Of a DNA stretch of 47,500 bases, positions 1-47,500 are shown in pieces. The stretch is from a virus: IMG/VR virus record IMGVR_UViG_3300042923_001129, positions 1-47,500 of that record; one strand, 5' to 3'. The notes below the pieces were generated by a model. It worked only from the letters and a program-made list of their open reading frames with translations. It was not told the origin of the DNA and made no database searches. Position numbers and translations under genes: made by a program. Positions within the stretch are counted from its first letter, which is position 1. Each line of letters begins with the position of its first letter.

Positions 1-91
1 GGCGGGCGGGATGCGGTCACCCGATCCATCTTGCCTGCTGCCGGTGCGTGCGCCGATTCGTGGAACGTCGATCCCGCGGCATTCGATTCGT

Positions 92-127
92 GGAGCCGAC
101 TACGGGACTTGAACCCGTAACCCCCGT
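92..127 (-). other. attL core: duplicated 3' end of a tRNA gene
   Basis: These 36 bases are repeated exactly at the right end of the window (47465-47500). Read on the minus strand they give a T-arm (stem ACGGG/CCCGT around loop TTCAAGT), an acceptor 3' strand AGTCGGC, and TCCA including position 91. This is the 3' part of a tRNA gene, a standard target of tyrosine integrases. To the right (higher coordinates) the sequence no longer folds as the rest of a tRNA, so this is the leftover 3' fragment and the host/phage boundary. An 11-bp repeat CGATTCGTGGA (54-64 and 84-94) overlaps its outer edge. Isotype cannot be read because the anticodon half is missing; a U discriminator would fit actinobacterial tRNA-Thr, but that is a guess. 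Confidence 0.85.
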
Positions 128-231
128 TTTCCGTATGACGAATCAGGGAGCTTCACGATATCTCACCCGATCAGGGCATTCGTCTGGTGCGCGGCCGCTC
201 CGGGATCATCCGAAATCACGGTACTTCAGGA

Positions 232-255
232 TGAAAACAGCGAGTAAGTAGCGAG
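232..255 (+). repeat. putative integrase arm-type site (P' side)
   Basis: This 24-bp stretch (TGAAAACAGCGAGTAAGTAG then CGAG) recurs at 47383-47406 with one mismatch. It contains AGCGAG twice, 11 bp apart. In the excised circle the two copies would flank the attachment core on either side, which is the expected arrangement of arm-type integrase sites. The role is inferred from position and repetition. Confidence 0.6.
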
Positions 256-261
256 CTGGCG

Positions 262-537
262 TCAACTTGCTGCGCGTCGAGCAGCCACGGCGTCGGCCAC
301 GACGACATCGACGTTGAGGCTGAGCGCGGTGCAGAGCGCGTCGAGCGAGTCGACGTCGGGCACGCGGACGCCCCGGAGGTACTTCGACACCTGGGACTGC
401 GAGATCCCGGACGCCTGACCTACCTGGCCCTGGGTCATGCCGGACTCGAGATAGGCGCGGTCGAGAGCGTCGGCGATCAGACGCGACAGCGCTTTGACGT
501 TCCCCCGGGGCACCCGCTGAAAGTATCGGTGCCGCAA
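262..537 (-). CDS. XRE-family HTH regulator
   Basis: A 91-aa protein with a lambda-repressor-type helix-turn-helix over roughly residues 30-75 (MTQGQVGQASGISQSQVSKYL..., then a second conserved stretch SLDALCTALSL). It has no C-terminal protease or oligomerisation domain, so it is a single-domain Cro-like regulator. The start used is TTG at 537; an in-frame GTG at 513 (giving MPRGNV...) is equally possible. It is transcribed away from a perfect palindrome at 564-579 that probably serves as its operator. It is separate from the main immunity repressor at the other end of the prophage, and probably controls the moron region or a second switch. Confidence 0.8.
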   Translation of the reverse strand: MRHRYFQRVPRGNVKALSRLIADALDRAYLESGMTQGQVGQASGISQSQVSKYLRGVRVPDVDSLDALCTALSLNVDVVVADAVAARRAAS

Positions 538-563
538 CGTTGACGACTTGCGGACGCTCGGCC

Positions 564-579
564 TAGTTCAGATGAACTA
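564..579. promoter_or_regulatory. palindromic operator TAGTTCA-GA-TGAACTA
   Basis: A perfect inverted repeat (7-bp arms, 2-bp centre) lies in the gap between the leftward XRE gene and rightward sequence. Its right edge overlaps a plausible -10 element TAATCT (578-583) for a plus-strand transcript. The dyad next to a single-HTH regulator suggests an autoregulatory operator; binding is inferred. Confidence 0.65.
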
Positions 580-665
580 ATCTCCTCGTGGGAGTGGCCT
601 TTCCTGGGGGACGTGATCCGGCTCGAGTGGCGGGCGGACGCGGGGGTAGGTGGAGAGACAGACAG

Positions 666-860
666 GTGCCGAGCATTGCTCTGAATATCGACAGCATCAA
701 CGCTGCGGCTGCGAGGATCGGACGACCCGATCTGGCAGTGACGGCGTCCGAGCCCGTGACGTGCGAGCTGCTCGCGCGACTACACACCGTGCTCGGGCTG
801 GACTTCTCCGCGCTCGCTCGCGTCAGTGACGCGCCGAGCGACCTGCGCGCCGCAGGATGA
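666..860 (+). CDS. hypothetical small protein
   Basis: A 64-aa product (VPSIALNIDSINAAAARIGR...) beginning at GTG 666 behind a purine-rich GGAGAGAC. An upstream in-frame GTG at 588 lies 4 nt after the candidate -10 TAATCT and would add 26 low-complexity residues. I prefer 666. I recognise no family. It sits divergently from the XRE gene across the palindrome, so it may be the regulated partner. Its last 38 bases overlap the end of the convergent DUF3263 gene. Confidence 0.45.
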   Translation: MPSIALNIDSINAAAARIGRPDLAVTASEPVTCELLARLHTVLGLDFSALARVSDAPSDLRAAG

Positions 861-1029
861 GGTGCGCTGTGATCGCATCGTGCGCCTGGCCCTCATGGGA
901 TGAGGCTGCGCGCGTGAGGAGCTGGTAGTACCTAGCCGGCGTCAGCCCTCGATCGCGCATCGCGTTCTCCTTGGCGTGCGAGTGGCGCGGCCACGCAGCC
1001 TCGAAGGCGAGCAGCTCGGCCGCCGTCAC
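823..1029 (-). CDS. DUF3263-like small protein
   Basis: A 68-aa protein with the DUF3263 pattern: an LLAFEAAW...H..AKENAMRDRGLTPARYYQLL core followed by a basic tail ending in RRAGRSARH. DUF3263 is a short actinobacterial and actinophage family, thought to be DNA-binding from its helical, basic make-up; its role is unknown. The start chosen is GTG at 1029, because its GTGA overlaps the TGA of the upstream gene (stop 1028-1026), the usual translationally coupled junction in this prophage. Longer in-frame starts give non-protein-like sequence. Confidence 0.75.
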   Translation of the reverse strand: MTAAELLAFEAAWPRHSHAKENAMRDRGLTPARYYQLLTRAASSHEGQAHDAITAHLILRRAGRSARH

Positions 1030-1238
1030 GACTGACGCTCGACGAGCGTGTAGTGGTTCACGAACCATCTCTCGGTGCAGATGTTCTCGCGGTCCGAGTC
1101 GAGCTGACCCCACGACACATCGCGACCCCGGCTTGGATCCCACGAGTCGGCGACCATCTCGACGTACACCTCGACGCCGTCGCTGTTCCGTCGCCAGATG
1201 TCGTCCTGCTGCACCGTGGTGCTATCCCCAGTTCCCAC
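1026..1238 (-). CDS. hypothetical protein
   Basis: A 70-aa soluble protein rich in Trp and acidic residues (DDIWRRNSDGVEVYVEMVADSW...WFVNHYTLVERQS). The pattern 'D.WRR..DG..V.V' resembles small phage proteins predicted to form beta-barrels, but I assign no family. It overlaps the downstream DUF3263-like gene by GTGA, so the two probably form a leftward two-gene unit. Confidence 0.6.
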   Translation of the reverse strand: MGTGDSTTVQQDDIWRRNSDGVEVYVEMVADSWDPSRGRDVSWGQLDSDRENICTERWFVNHYTLVERQS

Positions 1239-1299
1239 GGTGGAAAACTCTGCATGCAGGTTCCGACATCGGCGTACCCTCGCAGACCAGGAGGCTCAC

Positions 1300-1575
1300 A
1301 TGATCTGGTTCTTCGCTCCTGCGGACGTGATCATCGCCGTGCTCGTCGTCGCTGCCGTGGTAGCAGTAGCTGTTGGATCGTGGTGGTGGTTCTACCGCGC
1401 GACGGACGCTGTGCGTAGGAAGGGGCTTGGCCAGGAGATGCCGCCCTCTCCCCCACCTGCCGCGCCGCTGCCGCCACCCCAAGCCGGAGCCGGCTGGTAC
1501 CCAGTCGACGGTGGCAAACGATTCTGGGACGGCCGTGAGTGGACCACCCCCGTGATCAGGTCGACGCAACCGTGA
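1300..1575 (+). CDS. DUF2510 membrane protein
   Basis: A 91-aa protein: one N-terminal transmembrane segment (about residues 8-28, VIIAVLVVAAVVAVAVGSWWW), a Pro-rich linker (PPSPPPAAPLPPP), and a C-terminal DUF2510 motif (AGWYPVDGGKRFWDGREWT). DUF2510 is a short Trp-rich motif common at the ends of actinobacterial membrane proteins, usually cytoplasmic; its ligand is unknown. The ATG at 1300 follows a good AGGAGG (1289-1294), which sets the start. The stop overlaps the next gene's GTG (GTGA). It is likely a moron expressed with its zinc-ribbon neighbour. Confidence 0.8.
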   Translation: MIWFFAPADVIIAVLVVAAVVAVAVGSWWWFYRATDAVRRKGLGQEMPPSPPPAAPLPPPQAGAGWYPVDGGKRFWDGREWTTPVIRSTQP

Positions 1576-1736
1576 TCGACGACGAGGGTGCGCAGCCGCG
1601 TTGCGAGCGGTGCGGTGTGCTTATGCGCGACATCCCCGGCGGATGGAAGTGCCCCGCCTGCGGGCACTCGGTGCTTCCGACGATGGCTGTCCCGATGCCG
1701 CCTCAGTTCAATGGCCCGAGCATTCGGGGCGGGTGA
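1572..1736 (+). CDS. zinc-ribbon small protein
   Basis: A 54-aa protein with a four-cysteine ribbon, CERCGVLMRDIPGGWKCPACG (CxxC-x11-CxxC), at about residues 9-29. The GTG start at 1572 overlaps the stop of the DUF2510 gene. Such ribbons bind zinc and often nucleic acid or protein; nothing more specific is visible. Confidence 0.7.
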   Translation: MIDDEGAQPRCERCGVLMRDIPGGWKCPACGHSVLPTMAVPMPPQFNGPSIRGG

Positions 1737-1857
1737 GCCCCAATAGCGTCTGCGTGTTCCCTGGGTCAAGGGGGTACCTGCAGCACCGGGGTCCGGAGAT
1801 CGTGATGCCCGGCGGTCACCGACCGCTTCCTGGGGAACACGTCGCCGGGGCCGGCGG

Positions 1858-1888
1858 CTGCCCTCTCACGCTGGGGTTGAGAGGGCAG
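1858..1888 (+). terminator. terminator hairpin
   Basis: A perfect 11-bp stem CTGCCCTCTCA / TGAGAGGGCAG with a 9-nt loop, then TTTCCTC. It lies in the 200-bp gap after the zinc-ribbon gene and probably ends that transcript. I see nothing else in this gap. Confidence 0.6.
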
Positions 1889-1936
1889 TTTCCTCGGGCG
1901 ACGCGTCAACGGGCCCAGCATCCACGGGGGCTGACA

Positions 1937-2149
1937 ATGACCGCCGAGCCGCTCAGCTTCGACGAGTACTGCGAGCAGCACAACATCGGGCCGGGTGAGT
2001 ACGGCGCGGCGTTCGCGGCCTACCTGCACGAAATCAGCGGCGGCGAATGGGACGGCGACGTCGAGTTAGCGGGGCCGGCGCCGACGGCGGCGAGGGGCGA
2101 GCTGCAGATAGAGCCCGCCAACGATGATGAACGCGAGCAAGGCGAATAG
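1937..2149 (+). CDS. hypothetical acidic protein
   Basis: A 70-aa acidic protein (MTAEPLSFDEYCEQHNIGPGEYGAAFAAYLHEI...). The first ~45 residues look like a compact helical domain. The last ~28 (ELAGPAPTAARGELQIEP...) are encoded opposite a convincing minus-strand membrane-protein gene (2066-2245) and may be read-through of limited function. ATG is preceded by a modest purine stretch (GGGGGCTGAC). Family not recognised. Confidence 0.5.
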   Translation: MTAEPLSFDEYCEQHNIGPGEYGAAFAAYLHEISGGEWDGDVELAGPAPTAARGELQIEPANDDEREQGE

Positions 2150-2245
2150 CCAAGGGTTCTCGAGCATCCCCTGCCAGAGGCCGCCCAACATGATCCCGAT
2201 GCCTTGCCAGAACGCGGGCAAAAACGAATCCCCCAGATTCCCCAT
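2066..2245 (-). CDS. small Trp-rich membrane protein
   Basis: A 59-aa protein reading MGNLGDSFLPAFWQGIGIML..., with an amphipathic N-terminus, one strong transmembrane stretch (LFALLAFIIVGGLYLQL, about residues 35-51) and a positive Arg-rich end (RRRRRPR), so the C-terminus should face the cytoplasm. Codon third positions fit the local GC bias. It overlaps the end of the convergent plus-strand gene by 84 bp. No strong ribosome-binding site is visible. Small single-span proteins of this kind in prophages often act in superinfection exclusion or lysis control; that is conjecture here. Confidence 0.55.
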   Translation of the reverse strand: MGNLGDSFLPAFWQGIGIMLGGLWQGMLENPWLFALLAFIIVGGLYLQLAPRRRRRRPR

Positions 2246-2283
2246 GCGGGAACGCTAGCAGTGAGGTAGGAGAATCTCGTCTC

Positions 2284-2799
2284 ATGCAAGCGACAGATGG
2301 AGAGAGGCACCTCGACGGCCTGCGGGCGGCTGAGGATCACCTACAGACAGTCGACCACCGCGACGAAGACTTGATGTGGCAAGCGCTACTTAACTGTCTC
2401 GTGTGGCTGTTCCGCTGCGAGGAACGAGAAAAAGCCGCGCGCGCTGATTACTACGCCGTCCGCGACGCTGCGCCGGGAGGACCGACGCTCGCCGCGCTCA
2501 TCTACTTCCGTGGCCAGGTCGAGCACGCGAAGCAGGGCCACCCCTACCGGCTCGGTGCAGTGCCGGCCAAGCGGTTCATAAAGACCGTCGACGGGACGGT
2601 CGAGGCCAAGCGGTTCATCAAGACCGCCGACGGGTGGGTTGAAGCCAAGAGCTACATTGCCCGGTACGTCTTCCCGCCCCTGCACGCGGGCGCGCCGGTG
2701 GACAAGAACGGCCGGGATGGGCTCTATCGGCAGCTTGTGGAGGGTCGCCAGCTGGTCCATGCGATTTCGGAGGCCCGCGCATTCCTCGAGTCCTGCTAG
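2284..2799 (+). CDS. hypothetical protein with internal tandem repeat
   Basis: A 171-aa protein of unknown family. The N-terminal half is helical and charged. Residues ~95-120 hold two 13-aa tandem copies of AKRFIKT(V/A)DG(T/W)VE plus a partial third (AKSYI), from a 39-bp duplication at 2566-2643. The C-terminus (DKNGRDGLYRQLVEGRQLVHAISEARAFLES) is helical. ATG at 2284 has AGGAGA about 12 nt upstream. It is in a plus-strand cluster of accessory genes ending at the 3181 terminator. Confidence 0.6.
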   Translation: MQATDGERHLDGLRAAEDHLQTVDHRDEDLMWQALLNCLVWLFRCEEREKAARADYYAVRDAAPGGPTLAALIYFRGQVEHAKQGHPYRLGAVPAKRFIKTVDGTVEAKRFIKTADGWVEAKSYIARYVFPPLHAGAPVDKNGRDGLYRQLVEGRQLVHAISEARAFLESC

Positions 2800-2865
2800 A
2801 CGGGCAGTGTCCGTGGTGAGCGCGTAGCCTTGTCTCCTCGGCCGGAGGAAGGATCCCGGCCACCC

Positions 2866-3171
2866 TTGACCAAGAACCGCCGATACGAGGCACACTACGA
2901 CGCGCTCAACGACCGGAAGATCGCGGAGGCACCCCAGCGGCCGACCACCCTGCCGGCGCCCGCCTACGGGCCTAACGCGATCCAGTGGCTGCCGATCGGG
3001 TCAACGAAGCCGGCTGTCTGGGCGTGGGTGTCATGGCCGGACCGCCCCGCAGAACGCATCCCCGCGTTCGCCAAGGGCTGGAACGACCGCGTCGTCATCA
3101 TCGAATGGGACGGCCCAGGTGGAACACAGGACACCGTCGTGTGGCGGAACGCTGTCACCCGCCGTTCCTGA
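2866..3171 (+). CDS. hypothetical protein
   Basis: A 101-aa protein (TKNRRYEAHYDALNDRKI...) with a Trp-rich beta-like core (AVWAWVSWPDRPAERIPAFA...WNDRVVIIEWDGPGGTQDTVVWRNAV). This resembles phage proteins predicted to bind nucleic acid, but no family is recognised. The TTG start at 2866 is chosen because GGAGGAAGGA lies just upstream; an in-frame TTG at 2830 would add 12 poorly protein-like residues. A strong terminator follows directly. Confidence 0.55.
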   Translation: MTKNRRYEAHYDALNDRKIAEAPQRPTTLPAPAYGPNAIQWLPIGSTKPAVWAWVSWPDRPAERIPAFAKGWNDRVVIIEWDGPGGTQDTVVWRNAVTRRS

Positions 3172-3180
3172 AACGACGAA

Positions 3181-3218
3181 ACGCCCCGCATCCCACCCCA
3201 AGGTGGGACGCGGGGCGT
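3181..3218 (+). terminator. strong terminator hairpin
   Basis: A 17-position stem, ACGCCCCGC-A-TCCCACC / GGTGGGA-C-GCGGGGCGT, with one mismatch and a 4-nt loop, 10 bases after the upstream stop. It insulates the DUF2971 gene from upstream transcription. Confidence 0.8.
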
Positions 3219-3260
3219 CCTGGTCAACTGCGCTCGTCCGACGTTAGTGGGTTGCGGCGA

Positions 3261-3266
3261 TAGTGT
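3261..3266 (+). promoter_or_regulatory. -10 element of a probable leaderless promoter
   Basis: TAGTGT matches the actinobacterial -10 pattern TANNNT and lies 7 nt before the GTG at 3274, so the transcript would start at or next to the start codon. No convincing -35 hexamer is seen. Confidence 0.45.
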
Positions 3267-3273
3267 TCGAGTC

Positions 3274-4140
3274 GTGCCTGACTACCGGAAGCCGCCTGCT
3301 CCCGCCCCAGATCGAGTGCTTTACCACTACACGACGGCCGCCGGGCTTGCCGGGATACTTTCTAGCCGCAGCCTGTGGGCGACGGACACTCGCTACCTCA
3401 ATGATTCGTACGAGCTTCAACTCCTCGACGAGGAAGCGCGAGAAGTGCTCAGCAGCAACCCAAGTAGCCTGCCCCGCTGGCCCGAAGTTGCGCCGGCTAT
3501 AACGACCGCTCTGCTCATCATGAGCTCGCGCGGTCGGGGCCGCACGGCTTACTCCGTCTCCTTCTGCACCAACCCCGACTTGCTCAGCCAGTGGAGAGGC
3601 TACGGCGCTGGCCAACAGGCGTTCGCCATCATGTTCTCGACGCAGGGCCTTCGCGCGCTAGCGTCCGCTCACGGTGGTCAGCTCGTGCGAATCAGCTACG
3701 ACCCCGAACGTCGGCGAGCACTGGTCGAGTCGGTTCTGAGGCACGCACTCGAGACCGCGCCCAATCCCAGCGACCACAACCACACCGCTGTGCACATCGT
3801 GCAGACGCTGCGCGCGCAATTCGAGTCTGAAGCACCGGCGACCAAGCACGAATCCTTCGCCGAGGAAGCCGAGTATCGGATCGTGGTCCCGCCTCTTGCG
3901 GGCCTACCTCAGAAGACGCGCCTCGGACCTCGTGGCATTACCCCACATGTGTCGCTCGAGTTCCCGGTCGACGAGGCGTCCTCCATAGTCCAAGGAGTCG
4001 TCGTTGGGCCGCCGCGCCGGGAACGAGACCTGGATGCGGTCGAGTGGATGCTGAACGAGTACGGCGTCTTCGTGAACAGGTACGTCGGCGGGGAGGCGGG
4101 GCGTTCTGTCTTCCAGAGCGATACCCCCTACCTTCCGTGA
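3274..4140 (+). CDS. DUF2971-family protein, possible phage-defence moron
   Basis: A 288-aa soluble protein with the DUF2971 signature: LYHYTTAAGLAGILSSRSLWATDTRYLNDSYE near the N-terminus, then FCTNPDLLSQWRGYG and a late ESFAEEAEYRIVV block. The family is widespread and sporadic, and often found in mobile elements and defence islands; its biochemical activity is not settled to my knowledge. A resemblance of the HYTT...LWAT region to NAD-using folds has been suggested, but I cannot test it here. GTG 3274 is chosen over GTG 3247 because it sits 7 nt after TAGTGT, giving a leaderless mRNA. The gene is monocistronic between two hairpins. Its location suggests lysogen-expressed cargo, perhaps superinfection immunity. 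Confidence 0.8.
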   Translation: MPDYRKPPAPAPDRVLYHYTTAAGLAGILSSRSLWATDTRYLNDSYELQLLDEEAREVLSSNPSSLPRWPEVAPAITTALLIMSSRGRGRTAYSVSFCTNPDLLSQWRGYGAGQQAFAIMFSTQGLRALASAHGGQLVRISYDPERRRALVESVLRHALETAPNPSDHNHTAVHIVQTLRAQFESEAPATKHESFAEEAEYRIVVPPLAGLPQKTRLGPRGITPHVSLEFPVDEASSIVQGVVVGPPRRERDLDAVEWMLNEYGVFVNRYVGGEAGRSVFQSDTPYLP

Positions 4141-4156
4141 GCAGAGCAACTGCTCT

Positions 4157-4189
4157 ATCTCAGTCAGGGCGGAACGCCACGACTGAGAT
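4157..4189 (+). terminator. terminator-like hairpin
   Basis: A perfect 9-bp stem ATCTCAGTC / GACTGAGAT encloses a small inner hairpin GCG-GAA-CGC. It lies 17 bases after the DUF2971 stop. There is no U-tract, which is common for actinobacterial terminators. Confidence 0.5.
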
Positions 4190-4283
4190 CCGTCGCGCGT
4201 TCGATCGTTGGGTGTAGCCGCGTCTCAGTGCTCGCGCGGGAAGCGCAGCCTCCACAGTCGCGAGATGGATTACCGAGCGCCCC

Positions 4284-4289
4284 TAGGAT
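4284..4289 (+). promoter_or_regulatory. -10 element of a probable leaderless promoter
   Basis: TAGGAT fits TANNNT and ends 7 nt before ATG 4297, the same geometry as the promoter before the DUF2971 gene. It would drive the two-gene membrane operon that follows. Confidence 0.5.
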
Positions 4290-4296
4290 TGCGGGT

Positions 4297-4521
4297 ATGG
4301 AGCGACGCATCGACTGGGGGCTGGTCGCGATGTGCGCAGTGGCGTGCGGAGCCGGCGCGCTCTTCAGCGCCTCCTGGCTCGGCATCCTCGACATGTGGGA
4401 AGCCTGGATGTTCGTGGTCTTGTCGACGTTCGGCGGCGTGGTGGTTGGTTCCATGGTCGAGATCGTTCGGATGAGGTACAGCCTCGGTAAACACAATCGA
4501 CCCGATCAGGGAGACCAGTAA
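4297..4521 (+). CDS. small two-span membrane protein
   Basis: A 74-aa protein with two transmembrane segments (about residues 7-30, WGLVAMCAVACGAGALFSAS, and 36-60, MFVVLSTFGGVVVGSMVEIV) and a charged tail. Start ATG 4297 follows TAGGAT at leaderless spacing; a longer upstream frame is not protein-like. It ends 4 nt before the O-antigen-ligase-like gene, so the two are co-transcribed and may act together in the membrane. Family not recognised. Its Gly-rich helices could pack with the neighbouring polytopic protein. Confidence 0.65.
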   Translation: MERRIDWGLVAMCAVACGAGALFSASWLGILDMWEAWMFVVLSTFGGVVVGSMVEIVRMRYSLGKHNRPDQGDQ

Positions 4522-4525
4522 ACCC

Positions 4526-5938
4526 GTGACAGAGGGCGAACTCCTCATCGCAGTCGGCGCGGTCGCCCTGATCGCGGCGACGATGCTGCCGGTCGCGTGG
4601 GTCTGGCTCCGGTCCTTGAAGTTTGCTCCGATCGAGTACCGATCGGAGCAAACTCGCGACCAGCGGATGAAGATGCAGGTCACGATCGTCCTGGCCTGGG
4701 CCTATTCGTTCGTGCCGGCTCTCGTGCAGCGGTTCACGACGGCCCGCCGCGCGAACACCGTCGCCGACGTTGAAGCGCTGAGTGGTCTCGCGAGCACGGC
4801 GACCATTGCTTTGCTCGGATGCCTGGTCCTTTGGTGCCTCTTCACAATCGTCACGAGTGTCCGCGGCGGTCGGATTCGGCTCGGCGCGCTGACGATCGTC
4901 ACACTCCCGTTCGCGTACAACATCGCGTCAACCGTCGCGAATGCGCAGCCACTCCCGAACAACGTCGTGGCATCCGTAGCTGTCATCCTCGCGCTCGCGC
5001 TCTGCTCGGTGCGGTTGGAGAACCTGCGGGTTATCCCCTACCTGCTCGCGATCACCGCGGGCGCATCCCTCGTGCTCGGCGCACTCTTCCCGCACATCGG
5101 CCTGATGGCAGGTCAGTCCGGCGCCACGACCACGGCCGAGAAGGGAATCCTCTTCGACTCGCTGCTCGCCGGTGTCTACAACCACTCGAACGTGCTCGGA
5201 ACGATGCTGATCCTCGGCCTCCCGTCCGTGCTGCTCCTGCGACGCCAAGCCCACATTGTGGTGATCGTCGCAATCACCGGATTCGCGCTCGTGTGGTCGA
5301 GCTCGCGCACGTCCGTCTTCTCGCTGCTCGCAGCGCTGGCCGGTACCGCAGTGATGGCGCTGCTGACCCCGCGCGCGCGGTCGGCGTGGGCCATTGTGAG
5401 TGTGGTCGGTGCGTTGTGTGTTGTAGTAACCCTGCCGCTGATCACCCACGAGGCGCAGGCGTTCTCGTCACGCGGGCAGATCTGGGCGGGAAGCCTGTCG
5501 CAAGCCGCCGCCTCTCCCATCACGGGCGGCGGCTACGGCTGGTACGGCCACATCGCGGAGTTCTCCAACTCCCTAATCGCGGTCGCGTTCAACGGTCACA
5601 ACCTCTTCGTGCACGCCGCCACAACGGGTGGCGCGCTCTATCTCCTCGTGCTCGCGATCCTGTTCATCGGCCTATTGGTGGCCGCGATCCGCTTCGCCAC
5701 ACGCGGAGCGCTGTACCCGTACGTTTTCCTCCTGGCCTACGCTGTGATCTCGACGCTGGAGGTCGTTGCCCGATACCGCGATCTCGACCCCGCGTTCTGG
5801 GTCGTCGTCGCCCCTATCGCTGTGTTCATCTTCAGCTCGGCAGACCTCAAGCCGCGAGCCCCAGAGTCGGGTTCTTCGCGCGGATCTGCGCGCGGAGCGT
5901 CGCGATCTCCGATGCGGTCAGCGCGCGCGGGTAGCTGA
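4526..5938 (+). CDS. O-antigen ligase/polymerase-like (Wzy/WaaL-type) membrane protein
   Basis: A 470-aa polytopic membrane protein with about ten hydrophobic segments. It has the pattern of the Wzy_C/O-antigen ligase family: a large loop containing SSRGQIWAGSLSQAAASPITGGGYGWYG, then FNGHNLFVHAATTGGALYLLV, the region where family members hold conserved Arg and His. Such proteins polymerise or transfer lipid-linked glycans on the outer face of the cytoplasmic membrane. GTG 4526 has GGGAGA upstream. The last ~30 residues (PRAPESGSSRGSARGASRSP...) are low-complexity and antisense to the 3' end of the receptor-binding-protein gene (92-bp convergent overlap), suggesting the native end was lost on insertion. 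A perfect 15-bp inverted repeat lies in codons ~32-43. Probable lysogenic-conversion gene altering the cell-wall glycan. Confidence 0.75.
   Translation: MTEGELLIAVGAVALIAATMLPVAWVWLRSLKFAPIEYRSEQTRDQRMKMQVTIVLAWAYSFVPALVQRFTTARRANTVADVEALSGLASTATIALLGCLVLWCLFTIVTSVRGGRIRLGALTIVTLPFAYNIASTVANAQPLPNNVVASVAVILALALCSVRLENLRVIPYLLAITAGASLVLGALFPHIGLMAGQSGATTTAEKGILFDSLLAGVYNHSNVLGTMLILGLPSVLLLRRQAHIVVIVAITGFALVWSSSRTSVFSLLAALAGTAVMALLTPRARSAWAIVSVVGALCVVVTLPLITHEAQAFSSRGQIWAGSLSQAAASPITGGGYGWYGHIAEFSNSLIAVAFNGHNLFVHAATTGGALYLLVLAILFIGLLVAAIRFATRGALYPYVFLLAYAVISTLEVVARYRDLDPAFWVVVAPIAVFIFSSADLKPRAPESGSSRGSARGASRSPMRSARAGS
4620..4654. repeat. perfect 15-bp inverted repeat inside coding sequence
   Basis: Arms AGTTTGCTCCGATCG and CGATCGGAGCAAACT are exact reverse complements around the 5-nt spacer AGTAC. 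It lies near the 5' end of the O-antigen-ligase-like gene. As RNA it would be a very stable hairpin; as DNA it is a dyad. Confidence 0.95.
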
Positions 5939-7736
5939 CGATCATCCGCAGATCGAGCGGCGAGTAGTCGGTCGCCGAGCCGGTACCGATCGTGATTCCG
6001 GTGGTGACGATGGCGCCCGGCGCGAACGCTGTCGACGCGGCAACCTCGACGCCTTCGACGTTCAGCTTGCTGTTCGCTCCGTCGAGTACCGCGACGACCA
6101 CTGACCAGTCGCTGTCGCCGGCGACGGTGATGGTGTCGGTTCCGTTCGACAGCTCCCAGTTGCCGCCGGTGATCCGGCGGATGCGGTAGCCGACCGTCTG
6201 AAGGAAGTTGACCGTGAGCTGCGGCATCCGCACCAGGTAGACCATTGTGCGGGGCTTGGCCGTGTCGTTCCACGCGGTGCCGAGCGCAGCGGCTGGCGGG
6301 GTGTCGATGCGGACGAACCGGACCCCGGACTCTTCCGTGACCGTGGCGCCGCCAGTCGTGCCTGACGCGTCACTCATCAGCTCGGTCGCCGGGGCCTGGT
6401 CCCACCACGAGTGAATGACGGTAGCCGCCGCTGGTTCGGCGCCCGCCGCGACGAGCTTGTCAGCGTGGTAGAGGTGGTCGTAGCCGTTGACGATGAGGTC
6501 CGGGTAGGCGCGGGCGTAGTTCCGTCGCGACTGCGACGTGATCCAGCGGCGGGCAGCTTCGGCCTGGACGCGCGCGCCCGTCTCAACGGTCGGGTTTTGC
6601 ACGGCCAGTGTGGGGTGCTTCCCATCGCTCGGCTGCATCAGCGACAGGCCACCGTCGCCGCGTTGTGAGAACGCCTCGAAGCCGGGGATGTATCCCCACC
6701 CGCACGAGACCGCGTGCTCGCGTAGCGCCCGCTGCCGCTCAGCGTGCTGGGTAACCTGTCCTGCGGTGACGCCACCCTGAGCGAATTCAGGGTTCTGCGA
6801 GAACAGGACGACGCTGAAGGGGGCAAACGCCGCCATGTCGTCATCCACGAACGCGTCGATGTCAGCGAGGTAGGCGGCCGCATCCACGGTGTAGTTGTGC
6901 CCGTGACTGATGAACAGCACCTCGGGTGCGACAGGGAACATGACGTTGAAGTACGTGCGCTGCGTGCTGAGTGTCCCGCCTGCATACGAGGCGTTGTAGA
7001 TGGTCAGCATGCCGAGACTGTTGTCGCCGCTCTGGATCGGGATGACCGCCGGGTAGGTGTTCGTGGTGTTGCTGAACCGGTACACCTGTGCGGGGCGCTC
7101 AGGCCACCGCTCCCGCAGAATCTCGCGCCACATAGTCTCGAACCACTCCGAAGAGGAGTCGGATGTGGAGTCCGCGGCAATGGCGATCGTGAGCGCGCGT
7201 GGGTCGCGCATATCGAGCGCGCGAACGAACTCCTCGATCGGCGTCGTAGCGCCTTGAACCTTTCCAGCAATGGTGGCCTTTTGCTGGATCGCGAACGCTG
7301 AGTCGTCATCAGATGCGACCGCGGCCATGATGCCGTCGTTGGTCGCAACAACACCCTCCACGGCGGTTCGTGCCGCCACGGCGATGTCGCGCGCGGCCTC
7401 GGCATCCTCGACCGCCGAGACCGCCTGGTCGACCTTGTCGGGGTCGAAGCCGGCGTCGCGGAGCGTGCCGTACAGCGAGGTCAGGCGGGTGACGAACGAT
7501 CCAGACTTGATCAGCACCTGCGTCGGGTCGCCGGCCACCCGGAAGTCACGGAGCACACCGTCGGCCGTGGACCGCAGTGTGGCAATCGGAGTCCCGGTCG
7601 CCGGGTCCGTGATGGCCAGCGGGCTCGCGAATGCGAGGTCGTCCGCGGCGTAGACCTCGAACGCGGCCTCGCGGACCAGCTCCTCGGTGTCGGGGTTGTA
7701 TGCGACGGGGAATCCGCCGTAGTAGTCCTGGAGCAT
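5847..7736 (-). CDS. receptor-binding tail protein with SGNH hydrolase and C-terminal lectin-like domain
   Basis: A 629-aa protein. Residues 1-~175 are an N-terminal, partly coiled region that should attach to the tail. Residues ~182-402 are an SGNH/GDSL esterase: block I AIAADST (Ser190), block III SHGHN (Gly279, Asn281) and block V SDGKH (Asp371, His374). Residues ~455-629 look like a concanavalin/LamG-type jelly roll, ending DLRMIVSYPRALTASEIATL. SGNH tail proteins usually de-O-acetylate surface polysaccharide during adsorption. The start is ATG 7736, overlapping the stop of the holin gene (ATGA). It is the last gene of the late operon and converges on the O-antigen-ligase-like gene, which suggests both act on the same surface glycan. 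Confidence 0.8.
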   Translation of the reverse strand: MLQDYYGGFPVAYNPDTEELVREAAFEVYAADDLAFASPLAITDPATGTPIATLRSTADGVLRDFRVAGDPTQVLIKSGSFVTRLTSLYGTLRDAGFDPDKVDQAVSAVEDAEAARDIAVAARTAVEGVVATNDGIMAAVASDDDSAFAIQQKATIAGKVQGATTPIEEFVRALDMRDPRALTIAIAADSTSDSSSEWFETMWREILRERWPERPAQVYRFSNTTNTYPAVIPIQSGDNSLGMLTIYNASYAGGTLSTQRTYFNVMFPVAPEVLFISHGHNYTVDAAAYLADIDAFVDDDMAAFAPFSVVLFSQNPEFAQGGVTAGQVTQHAERQRALREHAVSCGWGYIPGFEAFSQRGDGGLSLMQPSDGKHPTLAVQNPTVETGARVQAEAARRWITSQSRRNYARAYPDLIVNGYDHLYHADKLVAAGAEPAAATVIHSWWDQAPATELMSDASGTTGGATVTEESGVRFVRIDTPPAAALGTAWNDTAKPRTMVYLVRMPQLTVNFLQTVGYRIRRITGGNWELSNGTDTITVAGDSDWSVVVAVLDGANSKLNVEGVEVAASTAFAPGAIVTTGITIGTGSATDYSPLDLRMIVSYPRALTASEIATLRAQIRAKNPTLGLAA

Positions 7737-8269
7737 CAGTCCTTGTCCTCCTCGATCGTGTCGGCGGCGGCCTGGTACTCGGCGCGCGTCGACGTAGCGG
7801 GATCCGGCAGCTCGTTCACGACGACGACCGTCTGGGGAACAGCGCGGGTCGGGTCGGCGGGGAGCGTCGCGAGGATGAGCCGGAGCAGCGAGACGCCAGC
7901 CGAGAGAGCGGACGCCTGGAGAATGAAGGGCCAGTCGATGTCGGTGACGAGCACCGCGCCGAGCAGTCCGGCCCCGATCGCCTGGAAGAACGTCTTCACG
8001 ACTCGCTCGGTGGCGGCGAGCCACCACGGGAGGTTGACGCCCACGCGCTCCGGCAGACCAGCGAGCGACGTCGCGAGCGACGCGACGATGCCGACGACTG
8101 CAGCGGAGCCGACCGTGAGCCACGGCACATCGGTGAACAGCGAGCCGCCGAGGTACGGCAGCGCGATCGCCACGGCGGAGTAGAGCGCGCGCTTCCCGGC
8201 GTCCTTCCACCAGATCGGGTCGGCGAGATTCGTGAGGAACCGGAGACGGTGGAGCTGGTTGGAGAGCAC
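7736..8269 (-). CDS. holin with tandemly duplicated r1t-type domain
   Basis: A 177-aa protein of two similar hydrophobic modules. The first is residues ~18-70 (PIWWKDAGKRALYSAVAIAL...FTDVPWLTVGSAAVVGIVASL). The second is ~80-138 (PWWLAATERVVKTFFQAIGA...VTDIDWPFILQASALSAGVSLL). Each resembles the r1t-like holin pattern (WW-DA-ERA...FAQ...DW...A), which normally occurs once in a protein of 70-100 aa. Four transmembrane helices and an acidic C-terminal tail (IEEDKD) are predicted. Holins permeabilise the membrane and release or activate the endolysin. GTG 8269 follows GAGGAGG. It lies two genes from other membrane proteins downstream of the M23 endolysin. Confidence 0.75.
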   Translation of the reverse strand: MLSNQLHRLRFLTNLADPIWWKDAGKRALYSAVAIALPYLGGSLFTDVPWLTVGSAAVVGIVASLATSLAGLPERVGVNLPWWLAATERVVKTFFQAIGAGLLGAVLVTDIDWPFILQASALSAGVSLLRLILATLPADPTRAVPQTVVVVNELPDPATSTRAEYQAAADTIEEDKD

Positions 8270-8279
8270 GATGACCTCC

Positions 8280-8864
8280 TCAGGTCGTGGGTTGACAGAT
8301 CGCGGCGGGCTGCCGCGAGAACTCGCCGGATTCGTCGTCGGCGACTTGAAGCCAGACGAACCGGAGCGTGTAGGTGTCCGGGCATGTCGGACCGGCAGGA
8401 CCGGCAGGACCCTCGGGACCGGGAGGACCTTGCGGGCCAGTGGGTCCTTCGGGGCCGGTAGGTCCTTGCGGGCCGGTCGCTCCGGTGTCACCGGGCGCAC
8501 CATCAGCGCCGTCTGCACCGTCCGCACCATCGGCCCCGGGCGTGCCGGGGTCGCCCTGTTCGCCCATAGGTCCAGGCACACCGCGGGGCCCGGTCGGTCC
8601 GCTGGGACCGGTCGCGCCGACAGGACCGGAGACCACGTCCGTCGGCTCCTGGCCGTCGGGGTCCTCCCCCAGGGCAAGCAGCTGCTCGTATAGGCGTTGA
8701 GCGTTGGACTGCGAAGCCTGAAGGTCGGCGTACATGTCCTGGTTCTCTGCACGGAGCTGCGCATTGTTCAGCGAGACCAGCACCACCGCGCCGAGCACGA
8801 GCAGCACGACCATCGCGCCGATCAGCTTGTACGCGATCGTCCAGAGCTTGGTCGACCGGGTCAT
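8280..8864 (-). CDS. membrane-anchored collagen-like protein
   Basis: A 194-aa protein: an N-terminal transmembrane anchor (about residues 10-32, [19 protein letters not shown]), a coiled-coil-like stretch ([17 protein letters not shown]...RLYEQLL), 27 uninterrupted Gly-X-Y triplets beginning [11 protein letters not shown], and a compact end with two Cys ([14 protein letters not shown]...AAICQP). Collagen repeats trimerise, so this should form a rod projecting from the membrane. ATG 8864 overlaps the upstream stop (ATGA). Collagen-like repeats are common in phage fibres, but the membrane anchor and the position in the lysis block argue for a lysis or envelope role, perhaps spanin-like. That function is my inference. 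Confidence 0.7.
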
Positions 8865-9226
8865 GATCCCGCGAGCTGGCTCAGCCCGTTCTGAATCGTC
8901 CATATGGTGACACCTCCAATGACCGACAAGATGACGCCGAACACGGCCAGGCCGATCGACGTCAGCAGTTGCGCCTTGGTCTTCCGCTGCTCCTCGACGA
9001 CGCGGCGGAGCTCGGCATCCCGCGCGTCCTTGTCCGCTTCGAGTTCCTTGATGCGGGCGTCCTGCCGTTCGTCGACGCCCTTCTGCGACGCCTGGTAGGC
9101 GCTGAACAGCGCCGAGGTGACCATGTCGCGAGCGAGCCCGTCGAGACGGCCGTTCACCTCGATCCGCAGCGTCTTGTTGTCCTCGCGGAGGATGTTGAAC
9201 AGGGACGGTGGAAGTTCCTCACCCAC
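8861..9226 (-). CDS. coiled-coil membrane protein of the lysis region
   Basis: A 121-aa protein with an N-terminal soluble part ([30 protein letters not shown]), a long charged coiled coil (about residues 50-85, [31 protein letters not shown]) and a C-terminal transmembrane segment ([23 protein letters not shown]). It lies between the endolysin and the collagen-like and holin genes, and overlaps the next start by ATGA. Tail-anchored coiled-coil proteins here may be accessory holins or holin regulators. GTG start preceded by CGGAGCG. Confidence 0.65.
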
Positions 9227-9241
9227 GGCGCGCTCCGATCG

Positions 9242-9343
9242 TCAGAGGCGGCAGGAGCGCGCGTCCACCGCGAGCCACACCGGCGACCGTTCGGCCGGGA
9301 GCGTGGCGCACAGCCGCGGGCAACGCATGTAGCGAACGCACAT
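9242..9343 (-). CDS. possible 33-aa Cys-rich peptide
   Basis: A short frame (MCVRYMRCPRLCATLPAERS...) with an excellent GGAGG five bases before ATG 9343. The ATG shares one base with the stop of the preceding 28-aa frame (TGATG). It contains four cysteines. The good ribosome-binding site is the main support; no homology is recognised. Confidence 0.35.
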   Translation of the reverse strand: MCVRYMRCPRLCATLPAERSPVWLAVDARSCRL

Positions 9344-9429
9344 CAACCTCCAGGGAGCGTGAGCAGCAGATGCACCGCGTAGCCGAGTAGGGCGAGCGCG
9401 GGTATCAGCAGCAGAGCGGGCAGGGCCAC
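9343..9429 (-). CDS. possible 28-aa membrane peptide
   Basis: The frame VALPALLLIPALALLGYAVHLLLTLPGG is essentially one transmembrane helix. The GTG at 9429 lies inside the terminator-like hairpin 9425-9461; an in-frame GTG at 9441 is also possible. Its end is coupled to the next small frame. Weakly supported, but such peptides occur between endolysin and holin genes. Confidence 0.3.
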   Translation of the reverse strand: MALPALLLIPALALLGYAVHLLLTLPGG

Positions 9430-9461
9430 GCCCCCGCACACAGGTCGTGCGGGGGCGTGGC
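9425..9461 (-). terminator. terminator-like hairpin after the endolysin
   Basis: A perfect 15-bp GC-rich stem (GCCACGCCCCCGCAC / GTGCGGGGGCGTGGC) with a 7-nt loop, 21 bases past the endolysin stop. It lacks a U-tract, so it may instead stabilise the mRNA 3' end, attenuate transcription, or sequester the start of the small membrane frame. Confidence 0.6.
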
Positions 9462-9482
9462 GTGCGTCCGGGCGGCGCCGGA

Positions 9483-10316
9483 TCACAGGGCCGCCCAGTT
9501 CTCTGTGTCGGCCTTGCTCAGCGCGGCGCGCATGACTGGCCCCGGGATGTCGTCCCCCGAGTACCGCTTCGTCGCGCGCAGCCACCGGGCGATCGCCGCC
9601 CACATGACGGGCCCGAGCACGTCGTTGCCGACGTACCCGTATTTCGCCCGCAGGAACTGCGAGAACCCGTGCATCGACGTCGGCCCGAAGTTCTGGTCGA
9701 GCTTCGTCTCGCCGAACCCGCCGTGCGGGAGGTAGAGGTTCGCGACCTTCTGCAGCCCGCCCGTGAACGGGATGCCGAACGGGTTCGGTCCGAGCACCCC
9801 GGCCACCGCTCCCCCGGCATCGGTCACACCGCCACCAGCCGGAGCCGGAGCGGGAGCCGGAGCCGGAGCTGCCTCCGTGAGGCGGCCGCCCGCGACGCGT
9901 CGGATCTCCGGGAGTGGATCGAGGTAGCCGCCGCCGACGCGCTGCTGCTCGATGTGCACGCACGAGCCCGACGTCGCGCCGGAGTTGCCCTCGTGGAGGA
10001 TGATCTTCCCCTGCGGGATCCGCTCGCCGATCGCCTGCTGCGATGCCCACGGTCCGTGCGCGTAGCGGAAGTCGAACTCCATGCCGTCGAGCACAGAGCG
10101 GATGACGATCGAGTAGCCGAACCCGTGCGTCGGACCGGGCACCGTCTTGGAGACGACGACACCAGCGTGCAGCGCGGGCACCGCGACGGTACCCGGCTTG
10201 GACGAGTGCGAGATGTCCTGTCCGCGATGCTGGCGCCGGCCACCATCACGGGGAGCGCCGAACTGGCCTCCGCTGAGGTTGATCCCGCCCGAGTAGTAGT
10301 CGCTCACAGCGCTCAC
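9483..10316 (-). CDS. M23-family endolysin with C-terminal cell-wall-binding repeats
   Basis: A 277-aa lysin. Residues ~20-140 are an M23 (LytM-like) metallopeptidase domain: zinc motif H30-RGQ-D34, YAH87, and G-x-SCVH121. The last motif is normally HxH, and here the first His is replaced by Cys119. An Ala-Pro linker follows (~149-160). Residues ~205-277 hold two similar short helical motifs (NDVLGPVMWAAIARWL and GDDIPGPVMRAALS), likely wall-binding. M23 enzymes cut peptide cross-bridges of peptidoglycan. There is no signal peptide, so export depends on the holin. GTG 10316 overlaps the upstream stop (GTGA). Confidence 0.75.
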   Translation of the reverse strand: MSAVSDYYSGGINLSGGQFGAPRDGGRRQHRGQDISHSSKPGTVAVPALHAGVVVSKTVPGPTHGFGYSIVIRSVLDGMEFDFRYAHGPWASQQAIGERIPQGKIILHEGNSGATSGSCVHIEQQRVGGGYLDPLPEIRRVAGGRLTEAAPAPAPAPAPAGGGVTDAGGAVAGVLGPNPFGIPFTGGLQKVANLYLPHGGFGETKLDQNFGPTSMHGFSQFLRAKYGYVGNDVLGPVMWAAIARWLRATKRYSGDDIPGPVMRAALSKADTENWAAL

Positions 10317-10450
10317 GACGGCACCTCCTCGGGCTCGTCGTTGCGGGTTGGGTCGGGCGCGTCGCCGAGGGAGTCGTCGCCCTCGAGCTGCCACGCCTCG
10401 TCGTTCGGGTCGACCTCTTCGGGCGCGACCGCGGGAGTGGATTCCGACAT
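10313..10450 (-). CDS. small acidic hypothetical protein
   Basis: A 45-aa, strongly acidic protein (MSESTPAVAPEEVDPNDEAW...PEEVPS) coupled to the endolysin by GTGA, with AAAGGGG upstream of the ATG. It could be a structural peptide or an endolysin regulator; no family recognised. Confidence 0.6.
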   Translation of the reverse strand: MSESTPAVAPEEVDPNDEAWQLEGDDSLGDAPDPTRNDEPEEVPS

Positions 10451-10474
10451 GGGAGTGATCCCCTTTCATGACGA

Positions 10475-10498
10475 GAGCCCCGACGGATGCCGGGGCTC
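10475..10498 (-). terminator. hairpin between tail and lysis genes
   Basis: An 8-bp perfect stem GAGCCCCG / CGGGGCTC in the 72-bp gap between the Fn3 tail gene and the small acidic gene. It may partly separate structural from lysis transcription. Confidence 0.5.
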
Positions 10499-10522
10499 GA
10501 TGGGTGGTGCGAGGGAGGATGA

Positions 10523-11296
10523 TCAGGCGGGGCTGACGTAGGCCCCGCCCTTGCCGACGCGAATGTCAGCAGCGGCGACATACGCTTTCCCCTTGCCGAC
10601 ATTCACCGCAGCCGCCGCAGGGTAGGCGTTGGACTTTCCGACGTAGGCGCGGGCCAGCGTTCGCGCGGACACGTAGCCCGAGAACGGACCCCAGCCCGCC
10701 GAGTTGTGCGAACGCACCCGGACCCGGTAGTCGGTGCCAGGGGCGAGCTGCAGACCGACGCCTGCAGGAGACGAGGCGCCGGCCGGGTTCCCCGCGGGGC
10801 CGACGCCGAACGGCGCGTCATCCCACACCACGACGCCGTCCGACACGCGCGACCACTCGGCGTGATCCTGATCGATCCCGGCGCCGTTGTCCGCGCCCCG
10901 GCTGTACGTGACGCGGAACGACGTCGTCGTGATGTCGCTCACGCTGAGGCTGTGCGGCGCGTTCGGCGGCGAGGCCGGGAAGGGCCGATTGATCGCCATC
11001 GTGAGCGTCGTCGGTCCGCCGAGGCCGCTCGTGCCCGTGAAGTTCAGCGTGAACGAGACGGTCTGCGAGCCGTAGTTCGCCGTCCACGCTCCGAAGAGGA
11101 TGCCGGGTGCCGCCTTCGCACCCTGCGGCCACGGTGTCGAGCCGGACACAGCAACACCGTTGACGACCCCGGACCAGCCGAGGCCCCCCGAGTTCGTCGT
11201 AGAGAAGCCGCCGTAGACGTAGAACCGGACCGTCGCTCCGTCGAAGTCGATGCGCAGCTGGCCAGCCTGCCCGGTCGGCTTATCGACGAAAGTCAT
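10523..11296 (-). CDS. minor tail protein with fibronectin type III domain
   Basis: A 257-aa protein: an N-terminal beta-rich domain (~1-120), then a fibronectin III domain (~125-215; PPNAPHSLSVSDITTTSFRVTYS...PGTDYRVRVRSHNSAGWGPFSGYVSART), then three imperfect repeats of VGK(G/S)xAY at the C-terminus. Fn3 domains decorate phage tails and are thought to bind carbohydrate weakly. The start is ATG 11296, overlapping the upstream stop. It lies in the tail-tip gene block. Confidence 0.75.
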   Translation of the reverse strand: MTFVDKPTGQAGQLRIDFDGATVRFYVYGGFSTTNSGGLGWSGVVNGVAVSGSTPWPQGAKAAPGILFGAWTANYGSQTVSFTLNFTGTSGLGGPTTLTMAINRPFPASPPNAPHSLSVSDITTTSFRVTYSRGADNGAGIDQDHAEWSRVSDGVVVWDDAPFGVGPAGNPAGASSPAGVGLQLAPGTDYRVRVRSHNSAGWGPFSGYVSARTLARAYVGKSNAYPAAAAVNVGKGKAYVAAADIRVGKGGAYVSPA

Positions 11297-11940
11297 CAGG
11301 GCACCTTGATCCAGCCGAGGCCCTCGAAGTACGGAGGCGCCGTCGAGCCGACGTAGACCGAGTCGGGCACCCACTTATCGGTGCCGTCGGCCGCGAACCC
11401 CCGAACCCACGTGATGCCCTGGATCCAGACTCGCGTGCCGATCCGCTCGAGGAACTGGCGCACGAGAAGGGACTTCGCCGCGGCGCCGCCCGAGCCGTAC
11501 CAGACGCGGAGATCCTCGAACTCCTGCGCCGCAGACTGGCCTGCCGCGAACCGCACGAGCCCGAGCGGTTGATCGTCAGTCACGCCCGGGTCGCGCTCCA
11601 TCGCCGAGATCGGGACGACCTTGTCGCCCGTCACGACACCCGGCAGCAGCACGAGCGTCGACGTTCCGGTGAGCCAGTCTCGCCGCAGGCACACCAGATC
11701 CCACCGGTTCCCCGACGCGACTGGCGTGCCGACGAGCGATGCCACGGCGTCGGAGTCGTCCACAATCCCTTGCCCGACCGCGCGTCCGACCGCGACACGC
11801 ACCTCGCGGTCGCCCGGACCGGCGCTCAGTGCGAACGACCCCAGCCCTACGACCCCGCCCTCGGCGCCTGCGTGGGAAGCCACGAGCGCCCACGTCGCGT
11901 AGTCGACCGTGCCCTCGTAACCCTTCGATGTGATGGTCAC
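11296..11940 (-). CDS. minor tail / baseplate-type protein
   Basis: A 214-aa protein beginning MTITSKGYEGTVDYATWALV and rich in Gly and beta-like segments (ALSAGPGDREVRVAVGRAVGQGIVDDSD...WDLVCLRRDWLTGTSTLVLLPG). This pattern occurs in tail-tip proteins of actinophages downstream of the Gp37-like protein. It ends VGSTAPPYFEGLGWIKVP. The exact role is unknown; position and coupling (ATGA) to the Fn3 gene support a structural tail role. Confidence 0.6.
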   Translation of the reverse strand: MTITSKGYEGTVDYATWALVASHAGAEGGVVGLGSFALSAGPGDREVRVAVGRAVGQGIVDDSDAVASLVGTPVASGNRWDLVCLRRDWLTGTSTLVLLPGVVTGDKVVPISAMERDPGVTDDQPLGLVRFAAGQSAAQEFEDLRVWYGSGGAAAKSLLVRQFLERIGTRVWIQGITWVRGFAADGTDKWVPDSVYVGSTAPPYFEGLGWIKVP

Positions 11941-11942
11941 GA

Positions 11943-13085
11943 TTACCGCCTCTCAAGACCGCGCACCGCGGTCGCCACGTTGTTGATGAAGCCGACGAGC
12001 CGCGCCTGCGGGTCTTCGGATGCCAGACCCACGCGCGGAACGACGGAGAACCCGGAGTCGACGTCGTGGGTCACAGTGATCTCCGAGATGACGTCCTCGA
12101 CCGACAGCGCCCCGATCTGGACGAGCAGCTTCGTGCCCAGCTCGTAGGCGTCCGGGAACCGGAACCACGACGTCTCGCGCAGCGTTGCGGTGATGCCCGC
12201 CTTTGCCGCACGATCCGCGAGAGCCGCCTCGCCGTACGGGACGAGCGAGGCGCCCTCCTCCGCGTTGCGGGCGTCGACGAACACCTCGAGCGCGACACCC
12301 AGCTCGGCCTCGAGCGCCGCGTCGACGACGAGAGCGAACTCCCGATCCGTGCCATCACCGCGGCCGCCCACGACGGCACGGGTCGCCGTCGCGGGCTGCA
12401 TCACCCAGGACCACTTGCTGAGCACACCGGACTGCGGAGTGATCGGCCGAGAGAACGACTCACCTTCACGCACGTCGACGAGCCACCGACCGGTGTCGCT
12501 GTTGCGCTCGATGACGAGCTGCAACCGATCCAGCGTGAGCGGAGGCACGATCGCTGACGCGAGCGAGTCCATGCGCAGCTCGAGCGGACGGGCGAGCCCG
12601 CGGCCGGCGTCGGGGACCACGTCCCAGGGCCGCCCGAGGCGAGCCACGTTCGCAGCGATCGCCGCCTTCGCGTTCGCCTCCGACTTGCCCGAAGCTCGCC
12701 AGTACTCCGACGAGCCCTGAGCGCCGATCAGCGCGCCCGGCACTTGCCAGCCGAGCATCGTCGCGAACTCCTGCCAGTCGTCCGCGACCGGGATCCGGAC
12801 CGTTCCGTTCGGAGCGTTCTCCCCCGCGATCGTGCCGACGCGGCCCTCGAGTAGACGCTTCGCGGTGTGGGCGGCTCCGTTCTCGGTGACCATCCAAACC
12901 GCGCAGCGGGCGCCGGGCTCATCGTTCAGCCGCGACACGATCGGGTGCGTGTCGGGGACGGTGAGGTCCGCGGTGCTGGTGACGTTCCAACGGAGGTTCA
13001 CGACGGACTTTGACGGCGGCACCTGGCGGATGAACGCCGAGCCCGAGTCGAAGAACTCCGCCTGGATGTACTTCCGGGTGACCAT
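11943..13085 (-). CDS. Gp37-like minor tail protein (tail-tip hub)
   Basis: A 380-aa protein resembling the Siphovirus ReqiPepy6 Gp37-like family: early W/N-rich beta-strands (SKSVVNLRWNVTSTADLTVPDTHP), a central VIERNSDTGRWLVDVREGESFSRP block and a late DVISEITVTHDVDSGFSVVPRVGL. These are tail-tip hub proteins corresponding to Tal/gpJ-like functions. It shares one base with the preceding gene (TGATG). The family assignment is from memory of the pattern. Confidence 0.7.
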   Translation of the reverse strand: MVTRKYIQAEFFDSGSAFIRQVPPSKSVVNLRWNVTSTADLTVPDTHPIVSRLNDEPGARCAVWMVTENGAAHTAKRLLEGRVGTIAGENAPNGTVRIPVADDWQEFATMLGWQVPGALIGAQGSSEYWRASGKSEANAKAAIAANVARLGRPWDVVPDAGRGLARPLELRMDSLASAIVPPLTLDRLQLVIERNSDTGRWLVDVREGESFSRPITPQSGVLSKWSWVMQPATATRAVVGGRGDGTDREFALVVDAALEAELGVALEVFVDARNAEEGASLVPYGEAALADRAAKAGITATLRETSWFRFPDAYELGTKLLVQIGALSVEDVISEITVTHDVDSGFSVVPRVGLASEDPQARLVGFINNVATAVRGLERR

Positions 13086-13996
13086 CAGAACGCCCGCCAG
13101 TACAGCGGCACCAGCTCGGCCGTGACCGCGCCGGCACCGCCCGCGATGATGACCAGCCCCGTCTCGCCGCGTGCGGGGACGGGCGCGAACGTCTGGAAGC
13201 CGAGTTCGCGAGTGACGTCGACGCCGTCGAGCGTGGCGAACAACCCGGCAGGATCGGTGTCGATCTGCAACACCTCACCGTCGGCGATGTCGAACGGAAC
13301 CTCGATCAGCGCGTCGCCGACGCCGAGCTGCACGTTCTCAAGCGGACCGATCACGGTCCACACGAGATAAGCCGGCTCGTCGCCGGGGTTCGGGATGCTC
13401 GCCACCTGGAAGGTCGCGGCGCCCGAGATGTGGAAGTCCGGCGCTCCCCCGACGCCGATGAAATCGACGCCCTCCGCCGCGACGAACGGACGAGAGATCC
13501 GCCTGCCGCGCCATAGCGGCCGCGGCGCCGACAGCTCGACGCCGATCAGCGCGCGACCAGTCACGAACGGGTCGCGATCGAAGGAGTATGACCCGTCGAA
13601 CACGCCGGTCAGCGGGAGCGAGCGCGCCTTACTGCCCGTGCCGACCGTCCACGTGCCCGGGATGATCGGGTGGAACGAGTCGAAGAACGCACCGTGCTGT
13701 TCCTCCCACTCGGCAGCGGATGCCGCGCGGAACAGCAGTGGCCAGTAGACCGGCCGGGCGGGCAGTGAGTAGCCGAGCAGATCCTCTCCGGCGACGAGCG
13801 GCGACGACGACTTGTGGATCGTCATCGGCGGCATGTGGAGCCCCTGCACTCCGGGAGCGAGTCGTGGGTTGATAGCCGCTGGCCGGGTGAGCGGCCACAC
13901 ACTTCCGTCCCAGCCCGTCCACGTCATCGCACGGGGCGAGAACGCGGACGAGCCGGAACCGGAAGTGCTCGCGGGAGCCGCGAGGACAATCGGCAT
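13085..13996 (-). CDS. distal tail (Dit-like) minor tail protein
   Basis: A 303-aa protein directly after the tape measure gene, the usual place for Dit. It shows the FSPRAMTWTGWDGSVWPL N-terminus and the LPARPVYWPLLFRA...PLTGVFDGSYSFDRDPF...GVELSAPRPLWRG pattern of actinophage Dit/siphovirus tail-component proteins. It would form the hexameric ring joining tail tube to tip. ATG start. Confidence 0.75.
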   Translation of the reverse strand: MPIVLAAPASTSGSGSSAFSPRAMTWTGWDGSVWPLTRPAAINPRLAPGVQGLHMPPMTIHKSSSPLVAGEDLLGYSLPARPVYWPLLFRAASAAEWEEQHGAFFDSFHPIIPGTWTVGTGSKARSLPLTGVFDGSYSFDRDPFVTGRALIGVELSAPRPLWRGRRISRPFVAAEGVDFIGVGGAPDFHISGAATFQVASIPNPGDEPAYLVWTVIGPLENVQLGVGDALIEVPFDIADGEVLQIDTDPAGLFATLDGVDVTRELGFQTFAPVPARGETGLVIIAGGAGAVTAELVPLYWRAF

Positions 13997-14005
13997 CGGG
14001 ACCTC

Positions 14006-17005
14006 CTACGTCGTGATCTGATGCGCGTCGAGCGCCCGCGTAAGCTGCAGCCGTTCCTGGCGCACAATCTCGGCGGGATCGACGGCGTAGTTGTCGCCGT
14101 TATGGACGACCGTGATGCCAACGCCCGGTGTCGTTCCTTGTGCTGTCGGCGCAGCACCGGCAAGCCCATCTGTCGGGGCACCCGGCATCCTCCGCAGCCC
14201 TTCGAGCAAGATCGCCCACGAGCGGGCCGAGCCGTCGAGCGGCGCGAATATCTCGGGGACGTCGCCGCGATCGCCAACTACACGCCAGGTGTTCGGGTCG
14301 ACTACTTGCGCGATGGGCTCCATCGGAGTGAGACCGCGGATGCCTCCGTTCGCCATGAACTCGAGGACGTTGCCGCGGGCATTCGTGATGCCGACCTGTC
14401 CGGGACGGAGCACCGTGCCCGGCCTCTGGTCCACCATGATCACCGCACGCTTCGACGAGATATCGCGGATGAGCTGCTCGACGCTCCCGCGAGCAGGCTG
14501 CGTGTTCGCCTCGACAGTTGTCGACACCATCTCGGGGATGGCACCGAACGCGGCGACGAGCGCCTCGGCCTGCTGCTGCGTGAGCCCCATCTGCGTGAGC
14601 TGCCCGATGAGAGCCCCGGTCGCATTGCTGTACCGAGCGGCGAGCTGGTCCTGACCCTCGCCGGCTTGCGCGGCCGCGGTCAGCTCGTCCTGCAGCGCGG
14701 TCACGCTGGCGCGGAGCTGCGCCTCGAGCACGCGGCCCGTCTCCGTGGCGGAGAGGTTCGCGAGGTCGATGTTCTGCAGAGACAGCACCGAGCCGTCGGC
14801 CGCGTAGCCGACCTCGCTGATGGAGTCCGCGAGCCGCAGCGACGCGTCGTTGAGGAATGCGACCGCCACGACCGGATCGCCGAAGGCGTTCAGCTTGTCG
14901 CGAGCCACGTCGAGTGCCCCACCGAGGACGTCGCGCATGCTGTCGGCGGCATCCGACGTCGTCTCATCGAAGCCGCGCATCCCGTCGACCATCTCCTGGA
15001 TGCCGTCGGCCGCGTCGTTCTGACCGAGCCACCGCATCAGCGACGCGAGCCCCTCGGCCGTGTCAGCCAGCGGACCGGCGACGAACTCGCCGAAGCCCTC
15101 GGTGCCGGCCGCGGCAGCTTCGACCATCGAGTCGCCGAAGTCGAGCGCCCCGTTGGCGAGGTCCAGGAAGAACTGCATCATCGGCCCACGGTTCGCGGCG
15201 ATCCAGTCGGCAGCCTCGCCGAGCGGGTCGGCGAGGGCTGCCGCGAGAGCACCCTTGATGCCCTCCGCGGCGACCTCGATGTTGCGCTGTGCGCGGGCGA
15301 CCCGAGACGAGTCGTTGTCCGCGATCGTGTTGTACATGCGGTCCGCGGCGCCGGTCACACCGTCGAGCGACGCGACAGCGGTGTTGAGGTCGAGTGCGAA
15401 AAGCGCCTCTCCGAGGTCCTCGGCTTTGGTGCCGAACAGCTCTACCGCGGCCGCGTTCCGCTCGACGGGATCCGTCATCGCGCGCAGCCGGTCCAGGACC
15501 TCCTGCAGACCCTCGCGAGCGGATGCCCCGCCCAGGGCGATCTTCGCCGTCATGTCCTGCGCGGAGAGACCGAGTCGCTCGAATCCCTTCGCCGACGCCA
15601 CCGAGCCGTCCGTCGCGCGGATCTGGAATTCCTTCAGACCGTCGGCGAGCACGTCGGTGTTCCGAGCGCCAGCCTCGAGGCCCTGGTTGATGAGCCCGAG
15701 CATCTCGTCGCCAGTGAGCCCGAGCCGGGTCAGCACGACGGGGTACTCGGTGAGCGTGTCGAGCAGATCCTGGTTCCGGTTCAGACCGTTGCGGGCGCCG
15801 GCCGCGATGAGGTCGTACGCGTGCTGCGCCGACGTCGCCATGCGCGTCTGCAGCAGCGTGGCGACAGCGGTCGCCGTGGGAGCGACGTCCTCCTCGAGCA
15901 CGTCCGCGATTCCCGCCAGACCCTCGACGACCTTCTGCGACTCGCGCGCCGATGCGTCGCCGTCGATCAGCTTGAACTGCAGCGCGAGCCGCGCCGTGTT
16001 CATGTTCGACTCGATCGACTCGCCGAAGTTGTTCGCGTACGCCTCGCCAGCGACCCGCGCGAACTTCGCCGCGTCGTCCTCCGTGATGCCGGTGAGCGCC
16101 TGGAGCCGGTCCTGCCGGACCTCGACCTGCAGCGCGTCGTTGAACGCGGCCACGAGGTTGTCCGCGAGCGTGTGCCCTACCTGGACGACGGCGCCAGCGA
16201 TCGGAATCGACGCGAGGCCGGCGACGATGCCCGTCACCAGACCGGCGCCGCCACGCTTGCCGCCGTCGTCGCCCGCCTCCTCGGCGAAGTCGGCCACGTC
16301 CTGCAGCTTCTGCTTGGCGCCGCCGTCGTTGACGTCGACCTGCATCGTCGCGCGAGCGCCCTGCAGATCCTTCAGCGCGGCCTCGGCGCCAGCGAGGCGA
16401 GCCTCGGCCTGCGCGACGTCGGCGGTGACGTCGACGGTCGGGGAAAGCGACTGCAGGTAGTCGATCTCGGCACGGATCTCGGAGACCGCCCGCTCCGCGT
16501 TCGCGACGTTCGCGTTCACGCGGAGAGCGACGTCGCGCGAGACGAGCTGCTTCGCCTCGCGGTCCACCTCGGCGATCGCCTTCAGGGCATCCGCTGGGTC
16601 GGCCTCGATGTCGATCTTCGAGCGCGCGGTCTGCAGCCGCTCGAGCTGCGTCTCCATCCGCTTGATACTGGCCTCGGCGCGCTTCGTCTCGGCGGTGACG
16701 TCGATGCCGCCCTCGGCGCGAACGGCGAGGTCTTCGAGGCGGTCCTTCGCGCGGGCGAGGTTCTTCTCGGTGCGCTCGATGTCGGCGTCGACCTTGAGCA
16801 CGGCACGCTCGGAGACGAGCTTTTTGGCCTCACCCTCGACACGGTCCATGCCCGCGATCGCACCCGTGGTGTCGGCGTCGACCTTCGCCTTGATCGGCTT
16901 CTTTTCGATCCGCTCACCGCGGACCTTAATCTCCCTCTCAGCGCGGCCGGCGTCCGAGTCGTCGACCGTCAGCAGCACCTCGATTTCGCCGACGCGGTTA
17001 GCCAT
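14006..17005 (-). CDS. tape measure protein
   Basis: A 999-aa protein, by far the longest in the tail block. The N-terminal ~260 residues are heptad-rich coiled coil (VDADIERTEKNLARAKDRLEDLAVRAEGG...). A Gly-rich hydrophobic stretch (GLVTGIVAGLASIPIAGAVVQVGHTLADNL) and a TP901-type minor tail module (EEDVAPTATAVATLLQTRMATSAQHAYDLI...GLNRNQDLLDTLTEYPVVLTRLG) follow. The C-terminus has GNVLEFMANGGIRGLTPM...VPEIFAPLDG, typical of actinophage tape measures. Tape length sets tail length; at about 1.5 angstrom per residue this predicts a tail near 150 nm. It follows the frameshifted chaperone genes. Confidence 0.95.
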   Translation of the reverse strand: MANRVGEIEVLLTVDDSDAGRAEREIKVRGERIEKKPIKAKVDADTTGAIAGMDRVEGEAKKLVSERAVLKVDADIERTEKNLARAKDRLEDLAVRAEGGIDVTAETKRAEASIKRMETQLERLQTARSKIDIEADPADALKAIAEVDREAKQLVSRDVALRVNANVANAERAVSEIRAEIDYLQSLSPTVDVTADVAQAEARLAGAEAALKDLQGARATMQVDVNDGGAKQKLQDVADFAEEAGDDGGKRGGAGLVTGIVAGLASIPIAGAVVQVGHTLADNLVAAFNDALQVEVRQDRLQALTGITEDDAAKFARVAGEAYANNFGESIESNMNTARLALQFKLIDGDASARESQKVVEGLAGIADVLEEDVAPTATAVATLLQTRMATSAQHAYDLIAAGARNGLNRNQDLLDTLTEYPVVLTRLGLTGDEMLGLINQGLEAGARNTDVLADGLKEFQIRATDGSVASAKGFERLGLSAQDMTAKIALGGASAREGLQEVLDRLRAMTDPVERNAAAVELFGTKAEDLGEALFALDLNTAVASLDGVTGAADRMYNTIADNDSSRVARAQRNIEVAAEGIKGALAAALADPLGEAADWIAANRGPMMQFFLDLANGALDFGDSMVEAAAAGTEGFGEFVAGPLADTAEGLASLMRWLGQNDAADGIQEMVDGMRGFDETTSDAADSMRDVLGGALDVARDKLNAFGDPVVAVAFLNDASLRLADSISEVGYAADGSVLSLQNIDLANLSATETGRVLEAQLRASVTALQDELTAAAQAGEGQDQLAARYSNATGALIGQLTQMGLTQQQAEALVAAFGAIPEMVSTTVEANTQPARGSVEQLIRDISSKRAVIMVDQRPGTVLRPGQVGITNARGNVLEFMANGGIRGLTPMEPIAQVVDPNTWRVVGDRGDVPEIFAPLDGSARSWAILLEGLRRMPGAPTDGLAGAAPTAQGTTPGVGITVVHNGDNYAVDPAEIVRQERLQLTRALDAHQITT

Positions 17006-17011
17006 GCGGGA

Positions 17012-17778
17012 TCACCTCCGGGTGAGCGCGCGCCGGAGCCGGGAGTCAGACCCGGGCTCGAGCAGAGCGAAGATCGCGGTGCGGACGCCCGGCCAGGGAC
17101 GAGCGCGCACCTCGTGGGACCAGAGGTCGATGCCCTGGTCCATGAGGTCGGCGACGACGAGCCGCCAGTGAATCACGATCGCCGTCAGGGACGTGTCGAT
17201 CGTTGGTGCGGATGCTTCGGTGGGGACCGCAGCGGACGGGGCCTCGGGCAGCAGCTCGGGTGGCACCGGCATGTAGTCCGAGTAATAGCCGTCGGCGTCG
17301 GGTTCCCCGATGCCGTATGGCGCCCAGTCCTCTACGGTCTCTAGCCTTTTGGGGCCGAGGCACCACCGGCTGGGGTTCCCGCTTCCGCAGCCGCGTGCGC
17401 CCAAAGGAGCAGCGCGAGCGCGTCGGCGTACCGCTTCCCCCGAGCCCAGTAGAACACCGCGTAATACGCCGCCCGGTCGATGGTCGGCGCGTTGATGCCC
17501 TTGTCCTTCATCTCGTAGAACGTCGCACCGAGAGCAGGGTGATCGGTCGGACCGATCGAGTCGAGCACTTCCAGGATCGGCTCGGGAATCTCAGTGCCCT
17601 CCGGGGCGATGCCGAGGCGCACCTCGCCTCGCACAGCGAGAGCGAGCACCTTCGACATGTCGTCCACGGTCGGGGGACACACCGTGAAGGTGTGCCCCCC
17701 GAGCCCCCGGGAGTCAGCCCCGAGGTTCTTGAACACGAGATCCGGCGCCGCCCACTCCGCGAAGTCGACAGCGCTCAC
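17012..17778 (-). CDS. tail assembly chaperone GT fusion made by -1 frameshift
   Basis: The 145-aa G product (17341-17778) would be extended by a -1 slip at CCCAAAA (17347-17353 on the minus strand). It would then continue as RLETVEDWAPYG... to the stop at 17012, giving about 255 aa. The T part is acidic and ends in HEVRARPWPGVRTAIFALLEPGSDSRLRRALTRR. The T frame has no good start of its own, supporting expression only as a fusion. In lambda, G and GT bind the tape measure and recruit tail tube subunits. Confidence 0.85.
17341..17778 (-). CDS. tail assembly chaperone G
   Basis: A 145-aa protein (VSAVDFAEWAAPDLVFKNLG...HTFTVCPPTVDDMSKVLAL...) with the layout of actinophage gpG-like chaperones, between the major tail and tape measure genes. 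GTG 17778 lies 2 nt past the major tail gene stop. The frame ends TAG right after the slippery heptamer, so most ribosomes stop here and a minority make GT. Confidence 0.85.
   Translation of the reverse strand: MSAVDFAEWAAPDLVFKNLGADSRGLGGHTFTVCPPTVDDMSKVLALAVRGEVRLGIAPEGTEIPEPILEVLDSIGPTDHPALGATFYEMKDKGINAPTIDRAAYYAVFYWARGKRYADALALLLWAHAAAEAGTPAGGASAPKG
17347..17353 (-). promoter_or_regulatory. slippery heptamer CCCAAAA for programmed -1 frameshift
   Basis: Zero frame reads GCC CCA AAA GGC TAG; the -1 frame reads CCC AAA AGG CTA. This matches X-XXY-YYZ exactly, 4 nt before the zero-frame stop, at the conserved place between tail chaperone frames. Confidence 0.85.
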
Positions 17779-17780
17779 GA

Positions 17781-18542
17781 TCAGGCGCCGCGCGTGTAGC
17801 TGTACGGCGCCGACGCGCCGCCCGGCGTGGTGACGACGATCGGCACAGCACCCGCGTCGCCGACCGGCATCTGGATGACGATCGTCGCAGCGTTGACCAC
17901 GACGTACTCGGCCGGGTCTCCATCGATCGTGACGGCGGTCGTGCCGAGAAGGCCCTGACCGATGACGGTGATCAGGTCGCCGTCGCCCGCCGTAGCCTCG
18001 AGCACGCCAGCGATGACGGGCGCCGTCGCCGCCCATCCGGTGAACGGGTTCGCGATCGGCTCGTAGGAGCCCTTGCCGGTGAGCGTGAACCCGAGCATCT
18101 CGATCTCACCGTTCGGGCCCGTGTTCTGACGGGTCTTCGCGACCGTCGCGAGACCACGGCCGGCGTCGGTCGGGTTCGGCGTGCCGACTGCGGGCTTGTG
18201 GTACCAGCGGAAGTCGCCGACCGCCAGCTCACCGACCGCGAGCGGCCGCGTCTTGGAGAGCAGGTATTCCACCTCCGGGAGGTAGAGACCCGTGGTCAGG
18301 CTGCGGTTCACCTGGACGTTGAAGCCCAGACCCCAGCCCCAGCCCGTGACGTCCGAGTTGGGCGAGCCCTGGTCGTCGTAGGTCTGCGCGTCCTGCGTGG
18401 TCGGGCTGTCGGTCGGCTGGTAGCCGAGCAGCCGACGGATCGGCTGCCAGATCGGATCGGCGTAGGAGCCGAGGTTGCAGTCCACGCCGAACTCGAAGCT
18501 CTTACCGAGCGTCGTTCCAGCGGGAAGAGGGACCTGATTCAT
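17781..18542 (-). CDS. major tail protein with C-terminal IPT/TIG (Ig-like) domain
   Basis: A 253-aa tail tube protein. The N-terminal ~165 residues form the tube domain (GTTLGKSFEFGVDCNLGSYADPIWQPIRRLLGYQPT...). Residues ~168-253 are an IPT/TIG-like Ig fold (APVIAGVLEATAGDGDLITVIGQGLLGTTAVTIDGDPAEYVVVNAATIVIQMP...), which would decorate the tube surface. ATG 18542 overlaps the upstream gene by 4 nt. Position just before the chaperones supports the call. Confidence 0.85.
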   Translation of the reverse strand: MNQVPLPAGTTLGKSFEFGVDCNLGSYADPIWQPIRRLLGYQPTDSPTTQDAQTYDDQGSPNSDVTGWGWGLGFNVQVNRSLTTGLYLPEVEYLLSKTRPLAVGELAVGDFRWYHKPAVGTPNPTDAGRGLATVAKTRQNTGPNGEIEMLGFTLTGKGSYEPIANPFTGWAATAPVIAGVLEATAGDGDLITVIGQGLLGTTAVTIDGDPAEYVVVNAATIVIQMPVGDAGAVPIVVTTPGGASAPYSYTRGA

Positions 18543-18949
18543 TGGAGAGCCTCCGGGTTGTCGAGGATTACTTGGTAGTTGTCGGACCGCTCCTCACGGT
18601 TCGACGTGTCGGCCCCGAGAGGCCCACTTGAGATGCGACGGATGTCGCTGATCCCTCCCGCCCGGGAGAGTCCGTGGAGCACGGTGAACGCGACGCCCGC
18701 GAGAGCGTCAGCGCCGGTGCTGTCGTAGGGGGCGCCGCGGAGCCTGAGCTGCACCCGACGGACGAGCAGGTCGCCGTCGGTGGACGCGTAGCACCGGACC
18801 CCGATCGCACGGTCCGGTTCTGGCTGGATGGCGCCCTCGAAGATGGCGACCCTGTCGGCCGGAAGCGTCTCGACGTCGGGGTCGTAGAACCAGCCGGGGA
18901 CGCGACCGAGCAGTGCGCAGATCGCGCGAGTGAGCGCGACGTCATCCAT
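18539..18949 (-). CDS. tail terminator-like minor protein
   Basis: A 136-aa protein (MDDVALTRAICALLGRVPGWFYDPD...ALAGVAFTVLHGLSRAGGISDIRRISSGPLG). Position, size and the 'D...YASTDGDLLVRRVQLRLRG' strand pattern fit tail terminator proteins (lambda gpU-type) that cap the tail tube. It overlaps both neighbours (8 nt and 4 nt). Confidence 0.65.
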   Translation of the reverse strand: MDDVALTRAICALLGRVPGWFYDPDVETLPADRVAIFEGAIQPEPDRAIGVRCYASTDGDLLVRRVQLRLRGAPYDSTGADALAGVAFTVLHGLSRAGGISDIRRISSGPLGADTSNREERSDNYQVILDNPEALQ

Positions 18950-19094
18950 CGGTGCCGTCCTCGAGCCGCCGACGCAGTTCGGCGAGGATCGCCTGCGACC
19001 GAGCCGAGTCAGACGCCAGCGGGATGTAGCACTCGCCGTCGCCTGGCTCGATGATGAGTGTTCGGCGTCCAGGGACGAACCCGCCGCGGGCCAT
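18942..19094 (-). CDS. small hypothetical protein in connector block
   Basis: A 50-aa protein (MARGGFVPGRRTLIIEPGDGECYIPLASDSARSQAILAELRRRLEDG). ATG 19094 follows GAGGGCGAGGG; GTG 19112 is an alternative. It overlaps the next start by 8 nt. Role unknown; conserved position suggests a head-tail accessory protein. Confidence 0.55.
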   Translation of the reverse strand: MARGGFVPGRRTLIIEPGDGECYIPLASDSARSQAILAELRRRLEDGTDG

Positions 19095-19104
19095 GCCCTC
19101 GCCC

Positions 19105-19428
19105 TCAGCCACCGAGCACCGCCCGCACGTGATCCGCGATCGGCTTCGCGAGGTCGTACTCCAGAGCCGCGCTCTCGAGGTACTTCGACTGCCCGCCGTC
19201 CGGGTGCTGATACTCGGTCTTCTCGTGCTGCAGCCAGGCGTGCGGTGCATTGAAAGTCACGTGGACTTCGGTGCCGTCTGAGGGCGTCGACAGTCCGCCT
19301 GAATCACGCAGCACGCCGTCGTCGACGGGAACACGGCGCTTGGCCTCGGCCAGGATTTCCCGGCCGCCCTTGCGCAGTCCCTCGGTCGCCGCCTTCTCGA
19401 GCGTCGACTGGATCGGGAGCATCTTCAC
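19105..19428 (-). CDS. HK97 gp10-like head-tail protein
   Basis: A 107-aa protein with the gp10-like layout: LEKAATEGLRKGGREILAEAKRRVPVDDGVLRDSGGLS, then strand patterns and PHAWLQHEKTEYQHPDGGQSKYLESAALEYDLAKPIADHVRAVL. The family sits between stopper and tail terminator and helps join head and tail. GTG 19428 follows GAGGAGG, the same signal as before the holin. Confidence 0.75.
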   Translation of the reverse strand: MKMLPIQSTLEKAATEGLRKGGREILAEAKRRVPVDDGVLRDSGGLSTPSDGTEVHVTFNAPHAWLQHEKTEYQHPDGGQSKYLESAALEYDLAKPIADHVRAVLGG

Positions 19429-19438
19429 GATGACCTCC

Positions 19439-19768
19439 TCATTCGAGCGAGAGGACGAGCTGCGAACCGAGCGGTTCGCCGTTCTCCTCACGCGAGATCG
19501 CGATGACGGTCGACCGGCGCTCGGCAGCGCGGCCCGGCCACAGGGTGACTTCGGAGCCGAGCGGGACGTCCTGGGTGATCGGGACCGTCACCCGTGCGGA
19601 CGACACAACCTCCCGGTTGTCGGCGGTGCGCACCAGGCGCATGGAGTCGTCGACTTCGGCGATGGACTCACGGTCGGTGTCGGCGAGCCGGGGACCGCGA
19701 GAGCCACCCGGCAGAAGATTGCGGAGCCTCACCTTGTGTGGCCACCAGAACGAGTCGCCCCAGGTCAC
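19439..19768 (-). CDS. head-tail stopper protein
   Basis: A 109-aa small beta-barrel-like protein (SFWWPHKVRLRNLLPGGSRGPRLAD...VTVPITQDVPLGSEVTLWPG...STVIAISREENG). Size and gene order (adaptor, stopper, gp10-like, terminator) support a head-closure protein that blocks DNA leakage. GTG 19768 is coupled to the adaptor stop. Confidence 0.65.
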   Translation of the reverse strand: MTWGDSFWWPHKVRLRNLLPGGSRGPRLADTDRESIAEVDDSMRLVRTADNREVVSSARVTVPITQDVPLGSEVTLWPGRAAERRSTVIAISREENGEPLGSQLVLSLE

Positions 19769-20154
19769 GAGCAGTCCTCGGGCCAGAGCCGCGAGATCGG
19801 CCGGTCAGTCGGGAACGATCCGCGCGGGAGCCCGGTCGGCGAGTCCGGACCGGCATCCGTGAGGGAGCGGAGCCCGGAGATGTCGTCGGGGTAGAACGCG
19901 GAGCGGATGTCTCGGAGGCTGATGGACGTGCCGTTGCGGGACTGCGACGAGACGGCGCCGGCACCGATCGCGGATGCGCGGGCGTAGACGCCTTTCAGGA
20001 TCGCGAGCGCGTCGGCGCGCTCCTCGGTCCCAGTGTCGAAGGTGACGATCGCCGGCTGGATCTCCCGAGCCCGGATCAGGATCCGGCGCGCGAGGTCGGT
20101 GTCCGTTCCGAGGTCGGTCGGCACGATGCGGCCGGTCGCGAGGATGAGAGGCAT
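19765..20154 (-). CDS. head-tail connector (adaptor) protein
   Basis: A 129-aa helical protein (MPLILATGRIVPTDLGTDTDLARRILIRAREIQPAIVTFDTGTEERADALAILKGVYARA...DDISGLRSL). This pattern is typical of gp6/gp15-like adaptors that bind the portal ring. ATG 20154 follows AAGGGA. Confidence 0.7.
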   Translation of the reverse strand: MPLILATGRIVPTDLGTDTDLARRILIRAREIQPAIVTFDTGTEERADALAILKGVYARASAIGAGAVSSQSRNGTSISLRDIRSAFYPDDISGLRSLTDAGPDSPTGLPRGSFPTDRPISRLWPEDCS

Positions 20155-20309
20155 TCGGGGTCCCTTCGAGACGGGAGCGGACCGCGAGCCGACAGCGGTC
20201 AACGCCTGCGTGCGCGTCGATCAGACGCGCGGGAGCACCACGGACCGCAGTGCGGCTTCCCATCGCGGGAGCGAGGCGCACAGGCGTGGAGAACATGGGG
20301 AACGGGATC

Positions 20310-20340
20310 GGCCCCCGGTGCAGAAGTGCACGCGGGGGCC
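20310..20340 (-). terminator. terminator hairpin in the 215-bp gap after the capsid genes
   Basis: GGCCCCCGGTGCA / TGCACGCGGGGGCC, a stem with one bulged base and a GAAG loop, 30 bases past the stop of the post-capsid gene. It may lower transcription of downstream connector genes relative to the capsid gene. Nothing else is seen in the gap. Confidence 0.65.
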
Positions 20341-20369
20341 GGTCCGGGTTCTGGACCCGAGGGTCGGGG

Positions 20370-20831
20370 TTACTGCAGGACGCCGGTCGCCTCGGCGGCG
20401 GCGGTGCGCTCGGCGACCACACGCTCGATCTCGGCGACCTTCTCCTCGCGGTTCTTCCCCGCGGAGATGTCGATCGAGAAGCGCTTGGCGAACGCCTCGA
20501 TCTCGGCGACGGGGTCGGTCGCCTTCGGCAGCTCGACGTCGACGACGTCGGCCTGCTTGAGAAGAAGCCCCGCCTCGTCGAGTTCGGCGAGCTTCGCGTC
20601 CACCGCGGCCTGCACCGCGGCGTCGATGTCAGCGCGCGAGAACGTGGGCTCGTCCGACTCGTCGTCGGCGTCCGAGTCCGCGGCGACCTCCGGCTCCTCC
20701 GGGTTGAGAGCGTCGAACCGCTCGAGGTCGTCCTCGTGCACGTCGACGTCCTCGCCGTGGAAGCCGAGCTGCGGCTTGCCGTCGGCGTCGCGGTAGCGGA
20801 GGAACCCGATGCGGATCTTCCGGTCAGCCAT
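20370..20831 (-). CDS. hypothetical acidic protein after the capsid gene
   Basis: A 153-aa protein (MADRKIRIGFLRYRDADGKPQLGFHGEDVDVHEDDLERFD...) with an acidic linker (EPEVAADSDADDESDE) and a helical C-terminus. A short N-terminal beta domain plus acidic helices is common for proteins just after the major capsid gene in actinophages; some are head decoration or connector proteins. ATG shares one base with the capsid gene stop (TGATG). Confidence 0.6.
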   Translation of the reverse strand: MADRKIRIGFLRYRDADGKPQLGFHGEDVDVHEDDLERFDALNPEEPEVAADSDADDESDEPTFSRADIDAAVQAAVDAKLAELDEAGLLLKQADVVDVELPKATDPVAEIEAFAKRFSIDISAGKNREEKVAEIERVVAERTAAAEATGVLQ

Positions 20832-21730
20832 CAGCCGGCCAGCCCCGTGACCTTGAACACCGAGTACGGGTCCGTGACGTACTGCACGAACCGAGCATCG
20901 GTCTGCACCCACGTGCGCTGGTGCTCGCGGTCCGGGATGGACTCCGTGCTGAGCGGCTTCTCGAACCGCTGCTCGCCCACCTCGCCCGCGGCGAGCGCGT
21001 ATGCCGTGCCCGCGGCGACCCGGTTCGACCCGTGGAAGGTGAGGCCGAACGACGCGGCGACCGACTCGAAGTCCTTCCCGTACACGAGCCGCAGCTTGAG
21101 CAGCTGCGCCGGGTTGAGGAGCCACGTGTTGATCTCGACGCCCAGCTCCTGCTGATCGGCGAGGGTCTGCACCGCGGCGAAGTCCGCGGCCGGCCAGTCC
21201 TCGGCGCTCGACTGTCCGGCGCCAGCGGTGACGACGGTGCCCCAGTTGGAGCCGATGACGGTCTGCGAGCCGATGCCCGCGATGGCCGCGTCGACGGTCG
21301 CGATCGCGCGGGCGTCCTGGCGGCGGATCATCGCGTTGATGAGCTTGCGGCCCTCGCGCTGGATCACGCCCTGGTCGTTGCGGTCGCGGGCCTCGTCGGT
21401 GACAAAGAACTTGCCACCGTGCTTCTCGACGGAGGCGACCTTCGGCTCGGCGTTCTCCGACGTGACGACGGGGAACTCGCCACCGGGGGCGACCTCCTGC
21501 ACGTCACGGCTCGGGAACAGGTCGTTCAGCGTGAGCTGGTCGTAGATGACCGCCCCGCCGGAGACCCCGCCCGGGCTCGAGAAGATCAGCGGGCTGATGT
21601 AGTTCCGCAGCGTGAGGTCCGACAGGTACCGCGTGATGCGGGTCGGCTGCTGCAGCATGGTCTCCACCGTGATGGTGGATCCGTTGACGACGGGCGCCCC
21701 GAGCGGGTACGCCGATGCGTTCTGTGTCAT
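20831..21730 (-). CDS. major capsid protein (HK97-fold)
   Basis: A 299-aa protein, position and length typical of an HK97-fold capsid subunit without a long delta domain. Features: an N-terminal arm with PTRITRYLSDLTLRNYISPLIF, an E-loop-like stretch FPVVTSENAEPKVASVEKHGGKFFVTDEARDRN, spine helix GVIQREGRKLINAMIRRQDARAI, and a C-terminal YVTDPYSVFKVTG strand. It follows protease, scaffold and decoration genes, and an efficient downstream hairpin is present. Confidence 0.9.
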   Translation of the reverse strand: MTQNASAYPLGAPVVNGSTITVETMLQQPTRITRYLSDLTLRNYISPLIFSSPGGVSGGAVIYDQLTLNDLFPSRDVQEVAPGGEFPVVTSENAEPKVASVEKHGGKFFVTDEARDRNDQGVIQREGRKLINAMIRRQDARAIATVDAAIAGIGSQTVIGSNWGTVVTAGAGQSSAEDWPAADFAAVQTLADQQELGVEINTWLLNPAQLLKLRLVYGKDFESVAASFGLTFHGSNRVAAGTAYALAAGEVGEQRFEKPLSTESIPDREHQRTWVQTDARFVQYVTDPYSVFKVTGLAG

Positions 21731-21743
21731 GTCTGCTCTCCTC

Positions 21744-22130
21744 TCAGTAGAGCTCGATGTAGACGTCGTTGCCGGAGGTTCCGGCCGACCAGGCGCGGCC
21801 GCGGGCCTTGCCGGCGTTGAGCGTGACGGCTCGACCGCTGGCGCCGACCTCGACCTCGGCGCCGACGGCGATGTTGCCGCCCGCCGTCACGGGGACGATC
21901 TCTCCCGGGCGGCGGAGGACGTGGAGCTTCGCGCCCACGGCGGTGTCACGCGAGGCGACGCCGACGCTCAGGCCCGCTGCCGTGGCCGTCACGACCGTGA
22001 TCGGCGTGCCTGCGGCGACGTCGAGCGCGGCCGAGATGTTGACGAACGTCTTGCCCGTCACACCCCCGGCGCCGGCCGTCGCGGTGATGTCGCTTCCCGG
22101 GCTGTACGCCGGGATCGCTTCGTTGGTCAT
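21744..22130 (-). CDS. capsid decoration protein (DUF2190-like)
   Basis: A 128-aa beta-rich, Gly/Ala-rich protein (MTNEAIPAYSPGSDITATAGAGGVTGKTFVNISAALDV...VGVASRDTAVGAKLHVLRRPGEIVPVTAGGNIAVGAEVEVG), characteristic of DUF2190/lambda gpD-type head decoration proteins. It stabilises the expanded head. ATG 22130 is preceded by AGAGGAACC. Confidence 0.8.
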   Translation of the reverse strand: MTNEAIPAYSPGSDITATAGAGGVTGKTFVNISAALDVAAGTPITVVTATAAGLSVGVASRDTAVGAKLHVLRRPGEIVPVTAGGNIAVGAEVEVGASGRAVTLNAGKARGRAWSAGTSGNDVYIELY

Positions 22131-22143
22131 GATGAGGTTCCTC

Positions 22144-22596
22144 TCAGCGCTTCCAGTGCGCGGGGTAAGCGTCGTCGGCGGATGCCTCGCCGACGCCGTG
22201 ACCGATCTCGTCCACGGGCAGCGCCGTGTTCTTCTGCAGCGACGCGAGCGCGACGGTCGTGCCCGCCTCGTCCTTGTCGAGCATCGAGCGGAAGTGCGCG
22301 CTCGATGTCGGCGAGATGCGTCCGTCGGCGAGCGCCGACGCGATGACCGCGTCGCGGCGCGTGCGGTCCTGCTCTGCGCGTGCCTCGGCGCCGAGTCGGG
22401 CGTTCTCGCGCATCTCGGCGAGCACGGTCGCGTCGATCGCGACGATGCCCTCGGGCAGCGCTGCGACGGGGGTGCTGATGGCGGGAGCCTGCGAGGTCGC
22501 CGAGGCGGATGCGGCGGGCGCCGTCTCCTCCGGGGCAGCAGCATCGGTCGTGCCGAGCCGCTCGTTGGCGCCAGCCTGGGGGTCGTCGTTTGCCAC
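22144..22596 (-). CDS. putative nested scaffolding protein (internal in-frame start)
   Basis: In-frame GTG 22596 (VANDDPQAGANERL...) lies 7 nt after AAGGAG (within 22601-22610), stronger than the start of many genes here. It would make a 150-aa acidic, helical scaffold identical to the C-terminal part of the protease, which it would fill the prohead with and which the protease would digest. Inferred from the ribosome-binding site and the lambda Nu3 precedent. Confidence 0.6.
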   Translation of the reverse strand: MANDDPQAGANERLGTTDAAAPEETAPAASASATSQAPAISTPVAALPEGIVAIDATVLAEMRENARLGAEARAEQDRTRRDAVIASALADGRISPTSSAHFRSMLDKDEAGTTVALASLQKNTALPVDEIGHGVGEASADDAYPAHWKR

Positions 22597-23448
22597 GACG
22601 GTCTCCTTTCGGTTGGGGGTACCCGGCTCGGACGAGCGCGGGGGCTTGGGAACCGTCGCGCGCGCGGACGCGGCGGCGGCACGGACGCGAGCTGAGGAGT
22701 CCTCAGCGGTGCCGTCCTCTGTCTCGACGGAGAGGATGACGACGTCGAGGTCGTCGTCCTCCTCAGTGCCGACGGTCGCGGCGGGGCCAGCATCGGGCAC
22801 GACCCCGACACGATCCGCGAGACCAAGCTCGACGGTCGCCGTCGCCGTCAGCCATGTCTCCTGTTCGAGGAGCGTCACCCAGTCCTGGTCGCCGGCCTTC
22901 TCGGCATAGACCTCGATCATCGAAGCCTGCAGCGTGTCGAGGAACTCCGCGGACTTCCGCATGTCGGCCGCGTTGCCCCACGCGATGACCGACGGCGAGT
23001 GGATCATCATCTGGCTTCCGGGGCTCATGACCGTCTCGTCGCAGCTCGCCGCGATGAACGACGCGGCGGATGCCGCGATCCCGTCAACGACAGCAGTCAC
23101 GCTCGCGCGGTGCGCGCCCAGCATGTTGAGGATGGCCATCGCCTCCCACACCTCACCGCCCGGCGAGTTGATGCGGAGCACGATCTGCTCGACGGACGCG
23201 GGCAGCGCGTCGAGGACTCGTGCGACGTCCTCGGTGGAGATGCCCCACCATCCGCCCCACGAGTCGATCGGGCCGTACATGCGGATCGTAGCCACCGTGG
23301 CGTCGCCTTCCGTCGCGGTGGGCGCCGTCACTGCGGAGAAGAACTCAGCCTTCGCCTTCGGCGGTTCCATCGAGCCCCAGTAGCGGCGCACCTGGCGCTC
23401 TTCGCCGTCGGCGCGCGCGGGCGCTGCGGCAGTTGTTCGAGTGGTCAC
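22144..23448 (-). CDS. ClpP-type prohead protease with C-terminal scaffold domain
   Basis: A 434-aa protein. Residues ~45-220 are a ClpP-like (S14) serine protease: INSPGGEVWEAMAI, nucleophile Ser127 in GIAASAAS, and His150 in MMIHSPS. A long acidic and Ala/Pro linker follows. The last ~110 residues (GIVAIDATVLAEMRENARLGAEARAEQDRTRRDAVIASALADGRI...) look like the scaffold seen after Mu/lambda-type proteases. An internal GTG at 22596 with a strong GAAAGGAGAC could make the scaffold separately, as with lambda C/Nu3. Start ATG 23448 overlaps the portal stop. Confidence 0.88.
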   Translation of the reverse strand: MTTRTTAAAPARADGEERQVRRYWGSMEPPKAKAEFFSAVTAPTATEGDATVATIRMYGPIDSWGGWWGISTEDVARVLDALPASVEQIVLRINSPGGEVWEAMAILNMLGAHRASVTAVVDGIAASAASFIAASCDETVMSPGSQMMIHSPSVIAWGNAADMRKSAEFLDTLQASMIEVYAEKAGDQDWVTLLEQETWLTATATVELGLADRVGVVPDAGPAATVGTEEDDDLDVVILSVETEDGTAEDSSARVRAAAASARATVPKPPRSSEPGTPNRKETVVANDDPQAGANERLGTTDAAAPEETAPAASASATSQAPAISTPVAALPEGIVAIDATVLAEMRENARLGAEARAEQDRTRRDAVIASALADGRISPTSSAHFRSMLDKDEAGTTVALASLQKNTALPVDEIGHGVGEASADDAYPAHWKR

Positions 23449-24893
23449 GAGGCCTCCTGGCTCTGATCGGGCTGTTCATCGGGATTGATCGACGCGCCTG
23501 CCTGGCGTGCCAGCTCGCGCGCCTCGCGTCGGGTGAGCACTGAACCGACGCCGAGGTATGACTTCTGCACAACCTCCGCGACGGCGCGAGCAGCGCGCGG
23601 ATCGGTGGTCGAGGAGTCGGCGTTGGCTCTGACGGGGATGCCGTACTGCGCGCGCAGGTGCGCCTCGAGCGCCGGGTCCCACCGGACCGCACCGGAGTCC
23701 AGCAGCGCCCGGATCGCCTCAGCGGTCGCCGGGTGCTCGTTGCCGATCTTTGGTGGAACGAGCCGCGGCGCGGGTTCGTTCGGTCCCCAGTTCGCGTCGA
23801 CGAGGTCCTCGACGACGTGCTGCTGGGTGACCGTCGCGATGTGCCGAGCAACCGCGTTCAGCGACTTGGTGAAGAAATCGCGGAACGTGTCGCCGAGCGC
23901 GTAGGAGCCGGTCGAGTTGTCGCCGCCGAGGCTGAGGAAGTTCGTCAGTCCGGCGCGGCCGATCTGCTCGTCGTAGTAGCGGATCTGCTTGTCGAGGTCG
24001 GGGAGGTTGCCCTCGACGCCCGTCATCGTGAGCGTCGCACCGTGCGGGAGCGAGGCTCCCGCGGTGTCGCCGGCCCGAGCGCCCTTCGCGATCTGCAGAC
24101 CACGCTCGATCTCGGCGTCCATCCACTCGAGCACCTTCGCGTCGTCCGTGAAGTCGGGCGGCGGGGCGCTGGTGTAGATCGGCAGGCCGAGCCCGTTCCG
24201 GTCGGACGCGAGCGCTTGCACGCGCAGCGCGCGGTCCTTCAGCACCCACATCTTGTAGGCCGGACGGAGCAGCGACACACCAGCCCAGTTCGCGCCTTCC
24301 CGCTGGTGCACGTAGACCACGAGACGCCCGACAGGGATCTGCACGTCCCCGAGCGTCGTCAAGATGAACGAGGCTCGCCTGGGGTCGGTGCTGGACAGAG
24401 CGATGCCGTACTGGCGGATGCCGACGAGGCCACCGTCACGCTCGACGTCGAAGCTCGCGATCGTGCGCGGCGGGCGCCATGCCAACTTGTGGAGGTGCGC
24501 CAGGCCGAACGCGTCGACCTCGTACACCTGCTCGAACACCGAGTGCCCGTAGGCCAGCTCGAGCAAAGCGAGCCGGAGGTGGTCGTCCCAGGCGAACCGT
24601 CCCTTCGTGCGCAGCGGCGCTTCCCACGGCACGCCCTTGATCCCGAGCCCGAGGTCGCGGGAGACATGCTGAGCGACCTCCGGCCGAACGCCGGTCGCGT
24701 CGAGTTGCCAGTCGGACTCGAGCAGCGGGAGCGTTACTGCCAGCAGCATCGATGCCACCTGCGGGTCGTCGCGCCGCATCCGGTCGACGAGGTCAATCGA
24801 CTTCGGCCACTGGAAGTTCGGGTCTGACTCCGCCTCGTCGATCAGAGTCGACCACCGCGCGAGCGGAGCCGTCTGGTAGCCGATCTCAGCCAA
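23445..24893 (-). CDS. portal protein (DUF935/Mu gp29-like)
   Basis: A 482-aa portal with the DUF935-type sequence: RMRRDDPQVASMLLAVTLPLLESDWQLDAT...RFAWDDHLRLALLELAYGHSVFEQVYE, then IPVGRLVVYVHQREGANWAGVSLLRPAYKMWVLKDRALRVQAL and GDNSTGSYALGDTFRDFFTKSLNAVARHIATVTQQHVVEDLVDANW. It forms the dodecameric DNA channel at one capsid vertex. Start is TTG 24893 with AGGAGG upstream; the frame is open further upstream, but that sequence is antisense-like over terminase. Confidence 0.85.
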   Translation of the reverse strand: MAEIGYQTAPLARWSTLIDEAESDPNFQWPKSIDLVDRMRRDDPQVASMLLAVTLPLLESDWQLDATGVRPEVAQHVSRDLGLGIKGVPWEAPLRTKGRFAWDDHLRLALLELAYGHSVFEQVYEVDAFGLAHLHKLAWRPPRTIASFDVERDGGLVGIRQYGIALSSTDPRRASFILTTLGDVQIPVGRLVVYVHQREGANWAGVSLLRPAYKMWVLKDRALRVQALASDRNGLGLPIYTSAPPPDFTDDAKVLEWMDAEIERGLQIAKGARAGDTAGASLPHGATLTMTGVEGNLPDLDKQIRYYDEQIGRAGLTNFLSLGGDNSTGSYALGDTFRDFFTKSLNAVARHIATVTQQHVVEDLVDANWGPNEPAPRLVPPKIGNEHPATAEAIRALLDSGAVRWDPALEAHLRAQYGIPVRANADSSTTDPRAARAVAEVVQKSYLGVGSVLTRREARELARQAGASINPDEQPDQSQEAS

Positions 24894-24913
24894 GGGGAAC
24901 CTCCTGATTGGGG

Positions 24914-26686
24914 TCAAGTGACGGCGAGGTCTCCCCAGCCGGACGGTGTCGTCACCACCCGAGCGACGATCCGTGCGGCGGGGGGCGGGGGTGCGGGCTT
25001 TTTCTTCTTGGGCGGCGGGAACGACTCGAGCGCGACGAGCGCGTTCGTGACCGCGATCACCGGAGAGATGTCGACAGGTGCGCCGAAGCGATCCCACACG
25101 GGCATGCCGCTCAGGTCCTTCGTCGTGCCGTTCGCGACGGCGAGGTTCAGCGGGCCCTGCGAGCGGTGCCGGATCTTGTCGGCGCGGATGCGCTTGTTGA
25201 GCCGGTCGGCCGAGTTGAGGAGCACCGTGCCTGAGATCGACACGATGTCGAACCCGGCCTCCGTGAGGTCGTCGATGAGGTCGGCCGCAGCGCAGCCCTT
25301 CGTCTGCAGCGCAACCTGTGTGATGCCCGTCTTGGCGCGGACGGCCTTCGCGTGCTTCACGACCCACGACATGCCGGTGCGCTGAGCGATCAGCTCGAGG
25401 TGCACGCGCCCGTCGGGCCGATAGCCGGCAACGCCGATCACGCTCGACGTGGTCCGCTTCGACGTCATCACGTCGATGCCCATCACCATCCGGGAGTCGG
25501 CGGCGATCGCCGACCCTGCGACGACAACGTTCCCGTCTGCGTCGACGCTCGGAGCGTCGGCCGACTTGGACCATTCGTCGCCCTGCAGGAACGGGTCGAC
25601 GCGTGAGAGGACCCACTGGCACAGCACCTCTGTGCGGTAGCCGGCATCCGTCATGCTGCGGATGTCGGCGAGCGCTGAGGCGACCGTCATCGAGCCGTAG
25701 CCGATGGACGGATTCGCGGCGAGGATGCCGTTGACGTCGTCCTTGTCGCACCCGTCGGGCGCGGACCACTCGAGCAGACCGAGCGAGGTGTCGTGGTTGT
25801 TCGCGTACTCCTCGATGCTCTGCATGCCCGAGTCGACGTACTGCTCCCATGACTTCAGGTCGTCGAGTCCCGCCGTCCGCTGCTGCAGGAGCACGACGGC
25901 CGTCGCGTCGCCCGCGTTCGAGAAGCCGATGAGCATGCCGTTCCAGAACGACTTCGACGTCTGCGACACCGCGTTCCAGCCCGACCAGTCGCGCTGCTCA
26001 CGCAGCTCGTCCATGAGGACGCGGGCCGCGGGCTTGCCTCGGGCGTTCTTCGCCGCGCGGATCTCGTAGTGGGCGCGGGATCGCGCGGTGATGCGCTCCT
26101 TGCCGTTGGTGTCGGTGACCTTCGCTGTCGCGTCCTGCAGCGCTTCGATCGCCAGCTCGCGGTCCTCGTCCGTCTCCGGCTTCGGGTCGCACCAGAGCTT
26201 CACGACGTCCCACGGCTCGCGTGCGATGTCGAGTGTCTGGGCGACGCCCACGACCTTGAACTTCATCGGGGGGACGCGGTCCGGGCGGCGAGCCGACTCG
26301 ACGAACAGCCACCACGCGGCGAGCACGCTCGCGACGGTCGTCTTGCCCTGCTGGCGCGCGACGAGGACCATCACTCGACGGAATCGGTACTCACCGTTCG
26401 ACAGAAGCTCAAGCGCACGGATGAGCAGAGCCCGCTGCCACGGGTAGAGCGTTACGCCGAGGATCTCCTCCGCGAACTCGATCACCTCGAAGCCGAGCGA
26501 GGTCTCCGGCGTCAGAACCCGCAACGGCACGGTGCCGAGACGCGGCTCCGTGTTGCCGACGTGGAGCGCGTCGACCTGCGGTGCGATCGCGTAGACGGTG
26601 TCGAGATACTCCGGCGACTGCCACCACTCAGGGTGCGCGTCAACGACAGCCCGCACCGCATCGGTCTGATCGAGGAGAAGCGACAC
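24914..26686 (-). CDS. terL: terminase large subunit
   Basis: A 590-aa packaging motor: an ATPase domain with Walker A VLVARQQGKTT (residues ~107-117) and Walker B VLMDE (~223-227), then a nuclease domain with a conserved Asp in VMGIDVMTSKRTTS and a later VISISGTVLLNSADRLNKRI. The C-terminus is Lys/Pro-rich (PPPKKKKPAPPPP). GTG 26686 follows GAGAGGAGGA. The type suggests cos packaging as in related actinophages, but that cannot be proven here. Confidence 0.93.
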   Translation of the reverse strand: MSLLLDQTDAVRAVVDAHPEWWQSPEYLDTVYAIAPQVDALHVGNTEPRLGTVPLRVLTPETSLGFEVIEFAEEILGVTLYPWQRALLIRALELLSNGEYRFRRVMVLVARQQGKTTVASVLAAWWLFVESARRPDRVPPMKFKVVGVAQTLDIAREPWDVVKLWCDPKPETDEDRELAIEALQDATAKVTDTNGKERITARSRAHYEIRAAKNARGKPAARVLMDELREQRDWSGWNAVSQTSKSFWNGMLIGFSNAGDATAVVLLQQRTAGLDDLKSWEQYVDSGMQSIEEYANNHDTSLGLLEWSAPDGCDKDDVNGILAANPSIGYGSMTVASALADIRSMTDAGYRTEVLCQWVLSRVDPFLQGDEWSKSADAPSVDADGNVVVAGSAIAADSRMVMGIDVMTSKRTTSSVIGVAGYRPDGRVHLELIAQRTGMSWVVKHAKAVRAKTGITQVALQTKGCAAADLIDDLTEAGFDIVSISGTVLLNSADRLNKRIRADKIRHRSQGPLNLAVANGTTKDLSGMPVWDRFGAPVDISPVIAVTNALVALESFPPPKKKKPAPPPPAARIVARVVTTPSGWGDLAVT

Positions 26687-26705
26687 GCGTCCTCCTCTCA
26701 CTCCG

Positions 26706-27062
26706 CTACGCCGAGATGCCCTTCCGGGCCTTGAAGTCAGCGAGGCTGTTCGGCGTCGCGGCGGGCTCGTCGCTCGCGACGTCGACCACCTCCGCGGCAT
26801 CCGGCTTCTTGGCCGGCGGCTTCGTCACGGGCTCGGCGGTGCCCTTCGGCCGGCCAGTTGCGTTGAGCACCGCACGGACGTCTTTCAGCGCATTCCGGTA
26901 CTCGATCCGCGGCCGCGATCCGCCTCCCTCGTCCAGCTCGTCTGCGAGCGAGCGGAGCAGCTCGACAAGGGGTGCTTCCTCGGGCACCTGAGCGAGGCCC
27001 GTGGACCGCAACATCCGCGTCAATGCGGCCCTGTGCGGCCGTTCCGACTTCCTCGGCGACAT
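26706..27062 (-). CDS. terS: terminase small subunit
   Basis: A 118-aa basic protein directly upstream of terL: MSPRKSERPHRAALTRMLRSTGLAQVPEEAPLVELLRSLADELDEGGGSRPRIEYRNALKDVRAVLNATGRP..., resembling small DNA-recognition terminases of actinophages. It binds the packaging site, expected in the ~100 bp upstream. ATG 27062 is preceded by AGGGGG. Confidence 0.75.
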   Translation of the reverse strand: MSPRKSERPHRAALTRMLRSTGLAQVPEEAPLVELLRSLADELDEGGGSRPRIEYRNALKDVRAVLNATGRPKGTAEPVTKPPAKKPDAAEVVDVASDEPAATPNSLADFKARKGISA

Positions 27063-27159
27063 CGGGCACCCCCTGGTAGAAAATCGGGCGATCTGAGCCC
27101 GGGGAGAGAGGACCGCTCCCCCGGTGGTGGTCCGCCCCCAGGTCGGGATGCTGGATTTT
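27063..27159. other. non-coding gap upstream of terminase: candidate packaging (cos/pac) site
   Basis: A 97-bp non-coding stretch lies between the last small gene and terS. It has G/C tracts and a 5-bp inverted repeat (GGACC...GGTCC) within ACCACCGGGGGAGCGG. In cos phages the cut site usually lies here. No overhang can be assigned without comparison to related phage ends. Confidence 0.35.
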
Positions 27160-27264
27160 TCAGGGGGTGGGGGTTGCGACCTCGGTGCATCCGGGGTTGC
27201 AGGGTTGCCCGATGGTGTGGTCGTGCAGCACGACGTGGGCGCCGCCCCATGGGATGCCGTCCAC
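27160..27264 (-). CDS. possible 34-aa Cys/His peptide
   Basis: GTG 27264 starts 2 nt after the upstream stop and encodes VDGIPWGGAHVVLHDHTIGQ followed by PCNPGCTEV..., with H and Cys residues spaced like a small metal site. Tight spacing and sensible composition support it; length is the main doubt. Confidence 0.45.
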   Translation of the reverse strand: MDGIPWGGAHVVLHDHTIGQPCNPGCTEVATPTP

Positions 27265-27266
27265 GG

Positions 27267-27614
27267 TCAGCGGGTGAGGACAGGGCGTCCGCAGGTGAGC
27301 GTGCGCCAGAGGGACCGGTGTCGCCACTCCCCCGGGCGGATGACCACGACGCCGTCACAGCAGACGCAGCGGGCGTCGGCCGAACCGTGCAGCGGGAGGT
27401 ACACGCGGTCCCACGCCGGCTGGTGGGGCGGGCGCACGGGGAGTGCTGACCACCGGCTCGCCTCGGCCGGGCCAGAGGGGCGCGCGGGCTCGGGCGGCCA
27501 GTTGGTCTTGGCGCGCTGCTCGGGCGGGAGGTAGAGCGGATGCCCGGCCTGCTCCCAGGGGTGCTGCGGGTGGTAGGCGTCGGTGCCGTCGGCGTCCAGC
27601 TCGCGGCCGCTCAC
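27267..27614 (-). CDS. hypothetical protein with CVCCDG zinc-like motif
   Basis: A 115-aa protein (VSGRELDADGTDAYHPQHPW...) rich in Pro, Trp and His, with CVCCDGVVVIRPGEWRHRSLWRTLTCG near the end, a probable zinc site. GTG 27614 overlaps the stop of the upstream 37-aa gene (GTGA). Family unknown. Confidence 0.6.
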   Translation of the reverse strand: MSGRELDADGTDAYHPQHPWEQAGHPLYLPPEQRAKTNWPPEPARPSGPAEASRWSALPVRPPHQPAWDRVYLPLHGSADARCVCCDGVVVIRPGEWRHRSLWRTLTCGRPVLTR

Positions 27615-27724
27615 GACGCGCTCGCAGGGAGCAGCTCGTCCGGCATGTCTTCGCAGTTGATGCGGACGCCTGTCTCGGGGTGGACCCACTGGTGCGGCAT
27701 GGGGTCGTGTCGGTAGTCAGTCAA
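27611..27724 (-). CDS. small hypothetical protein (37 aa)
   Basis: TTG 27724 has GAGGAGA upstream and encodes LTDYRHDPMPHQWVHPETGV... ending in PDELLPASAS, a shape often seen in small actinophage proteins (VHP-ETGVRINC). It is coupled by overlap to genes on both sides, which is the best evidence that it is real. Confidence 0.6.
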   Translation of the reverse strand: MTDYRHDPMPHQWVHPETGVRINCEDMPDELLPASAS

Positions 27725-27881
27725 CGGCTGTCTCCTCGTCGGTGCGTCCGCCTCGGAGGACGGCGGCGGTGGTGCGGAGGTCTTCGAGGGAGCGGCAGGG
27801 GAAGCGGGACACGGGGTGGTGTTGGCGGCAGCGTGGGCAGAGGGGACCGAGGACGTCGAGTGGAACCCCGACGTCGGTCAC
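27717..27881 (-). CDS. small zinc-ribbon-like protein (54 aa)
   Basis: GTG 27881 overlaps the upstream stop (GTGA). The product is VTDVGVPLDVLGPLCPRCRQ, then HHPVSRFPCRSLEDLRTTAAVLRGG..., with CPRC...HH...C as a likely metal site. Overlap on both ends supports expression within the operon. Confidence 0.6.
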   Translation of the reverse strand: MTDVGVPLDVLGPLCPRCRQHHPVSRFPCRSLEDLRTTAAVLRGGRTDEETAVD

Positions 27882-28252
27882 TGCCCGAGCCCGTAGCTCA
27901 TGTGGTGCACGTGCGCCCCGCCGTCAGCGTGCTCGATGGATTCCCCCGGACGGCCGACAGCCGTGGCGTCGCAGTCCGGGCAGGCGAGGACCACCCAACC
28001 CGGCTCGAGGTCGGCGGGTAGATCGGCCGGCGCGGCGTTGGGGACGTCGGGGTCCACCCGGTCGGCGACCTCACGCAGCGCGGCGGCGATCGCGTGGCCC
28101 AGGGAGTCGGGACCCACCGAGTAGCGGACCACGCCCGGGTCGCGCGCCTCGGCGTCGACCTGCACCGGGAGCGTGAACTCGGCGACCTCGACGCCCTGCG
28201 CGGACGAGATCCCGATCAGCACCGTGCCCTTGATCGTGGCGAGCGTCATCAT
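27878..28252 (-). CDS. hypothetical protein with C-terminal zinc motif
   Basis: A 124-aa protein: a beta-like N-terminal half (MMTLATIKGTVLIGISSAQGVEVAEFTLPVQVDAEARDPGVVRYSVGPDSLGHAIAAALREVADRV) and a C-terminal ACPDCDATAVGRPGESIEHADGGAHVHHMSYGLG with CxxC and His residues. Unknown role; conserved-looking operon member. Confidence 0.6.
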   Translation of the reverse strand: MMTLATIKGTVLIGISSAQGVEVAEFTLPVQVDAEARDPGVVRYSVGPDSLGHAIAAALREVADRVDPDVPNAAPADLPADLEPGWVVLACPDCDATAVGRPGESIEHADGGAHVHHMSYGLGQ

Positions 28253-28596
28253 CGCGTCGGCCAGGCGAAGCGGCGAGGGCCTTCTCCCGCGCTGACGGAC
28301 GTCACCCAGAGTGTGTCGTTGCCGTCGAGGAACACCTGGCCGTTGACGGACGACTCGGGCGTGGTACCCCAGCAGCGGACGATGAGCATCGGGTAGACGT
28401 CGCCCGGGTCGACACGGTTGCCGACGTGCACCTGCTCGCCCATCGGCTTCTGCCGGTCCGCATACCGCGGGTTGTGGGCTGCGGAGACCGCGTCGGCGCG
28501 GCGGCGGTTGACCTGCTCCGCGTCGTGCTCGGAGAGCGTGTAGTGGACGATGCGACCGATCGTCGGGACCGGGGCAGTTGCGTTGATGTCGGACAT
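28249..28596 (-). CDS. conserved actinophage hypothetical protein
   Basis: A 115-aa protein with the recurrent actinophage pattern IGRIVHYTLSEHDAEQVNRRRADA...VGNRVDPGDVYPMLIVRCWGTTPESSVNGQVFLDGNDTLWVTSVSAGEGPRRFAWP. I recognise the pattern from Microbacterium-type phages, where it has no assigned function; the VHYTLSE and W-rich strands suggest a small beta barrel. ATG start; overlaps the next gene by 4 nt. Confidence 0.7.
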   Translation of the reverse strand: MSDINATAPVPTIGRIVHYTLSEHDAEQVNRRRADAVSAAHNPRYADRQKPMGEQVHVGNRVDPGDVYPMLIVRCWGTTPESSVNGQVFLDGNDTLWVTSVSAGEGPRRFAWPTR

Positions 28597-28667
28597 GACG
28601 CCTCCTCAGGCGGTTGATGCGGTGCTACCCAACCCGGCGATCGCGCTGGGAAGCTGTGTGCTGGCCG

Positions 28668-28970
28668 TCAGGCCCAGACGCGGGACGGGATGCCGAGGTC
28701 GACGACCGGTGCGCCGTTCCCTCGCTCCCGGTTGCAGCCCGCGTGCGAGGGGCGCTTGTTGTCCGGGTCGTCCTGCAGGTGCGGGTGCGTCGACACCGGC
28801 CAGTAGTGGTCCTCTTGGAACCGGTCGTCGTTGCCGTAGTCGTCGTACGCCGCCTCGTAGTCGATCGGGAGATCGCAGATCCAGCAGGGCTCGTCGTTCG
28901 CTTCGCACTCGGCGCGGAAGTCCTTCCGCTGCTTGTGCTGGCGGCGGGTGTTCGTTCTGGCGCCGGCCAC
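28668..28970 (-). CDS. HNH endonuclease near terminase
   Basis: A 100-aa HNH nuclease: CWICDLPIDYEAAYDDYG...FQEDHYWPVSTHPHLQDDPDNKRPSHAGCNRERGN, with CxxC, DH...P and N/C..CN zinc-finger layout. HNH proteins encoded next to terminase stimulate cos cleavage in many long-tailed phages. GTG 28970 follows GGAAGGGG. Confidence 0.8.
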   Translation of the reverse strand: MAGARTNTRRQHKQRKDFRAECEANDEPCWICDLPIDYEAAYDDYGNDDRFQEDHYWPVSTHPHLQDDPDNKRPSHAGCNRERGNGAPVVDLGIPSRVWA

Positions 28971-29299
28971 CGTGTGCCCCTTCCGTGGAGCCCCTCGGCC
29001 GGGAGAGCTGCCGCGGTGCCCTGGGAAGCGCCAGCGGGTCCGTCGGGGGCGACGGTGCTCGATCCCGGCCGAGGGATCCTGTCGAGTCGGTTCGGTGTGC
29101 GCGAACGGCGAGAGCCGGTCTGCACGAGCACGACCCGGGATGAAGGGGTTCGTCTCAGCGGACCGGCTCTCGCCGTATCTGGCACCACCACGCGCCGACG
29201 GTCCCTGTGCACTGCCAGGAACCGCCAACACTGACGTTAGGCTCTGTCACCGCTCCGAACGCAAGTACGTGCGTCAGATCGGCGTGTCGCAGCGCGCAA
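28971..29299 (-). promoter_or_regulatory. 329-bp non-coding leader of the late operon
   Basis: No gene is seen. It contains a perfect 16-bp inverted repeat (29105-29120 / 29161-29176), a smaller GATCCC/GGGATC hairpin near 29061-29078, and a plausible minus-strand -10 TAACGT (29234-29239) with TTGCGT 19 bp upstream (29259-29264). It lies directly upstream of HNH and terminase, so it is a likely site of late-gene control. Confidence 0.5.
29105..29176. repeat. 16-bp perfect inverted repeat with 40-nt spacer
   Basis: ACGGCGAGAGCCGGTC (29105-29120) is the exact reverse complement of GACCGGCTCTCGCCGT (29161-29176). It could form a long RNA stem in the late leader or be a paired protein-binding site. 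Confidence 0.95.
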
Positions 29300-29614
29300 T
29301 CACGGTGTGGTGCAGTCGCACTCGCATGGGAGGAGACGGCTCGTGCGGTCGTCGCGCATGCTCTGCATGCAGCTCGTGCAACGGTCGAATGCGCACTCGA
29401 CGCAACGCACCACGCCGTCGACAGCGAGGATGCGGTCGAGCAGTTCGGCGGTGATCTCAAGCTCGGCCATGATTCGCTCGTCGCTCACGCCGGCGTTGCG
29501 GAATGCTTCGACGTCGCGCCGCACTGATCGGCGGTGTTCCCGGGCTGCGCGGCGGGCGGCGGCGCCGAGGGCCTGGACAGCTGCGGTTCGGTCTGTAGGG
29601 TTGTCTGAGCCCAT
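29300..29614 (-). CDS. helical protein with Cys-rich C-terminus
   Basis: A 104-aa protein: a charged helical N-terminus (MGSDNPTDRTAAVQALGAAARRAAREHRRSVRRDVEAFRNAGVSDERIMAELEITAELLDRIL; an HTH-like 'GVSDERIMAELEIT' is visible) and a Cys cluster CVECAFDRCTSC...CECDC, likely zinc-binding. ATG 29614 follows CAGGAGAG. It is the first gene left of the repeat region and may be a late regulator. Confidence 0.65.
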   Translation of the reverse strand: MGSDNPTDRTAAVQALGAAARRAAREHRRSVRRDVEAFRNAGVSDERIMAELEITAELLDRILAVDGVVRCVECAFDRCTSCMQSMRDDRTSRLLPCECDCTTP

Positions 29615-29640
29615 CGGTACTCTCCTGAGTGTTGGGTGGT

Positions 29641-29678
29641 GGAGCGGCTCCCGTGATGTCCAGTCCCGGAGCCGCTCC
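29641..29678 (-). promoter_or_regulatory. leader hairpin upstream of the 29.3-29.6 kb gene
   Basis: Exact 11-bp arms GGAGCGGCTCC / GGAGCCGCTCC with a 16-nt loop lie 27 nt before the start codon, downstream of a TAACGT -10 candidate (29712-29717). It could attenuate transcription or occlude translation. Confidence 0.5.
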
Positions 29679-29745
29679 GTCGTTTCGCCAGCAGATCGCT
29701 CGGCATGTCTGACGTTAAGGACGGCCTCCGACAGGCGCAACACGC

Positions 29746-29944
29746 CCTGTGGATAACTGTGTGGAAAGCCTGTGCGAAACGCCGCACTTCCTGTGTACAA
29801 CTCCTGTGAACAAGTCATCGGTTGACGCAGTGCCGCGTAGCGAATCCGCGGTCTGATCAGGCACATCGCATTTCACAGCCTGTGGAGACAGCGCGGGACG
29901 TAGTCCATGACCACCTTCCAGTCCGGATTGATACCTGTGCACAA
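29746..29944 (+). repeat. CCTGTG repeat cluster with DnaA box: candidate origin or regulator array
   Basis: Six same-strand copies of an 11-mer CCTGTGnnnAA or close variants start at 29746 (CCTGTGGATAA), 29769, 29790, 29803, 29879 and 29934. A related TGTGGAAAG is at 29760 and a reverse-orientation TTTCACA near 29871. The first copy holds TGTGGATAA, the exact complement of the DnaA box TTATCCACA. The 382-bp gap 29615-29996 is otherwise non-coding and relatively AT-rich. Confidence 0.6.
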
Positions 29945-29984
29945 TTCCGCGCGCCCGACTATCGACCACAGCACGGCATCTCGC

Positions 29985-29990
29985 TAGAGT
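29985..29990 (+). promoter_or_regulatory. -10 element of a probable leaderless promoter
   Basis: TAGAGT (TANNNT) ends 6 nt before ATG 29997. A -35-like TCGACC lies at 29962-29967 with 17-bp spacing. Confidence 0.55.
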
Positions 29991-29996
29991 CCCCGC

Positions 29997-30182
29997 ATGG
30001 CCTCAACCGACTTCGACCCGGACGGACTCGTGCAGGCGAAGCGATTGATCAAGGAGCTTGAGGATCACCTCGAAGATCAGCTCGTGGACGAGGACCACCC
30101 CGACCACCTTCTCGATGAGAGGAAGATGCTGCGAGTGCTCCGGATCCTCGCCGATCAGGTCGAGATGCTGCGCGAGGAGTGA
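29997..30182 (+). CDS. small acidic helical protein
   Basis: A 61-aa, mostly alpha-helical and acidic protein (MASTDFDPDGLVQAKRLIKELEDHLEDQL...ADQVEMLREE), probably a coiled-coil dimer. It is the only plus-strand gene in the middle of the prophage and starts right at the edge of the CCTGTG repeat cluster from an apparent leaderless promoter. That isolation suggests expression in the lysogen and a role tied to the repeats (for example DNA mimicry or antagonism), but this is speculation. It overlaps the end of the convergent gene by 28 bp. Confidence 0.6.
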   Translation: MASTDFDPDGLVQAKRLIKELEDHLEDQLVDEDHPDHLLDERKMLRVLRILADQVEMLREE

Positions 30183-30412
30183 GGCCCGCTCGGCTGAGTC
30201 GTCACGGCGGCATCCGCTCGAGCTGCTGCGATGCAGTCCCCGCACGTCACCTTCGCGGCATCCCGTGGGACCGGCACGATGGGCGCCTTCGAGCGGCCGC
30301 AGTAACCACGGCCAGCGACCGGCCCTGACGCGCACACCCGTTTGTTGTCCGGCGTCGAGACGCGCACGGGAGCGTGCGACTTCCACCACTGCGCGATCGG
30401 CCCGTTGCTCAC
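30155..30412 (-). CDS. hypothetical protein with CGDC motif
   Basis: An 85-aa protein (MSNGPIAQWWKSHAPVRVSTPDNKRVCASGPVAGRGYCGRSK...AAKVTCGDCIAAARADAA). Four cysteines in two pairs suggest a zinc fold; VTCGDCIAA is frequent in small actinophage proteins. Last member of the early operon before the repeat region. Confidence 0.6.
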   Translation of the reverse strand: MSNGPIAQWWKSHAPVRVSTPDNKRVCASGPVAGRGYCGRSKAPIVPVPRDAAKVTCGDCIAAARADAAVTTQPSGPHSSRSIST

Positions 30413-30576
30413 GACGTCGCCTCCTGCGGCACGAGGAGTGGACCCTCGGTCGGGTCGATCACGTGCAGTCCGGCGTGCCCGTAGTCCCGCTCACACCATC
30501 TCCCGTCGTCGAGGATGCAGACCCGGATACCGTCGATCTCGGCATAGCTGATCGTGAAGCCGTTCACGGCTTGCAT
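30409..30576 (-). CDS. small hypothetical protein
   Basis: A 55-aa protein (MQAVNGFTISYAEIDGIRVCILDDGRWCERDYGHAGLHVIDPTEGPLLVPQ). The C...C...H pattern with short strands resembles mini zinc proteins. It overlaps the neighbours by 4 and 13 nt. Confidence 0.55.
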   Translation of the reverse strand: MQAVNGFTISYAEIDGIRVCILDDGRWCERDYGHAGLHVIDPTEGPLLVPQEATS

Positions 30577-30665
30577 CCCTCGTGCACCACGAACCCGTCG
30601 ATCGTCTCGACGAAATCGACCTCTCCGATGACCTCGCCGCATCCGGCGCACGTCCGAGGGCTCAC
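30564..30665 (-). CDS. 33-aa zinc-finger peptide
   Basis: GTG 30665 overlaps the upstream stop (GTGA); product VSPRTCAGCGEVIGEVDFVE followed by TIDGFVVHEGCKP, with CxxC...HxxC as a compact metal site similar to the finger in the 39.0-39.2 kb gene. Confidence 0.55.
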   Translation of the reverse strand: MSPRTCAGCGEVIGEVDFVETIDGFVVHEGCKP

Positions 30666-30898
30666 GACTCCCCCATCCCGCACAGACACGCCGCCGAGCA
30701 AGCGGAGCTGTGATCGTGCGCCGTGTCGATGTCGCAGCGCGGCGACCGGCACGGGCGAGGCGGCTCGGCGTCGAGGCGTGCCTTCGCGGCGCGCACGACG
30801 GCAGCGAACGCGTCGAGAGCCTCGGCCGACATCGGCTCGTCGCCGAGAACTTGCACGGGCTCGCCGTCGACGATCACCGTCCTGCAGTGTGCGCTCAT
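30662..30898 (-). CDS. hypothetical protein
   Basis: A 78-aa protein (MSAHCRTVIVDGEPVQVLGDEPMSAEALDAFAAVVRAAKARLDAEPP...) with a Cys/His-rich end (CRSPRCDIDTAHDHSSACSAACLCG). The N-terminal part 'VIVDGEPVQVLGDEPMSAEALDAFAAVVRAA' is a common small-phage-protein shape. Function unknown. Confidence 0.6.
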   Translation of the reverse strand: MSAHCRTVIVDGEPVQVLGDEPMSAEALDAFAAVVRAAKARLDAEPPRPCRSPRCDIDTAHDHSSACSAACLCGMGES

Positions 30899-31260
30899 CG
30901 CCGCCAGTCCCACTCGTCGAGGACGGTCGCCCCGCAGACGTCGCATGTCCACAGGATCGGCCACCGCCCGAGGTCGACGACCGGACCCTCAGCGCCTGTC
31001 AGCGACCAGTCATGCCCGCAGTAGAGGATCACGTCGGCCGAGTCCGCCTCCCTCCAGTCGTTCGACCAGACGCTCGTGCGAACGACGAGAGCGAACGACA
31101 GCCGCGTGAATGGATCCCGGCTGCTCGTCGTCGAACCGAGGGCCTCCGTCCGCTCGCAGAGGTTCAAGTGTTCCTGCGCATCGGCTCGCGTTCCGACCGA
31201 CTGTCGACGCCACACGCTGCCGTCGGAGAACCGCGCCTCGACACCGTAGTCGACGCTCAT
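30895..31260 (-). CDS. hypothetical protein with zinc ribbon end
   Basis: A 121-aa protein (MSVDYGVEARFSDGSVWRRQSVGTRADAQEHLNLCERTE...) ending TCDVCGATVLDEWDWRR. No family recognised; coupled by 4-nt overlaps on both sides. Confidence 0.6.
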   Translation of the reverse strand: MSVDYGVEARFSDGSVWRRQSVGTRADAQEHLNLCERTEALGSTTSSRDPFTRLSFALVVRTSVWSNDWREADSADVILYCGHDWSLTGAEGPVVDLGRWPILWTCDVCGATVLDEWDWRR

Positions 31261-31928
31261 CGTGCGGCCTCCGCAGCTTCGAGACCGGCGCGGAAGAGAT
31301 CACGAGCCCCAGACACCGACAGGGCGTTCGCGCGGGCGTACATCGCCCGTGCGGCCGCATCCACCATCGCATCGGTGATCGTCCCCTGTCGGCGGAACCC
31401 GGCGGCCACCAGCATCCGTGCACGGTGCTCCGGCATGCTGTCCTCGACGGCCTCCCCGCAGAAAGCGCAGTGCGTCTTCGGTATGACATCGCTCGCGAAG
31501 TAGTGCGAGTTGATGATCGCGTAAGCGACAATCGCGTCCGACTCCGGGCCGGGCTTGGCATCCACCTCAGCCACAATCCGAGGCGAGACACTCGCATGCC
31601 GCGTCCACTGGTCAACGCGAGGCGGAATCCCAAGGATCGAGCCGTCGTCGTTCACGTCCAGATCGCCGTTGTCCGGCGCTTCCCGTTCGTCGGCGGGGAC
31701 CGGCTCATCCAGCCGCTCTCGCGCTTTCGCGTTCGCGATTGCCCGCGCCGTCGAAGGTGTCCCATCCCACAGAGCGTCGAGAGGGTGGGCGGGGACCGGC
31801 TCATCGAGCAGGGCGCGGAGAGCGTCAGCGATCTGGTCCAGTACACGCGAGTCGATTCCGCCGTCCCCGTAGGACGAGTTGTCCTCGATCGCGGCCAGTG
31901 CGGCGCGGGCTTCGTCGCGGGCGCTCAT
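31257..31928 (-). CDS. hypothetical protein with central Cys pair
   Basis: A 223-aa protein starting MSARDEARAALAAIEDNSSYGDGG. It has alternating helical segments (IADALRALLDEPVPA; AMVDAAARAMYARANALSVSGARDLFRAGLEAAEAA) and one TKTHCAFCGEAVEDSMPEHR finger-like motif around residue 160. It looks like a fusion of small modules found separately in actinophages. Function unknown. Confidence 0.6.
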   Translation of the reverse strand: MSARDEARAALAAIEDNSSYGDGGIDSRVLDQIADALRALLDEPVPAHPLDALWDGTPSTARAIANAKARERLDEPVPADEREAPDNGDLDVNDDGSILGIPPRVDQWTRHASVSPRIVAEVDAKPGPESDAIVAYAIINSHYFASDVIPKTHCAFCGEAVEDSMPEHRARMLVAAGFRRQGTITDAMVDAAARAMYARANALSVSGARDLFRAGLEAAEAAR

Positions 31929-32245
31929 CGTCGAGCCCCGTCCTGGCCGCAGCGTGCGCAGGGGATGACGTGGCGATCCCGCCAGTCGTCGGCGTGATCG
32001 CGGATCTCTTCGGTGCAGTGCTCGCAGCACGGGTAGCGCGTCGGCTCGGCCTCCTCGGTCGGCATGTCCTCCGCCGACGCCGGCTCTGCAGCCAGCGCCT
32101 CCTCGACAAAGTCAAGCGCCTGCGACACGTCGACCGGGTCGAGCCCACGGATGCGATCCCAGACCGCCTCCGCACGGGCGCGGTCGCCGTTCGTGAGTGC
32201 GAGGAGGCCGATCGCGACGCCCTTCGCTCCGATGTTGTACCCCAT
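31925..32245 (-). CDS. hypothetical protein with C-terminal zinc ribbon
   Basis: A 106-aa protein (MGYNIGAKGVAIGLLALTNGDRARAEAVWDRIRGLDPVDVSQALDFVEEAL...) ending YPCCEHCTEEIRDHADDWRDRHVIPCARCGQ, a four- to five-Cys ribbon. ATGA coupling to both sides. Confidence 0.6.
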   Translation of the reverse strand: MGYNIGAKGVAIGLLALTNGDRARAEAVWDRIRGLDPVDVSQALDFVEEALAAEPASAEDMPTEEAEPTRYPCCEHCTEEIRDHADDWRDRHVIPCARCGQDGARR

Positions 32246-32709
32246 CAGTCCTGTCCCTTCTCGTAGGTTTCGTCGAGCAGATCGAGCAGCCCGCCCGACG
32301 GGACGACCTCGCCGGATGCCGCGACCTTGACCGTCTGCCCGTTCGCCGCGCGCCACGCATTGAGCGCCACGCACTGCGGGTCCTCGACGACGATGCGAGC
32401 CCGCTTCCCGTGCCAGACCATGCACGTGAGCGCGGTCTCGTCGGGGTTGTCGGCCCACAGGCCGCCCGTGCTGCCGTCCTCGAACAGCACCGAATGCCAG
32501 ATGTGCCGGCCACTGATCCGGTTCCCCATCCGGTCGTGCACGCACGTGTCGATGTCGTGCTCGCTGAGCCAGTCGGAGATCATCAGGCCGCGCTCGACGG
32601 CCTCCGCATCCGTTGCCGTCTGTCCGGCGATCGGCGCCCATTCCCGGATCTGCTCGGCCATGGCCCACAGCCGGTCCATCCAGGCGGTCTCTTGCGCTGC
32701 CGTGATCAT
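32245..32709 (-). CDS. hypothetical protein
   Basis: A 154-aa protein: a helical start (MITAAQETAWMDRLWAMAEQIREW) and a beta-rich core (HDRMGNRISGRHIWHSVLFEDGSTGGLWADNPDETALTCMVWHGKRARIVVEDPQCVALNAWRAANGQ). No family recognised. ATG start; 4-nt overlap with the HTH gene upstream. Confidence 0.6.
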   Translation of the reverse strand: MITAAQETAWMDRLWAMAEQIREWAPIAGQTATDAEAVERGLMISDWLSEHDIDTCVHDRMGNRISGRHIWHSVLFEDGSTGGLWADNPDETALTCMVWHGKRARIVVEDPQCVALNAWRAANGQTVKVAASGEVVPSGGLLDLLDETYEKGQD

Positions 32710-32945
32710 CCTTGGATTCCTTCCCGCATCTTCCGCATCCGGAGCTGGTGCACCGGATCCGCCATCAGTCGCGCCCGCCAGTAGGCGAGCAGCACGTCCT
32801 CTCGCACGACCCGGACGCGCTGGCCGTCGCGCACGTCCCAGCCCATTTCGAGCCCGTGCTTGCGCCACCGCCACAGCGTCCGCACCGACCGGTGCACCCG
32901 CGCCGCGGCCTCGCGGTACGTCAGCTCACGGATCTCCTCAGGCAC
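32706..32945 (-). CDS. HTH (MerR/excisionase-like) DNA-binding protein
   Basis: A 79-aa winged-helix protein (ELTYREAAARVHRSVRTLWRWRKHGLEMGWDVRDGQRVRVVREDVLLAYWRARL), with the AlpA/Xis-type 'REAA...S..T..RW...G' helix-turn-helix and wing. It is a second candidate excisionase besides the 44.6-kb gene, or an operon regulator; distance from integrase favours a regulatory role. Confidence 0.75.
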   Translation of the reverse strand: MPEEIRELTYREAAARVHRSVRTLWRWRKHGLEMGWDVRDGQRVRVVREDVLLAYWRARLMADPVHQLRMRKMREGIQG

Positions 32946-33567
32946 GGTGCACCTCGCCGCAGTCCTGGCAGCGTGAGACGACGTCGCCGCCCCAGAGCTG
33001 CGTGCGCACCGCGAGAGCGCCGCAGAGCATGCAACGGCGAGCGGGCGACCGCGGGATCGTCGGCACGCGGCGGTCCGGGTCGCCGTACTGGCCGTGCGCG
33101 GCCCGCACCTGTGCGAACAGGTGGTCCTCGGTGTCGCCGAGCTGGGCGAGCGGCGCGATCCACTCGACGCGGTCGACGAGCCACCCGACGATCACGATCG
33201 CGTCGCGACGGACGTCGGCCGTCGTGCGAATGCCGGCGACCTCACCACGGGCCCGCCAGCGAGCGACTCCGGGGAGCGGGGCGAGTGGCGCAGGCACGAG
33301 GTCCTGCACGTTGTCGGCGTACTGGACGAGCGCCGCCCAGAGGTCGTCGACAGCGTCGATCACCTCAACACGGAACGGGACGGGCGCGCCGTCACGCGAC
33401 GTCTGCACCCGCACCGCCTGGTAGTCGAACGCGGAGATCGACACTGCCTCCGCGCGCATCAGATCGAGCAACCCCGGGATCTGGTCCAGGTGCCACGTCC
33501 AGCGCTGAATCCACCGCTTCCACTGGTCCTCAGGCGTGAGAACCAGAGCCTCGAGCACCTCAGGCAC
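32938..33567 (-). CDS. hypothetical protein with C-terminal zinc ribbon
   Basis: A 209-aa protein starting at GTG 33567 (VPEVLEALVLTPEDQWKRWIQRWTWHLDQIPGLLDLM...), helical N-terminus, then a ribbon RRCMLCGALAVRTQLWGGDVVSRCQDCGEVH at the end. Related zinc-tailed proteins occur in Microbacterium phages without known function. It overlaps the HTH-repeat gene upstream by 8 nt. Confidence 0.6.
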   Translation of the reverse strand: MPEVLEALVLTPEDQWKRWIQRWTWHLDQIPGLLDLMRAEAVSISAFDYQAVRVQTSRDGAPVPFRVEVIDAVDDLWAALVQYADNVQDLVPAPLAPLPGVARWRARGEVAGIRTTADVRRDAIVIVGWLVDRVEWIAPLAQLGDTEDHLFAQVRAAHGQYGDPDRRVPTIPRSPARRCMLCGALAVRTQLWGGDVVSRCQDCGEVHRA

Positions 33568-34903
33568 GGGCGACCTCCACCGCGAGGAGACGTTCAGCCT
33601 TCGACGCCTCGACATTGTCGGCGAAGACGCCCTTGCGATCGCCGCTGCGGCCGTAGATCAGGTCACCGATACGGCTGCGATGCACACCGGATGCGGTCGC
33701 GATCGCGTCGAGAGTCATGCCGCCAGCCATCAGCGTGCGCACGTGCTCACGGACCGGCGCCGCGTCCACTCGCGGTGCAGCGGCCGGAACGCCGGCTTCC
33801 CGACGTCGGCGGCGCTCCTCGGCGAGCATCGCGTCGGTGCACGACACCTCGGCCGGGCATGCGCTGCGGCCGCGGCATCCGAGCTGGTATCCGTACGGCG
33901 TGCCGTGATGCACAGCCTCGAGCGGCTCGGCGCGGCGCCTCGCTTTGTACTGCCGGTGATACTCGCGGTTTGCCGCGACGCACTCCTCACGGCGGCATCC
34001 GCGGGCGTAGCAGGCGTTCGTGCCGTGCGGCTGCAGCTTCTCGGGCGATCGCCTCCTCGTGGCCGGACGATGCGCGGTGAGCTTCAGCTCGCGGCGCAGT
34101 CGGCCGACCTCGCTGTGATGCAGCCCGAGCTTTTCGCCGATCTGCCGGTCCGTGAGGCCCTCAGCGTGCGCCTCTGCGACCTCTGGGCGGCGATCGCGGC
34201 GGCGCTGGTAGACGGTCCGCTTGCGTGCTGCCCGTTCCTTGCGGTGAGCGGGCAGCTTGAGGTCGCGCCGGAGCGTCCCGGCGTAGGCCGGCGCGATGCC
34301 CAGCTCAGCAGCCACCTCGTCGTCGCGGAGACCCTGCGCGTGGAGCCGTGCGACGTCGGCGCGACGGTCCTTGCGGGGCCGCAGCTCACGGCCGACACGC
34401 GGGATGCGCGCGACGACGACAGGGGCGAGCCCGAGATGACGACGGACCCGACCCACGGTGTCGCGGGAGATCCCAATCTGCTCGGCGATCTGCCCGTCGT
34501 CCAGGCCCTCACCGCGTAGCCGCGCGATCTCGGCGGCGTGCGCGGTGGCGGCAGTCGCGCGCGGCTCGCGCGGCGGCTTCGGAGCCTTCGGTGGGCGAGG
34601 TGCTCGGACCGCCCGCACGCGCGCCGGCTTCCTGGCCGCGGCCTCCCGGCGCCGCTCGGCGATCGCTGCCTGACGGTCGCGCTGCCGGGTGGCCTCACGC
34701 TCAGCTTCGTCGCGGGCGGCGATCTCGGCCGCGGTCATGCCGGCGTCGATCAGCTTCCGGAACGAGTAGTCGCCCTGGTAGCGGCGGTAGACGTCGCGGC
34801 AGGCGATCGCGGATCCGCACGCCGAGCCGTGGCATCCCTGGCGGTAGCCGTCGACGGTGCCGTGCGGGAACGAGGGGTCGTAGAGGTCGAAGGTGCGGCT
34901 CAC
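33560..34903 (-). CDS. protein with four HTH repeats and three HGT/Cys motifs
   Basis: A 447-aa basic protein with unusual repeated design. Three HGTxxxYxxGC...C motifs occur at residues ~14-36 (HGTVDGYRQGCHGSACG), ~293-310 (HGTNACYARGCRREEC) and ~333-355 (HGTPYGYQLGCRGRSACP), likely zinc-binding. Three near-copies of an HTH (~123-159, 181-217, 240-276), each ending 'V..(L)RR(D/E/H)L(K/G)L', follow pattern AxGLxDxQIAxxLGI. A fourth HTH is at 384-420 (MTLDAIATASGVHRSRIGDLIYG). Arg/Pro/Ala linkers join them. Small proteins with one HGT motif are common in actinophages; this string is not one I recognise. Probably a DNA-binding organiser or regulator. GTG 34903 overlaps the upstream stop. Confidence 0.75.
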   Translation of the reverse strand: MSRTFDLYDPSFPHGTVDGYRQGCHGSACGSAIACRDVYRRYQGDYSFRKLIDAGMTAAEIAARDEAEREATRQRDRQAAIAERRREAAARKPARVRAVRAPRPPKAPKPPREPRATAATAHAAEIARLRGEGLDDGQIAEQIGISRDTVGRVRRHLGLAPVVVARIPRVGRELRPRKDRRADVARLHAQGLRDDEVAAELGIAPAYAGTLRRDLKLPAHRKERAARKRTVYQRRRDRRPEVAEAHAEGLTDRQIGEKLGLHHSEVGRLRRELKLTAHRPATRRRSPEKLQPHGTNACYARGCRREECVAANREYHRQYKARRRAEPLEAVHHGTPYGYQLGCRGRSACPAEVSCTDAMLAEERRRRREAGVPAAAPRVDAAPVREHVRTLMAGGMTLDAIATASGVHRSRIGDLIYGRSGDRKGVFADNVEASKAERLLAVEVARA

Positions 34904-35232
34904 AGTTCCACCACCGAGTAGAGGTCCTCGAACACCGCGGGGGCGGCGAACTCGTGGCGGCATGCCTGGCACACCGCGGACTCGCCAAGGAGGTTTAGGA
35001 CCAGGAGTCGGGCCTCGATCGAGCTGCGCGCACGGGGCAGGCAGTCGGCGCAGATGAGCGACGTCGCCGGGCAGCAGGCCATCGAGCCCGCGTAGGCCGC
35101 TCGGCGCCCGCAGCTCTCGCACCCTGCGATGTCGCCAGCGCGGGACGCCAGCTCGCGGAACGCTTCCTCGTCGTGGATGCCGAATCGCACGACCTCGTCG
35201 CGCTCTGCAGGCGACATCTCGGCGGCGCTCAC
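34900..35232 (-). CDS. multi-Cys zinc-finger protein
   Basis: A 110-aa protein with CESCGRRAAYAGSMACCPATSLICADCLPRARS and later CQACRHEF, likely two zinc sites. The N-terminus (MSPAERDEVVRFGIHDEEAFRELA) is helical. ATG overlaps the Spo11-like gene stop by 4 nt, so the two are probably translated together. Confidence 0.65.
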   Translation of the reverse strand: MSAAEMSPAERDEVVRFGIHDEEAFRELASRAGDIAGCESCGRRAAYAGSMACCPATSLICADCLPRARSSIEARLLVLNLLGESAVCQACRHEFAAPAVFEDLYSVVEL

Positions 35233-36158
35233 AGCTCGTCCTCGGCGAGGAAGTCGGTGACCTCGTGCCAGCGCTCGGCGATGGTGTCGAACTTCGCCCG
35301 CTCCTCGCGCTCCTGCTCGACGAGCGCGTTGAACGCGTCGACGTCCATCTCGGACTCGATCTCGTCACGGATCAGCGTCACGAGGTCCTCGGGGCGCACC
35401 GCGTCCAGCTCCCAGGACTCGTCTCCGTACCGGTCGCGATACGACTCGAACCGTGAGTCGGTCACTTTCGCCGGGTTCGGCGGCGGGTTGAGGTCCTCGA
35501 TCTGGCCCATGTTGAGGGCGATGCGCCGCACCTCGATCGGGCGCTCGGCGAAGAGGTTCAGCCGGTCGGCGATGTCTCGGGTCATGTCGATGCCGGACGG
35601 GTCGTGGTCCCCGAGGTGAAGGATCAGCGGGTCCTGCCCGTGCACCGCTGAGATCTCGCGGAGGCGGCGGCCAGCGGCCCACATCTCCGACTGCGAGACG
35701 TACCCCTTGCAGGCGAAGTAGCCGACGCGGAGTCCGCCGCATGCGCGAGAGGCGACTTCCTCGAGCGCCTGCTTCTCGACCCACACCTCAATGCGGCGCG
35801 TCTGGTCCTGCCAGAGATCGAGTGAGTAGCCCCACTTCGCGTTGCGGATCAGCTCGGCCTGCTCGGCGGGCGTGTGTCCGGCCCAGCTCGTGCCGTGCGC
35901 CTCGCGGCCGCGGTCCTCGATGTGCGACCAGTCCATGATCCCCGCGAGTCGCGCGTCGTTGACGATGCGACCGAGTCGGTTGTAGCTCTTCTCGCTGTTC
36001 GGGATCAGGTCACGTGCGACGAACTGGTAATAGAGCTGGCGCAGCGAGAGGTTGAACCCACGCGCGCGATAGTCCGATGCGATGGCGTCCGCCTGGCGCA
36101 TCATCTCGAGCGTCTCGGGACGGAACGCCCGGAGATCGGTGTAGGCGATGCGAGGCAT
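35229..36158 (-). CDS. Spo11/Topo VI-A-like TOPRIM protein (Mini-A type)
   Basis: A 309-aa protein with both parts of the type IIB topoisomerase A subunit. A winged-helix (5Y-CAP) region LSLRQLYYQFVARDLIPNSEKSYNRLGRIVNDARLAGIMDW has Tyr43/Tyr44 where Spo11 and Topo VI-A carry the DNA-cleaving Tyr. A TOPRIM domain has IEVWVEKQALEE (Glu128) and LHLGDHDPSGIDM (Asp184, Asp186), matching the VEK and DxDPxG motifs of the family. It continues IALNMGQI...WELDAVRPEDLVTLI. No B-subunit (GHKL ATPase) gene is near. Stand-alone 'Mini-A' relatives have been described in mobile elements; their function is unsettled. ATG 36158 is coupled to the J-domain-like gene. Confidence 0.75.
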   Translation of the reverse strand: MPRIAYTDLRAFRPETLEMMRQADAIASDYRARGFNLSLRQLYYQFVARDLIPNSEKSYNRLGRIVNDARLAGIMDWSHIEDRGREAHGTSWAGHTPAEQAELIRNAKWGYSLDLWQDQTRRIEVWVEKQALEEVASRACGGLRVGYFACKGYVSQSEMWAAGRRLREISAVHGQDPLILHLGDHDPSGIDMTRDIADRLNLFAERPIEVRRIALNMGQIEDLNPPPNPAKVTDSRFESYRDRYGDESWELDAVRPEDLVTLIRDEIESEMDVDAFNALVEQEREERAKFDTIAERWHEVTDFLAEDEL

Positions 36159-36799
36159 CAGATCAGTCCTGCCTGTCGGAGCTTGGTCTCGGCGAGCGAG
36201 ACGCGCTGGAAGACATCGACGTCGCCGCCGTTGTCGGGGTGTGCGGCACGCTGCGCCTCGCGGAAGATGCGCGGTGTCCACGTCTCGGCCGGCTCGTAAC
36301 CGGCGACCTCACGGATGAATGCCGCTGCCTGGTGCGCGTTCGCGAACCCCTGGGGCGCCGCGGTGGCCTCGATCGCGAGGAAGCCGCGGTACTGCTCGCC
36401 GCGCTTCGTGACGCCGTAGCGGTCGACCTTGCGCAGCGCCTCGAGCACGAGCGCCACCGCGCGCAGGTTGTCCTGCCAGCTGGTGAAGGTGTCGCAGGGG
36501 TACGAGAGATGCCCGAACTTCGAGTCGAGCGAGACGATCACGCCGGGATGCTCCGGCACCGCGTTGGCCCGCGGCCGCCCGTCGAGGCGCCAGGCATCCG
36601 TCCCCGCGGGGATGGCGATTAGCATCTCGAGCGAGTCGCGCTGCTCGCGGTTCTCGGTCAGGTGCCAGACCTCACGGTCGAGCACCTGGAGCGTGTCGCG
36701 CAGTCCGGCCTTGAACTTCGATGAGATACGGGTGCGGGTGAGTTCGCCCGGCCACTCGCGGATCGGCGCCGCCTTCAGGCTTGCCGGCCAGTCGCTCAT
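36158..36799 (-). CDS. protein with C-terminal J-domain-like (HPD) segment
   Basis: A 213-aa protein. Residues ~1-160 are an unassigned alpha/beta region (RISSKFKAGLRDTLQVLDREVWHL...DGRPRANAVPEHPGVIVSLDSKFGHLSYPCDTFTSWQDNLRAVALVLEALRKVDRYGV). Residues ~172-211 read TWTPRIFREAQRAAHPDNGGDVDVFQRVSLAETKLRQ, with the HPD of DnaJ-type domains at 187-189 and the following NGGD typical of phage J-like proteins. J domains stimulate DnaK. Coupled by one-base overlap to the Spo11-like gene. Confidence 0.7.
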   Translation of the reverse strand: MSDWPASLKAAPIREWPGELTRTRISSKFKAGLRDTLQVLDREVWHLTENREQRDSLEMLIAIPAGTDAWRLDGRPRANAVPEHPGVIVSLDSKFGHLSYPCDTFTSWQDNLRAVALVLEALRKVDRYGVTKRGEQYRGFLAIEATAAPQGFANAHQAAAFIREVAGYEPAETWTPRIFREAQRAAHPDNGGDVDVFQRVSLAETKLRQAGLI

Positions 36800-37278
36800 G
36801 CTGCACCCCCGACGACCTCGTGGTCGACGCGGGAGCAGCCGCACGGGTGCTCCTCGACGTCGTCCCCGTCAACCAGCGCGATACCGGTGCACGCGCCGTG
36901 CTTCTCCTCCTTGCACTCCCGGCAGATCGGGGCGACGTCGAACCGGTGGGATGGTGTTGCGCGTCCGCAGGTGACAGCGTCAGGGTCTGTCGTGAGCCGG
37001 TCGACCTTCGGGAGGTCCTCGACCTCACGGCCGCAGCACGGCAGCGGGGAGAGGTCGGAGCCGGGCATCGCGTGGACGACCTCGGCCCATGCGCGCTTGT
37101 CGTTCTCGAGGTCCGCCTTCGCCAGCTCGGCGACGCGCACCAGCTCGGCAGCGAGGATGATCGCCTCGTCGGCTGTGTAGTGCTCCCGCTTGCGGCGCAC
37201 GCGCAGCTGGACGCCGTACTCGTCCGACGGCTCAACCTCGGCCACCGGCCGGGTCTCCGTCCGCTCGACCGCGATCAT
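36796..37278 (-). CDS. hypothetical Cys-rich protein
   Basis: A 160-aa protein (MIAVERTETRPVAEVEPSDEYGVQLRVRRKREHYTADEAIILAAELVRVAELAKADL...) with Cys pairs in LPCCGREV, CRECKEEKHGAC and HPCGCSRVDHE, consistent with several zinc sites. Unknown role in the replication/early cluster. ATG 37278; 4-nt overlaps on both sides. Confidence 0.6.
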   Translation of the reverse strand: MIAVERTETRPVAEVEPSDEYGVQLRVRRKREHYTADEAIILAAELVRVAELAKADLENDKRAWAEVVHAMPGSDLSPLPCCGREVEDLPKVDRLTTDPDAVTCGRATPSHRFDVAPICRECKEEKHGACTGIALVDGDDVEEHPCGCSRVDHEVVGGAA

Positions 37279-37553
37279 CGCTCGCCGTCCTTGCTCAGCC
37301 CGAGCGCTTCCCATACCTCGCCCGCGACGCCGACGCGCAGCTTGTCGAGGTCGTAGCCGACGTCATCCTTGGTCGAGTCGATGACCCAACCGGCGACGGT
37401 GATCAGGTTCGCGACGCGGAGCTGCTCGACGAGCGCGAGCGTCGCGTGCGCCTGGGCAGCCGCGATGAGGTTCGCAGCCGTGGCGGGTTCGTACGAGCCC
37501 GCGTCGTTGAGTTGCTGCGCCGCGCGCGCAGCACGGTCGATTCGTTCAGCCAC
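37275..37553 (-). CDS. hypothetical helical protein
   Basis: A 92-aa protein (VAERIDRAARAAQQLNDAGSYEPATAANLIAAAQAHATLALVEQLRVANLITVAGWVI...). A pattern of Ala-rich helices with 'AAQAHATLALVEQLR' is common in actinophage early proteins of unknown function. GTG 37553 overlaps the upstream stop by 8 nt. Confidence 0.6.
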   Translation of the reverse strand: MAERIDRAARAAQQLNDAGSYEPATAANLIAAAQAHATLALVEQLRVANLITVAGWVIDSTKDDVGYDLDKLRVGVAGEVWEALGLSKDGER

Positions 37554-37788
37554 GGTCGGACTCCTTCGTGTCGTAGCCGAGCGCCTGGCGGACCTCGGCG
37601 CGGGTCTGGTTGCGGCGCTCAAGGCGCACGATCGCGGCATCCGTCGTCGACCGCGGCGACGCCTCGTGCTCGAGCGCGTTCACGCCGAGCGTCAGGACCT
37701 TGAGCCGGTTCGAGAGCCGCAGCTCGGCGACGAGTTCGGCGAGCAGATCGACGATCCGCGGCGCCTTCGGCTTCGTGGTGGTGGGCAT
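37546..37788 (-). CDS. small hypothetical protein
   Basis: An 80-aa basic N-terminus and helical protein (MPTTTKPKAPRIVDLLAELVAELRLSNRLKVLTLG...RRNQTRAEVRQALGYDTKESD). ATG 37788 follows GGAACC; it is 14 bp from the helicase stop. Confidence 0.55.
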   Translation of the reverse strand: MPTTTKPKAPRIVDLLAELVAELRLSNRLKVLTLGVNALEHEASPRSTTDAAIVRLERRNQTRAEVRQALGYDTKESDRG

Positions 37789-37802
37789 GGTGGTGGTTCC
37801 TT

Positions 37803-39026
37803 TCAGAGAGTGACCGCGGGTGCCCACGGCCAGGTTTGGTGCGGCCGGGACCGGTCGCGGCGGAAGAGCTTCTCGGGCCAGGCGCGGGCGTCACGGTCTC
37901 CGCGCCAGCGGACGACGTGGAACGGGCGCGAGCCGTGCTCCAGCTCCTTGCTCGCCGAGATACCGAGGCCGAACTCGGGCCAGCCGAGCAGCGCCGACGA
38001 GCCGCGGGGACGGAGGTCCCGCTCGCCGCGCGAGGACTGCGTGTGGCCGGCGTGAGCCTCGATGAGCATCGCGACGTTGCGGTCCCGCAGAGAGTCGAGA
38101 GCGGCGATCACCGGGGCCGCGTCGTCGTCGTCCTTGATCGAGCGAGGGACGAGCTTGTACAGCGGTCCGATGAGCAGCAGATCCGGGCGCGTCTCGTCGA
38201 CGAGCCGGTGCACCATTCCGAGGTCCTGCGGCCGGGTGATGTCGATCTGCTTCGTCAGGCAGTGGATTGCGACGTTCTCAAGCGGGTCGCCATTGCCGAG
38301 CAGCGCAGCCTGCGCCGCCATGTCGCGGACCGCGCGACGCCACTGCCGCTCGCTGTTCTCCGCGTCGACGACGAGGACCTTGACGGGATCGATCGGTGAG
38401 AACCGGAACGGGTGGATGCCCGCCGCGGAGAGCACTGCGATCTGTCGGAGGAACGTCGACTTGCCGCCACCCTCGGAGCCGGTGAGCACGAGACGGTCGC
38501 GGCGCTCGAGCAGCCCCGGCACCGCCCAGTCGTACTGGTCGACCTCGGGAGCGACGTCGAGCACTTCGCGCAGCGACCGTGCCCGGATGACACCGCCCGA
38601 CATGTCGCGATCGCGGATCTTGCGGAGCGCCTCGATCGAGTCCTGCAGCGCGACGCCCGGCTCCCGCACCTCGAGCAGCCGGCGCCCGACGTTCTGCAGG
38701 TCCCGGATGAGCGCCGCCTCCCGCACGATGCGTGCGTAGTAGGGAGCGGACGTCGGAGCCGTGACCGCCGTCGACCAGGCGGTGAGGTCCCCGACGTCGA
38801 TGCCGCGCACCTCCCACTCGGCGAGGTGATCCCAGACGGTGAGGTAGTCGACCGGCTCGCCCTTCGCGGCCATGCCGACGATGCCCCGGTAGATGTCTCC
38901 GAGCCGGAGGTCGGCGAAGTCGGCGGGGATGATCTCCTCGCGGACCGAGCGGAGCACTGCGGGGTCGAGCAGCAGCGAGCCGATGACGTGGCGCTCGGCG
39001 ACGTCGGCCGGCGTGCCCGCGCTCAC
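37803..39026 (-). CDS. DnaB-like replicative helicase / AAA ATPase
   Basis: A 407-aa protein: a DnaB N-terminal-like helical domain (residues ~5-110; DVAERHVIGSLLLDPAVLRSVREEIIPADFADLRLGDIYRGIVGMAAKGEPVDYLTVWDHL), then a RecA-like ATPase with Walker A GSEGGGKST (~183-191), VLVVDAENSERQWRR and a late LIEAHAGHTQSSRGERDLRPRGSSALLGWPEFGL, resembling RepA/AAA_25-type helicases. It would be loaded by the replisome organiser two genes upstream. GTG 39026 is coupled by overlap. Confidence 0.85.
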   Translation of the reverse strand: MSAGTPADVAERHVIGSLLLDPAVLRSVREEIIPADFADLRLGDIYRGIVGMAAKGEPVDYLTVWDHLAEWEVRGIDVGDLTAWSTAVTAPTSAPYYARIVREAALIRDLQNVGRRLLEVREPGVALQDSIEALRKIRDRDMSGGVIRARSLREVLDVAPEVDQYDWAVPGLLERRDRLVLTGSEGGGKSTFLRQIAVLSAAGIHPFRFSPIDPVKVLVVDAENSERQWRRAVRDMAAQAALLGNGDPLENVAIHCLTKQIDITRPQDLGMVHRLVDETRPDLLLIGPLYKLVPRSIKDDDDAAPVIAALDSLRDRNVAMLIEAHAGHTQSSRGERDLRPRGSSALLGWPEFGLGISASKELEHGSRPFHVVRWRGDRDARAWPEKLFRRDRSRPHQTWPWAPAVTL

Positions 39027-39241
39027 GATCCGTCCCCGCACATGCAGGAGCCGTCGACGGCTTTCTCGGTCCAGCAGCCCGGGCAGATCTCGCGGATGAG
39101 ATCCATGCGCCCGGGCGGGCAGTGCTCGTGGACCCACGTCGCCTTGCCGCCGTCGAGCGGGTCAGGCTTGATGAAGTCGCCGACCTCGATCCAGCCCTCG
39201 CACGCGGGGCACTTCGTCGGGATCTTCGCTGCGACGCTCAT
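39023..39241 (-). CDS. zinc-finger protein
   Basis: A 72-aa protein (MSVAAKIPTKCPACEGWIEVGDFIKPDPLDGGKATWVHEHCPPGRMDLIREICPGCWTEKAVDGSCMCGDGS). CPAC...WVHEHC is a recurrent finger in actinophage DNA-metabolism operons, with a second Cys cluster at the end. It lies between organiser and helicase, overlapping both by 4 nt, and may be a replication accessory factor. Confidence 0.7.
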   Translation of the reverse strand: MSVAAKIPTKCPACEGWIEVGDFIKPDPLDGGKATWVHEHCPPGRMDLIREICPGCWTEKAVDGSCMCGDGS

Positions 39242-40017
39242 CGGTTGAACGCCATCCACGAGTCGGGACCCTCAAGCTCCGACGACAGCGGAGCGGGAGC
39301 CGAGCCACCACCCGACGTCTCGACGCGAGGAGGAAGCGCCTCGTCCTCCCACGAGCCGCGGTTCAGCCACGTCGCCGGATGAGGGATGAACTGCTTCGGC
39401 GGCAGGTTCGGATCCGCAGCGAACCGGCGAGCCGCCTCAACGATCTCCACTGCGCTCGCCCGCTTCACCGCCTTGTCGAACGCCGCGCGCGCATCCTCCT
39501 TCGCGACCTTCCGCGGATACGCGAGATAGAACTCCGCGAACGTCGGGACGGGCGCCGGAGGCTCCACCAGCTCATCGCCAGAGAACAGACCGTGATCTCC
39601 TGACAGATGGTCTTCGGAGGAAATGGTGTTCTTAGTGGTGGATTCACCGCTAGCGGCTGAGCCGTCAGCGGGTGGCCCGCTAGCGGCTGATCCACCGGTA
39701 ACGGAAAATCCGTCACCGGTCGCCGGATCCTGCAGCTCGTACTCAACCTCGTTGAATCGACCACCCTCACCGCGCGACTGCCCGACGCGGAGGTACCCGT
39801 ACTCCTTCAGCTCCGCGAGAGCCGACTTGATCGCGTCGCGACCCTCGACGCCGGCCTTCTGCAGCCCCGCCACGGTGACGTGCCAGCCGACCCGGTGCGA
39901 CATGATCTCCACGAGCAGCCCCCGTGCACGGCGTGACAGCCGGGCATCGCGCACCCACTCGTTCGGCACCTGCGTGAAGTGCCCCTCGAATTCGAGAGCG
40001 GTCCTTCGAACGCCCAT
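39238..40017 (-). CDS. replisome organiser (initiator) with HTH and DnaD-like end
   Basis: A 259-aa protein: an N-terminal winged helix (FEGHFTQVPNEWVRDARLSRRARGLLVEIMSHRVGWHVTVAGLQKAGVEGRDAIKSALAELKEYGYLRV, residues ~10-77), a low-complexity linker with GSAASG repeated (~105-155), and a C-terminal helical domain FAEFYLAYPRKVAKEDARAAFDKAVKRASAVEIVEAARRFAADPNLPPKQFIPHPATWLNRGSWED typical of phage replication initiators. The linker DNA holds iteron-like repeats (39640-39720), as in lambda O where the origin lies in the initiator gene. ATG 40017 overlaps the HNH gene stop. Confidence 0.82.
   Translation of the reverse strand: MGVRRTALEFEGHFTQVPNEWVRDARLSRRARGLLVEIMSHRVGWHVTVAGLQKAGVEGRDAIKSALAELKEYGYLRVGQSRGEGGRFNEVEYELQDPATGDGFSVTGGSAASGPPADGSAASGESTTKNTISSEDHLSGDHGLFSGDELVEPPAPVPTFAEFYLAYPRKVAKEDARAAFDKAVKRASAVEIVEAARRFAADPNLPPKQFIPHPATWLNRGSWEDEALPPRVETSGGGSAPAPLSSELEGPDSWMAFNR
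39640..39720. repeat. iteron-like repeats inside the initiator gene: candidate origin
   Basis: CCGCTAGCGGCTGA occurs at 39647-39660 and 39677-39690 (each with palindromic core CCGCTAGCGG), with a related CCGTCAGCGG between them. A near-palindrome ACCGGT-A-ACGGA-AAA-TCCGT-C-ACCGGT follows at about 39694-39720. An AT-richer stretch lies just to the left (39618-39645). Confidence 0.55.
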
Positions 40018-40454
40018 CAGATAGATCCCTTCATCCCGACCAGCAGCGGACTCGCGTCCACCCACCGGTCCCATTCCTCAGGCCCGTAGACCTCACGCAT
40101 CTGTGCGGCCGCAGCCGCAGCCGAGAGCCGGGCGACGCCGCCCTCGGGAGTGAGCAGCCCCCACGCCGCCCGGGTCCGGTTGAACATCGGCACCCGCTCC
40201 ACACCGGCCACCCACGTGCGGACCTTCCAGCCGCACGCGAGCGCGACCGTCTGCAGGTCCGACTCGAACCGCATGTTGCAAAGGGCGCACGCCGTCGCCA
40301 GCTCGTGCGGCAGCGGCCGCACCTTCGAGCCGCCCGCCCCGACCCGCTGCCGGTGCTGCATCTCGAGCGGTGAGGTGCGAGCGCCGCACGAGACGCACGC
40401 CTGCCCATCGCGGAGCAGCACGAGCCCGCGGTCCTTCGGCGACGGCGCGACCAT
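40017..40454 (-). CDS. HNH endonuclease-like protein
   Basis: A 145-aa protein with CVSCGARTSPLEMQHRQRVGAGGSKVRPLPHELATACALCNMRFESD: CxxC, an MQH in place of the usual DHxxP, and CxxCN, an HNH-type zinc nuclease core. Such small HNH proteins near replication genes occur widely in actinophages. ATG 40454. Confidence 0.7.
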   Translation of the reverse strand: MVAPSPKDRGLVLLRDGQACVSCGARTSPLEMQHRQRVGAGGSKVRPLPHELATACALCNMRFESDLQTVALACGWKVRTWVAGVERVPMFNRTRAAWGLLTPEGGVARLSAAAAAAQMREVYGPEEWDRWVDASPLLVGMKGSI

Positions 40455-40945
40455 CAGATGCCCCGCCGTCCGGTCGGAGCGGGCATCCACGTCAGCTCGA
40501 TCTGCTTCGCCATCGTCTGCACTCGCGACGTGTAGTCCGACAGCAGATTGCCCATCCGCCGCGAGTACTCGAACGCCGCGATCGCCACGTCGTACTCGTC
40601 CTGCAGCGCTGTCGTGTCGAGCACGATGTGCGCTGTCTGCTGGGGTCCCGGGAGGTTCGAGTACTTCAGCCGGGCCGCCGCCTTCGCCCGGTTGAGTCGG
40701 GATGCCGCCTGCCTCTTGAACGCCTCGGCTTTCAGGATCACGAGTGTCATCCGCGCAGCCATGCCTGAGACGGCCGCGAGTTCGGCGATGCACCAGTCCG
40801 GGGTCCGGATCTCCCCGTCCTCGAGCGCCGACGACGCCAGCAGCCGAGCGTCATCGGCATAGCCCTCGATCGACTCGACGTCGACCGGGTCGCCGTTCGG
40901 CCACACGAGCACCTCGTCATCGGCGAGCACCAGGACGTCAGACAT
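40454..40945 (-). CDS. hypothetical helical protein in recombination block
   Basis: A 163-aa protein (MSDVLVLADDEVLVWPNGDPVDVESIEGYADDARLLASSALEDGEIRTPDWCIAELAAVSGMAARMTLVILKAEAFKRQAASRLNRAKAAARLKYSNLPGPQQTAHIVL...), long helices in the second half. Location between exonuclease/Sak4 and replication genes suggests a recombination accessory role; no family recognised. Confidence 0.6.
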   Translation of the reverse strand: MSDVLVLADDEVLVWPNGDPVDVESIEGYADDARLLASSALEDGEIRTPDWCIAELAAVSGMAARMTLVILKAEAFKRQAASRLNRAKAAARLKYSNLPGPQQTAHIVLDTTALQDEYDVAIAAFEYSRRMGNLLSDYTSRVQTMAKQIELTWMPAPTGRRGI

Positions 40946-41261
40946 CGAACGCACCCGCCTCGACGACCTCGACGCGATCGTCACGGTGACGCTCGAGCAC
41001 GATCTCCGCACCGCCCTCGGTCTGCACCGTGAAGTGCATGACTCCCGGCATCCGAGACTCGCGCGGCAACGCCTGCACGACCGCCTGCTCGCCGCGCAGC
41101 TCTCCGACCGAGACGGTGTCCCCCGGCATGACCGCCCACACGGGGACCGCCCCCGGGACGACGACGCCTCCGCGCGTCATCCCGGGAGCACGGCGCCAGT
41201 CGACGCCGAGGATCGCACCGTGCCGAGTGCGCACGAGCGGAGCCTGATCCGTGGTGCTCAT
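40938..41261 (-). CDS. hypothetical beta-rich protein
   Basis: A 107-aa protein (MSTTDQAPLVRTRHGAILGVDWRRAPGMTRGGVVVPGAVPVWAVMPGDTVSVGELRGEQAVVQALPRESR...). Strand-rich; unknown family. Overlaps the next gene by 8 nt and the Sak4-like gene by 4 nt. Confidence 0.55.
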   Translation of the reverse strand: MSTTDQAPLVRTRHGAILGVDWRRAPGMTRGGVVVPGAVPVWAVMPGDTVSVGELRGEQAVVQALPRESRMPGVMHFTVQTEGGAEIVLERHRDDRVEVVEAGAFDV

Positions 41262-42331
41262 CGGACGAGCGCCTCCTCGTCGGCGGGCACGTCGGCCGTC
41301 GGCCAGTCACCCTCCGCAGGAGACGTGTTCTCCATCGCCGAGGGCTCATCTGCCGCGACAGGAGCGACCGCGGCATCCGCAGATGCCTCGACCGCAGCGG
41401 GCGCGTCAGTGGGCGCCGGAGCGGACAGCTCGTGCTTACGGACGTCCTTCGCCTCGACCAGCTCCGGCTCCTTGCCGAGCCCGAGCTTCACGACGTCGGT
41501 CCACACCTTCTGCAGCTCCGCCATCGTCCGCGCTCCCGCGATCGCAGCGAGCGCGTCCTCCAGGCCCGAGTCCTGCACGATTCCGGAGTGCGACCGCTCC
41601 CCCACGCCAGCGGCGAGGCCGAGCTGGTCCCAGAACCACGGCAGCGAGAAGTCGCCCGGGAGCTTCCGAGGCTCCGGGAGAGCGATGCGAGCCGAGCGGA
41701 CACCCGTCAGCAGGAAGTGCCCACGCTCGTGCATCTCGATCACAGCCGACGCGTCGAACGGGAGCGTCTTGTGGCTCTGGATCTTCCACTCCTTCTCCTG
41801 CGTCGGCTGCCCGTTGCGCATCACCATGACGTTGTCGATGCGCGCGGTCACGACGACCGGCCCCTGGTGCCGGAGAAGTGGGTTGATGATCCCGGCCCAC
41901 TGCGCCGCGGCCGCGTTCCACAGATCCGGCGTCACCGAGTAGTCCCCGGTCAACGGGTCCTGACGGCCCTTCGCCTTCCGGTTCGCGACTGCCTGCGCGT
42001 TGTCGACGATGAGGTTCCACGCCCGAGTCGCCGAGTCGAAGACGATCAGCGTCGGCTTCCCGTCGACGCGCGGCTCCGCCACCGCGTCCTCGACCGCGCC
42101 ACGGATGCCCGCATAGGTTCCGTCGTGCAGGACGATGTCGAAGTCCGCACCCGGGATAGCCGAGTACTCGTCCGGGTCGTCCTCACCGACACCGATGTAG
42201 AGCGTCCGGCCGACGAGCGGCGAGGTCGAGCCGTGCAGAGCCGTCCACGTCTTGCCCGCCTTCTCCCGACCACCGAGCAGCACGACAGGCCACGACGGGA
42301 GCCCCGTCGGCTTCCTGGTCTGGAGCGCCAT
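41258..42331 (-). CDS. Sak4-like RecA-fold ATPase (recombinase)
   Basis: A 357-aa protein: a RecA-like core (residues ~1-225) with Walker A GGREKAGKT (20-28), acidic strands TLYIGVGEDDPDEY and LIVFDSATRAWNL, and RIDNVMVMRNGQPTQEKEWKIQSHKTLPFDASAVIEM, followed by a helical and then acidic Ala/Pro-rich tail (~300-357) like those that contact single-strand-binding proteins. Sak4-type ATPases act in phage homologous recombination by annealing or strand exchange. It is adjacent to the RecE-like exonuclease, as expected for a recombination pair. Confidence 0.78.
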   Translation of the reverse strand: MALQTRKPTGLPSWPVVLLGGREKAGKTWTALHGSTSPLVGRTLYIGVGEDDPDEYSAIPGADFDIVLHDGTYAGIRGAVEDAVAEPRVDGKPTLIVFDSATRAWNLIVDNAQAVANRKAKGRQDPLTGDYSVTPDLWNAAAAQWAGIINPLLRHQGPVVVTARIDNVMVMRNGQPTQEKEWKIQSHKTLPFDASAVIEMHERGHFLLTGVRSARIALPEPRKLPGDFSLPWFWDQLGLAAGVGERSHSGIVQDSGLEDALAAIAGARTMAELQKVWTDVVKLGLGKEPELVEAKDVRKHELSAPAPTDAPAAVEASADAAVAPVAADEPSAMENTSPAEGDWPTADVPADEEALVR

Positions 42332-43194
42332 CAGAACACCTCCACACCGGTCAGGCGGGAGACGTCGGCGAGGTAGTACGCCGGAGGCTCGATCTCGGCC
42401 ACCGGCCCTTCCTCGTCGTCAGCGCCCGGCCACACGTCGAACTCGACGCACGACTGGAACAGCTCGATCGCGTAGCGCATCCGCGCATACCCACCGGCCT
42501 GCCACTTCTCGCCGAGTTCGACGACCCGCACCTCGTACGGCGCCTCCTTCTCGACGAAGATCAGCCGCACCGGCTCCGCCTCGACGCCGAGCACCAGGCG
42601 CACCAGCAGCCGGTACACCTCGCCCTGCACGTCGTAGCCGAAGTCCTGGATCACGGCCCGGAGCTTGAACTCCCGCACGTCCGGCGTCGTCTTGACGTCG
42701 AACGGCAGCGCGCCGGCCAGCCCGTCCAGACGCCCGCGGAGCGGCACACCCGTCTCCGGGTCGATCGCGAACAGCGACACCTCCGTGCGCCGAGGCAGCT
42801 CGAGGATCGCGCGGGCCTTCGGGTTCCGCAGGATGGACTCCGCCATCGCCGTGACAGCGATGTAGTCCTTCGGCTTGAGCGGCACCTTCCCCTCGGAGCG
42901 GATGCGCTCGACGTTCTCCTTGGCTGCGTTCGACCTGATCGCCTCACCGTCGGAGAGCAGCGTCGCGTCGATCTGCTCGATGGGAGCGCCGACGCCGAGC
43001 ACCAGCGCGTGCGCCGCGTGCCCCACGTCGAACGCCCGCTTCTCCACCCGCACCGACCGCGACTGCAGGTAGTGCAGCGGCGACCGCAAGAGCTGCTTCA
43101 TCCCAGACGCCGACAGCGCCGGGTGCGCGTGGTACTCCTCCTCGGGCATCGCCTCGACGAGCGTCGCTCCGTCCTCCGGAGGCCACTCGGTCAT
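42331..43194 (-). CDS. RecE/PDDEXK-type exonuclease
   Basis: A 287-aa protein of the DUF3799/exodeoxyribonuclease VIII-like type: N-terminal YHAHPALSASGMKQLLRSPLHYLQ...FDVGHAAHALVLG, catalytic RGRLDGLAGALPFDVKTTPD (Asp157, Asp166, Lys168 of the D-(D/E)xK core), and IQDFGYDVQGEVYRLLV for the third motif. It would resect DNA 5' to 3' for recombination with the Sak4-like ATPase. ATG 43194 overlaps the small upstream gene. Confidence 0.82.
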   Translation of the reverse strand: MTEWPPEDGATLVEAMPEEEYHAHPALSASGMKQLLRSPLHYLQSRSVRVEKRAFDVGHAAHALVLGVGAPIEQIDATLLSDGEAIRSNAAKENVERIRSEGKVPLKPKDYIAVTAMAESILRNPKARAILELPRRTEVSLFAIDPETGVPLRGRLDGLAGALPFDVKTTPDVREFKLRAVIQDFGYDVQGEVYRLLVRLVLGVEAEPVRLIFVEKEAPYEVRVVELGEKWQAGGYARMRYAIELFQSCVEFDVWPGADDEEGPVAEIEPPAYYLADVSRLTGVEVF

Positions 43195-43361
43195 CGAGCA
43201 CCGCCCTTCGACGACTCCGCCGCGAGCGCAGCATTCGCGGCGAGCACGGCCTGGCGTTCGGCGAAGATCTCGCGCGCCGACATGCGGAAGCCCTGCAGGA
43301 TGCGGAGACGCTCGCTCTGCACCGTCGGCGACGGCCGCCCCTTGTAGATCCCGCGGGCCAT
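43191..43361 (-). CDS. small basic protein (56 aa)
   Basis: MARGIYKGRPSPTVQSERLR then ILQGFRMSAREIFAERQAVL..., a basic helical peptide. It overlaps the exonuclease start (ATGA) and the preceding stop (43361-43363), so it is firmly inside the operon. It may modulate the nuclease; no family known. Confidence 0.65.
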   Translation of the reverse strand: MARGIYKGRPSPTVQSERLRILQGFRMSAREIFAERQAVLAANAALAAESSKGGAR

Positions 43362-43663
43362 CACTCGCCGCCCTCGAGATCCAGCTCGGGCAGGTCGAGC
43401 GCCTCGTTGCCGGTGCGCGCCTTGTACGCCCGGTCGAGCATCGCCCTGGCCGCCGTCACGTCGTTCTCGGTGACAGGCTCGACCCGCGCGAACCGGATCG
43501 TCGGGTACTGCTCGCCCTTCTCGTCGTTCAGCGTCCGCTTCGACTGGCGCACGAGCGCCACCACGACGACGTCGTCGGCACCCGGCTCCATGAAGTGGTC
43601 GTGCAGCCGCTCCAGTCCGTTCAGCTCCTCGCCGGGCCGCTGCCCAGAGAACATCACGCTCAT
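43361..43663 (-). CDS. hypothetical protein of recombination block
   Basis: A 100-aa protein (MSVMFSGQRPGEELNGLERLHDHFMEPGADDVVVVALVRQSKRTLNDEKGEQYPTIRFARVEPV...). This pattern (VVALVRQSKRTLNDEKGEQYPTIRF) recurs in actinophages beside exonuclease genes, with unknown role. ATG 43663 is coupled to the resolvase gene. Confidence 0.65.
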   Translation of the reverse strand: MSVMFSGQRPGEELNGLERLHDHFMEPGADDVVVVALVRQSKRTLNDEKGEQYPTIRFARVEPVTENDVTAARAMLDRAYKARTGNEALDLPELDLEGGE

Positions 43664-44283
43664 CGATTCATCCCTTCGGTGGTGGTTGCGGCGAGCACGA
43701 GCGGCCCGCCCTCTCCCGGCCACGCGACCTTCGCGTGCGCCGAAACCTGTGCGGCCGAGTACTCGACCGGCATGCCGAACCACGCAGCGCCCGCCTCAGC
43801 GAGAGCCACCGCGTCGGCGACGTTGTGATCCGGCACGTGAGCTGCCGGGATTCGTGCACGGACCGCCTCCAGGACCGGCGCCTTCGCCTGATCCGAGGAC
43901 TGCCCCTTCTTGCGGCGGGGCATCCCGCGCCCCCACGCGAGGACCGCGCGCGTCTGCGGGTCGACGAGCACCACAGGTCCGCGGGCGCAGAGCTGGTCGA
44001 TGAGCATCCAGCGCAGACCCGACCGCTCGTCCGCCTTGCCGGAGAACTTCGCCGACGGCGCCGGCCCCTCGACCACCGAGAGATCGACCTTGACCGGGAC
44101 GATGGACAGGATCTCGCTGAGCATGATTCGGATGCGGCGACGCTCAGCCGCGACCGACGCGTCGGCCGGCGCCGGGGTCTTCGCCCGCCACGTCTGCCAC
44201 GCCGGAGCCTCGTGCCCCTCGCCGAACGCGACGGTCGCGCAGCCCGAGGCCGTCAGCGACGTGTCGAACCCCGCGACAATCAC
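43660..44283 (-). CDS. RuvC-like Holliday junction resolvase
   Basis: A 207-aa RNase H-fold protein: AGFDTSLTASG (Asp7), LSVVEGPAP (Glu72), and HVPDHNVADAVALAEAGA (Asp152/Asp157) as the acidic catalytic residues, in the order expected for phage RuvC-like resolvases. It would cut recombination or replication junctions before packaging. GTG 44283. Confidence 0.82.
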   Translation of the reverse strand: MIVAGFDTSLTASGCATVAFGEGHEAPAWQTWRAKTPAPADASVAAERRRIRIMLSEILSIVPVKVDLSVVEGPAPSAKFSGKADERSGLRWMLIDQLCARGPVVLVDPQTRAVLAWGRGMPRRKKGQSSDQAKAPVLEAVRARIPAAHVPDHNVADAVALAEAGAAWFGMPVEYSAAQVSAHAKVAWPGEGGPLVLAATTTEGMNR

Positions 44284-44480
44284 GACGCACCGCCCTCGTG
44301 GCAGTCGCACTCGCAGATCGGGCATCCGCCGTGGATGCCGGCAGCGCAGTCGAGCGACTTCGGGATCCGCGCCTCGCGACGCTCGAGCCCCGAGTACCAG
44401 ATCGCGACGGCGACTGCGATCACGATGAGCGCGGCCATCGCGAGCCAGTAGACGGCGAGGACGACGTCGGCCCGGCTCAT
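44280..44480 (-). CDS. small membrane protein with Cys-rich end
   Basis: A 66-aa single-span protein (VLAVYWLAMAALIVIAVAVAIWY) with a cytoplasmic-type tail ending CAAGIHGGCPICECDCHEGG, a dense Cys cluster that may bind metal. Unknown role; ATG 44480, coupled on both sides. Confidence 0.6.
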   Translation of the reverse strand: MSRADVVLAVYWLAMAALIVIAVAVAIWYSGLERREARIPKSLDCAAGIHGGCPICECDCHEGGAS

Positions 44481-44647
44481 CGCCGCACCTCGCGATCGAA
44501 GAACCCGAGGCACGCAGCGACGATGACGACCACCGTCGCGAACGCACCGACGAGCCAGACCCCGTCGTACTCGCGACGCACGCACACCCAGACGAGCGCG
44601 AGCACCACGCCGAACACGAACGCGGCCGCAAGCATGAACCGGATCAC
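44477..44647 (-). CDS. small two-span membrane protein
   Basis: A 56-aa protein starting GTG 44647 (VIRFMLAAAFVFGVVLALVW...VWLVGAFATVVVIVAACLGFF) with two hydrophobic segments. It follows the excisionase-like gene and may be a superinfection-exclusion-type protein, which is only a guess. Confidence 0.6.
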   Translation of the reverse strand: MIRFMLAAAFVFGVVLALVWVCVRREYDGVWLVGAFATVVVIVAACLGFFDREVRR

Positions 44648-44835
44648 GGGGTCACCGCCAGCGAGTCCTGCCACGCCTTGACCGCGTCCTCGTCGTAGCG
44701 CACAAGACGCCCGACCTTGATGTACGCGGGCCCGATAGGCGTCTGCTCGGTCGACTCCGATCGCCAGTTCGCGAGCGTGCCCACGGAGATGCCGATGCGC
44801 TCCGACACCTGGACCGGCGTCAGCCAGGCGCTCAC
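44644..44835 (-). CDS. excisionase-like (AlpA/Xis) HTH protein
   Basis: A 63-aa protein (MSAWLTPVQVSERIGISVGTLANWRSESTEQTPIGPAYIKVGRLVRYDEDAVKAWQDSLAV), a textbook winged HTH of the AlpA/Xis type (LTP..VS...GIS..TL.NWR...GP.YIK.GR.VRY....V..W). It is the second gene of the early operon, so it would be made on induction, and probably directs integrase toward excision. Confidence 0.85.
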   Translation of the reverse strand: MSAWLTPVQVSERIGISVGTLANWRSESTEQTPIGPAYIKVGRLVRYDEDAVKAWQDSLAVTP

Positions 44836-45104
44836 GACAGGACCGCCGTCTCAGTGCGCGCCGGCTTCTCGACCCGGCCTATCGGCGCGAGATCCACGAT
44901 CTCGAACGCCTCCCCCATCCCCAGGCCGTACGCCGCGCAGAAGTTCGCGATGAAGGCACCCGACGGCTGCGCTCCGTTGACGATCCGTCGAAGCGTCTTG
45001 CGGTCGGTATCCATCCGCTCCGCGAACGCTTCCTCGGACTTGATGCCCCGGGATTCACGCAGTCGATCGACCACGCCCTCCCGGATCCGGATTGCATATG
45101 CCAT
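44832..45104 (-). CDS. Cro-like XRE regulator, first early gene
   Basis: A 90-aa protein (MAYAIRIREGVVDRLRESRGIKSEEAFAERMDTDRKTLRRIVNGAQPSGAFIANFCAAYGLGMGEAFEIVD...). The HTH spans residues ~18-55. It is the leftward gene of the divergent lysogeny switch facing the repressor, the position of cro. ATG 45104 lies after GGGGCTCTCA. Confidence 0.75.
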   Translation of the reverse strand: MAYAIRIREGVVDRLRESRGIKSEEAFAERMDTDRKTLRRIVNGAQPSGAFIANFCAAYGLGMGEAFEIVDLAPIGRVEKPARTETAVLS

Positions 45105-45276
45105 TGAGAGCCCCTTCGGTCTGAGTCGGATTTGCCTCGATGTGCAGCAAGTATGCATCACACCAGACGCGAAGTGCCGCAAATGTGACACAGTGATGTG
45201 CCGTGATCCCGCAAGTTCCCTGAATTTCAGGGCGTGGCGCTTGTGAAATGGGGCAAAAGTGCCACAAACTGAGTTC
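45105..45276. promoter_or_regulatory. divergent lysogeny-switch operator/promoter region
   Basis: This 172-bp gap separates the Cro-like and repressor genes. It holds a perfect palindrome CCCTGAA-T-TTCAGGG (45218-45232) and two direct copies of AAGTGCC(G/A)CAAA (45172-45183 and 45257-45268) on either side. A minus-strand CATACT (-10-like) lies around 45150. These are the likely repressor/Cro binding sites controlling both transcripts. Confidence 0.65.
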
Positions 45277-45762
45277 GTGCCTAACGACCTCGCTGCTTAC
45301 TTCCTCTCGCTCACGAACGAGCGGAGCGTCCGAGCCCTGGCCGCGCGCTCGGAACTCGACCAGTCGACGACCACCCGCCAACTCGCGGGTACGTCGGAGC
45401 TGAAGGTCGGAACCGTCGTCGCGATCTGCCGCGCGTACGGACTCGACTTCGCTGACGTGTTCGTCGCGGTGGGGTTCATCACCGAGGAGGAGGCTCGGAG
45501 GTTCAACCTCGGCTTCCGGTTGTCCGAGGCGACTGACGCCGAGCTGGCTCAGGAGATCGTGCGCCGGCTCGGGCAGGGCGAGGCATCCGCTGCGATCACC
45601 GAGCCGATCTCTGACGAGGTGGTCGCCGAAGTGGTCGCCGAGCGTGAAGCGTCGGCCGACCCGGACTCGATCCCCTACATCGGAAAGATCAAGCGCGAGG
45701 ACATGCCCGAGCGCCGCGCAGCCGACAAGAAACCACGCGTCGGCGACGACCCGGCCGAGTGA
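45277..45762 (+). CDS. immunity repressor (XRE family)
   Basis: A 161-aa protein with an N-terminal HTH (~residues 8-58, AYFLSLTNERSVRALAARSELDQSTTTRQLAGTSELKVGTVVAICRAYGLDFADVFVAVGF) and an acidic C-terminal part with no LexA-type Ser-Lys peptidase motif, so RecA-triggered self-cleavage is unlikely. ImmA-type cleavage by the next gene fits. GTG 45277 is preferred to GTG 45259, which would put the operator-like repeat 45257-45268 in the coding region. Its stop overlaps the ImmA start (GTGA). Confidence 0.8.
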   Translation: MPNDLAAYFLSLTNERSVRALAARSELDQSTTTRQLAGTSELKVGTVVAICRAYGLDFADVFVAVGFITEEEARRFNLGFRLSEATDAELAQEIVRRLGQGEASAAITEPISDEVVAEVVAEREASADPDSIPYIGKIKREDMPERRAADKKPRVGDDPAE

Positions 45763-46250
45763 ATGTCGGCGCCCTCGCGGAGGCTAGACCCGCGAACTAC
45801 ACACAGGGGGAACGCTTGCGGGAGCTGATGGCCTACGCAGCGCGGCGGGGGGTCGCCGTGCACGTTGCACACCTGCCGAGCCCGTACCGGGGCTACTACG
45901 ACCCGGAACGCCGGCACGTCGTCTACGACTTCAACCTCACCCCAATCGAGCGACGCGTCGTGCTCGCGCACGAACTTGGCCACGACCACCACGGCCACGC
46001 CTGCGAGGACGATCCCGACTACGAACGGGCAGCCGACATCTTCGCCGCCCGCCTCCTGATCGACCCCGCCGAGTACGCGCAGCTCGAGCGCGTCACGCAC
46101 GACGTCGACGCGATCGCGGAGGAGATGGGCGTCACCCCAGACCTGGTCCGCATCTACCAGCAGCACTGCATCACCCAGCTCCGAGGTGTCACGTACGCCC
46201 GGGCACGGATGGGTGTCGGGCAGTGGCAGTTCAGGAGCGCGCATGCCTAG
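45759..46250 (+). CDS. ImmA/IrrE-type metallopeptidase
   Basis: A 163-aa zinc peptidase: HELGH (His71-Glu72...His75, HExxH) and the third ligand region DYERAADIFAARLLI (Glu89). In ICEBs1 and related phages, ImmA cleaves the adjacent repressor during the SOS response. Here it is directly downstream of a repressor lacking its own protease, supporting the same induction route. GTG 45759 is coupled to the repressor stop; the end overlaps the integrase start by 8 nt. Confidence 0.85.
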   Translation: MNVGALAEARPANYTQGERLRELMAYAARRGVAVHVAHLPSPYRGYYDPERRHVVYDFNLTPIERRVVLAHELGHDHHGHACEDDPDYERAADIFAARLLIDPAEYAQLERVTHDVDAIAEEMGVTPDLVRIYQQHCITQLRGVTYARARMGVGQWQFRSAHA

Positions 46251-47385
46251 GCCACCGCTCGTCCTCGAGACATGGGGCAAGATCCGCCGCACCGTCGTCG
46301 ACGGCCAGCCGACTGCGGTCGCCTACTACCGCGACAGCGACGGCATCACTCGGAAGATGCAGCGCCAGGGCAAGTCTGGCGCGGACGCCGAGCGAAAGCT
46401 CATCGAAGCCATGAAGGCCCGGCTCGCACCCGCAAGCGAGGACCTCACCCGCGACACCCGCCTGAGCGTGCTCGCGAAAAAGTGGATGGCTGAGACCGAA
46501 GCACGCGACCTCGCGTCCGGCACCATCCACCAGTACCGGCAGTCGCTCGACCGCCACATCGTGAAGGGCCTCGGGGACGTGCGTCTCGCGGAGGCATCCG
46601 TGCCCCGGCTCGATCGGTTCCTGAAGACCCTCGTCGAGACCTCCGGGCCCGGGACGGCAAGGACCGCCCGCGTCGTCCTCCTCGGCATGTTCGGCATGGC
46701 TTTGAGGCACGGAGCGATCGACTCGAACCCACTTCGAGACGTCACTATCCCGCGGCCGAAGCGGAAGCGGATCACGGCACCGGATGCCGAGACAGTGAAG
46801 GGCGTACGAGCCCGGTTCGCCGAGTGGGATGCCGGAGTCGACAAGCGCGGCCAGCCACGCGTGACCGATCTCCTGGACCCCTGCGACATGATCATCGGCA
46901 CCGGCATGCGTACGGGCGAGCTGCTCGCGCTGCGCTGGGATGATCTCGACCTTGACGCTGGCACGGCGACCGTCGACAAGACGATCGCGCCGGGCGTCGA
47001 CGGGAAGCTGCACGTGCAGGACAAGCCGAAGAGCGACACGTCCGAGCGGATGCTGTTCCTCCCGCCGCACGTGGTGCAGATGCTCCTCCGGCGCCGGGTC
47101 GACTCGCACTCGGAGTTCGTGTTCCCGTCGAGCACCGGCACCTTCCGGCACCCGAACAACTACCGGTCGAAGTGGCGCGAGGTATTCGAGGGGACGCCCT
47201 ACGTCGGCACCACCCCGCGGTCGTTCCGAAAGGCCGTCGCGACCGCACTCAAGGACTCGCTCGGCGTGGGTGCTGCGGCGAAGCAGCTCGGCCACGCATC
47301 CGAGACGACGACGATCCAGCACTACGTCAAGCAGGCGCACCTCGGACCGGAGGGTCAGGCCGTGCTCGAGGAGTTCTTCGCCTGA
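46243..47385 (+). CDS. int: tyrosine-family integrase
   Basis: A 380-aa site-specific recombinase: arm-binding N-terminal region, core-binding helical domain (~70-165, LSVLAKKWMAETEARDLASGTIHQYRQSLDRHIVKGLGD), then a catalytic domain with Arg223 (TGMRTGELLALRW), Lys263 (KPKSDTSER), R326-SF-R329 in place of HxxR, His351 (LGHASETTTIQHYV) and nucleophile Tyr361. The box II His is thus Arg. ATG 46243 is chosen by overlap with ImmA; the longer frame from 46186 adds antisense-like sequence. It lies beside attR, so it integrates this phage into the tRNA gene. Confidence 0.92.
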   Translation: MPRPPLVLETWGKIRRTVVDGQPTAVAYYRDSDGITRKMQRQGKSGADAERKLIEAMKARLAPASEDLTRDTRLSVLAKKWMAETEARDLASGTIHQYRQSLDRHIVKGLGDVRLAEASVPRLDRFLKTLVETSGPGTARTARVVLLGMFGMALRHGAIDSNPLRDVTIPRPKRKRITAPDAETVKGVRARFAEWDAGVDKRGQPRVTDLLDPCDMIIGTGMRTGELLALRWDDLDLDAGTATVDKTIAPGVDGKLHVQDKPKSDTSERMLFLPPHVVQMLLRRRVDSHSEFVFPSSTGTFRHPNNYRSKWREVFEGTPYVGTTPRSFRKAVATALKDSLGVGAAAKQLGHASETTTIQHYVKQAHLGPEGQAVLEEFFA

Positions 47386-47406
47386 AAACAGCGAGTAAAT
47401 AGCGAG
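47383..47406 (+). repeat. putative integrase arm-type site (P side)
   Basis: TGAAAACAGCGAGTAAATAG then CGAG, one mismatch to 232-255. It begins at the integrase stop codon (TGA 47383-47385) and lies 59 bp from the attachment core. Together the pair flanks the core in the circular form. Confidence 0.6.
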
Positions 47407-47440
47407 AGGCCCCTCACCCGGCGAACCGGGGAGGGGCCTC
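47406..47440 (+). terminator. terminator after integrase
   Basis: Perfect 10-bp stem GAGGCCCCTC / GAGGGGCCTC followed by TTCGTTGATTTT. It stops the lysogeny transcript before it reads antisense into the tRNA gene; its left edge overlaps the arm-type site. Confidence 0.8.
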
Positions 47441-47464
47441 TTCGTTGATTTTCTGCGGATAATC

Positions 47465-47500
47465 GGAGCCGACTACGGGACTTGAACCCGTAACCCCCGT
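47465..47500 (-). tRNA. attR core: 3' end of the target tRNA gene (truncated by the window)
   Basis: Exact copy of 92-127, running to the last base of the window. The T-arm and acceptor 3' strand are visible; the anticodon half lies beyond the window, so identity is unknown. Here the base after TCC is G (position 47464 is C on plus strand), whereas the left copy has TCCA. So the phage-supplied 3' end does not encode a full CCA, and the host nucleotidyltransferase would have to add it. Confidence 0.8.

Follow-up and report, generated by a model that had tools for sequence, protein, structure and literature searches.

It is known that DnaA can act as a transcription factor and that host factors act on phage promoters. 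DnaA of Mycobacterium tuberculosis binds upstream of dnaB in vitro and that of M. smegmatis does so in vivo, and the sole DnaA mutant with reduced binding upstream of dnaB also under-expresses dnaB (PMC7738170). Phage lambda offers an example in pR/pO, where host DnaA binds and raises transcription in the vicinity of the replication genes (PMC3985674 and the references it cites). The open-access papers that we searched held no report of a phage with a dnaB-type DnaA promoter. From our analysis of a 47.5-kb virus contig (IMG/VR record IMGVR_UViG_3300042923_001129; the whole stretch of 47,500 nucleotides is referred to as the window), we consider it highly probable that an array of DnaA boxes in this phage is the upstream half of a leftward promoter, a phage-borne copy of the Microbacterium-type dnaB control region that is predicted to be controlled by host DnaA. 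The sequence itself shows the positions and spacing of the boxes, the homology to dnaB promoters, a hairpin and the gene that follows it.

The phage contig and its probable host

Judging by gene families, the contig is that of a temperate siphophage. Genes for terminase, portal, capsid and tape measure proteins are found in the left part of the window, the early leftward operon carries genes for a RecE-like exonuclease, an O-like initiator and a DnaB-like helicase, and the right part holds repressor, metalloprotease and integrase genes. Homologues of the initiator occur in genomes of Frigoribacterium, Curtobacterium and Microbacterium, which makes a member of the Microbacteriaceae the probable host. 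An apparent truncated tRNA gene (47440-47500, minus strand) adjoins the integrase gene at the right end and is a likely attachment site. An unusual early protein of 447 aa (33560-34903, minus strand) shows several separate helix-turn-helix (HTH) matches (HTH_23 more than once, HTH_7, and HTH_3).

The array lies in a gap of ∼380 bp (29615-29996), which the sequence-only reading had described as the only large non-coding gap; this was overstated, since our rough gene calling also leaves 4522-5846 and 27015-27877 empty. The gap is bounded on one side by the gene of a 104-aa protein, which begins at 29614, and on the other by a divergent 61-aa orphan ORF, for which the homologue search gave no convincing match. 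The sole weak match of this ORF, considered as a possible regulator, lies inside a MerR-like reading frame (L211) and was rejected as chance.

Features of the DnaA-box array

The six-copy array noticed in the sequence-only reading was confirmed: CCTGTGNANAA occurs on the plus strand without mismatch at 29746, 29790, 29803, and 29934 and with a single mismatch at 29769 and 29879, giving six same-strand CCTGTGnAnAA elements in 199 bp. On the minus strand these elements read TTnTnCACAGG, that is, a DnaA box with a GG extension [Table 1], and the perfect DnaA box claimed for the first element is present (TTATCCACA at 29748-29756). Two related elements had been proposed in addition, of which the one at 29760 proves to be a degenerate DnaA box on the minus strand (CTTTCCACA), whereas the one at ∼29871 (TTTCACAG, plus strand) is only a weak match. 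With up to one mismatch, CCTGTGNANAA occurs at nine sites in the window and only three of these are additional to the six elements (shuffles: mean 2.3, largest 7). Eight same-strand DnaA-like 9-mers (TTNTNCACA, up to one mismatch) fall within 200 bp, against a maximum of four in 300 dinucleotide shuffles of the window, and matches to TTWTNCACA/TTRTCCACA are thus clustered beyond chance. The base at position 5 varies among the boxes, so some of them may be weak.

Table 1. Coordinates of the array, the predicted promoter, the neighboring genes and the replication genes in the window.
Feature	Position	Strand	Remarks
104-aa protein gene	29300..29614	-	First gene beyond the promoter; long N-terminal helix, predicted helix-turn-helix, C-terminal Cys cluster
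Leader hairpin	29641..29678	-	11-bp stem GGAGCGGCTCC/GGAGCCGCTCC; hairpin shared by L336, L337, L356; L242 and L281 have a similar stem
Putative -10 hexamer TAACGT	29712..29717	-	17 nt from -35; aligns with TANNNT of host dnaB promoters
Putative -35 hexamer TTGCGC	29735..29740	-	5 nt after box 1; TTG kept in host dnaB promoters and five other phages
DnaA box 1 TTATCCACAGG	29746..29756	-	-16 from the -35 hexamer; perfect consensus; box here in 36/36 host dnaB promoters
DnaA box 2 CTTTCCACA	29758..29768	-	One mismatch; at -28; host boxes here in 35/36
DnaA box 3 TTTCGCACAGG	29769..29779	-	Weak; at -39; within the host-conserved GGCGTTTC element
GGCGTTTC element	29776..29783	-	Most host dnaB promoters have it at this position
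DnaA box 4 TTGTACACAGG	29790..29800	-	At -60; host boxes at -60/-61 in 26/36
DnaA box 5 TTGTTCACAGG	29803..29813	-	At -73; host boxes at -71/-73
DnaA box 6 GTCTCCACAGG	29879..29889	-	Weak; at -149; host boxes at -148 to -150
DnaA box 7 TTGTGCACAGG	29934..29944	-	At -204; host boxes at -204 to -206
61-aa orphan ORF	29997..30182	+	Divergent; other side of the array
DnaB-like helicase gene	37803-39041		Early operon; 8 kb upstream of the array promoter
O-like initiator gene	39238-40017		

Predicted promoter, leader hairpin and downstream gene

The putative -35 and -10 hexamers follow the array in the leftward direction; a bipartite sigma-70 scan with the standard consensus called no promoter at the array. 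An Rfam search gave no match. The structure prediction of the 104-aa protein was confident for the HTH part and not for the Cys part, and a fold search with this HTH+Cys protein returned no match at E ≤ 0.001. An apparent host homologue of this protein (L375/L379) was dismissed on inspection. The array promoter and the 104-aa gene are situated at the early/late boundary, just before the late operon of packaging and structural genes. Next downstream on the minus strand (29106-29264), a further conserved element that resembles a promoter (TTGCGT, 19 nt, TAACGTCAG) precedes a hairpin with a 15-bp stem (z-score -4.8), beyond which come the HNH gene and the late operon; the element and its hairpin are shared with L002, L230, L312, and L313.

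Similarity to host dnaB promoters

For comparison across genomes, the core pattern was defined as a pair of boxes spaced 12 bp apart, with a TTG 5 nt beyond the second. Among 396 Actinomycetota genomes the core had five matches, and in four cases dnaB, the chromosomal gene of the replicative helicase, followed closely. Allowing up to one mismatch, it was found in 132 of 250 Microbacteriaceae genomes, nearly always once, while the reversed control gave 0. Where the dnaB coordinates were known, 73 of 79 matches were on the dnaB strand, 132-382 bp ahead of the gene, and most of those other matches that were retrieved as loci likewise had dnaB downstream. The concern attached to the sequence-only reading, that the motif might be equally frequent across the host genome, is thus set aside by the nearly single occurrence of the core and by its place before dnaB. 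The GGCGTTTC element together with a multi-box DnaA array is conserved upstream of dnaB in Microbacteriaceae genomes (e.g., L380, L383, and L170).

Host dnaB promoters share a layout of GGCGTTTC, boxes, TTATCCACAGG, 5 nt, TTG, 17-18 nt, and TANNNT. The window reads GGCGTTTCGCACAGGCTTTCCACACAGTTATCCACAGGGCGTGTTGCGC, 17 nt, and TAACGT, with 60 of 84 ungapped positions identical to the dnaB promoter of Microbacterium sp. 2FI. All six elements reported earlier (-16, -39, -60, -73, -149, and -204) have counterparts within ∼2 bases in 36 host dnaB promoters, where boxes cluster at -205, -150, -83, -72, -60, -28, and -16; those of the window are at -204, -149, -73, -60, -39, -28, and -16, and one host (L383) shares the exact positions -149, -73, -60, -39, -28, and -16 with it. 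An identical TTGTACACA is found at -60 in another host (L381), where the window has box 4. Boxes at -16/-28, TTG 5 nt past box 1, TANNNT 17-18 nt further on, and distal boxes near -60, -72, -150, and -205, which characterize the dnaB-type promoter of the Microbacteriaceae, are all present in the phage; its promoter, however, precedes the 104-aa HTH+Cys gene and not dnaB.

Conceivably, the array could be an operator with a fortuitous likeness to DnaA boxes, for a phage regulator such as the multi-HTH protein of 447 aa or the HTH protein of 104 aa. In favor of this, the phage encodes several HTH proteins, and the array is at the early/late boundary with the 104-aa HTH gene immediately after it. 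We regard this as highly unlikely, because bacteria that lack the phage have these boxes, identically positioned, in front of dnaB and the most conserved box is an exact DnaA consensus in all lineages. The operator array suggested in the sequence-only reading is therefore retained as to its link with DnaA and its site at the early/late boundary, whereas the predicted binder is most likely host DnaA and not a phage regulator, since the boxes match those of host dnaB. A further candidate role is that of a DnaA sink, by which seven to eight boxes per phage copy, ahead of the late block, would titrate host DnaA as phage copies rise and thereby slow host replication or time the late genes by replication. 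Such titration may add to promoter control, but as an explanation of the array it is unlikely, for host dnaB promoters carry 3-9 boxes within ∼200 bp and the ordinary number in the phage leaves no extra boxes to explain.

The similarity extends beyond the boxes. A profile of 35 host dnaB promoters scored the window site at 68.7 against -11.7 for the next best (rank 1 of 94,834 window positions), and without the columns of the search pattern the site was still rank 1 of 94,834 (26.2 vs 6.1). The upstream part of the array is identical to host L383 at 62 of 104 positions, while 3,000 random window segments reached at most 45. In a tree of 275-bp regions, the window groups with the dnaB promoters of Microbacterium sp. 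2FI and L383 (UFBoot 96, SH-like 0.93). Convergence on the same DnaA/RNA polymerase layout, instead of capture, would agree with the other phages that have such boxes, which outside the boxes and the -35 are no closer to hosts than many random places are. In this phage, however, the similarity reaches GGCGTTTC, the -10 and the stretch between boxes, and the tree nests the window inside host dnaB promoters, and we find convergence improbable.

The array and phage replication

The sequence-only reading also offered a replication origin, at which the array would recruit host DnaA in the manner of oriC. The array has perfect and near-perfect DnaA boxes in one orientation, several of them 11-13 bp apart; box types of the array, e.g., TTGTGCACA and TTGTTCACA, are present in host oriC regions too, and the local G+C dips to 56-60%. 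Nevertheless, the marks of an oriC-like site, namely a nearby initiator gene, a GC-skew minimum and an AT-rich stretch, are absent from the array. The initiator and DnaB-like helicase genes are 8-10 kb from it (9 kb for the initiator gene), and direct repeats are present within the initiator gene itself. The GC-skew plot, which had been suggested as a check, places the maximum of the cumulative skew (29647) at the array, as at a terminus and not an origin. The local G+C never falls below 56% per 100 bp, and there is no strongly AT-rich stretch for unwinding. The boxes abut a promoter at the positions seen in host dnaB promoters, a layout of the promoter type and not of the oriC type; in another phage with DnaA boxes (L242), the iterons are inside the initiator gene, separate from the DnaA array, and the nearest phage relatives are without the array. 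The array is probably not a replication origin, and the oriC-like reading is very improbable.

Two 17-bp direct repeats, 30 bp apart, are found inside the O-like initiator gene of the window (39647-39693) and are possible initiator sites. In L242, a run of about eight 12-bp iterons (AGAGCTAACCCC and variants, 9540-9634) inside the initiator gene is a likely phage origin.

The array in other phages

Relatives of the phage were searched with the terminase, small terminase-like, helicase, HNH, and initiator genes. The nearest phages (L002/L174, with 75-85% protein identity, and L309-L315) are without the array, which is hence not required by the whole phage group, while five less related phages have it; the expected conservation in related prophages was thus borne out for the latter and not for the former. 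In three of the five (L336, L337, and L356), DnaA boxes occupy the equivalent position, and the same hairpin and a homologue of the HTH+Cys gene lie downstream of them. In the other two (L242 and L281), the boxes precede a hairpin and a gene for a small HTH protein, and the genes that come immediately after are those of the initiator and the DnaB-like helicase. All five share with the window the two boxes 12 bp apart and the TTG 5 nt later. The homology probability between the 104-aa and the 65-66-aa HTH proteins of the two groups was 10%. In the tree, the other phages form a group of their own with weaker support (UFBoot 75), and by profile comparison they are not convincingly host-like beyond the boxes and the -35, so that shared function instead of descent could explain them.

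BLAST against named phages gave no match for the window stretch or for the cassettes of L336 and L281, and only 41-bp matches to the boxes for the L242 cassette. A scan of viral contigs for paired TTGTNCACAGG was discarded as a route to homologues, since it returned many unrelated DnaA-box arrays and no homologues. Dense extended arrays (10-18 boxes in ∼250 bp, many 11-12 bp apart) occur in unrelated viral contigs (L117 5040-5297, L123 10604-10846, L083/L088/L147, L111, L156, L149/L096, L143, L139, L093, and L113).

Proposed mechanism and comparison with known systems

In the mechanism that we propose, seven or eight boxes of like orientation, which span ∼200 bp and stop 5 nt short of the -35, would be bound by host DnaA first at the two strong promoter-proximal boxes (29746-29768), from which binding would spread along the weaker ones. 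The bound DnaA would then control RNA polymerase at the promoter (29740-29712). This effect is most likely activation and not repression, because the boxes are upstream of the -35 without overlapping the promoter. By analogy with mycobacterial DnaA upstream of dnaB, host DnaA should bind the phage array and activate the promoter. The transcript is predicted to start near 29705, to carry the stable hairpin and to encode the 104-aa HTH+Cys protein, for which we infer a regulatory role; this presumed regulator would be expressed when DnaA is available, in step with host dnaB.

It appears that the phage has appropriated a host switch by which gene expression is coupled to DNA replication. The papers that we searched described no phage with an apparent host replicative-helicase promoter, complete with its DnaA-box array, at a gene-expression boundary. 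If the phage promoter is indeed such a copy, it provides a simple way to test the sensing of host replication state by prophages and draws attention to a DnaA-controlled dnaB promoter that is conserved across the Microbacteriaceae and apparently little studied. More tentatively, temperate actinophages could have taken the host dnaB control region, perhaps repeatedly, and made of this promoter, with a hairpin and a small HTH gene, a movable switch that senses DnaA; placed before the replication operon or the late block, it would let a lysis/replication decision read the DnaA state of the host.

Among known systems, the oriC of Microbacteriaceae has the same box sequences as the array, but its boxes are on both strands and, in the hosts examined, between dnaA and dnaN, a layout unlike that of the window. 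Phage lambda pR/pO resembles the window in having host DnaA on a phage promoter, as predicted here; the lambda sites, however, are downstream of pO and serve the origin, whereas the array is dense, upstream of the -35, and adjoins the late block. M. tuberculosis and M. smegmatis are likewise actinobacterial and have DnaA upstream of dnaB (PMC7738170), where DnaA binding in the phage is a prediction; these sites are chromosomal and from another family, and the likeness is drawn without a comparison of box layout. In the dnaB control region of Microbacteriaceae, the number, strand, and spacing of the boxes, GGCGTTTC, the -35, the 17-bp spacer, and the -10 are the same as in the phage, whose copy differs in that it precedes a hairpin leader and an HTH+Cys gene, with no dnaB homology downstream.

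Follow-up and report, generated by a model that had tools for sequence, protein, structure and literature searches.

The minus-strand gene examined here, carried by a prophage, encodes a clear member of the already described phage family Mini-A, and in our assessment phage Mini-A proteins are probably ATPase-free enzymes of the Topo VI-A/Spo11 superfamily that combine a winged helix with a TOPRIM domain and cleave phage DNA. The most likely form of this activity would be that of a homodimer cutting DNA independently of ATP on phage replication intermediates. The DNA analyzed, a virus record 47,500 bases long, is referred to as the window. The open reading frame starts with ATG, stops with TGA, lies on the minus strand at the position given in the preliminary description, and is a genuine conserved gene (Table 1).

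The window was earlier called a prophage, and its tyrosine integrase and the perfect 36-nt direct repeat at both of its ends bear this out. By eye, the reverse complement of the repeat resembles the T-arm and 3′ acceptor portion of a tRNA, and ARAGORN detects no complete tRNA in the window. Since such a repeat pair is the trace of integration into a tRNA gene, the two repeats very probably bound a complete element. A second, near-perfect repeat (24 nt, 96%; 232–255 and 47383–47406) lies just inside the att repeats and possibly represents integrase arm-binding sites, and two tandem 39-nt repeats, 87% alike, occur at 2565–2642 within a small plus-strand gene. Other genes of the window encode a repressor, a Mu-type portal, a tail tape-measure protein and a metalloprotease of the type adjoining phage repressors. 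A probable large terminase (24914–26686, minus strand) is placed by its position beside the portal, its family matches being weak (TerL_ATPase, E 0.07). A 447-aa protein (33560–34903, minus strand) has an unusual repeat architecture with three HTH_23-type stretches and two copies of the cysteine motif H-G-T-x2-G-Y-x2-G-C...C.

Table 1. Positions of the Mini-A gene, its domains and key codons, and of other features of the 47,500-nt window
Feature	Position	Strand	Basis or remark
att repeat, tRNA-3′-like end	92..127		perfect 36-nt direct repeat
Mini-A gene	35229..36158	-	309 aa, stop codon included; phrog_6247, tblastn to NP1 Mini-A, gene model
TOPRIM domain	35346..35825	-	residues 112–271; VIA-align matches
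Glu250 codon in the E-x-x-A-L motif, probably the fourth acidic residue, putatively M. mazei E342	35409..35411	-	127/127
Asp184-His-Asp186 codons, TOPRIM DxD, putative metal ligands	35601..35609	-	D184 and D186 127/127, partly retrieval pattern
Glu128 codon, putative TOPRIM metal ligand	35775..35777	-	127/127, partly retrieval pattern
Winged-helix (5Y-CAP-like) domain	35889..36158	-	about residues 1–90; AF2 of residues 1–118, VIA rows
Tyr44 codon, likely nucleophile	36027..36029	-	127/127
Arg40 codon, putatively equivalent to M. mazei Top6A R102 (spacing in R-x-x-x-Y)	36039..36041	-	127/127
phrog_9210 gene, C-terminal HPD (J-domain-like) motif	36158..36799	-	directly upstream of Mini-A, one-base overlap
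DnaB-like replicative helicase	37803..39026	-	phrog_19 E 1e-20
Replication initiation protein	39238..40017	-	phrog_270 E 2e-32
AAA_24 (Sak4-like) ATPase, weak match	41258..42331	-	phrog_1366; PF13479 E 2e-4, below cut-off
RecE/Cas4-type exonuclease	42331..43194	-	phrog_412 E 3e-67; PF12705 above cut-off
RuvC-like resolvase	43660..44283	-	phrog_159 E 4e-20
Tyrosine integrase	46243..47385	+	phrog_1 E 5e-50; Pfam
att repeat, second copy	47465..47500		perfect 36-nt direct repeat

Assignment to Mini-A follows from homology along nearly the whole chain. The family phrog_6247 ('DNA topoisomerase') matches residues 4–306 at E 8e-104, and tblastn aligns the Mini-A of Pseudomonas phage NP1 over residues 5–297 (95%) at 42.4% identity and E 2e-66. 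Relatives were found by tblastn in 75 phage records, and in 69 of these the match extends over 80% or more of the query. The closest reside in Curtobacterium and Microbacterium phages (60–64% identity), followed by Pseudanabaena phage Pam3 (51%), the Salmonella chi-like phages (44–45%) and the Pseudomonas phages NP1 and PaMx25 (42%). Mini-A proteins are described as truncated Top6A homologues of archaeal viruses and bacteriophages with NP1 as the exemplar (PMC7614492), as chiefly carried by mobile elements (PMC8185306), and as an ancient viral homologue of Topo VI-A and Spo11 (PMC11302465). The window protein has the corresponding features: homology to NP1 Mini-A, a winged helix and a TOPRIM domain in a short chain, a phage-borne setting on a mobile element, and a lone A-type gene with no B subunit or GHKL gene found beside it. 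No feature separating it from the family was found, and it stands as a prophage member near the Curtobacterium and Microbacterium phages. The original Mini-A paper is reportedly that of Takahashi et al. 2020. The proposal that this is a stand-alone Topo VI-A/Spo11-like protein of the Mini-A type thus gains support from the winged helix beside the TOPRIM domain and from the 42% identity to NP1 Mini-A. No Pfam, NCBIfam or PADLOC model reaches the window protein (the best Pfam row, DUF6063, E 0.11, is below the cut-off), and Pfam TP6A_N does not match it. Neither TP6A_N nor TOP6A-Spo11_Toprim passes the cut-off for this protein; their best E values in relatives are 0.024 and 0.009, with TP6A_N matching 15 of 127 homologues weakly. 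PDB searches with the single sequence and with a profile returned no relative.

The predicted fold points to the Topo VI-A/Spo11 superfamily. A full-length AlphaFold2 model built with 127 sequences has a mean pLDDT of 93.9, and its VIA-align matches span the TOPRIM region only, led by M. jannaschii Topo VI-A (1d3y, Z 10.9, rmsd 3.9 over 147 residues). M. mazei Topo VI-A (9o0g, Z 10.7), a C. glutamicum nuclease that we take to be MksG (8b7f, Z 10.6), the stand-alone TOPRIM protein 2i5r (Z 10.2), Topo VI (2zbk, Z 10.0), JetD (7til, Z 10.0) and Spo11 (Z 8.9 for 8urq, and 8.7) follow. The proposed comparison with Topo VI-A and Spo11 therefore returns Topo VI-A, JetD/MksG and Spo11 as the best solved matches of the TOPRIM domain. 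Residues 1–118 were modelled separately with 99 sequences (pLDDT 87.9), and the winged-helix region named in the preliminary description appears as helices 14–32, 39–48 and 56–71 with a short strand pair. The top VIA rows for this model are the Topo VI-A structures 9o7o and 9o0g (Z 6.7), in which model residues 5–83 match chain residues 39–145, including the M. mazei catalytic Y106. An unrelated Fur winged helix is nearly level (Z 6.3 versus 6.7). The presence of a winged helix is well supported by the model, and its Topo VI type is suggested by rank, by the R-x-x-x-Y motif and by the adjoining TOPRIM domain. Foldseek against PDB and BFVD gave nothing below E 0.001, several rows being unrelated Rossmann-like folds. 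Alignment of profiles to Topo VI-A by hhalign covered part of the TOPRIM domain only (P 0.003) and, for the N-terminal domain, was not significant (P 0.47) while placing Y44 on the Topo VI-A tyrosine. A primase- or OLD-type protein having a TOPRIM domain only is ruled out, as the modelled winged helix precedes the TOPRIM.

The equal nearness of the TOPRIM fold to JetD/MksG (Z 10.0–10.6) and to Topo VI-A raises a different reading, in which the protein would be a nuclease directed against competing plasmids or phages, as in Wadjet and MksBEFG. The 5Y-CAP domain of MksG is described as having no candidate for a catalytic tyrosine (PMC10123090), whereas Mini-A retains an invariant tyrosine, Tyr44, in its winged helix. 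PADLOC is also blank for the window protein, and in a scan of 10 proteins from the window, which mostly lie no more than 8 kb from Mini-A, it reports no Wadjet part and none of the SMC partner genes JetABC/MksBEF. We consider a JetD/MksG-like role improbable.

Conservation identifies the residues on which an enzyme of the Topo VI-A/Spo11 type would depend. An alignment of the window protein with 126 of 158 non-redundant homologues (127 sequences, mostly 44–53% identical to the query) has Arg40, Gln41, Tyr44, Glu128, Asp184, Asp186 and Glu250 in 127/127 and His185 in 126/127. The patterns used to retrieve homologues included GDHDP and EK motifs and so account in part for E128, D184 and D186 being invariant; R40, Y44 and E250 lie outside these patterns. 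By a looser motif count over 175 homologues, DxDPxG as written is missing in one and E-x-x-A-L as searched in two. Tyr43/Tyr44, Glu128 and Asp184-His-Asp186-Pro-Ser-Gly were all found where they had previously been placed. The earlier pairing of the two tyrosines holds for Tyr44, which is invariant, and gives way for Tyr43, which is Phe in 3/127 sequences; for this reason Tyr44 is the likely nucleophile. That some phage records annotate the Mini-A relative merely as 'DNA binding protein' accords with a catalytically inert DNA-binding relic. Such a relic is highly improbable, considering that all predicted catalytic residues are invariant at this level of divergence.

The same residues can be set against Topo VI-A itself. 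The comparison set comprises 18 sequences, one of them bacterial and the others from the same phylum as the archaeal MAG described below; 17 of 30 archaeal loci gave a usable ORF under the filter applied. Its invariant positions are Arg95, Tyr98, Tyr99, Glu195, Asp247, Asp249 and Glu338, the last in an invariant E338-Q-Q followed by A-L. In M. mazei Topo VI the catalytic tyrosine is Y106 and the acidic residues are E202/D254/D256/E342, with R102 and E342 forming an 'electrostatic clasp' reported to restrain cleavage (PMC13040014). Mini-A shares the order of a winged helix and then a TOPRIM domain, and throughout its alignment (127/127) carries a Tyr after an Arg in the winged helix and the TOPRIM Glu and DxD. 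The D-x-D-P-x-G motif is also shared. By spacing, Arg40 and Tyr44 would equal M. mazei R102 and Y106. Glu250 probably equals E342 and completes the Topo VI acidic tetrad, an assignment drawn from the E-x-x-A-L motif and position, since global hhalign did not align the families; the context is E-L-D-A-V in the window protein, with A-L in most relatives, and E-Q-Q-A-L at E342. The stretch ahead of the tyrosine is some 55 residues shorter in Mini-A than in Topo VI-A (Y44 versus Y99 of the Topo VI-A alignment); Mini-A also has no B subunit, and the sequence similarity between the two is barely detectable. Neither a Topo VI-A Pfam model above the cut-off nor a paired Topo VI-B gene, both canonical for Topo VI-A, was found for the window protein. 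With the tyrosine so much nearer the N-terminus, Mini-A may lack the N-terminal helix and the DNA latch that Topo VI-A has there (M. mazei 44–67), an argument from length; 76 of about 107 chain residues align to model residues 5–83.

The absence of an ATPase partner extends well beyond the neighborhood of the gene. The preliminary description noted no B subunit nearby, and this holds across the whole element, HATPase_c having no match in the 47.5-kb record. The same domain is above the cut-off in 0/49 Mini-A virus records, the window included, with one weak match, and in 0/12 complete Mini-A phage genomes. Among Mini-A-carrying host genomes, the Topo VI-B transducer domain occurs in 2/48. Together with the lack of conserved neighbors documented below, these searches indicate that Mini-A acts alone or with a generic host protein. 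The latter could take the form of a full topoisomerase that borrows a host GHKL protein (GyrB, ParE, MutL, HtpG or a histidine kinase) as its B subunit, a generic donor always being at hand, as HATPase_c proteins are present in 14/14 control genomes. This arrangement appears very unlikely in view of the 46/48 host genomes without the dedicated transducer and of a chain seemingly too short for the Topo VI-A N-terminal helix and latch. We favor Mini-A working alone, by analogy with mouse SPO11, which when dimerised is reported to cleave DNA in vitro without partners (PMC11922746). Spo11 is otherwise a eukaryotic protein that works with Top6BL and further partners.

Within the window, Mini-A lies between the DnaB-like helicase and replication initiation genes and other early genes, and a promoter and terminator consensus scan of 32900–45300 found none. 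In NP1 it adjoins Sak4 with a Cas4 exonuclease close by, and in Microbacterium phage Fizzles it adjoins a Cas4 exonuclease with RuvC close by. This placement amid replication and recombination genes in three phages suggests a Spo11-like role, in which Mini-A would deliberately cut both strands of phage DNA. The neighboring exonuclease, Sak4-like ATPase and RuvC would then process the breaks, driving recombination-dependent replication or genome mosaicism. The exonuclease, AAA_24 ATPase and RuvC genes of the window belong to the gene block of Mini-A, 5–8 kb upstream of it, and the unaided cutting by SPO11 provides a precedent. Against such a role, AAA_24 and PDDEXK domains are not significantly commoner in the 49 Mini-A records than in 41 random viral contigs of 30–67 kb in which no Mini-A was found. 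AAA_24 (Sak4) passes the cut-off in 8/49 versus 2/41 (Fisher p 0.10; 11/49 versus 6/41 at E <= 0.001) and PDDEXK_1 in 8/49 versus 8/41 (Fisher p 0.78; 10/49 versus 8/41 at E <= 0.001), leaving an enrichment of recombination genes unsupported. Programmed breaks, the resolution of replication products and help in packaging were earlier suggested as possible roles, and gene content lends a link to recombination no significant support. Neighbor HMMs built locally give higher per-Mb rates near Mini-A for SF2 helicase (16/80 loci versus 7/200), PolA (10/80 versus 5/200) and UvrD (9/80 versus 0/200), an excess not counted as evidence because these HMMs were trained on the same Mini-A loci. In other complete phages, the genes near Mini-A include those for ribonucleotide reductase, ThyX, a photolyase or a DNA polymerase, or genes for lysis. 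In light of this variety and the non-significant enrichment, the early-gene location of Mini-A is common but not diagnostic, and programmed break formation is a reading that we regard as possible yet rather unlikely.

A conserved partner gene was likewise rejected. Among 154 non-redundant loci, the commonest Pfam family occurs in 4/113 genes at +1 and, as HTH repressors, in 6/117 at -1. These counts cover 113 of 151 usable +1 genes and 117 of 148 -1 genes, the remainder being mostly short genes and four annotated phages, and they exclude 5/177 loci (L025, L125, L081, L128 and L148). Three J-protein loci and the truncated locus L035 held no usable Mini-A. The phrog_9210 J-domain-like gene directly upstream in the window is near Mini-A in loci L016 and L022, is also present in three loci without Mini-A in the stretch examined, and has no homologue found near Mini-A in L019–L021; it is not a general Mini-A partner. 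No Pfam model detects the HPD motif of its product, which has a 47% identical relative in Fizzles annotated as a 'DnaJ-like chaperonin'.

An alternative function for a solitary Mini-A would be that of an ATP-independent relaxing or nicking enzyme that relieves supercoiling ahead of phage forks or opens an origin, which we consider doubtful given hosts that already have gyrase and Topo IV. Topo VIII resembles Mini-A in being of type IIB and on mobile elements, and it carries an ATPase part, which Mini-A does not. ATP-free DNA relaxation is described for M. marina Topo VIII (PMC7614492), and Mini-A resides in the replication block, adjoining a DNA polymerase gene in RDJL Phi 2. Both the break-making and the relaxing function are narrower versions of the main reading. 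No biochemical study or published activity of any Mini-A was found in the open-licence PMC literature, and PMC8185306 states that none of the archaeal Topo VIII and Mini-A proteins had been characterised.

A mechanism for the ATPase-free enzyme may be proposed on this basis. Two Mini-A copies would dimerise via their TOPRIM domains. In one of them Tyr44, guided by Arg40, would attack the DNA backbone, and the other would coordinate the adjacent Mg2+ through Glu128, Asp184 and Asp186, probably together with Glu250. The products would be 5′-phosphotyrosyl-linked breaks, possibly rejoined. Having no GHKL subunit, the enzyme would have no ATP-driven strand passage, which points to a regulated nicking or double-strand-break, perhaps relaxing, enzyme. 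Presumably it is expressed from the replication and recombination gene block and acts on phage DNA. The more specific proposal, that Mini-A is a complete, autonomous type IIB break enzyme, a homodimer using Tyr44 to cut phage DNA and perhaps to reseal it with no ATPase partner, is put forward tentatively, at somewhat short of even chances.

The family is widespread. Alignment confirms at least 515 Mini-A relatives in viral contigs and 185 in bacterial and archaeal genomes; the best 80 from each scan were kept. The hits span many bacterial phyla and include one contig assigned to an archaeal bin. In a maximum-likelihood tree of 155 sequences, the window protein falls into a group of six (support 99) alongside Curtobacterium phage Nonagon, Microbacterium phage Fizzles, two viral contigs and a Leifsonia aquatica locus, and host phyla cluster in this tree, not cleanly. 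The archaeon-binned Mini-A lies at 8001–8873 of locus L158, from a Nanoarchaeota MAG. As this genome is the sole one among 60 in the phylum sample with no TP6A_N match, its binning or completeness is doubtful. The Methanosarcina acetivorans control genome also matches phrog_6247, which reflects either a Mini-A of its own or cross-recognition of a different gene of the Topo VI-A type.

Mini-A proteins are abundant and short, and they come without the B subunit that complicates work on Topo VI and Spo11. If Mini-A does cut DNA alone, it would offer a simple system in which to study the action of the Spo11 cleavage core and the restraints on it, and an autonomous Mini-A would be a naturally occurring prokaryotic equivalent of SPO11 working on its own.
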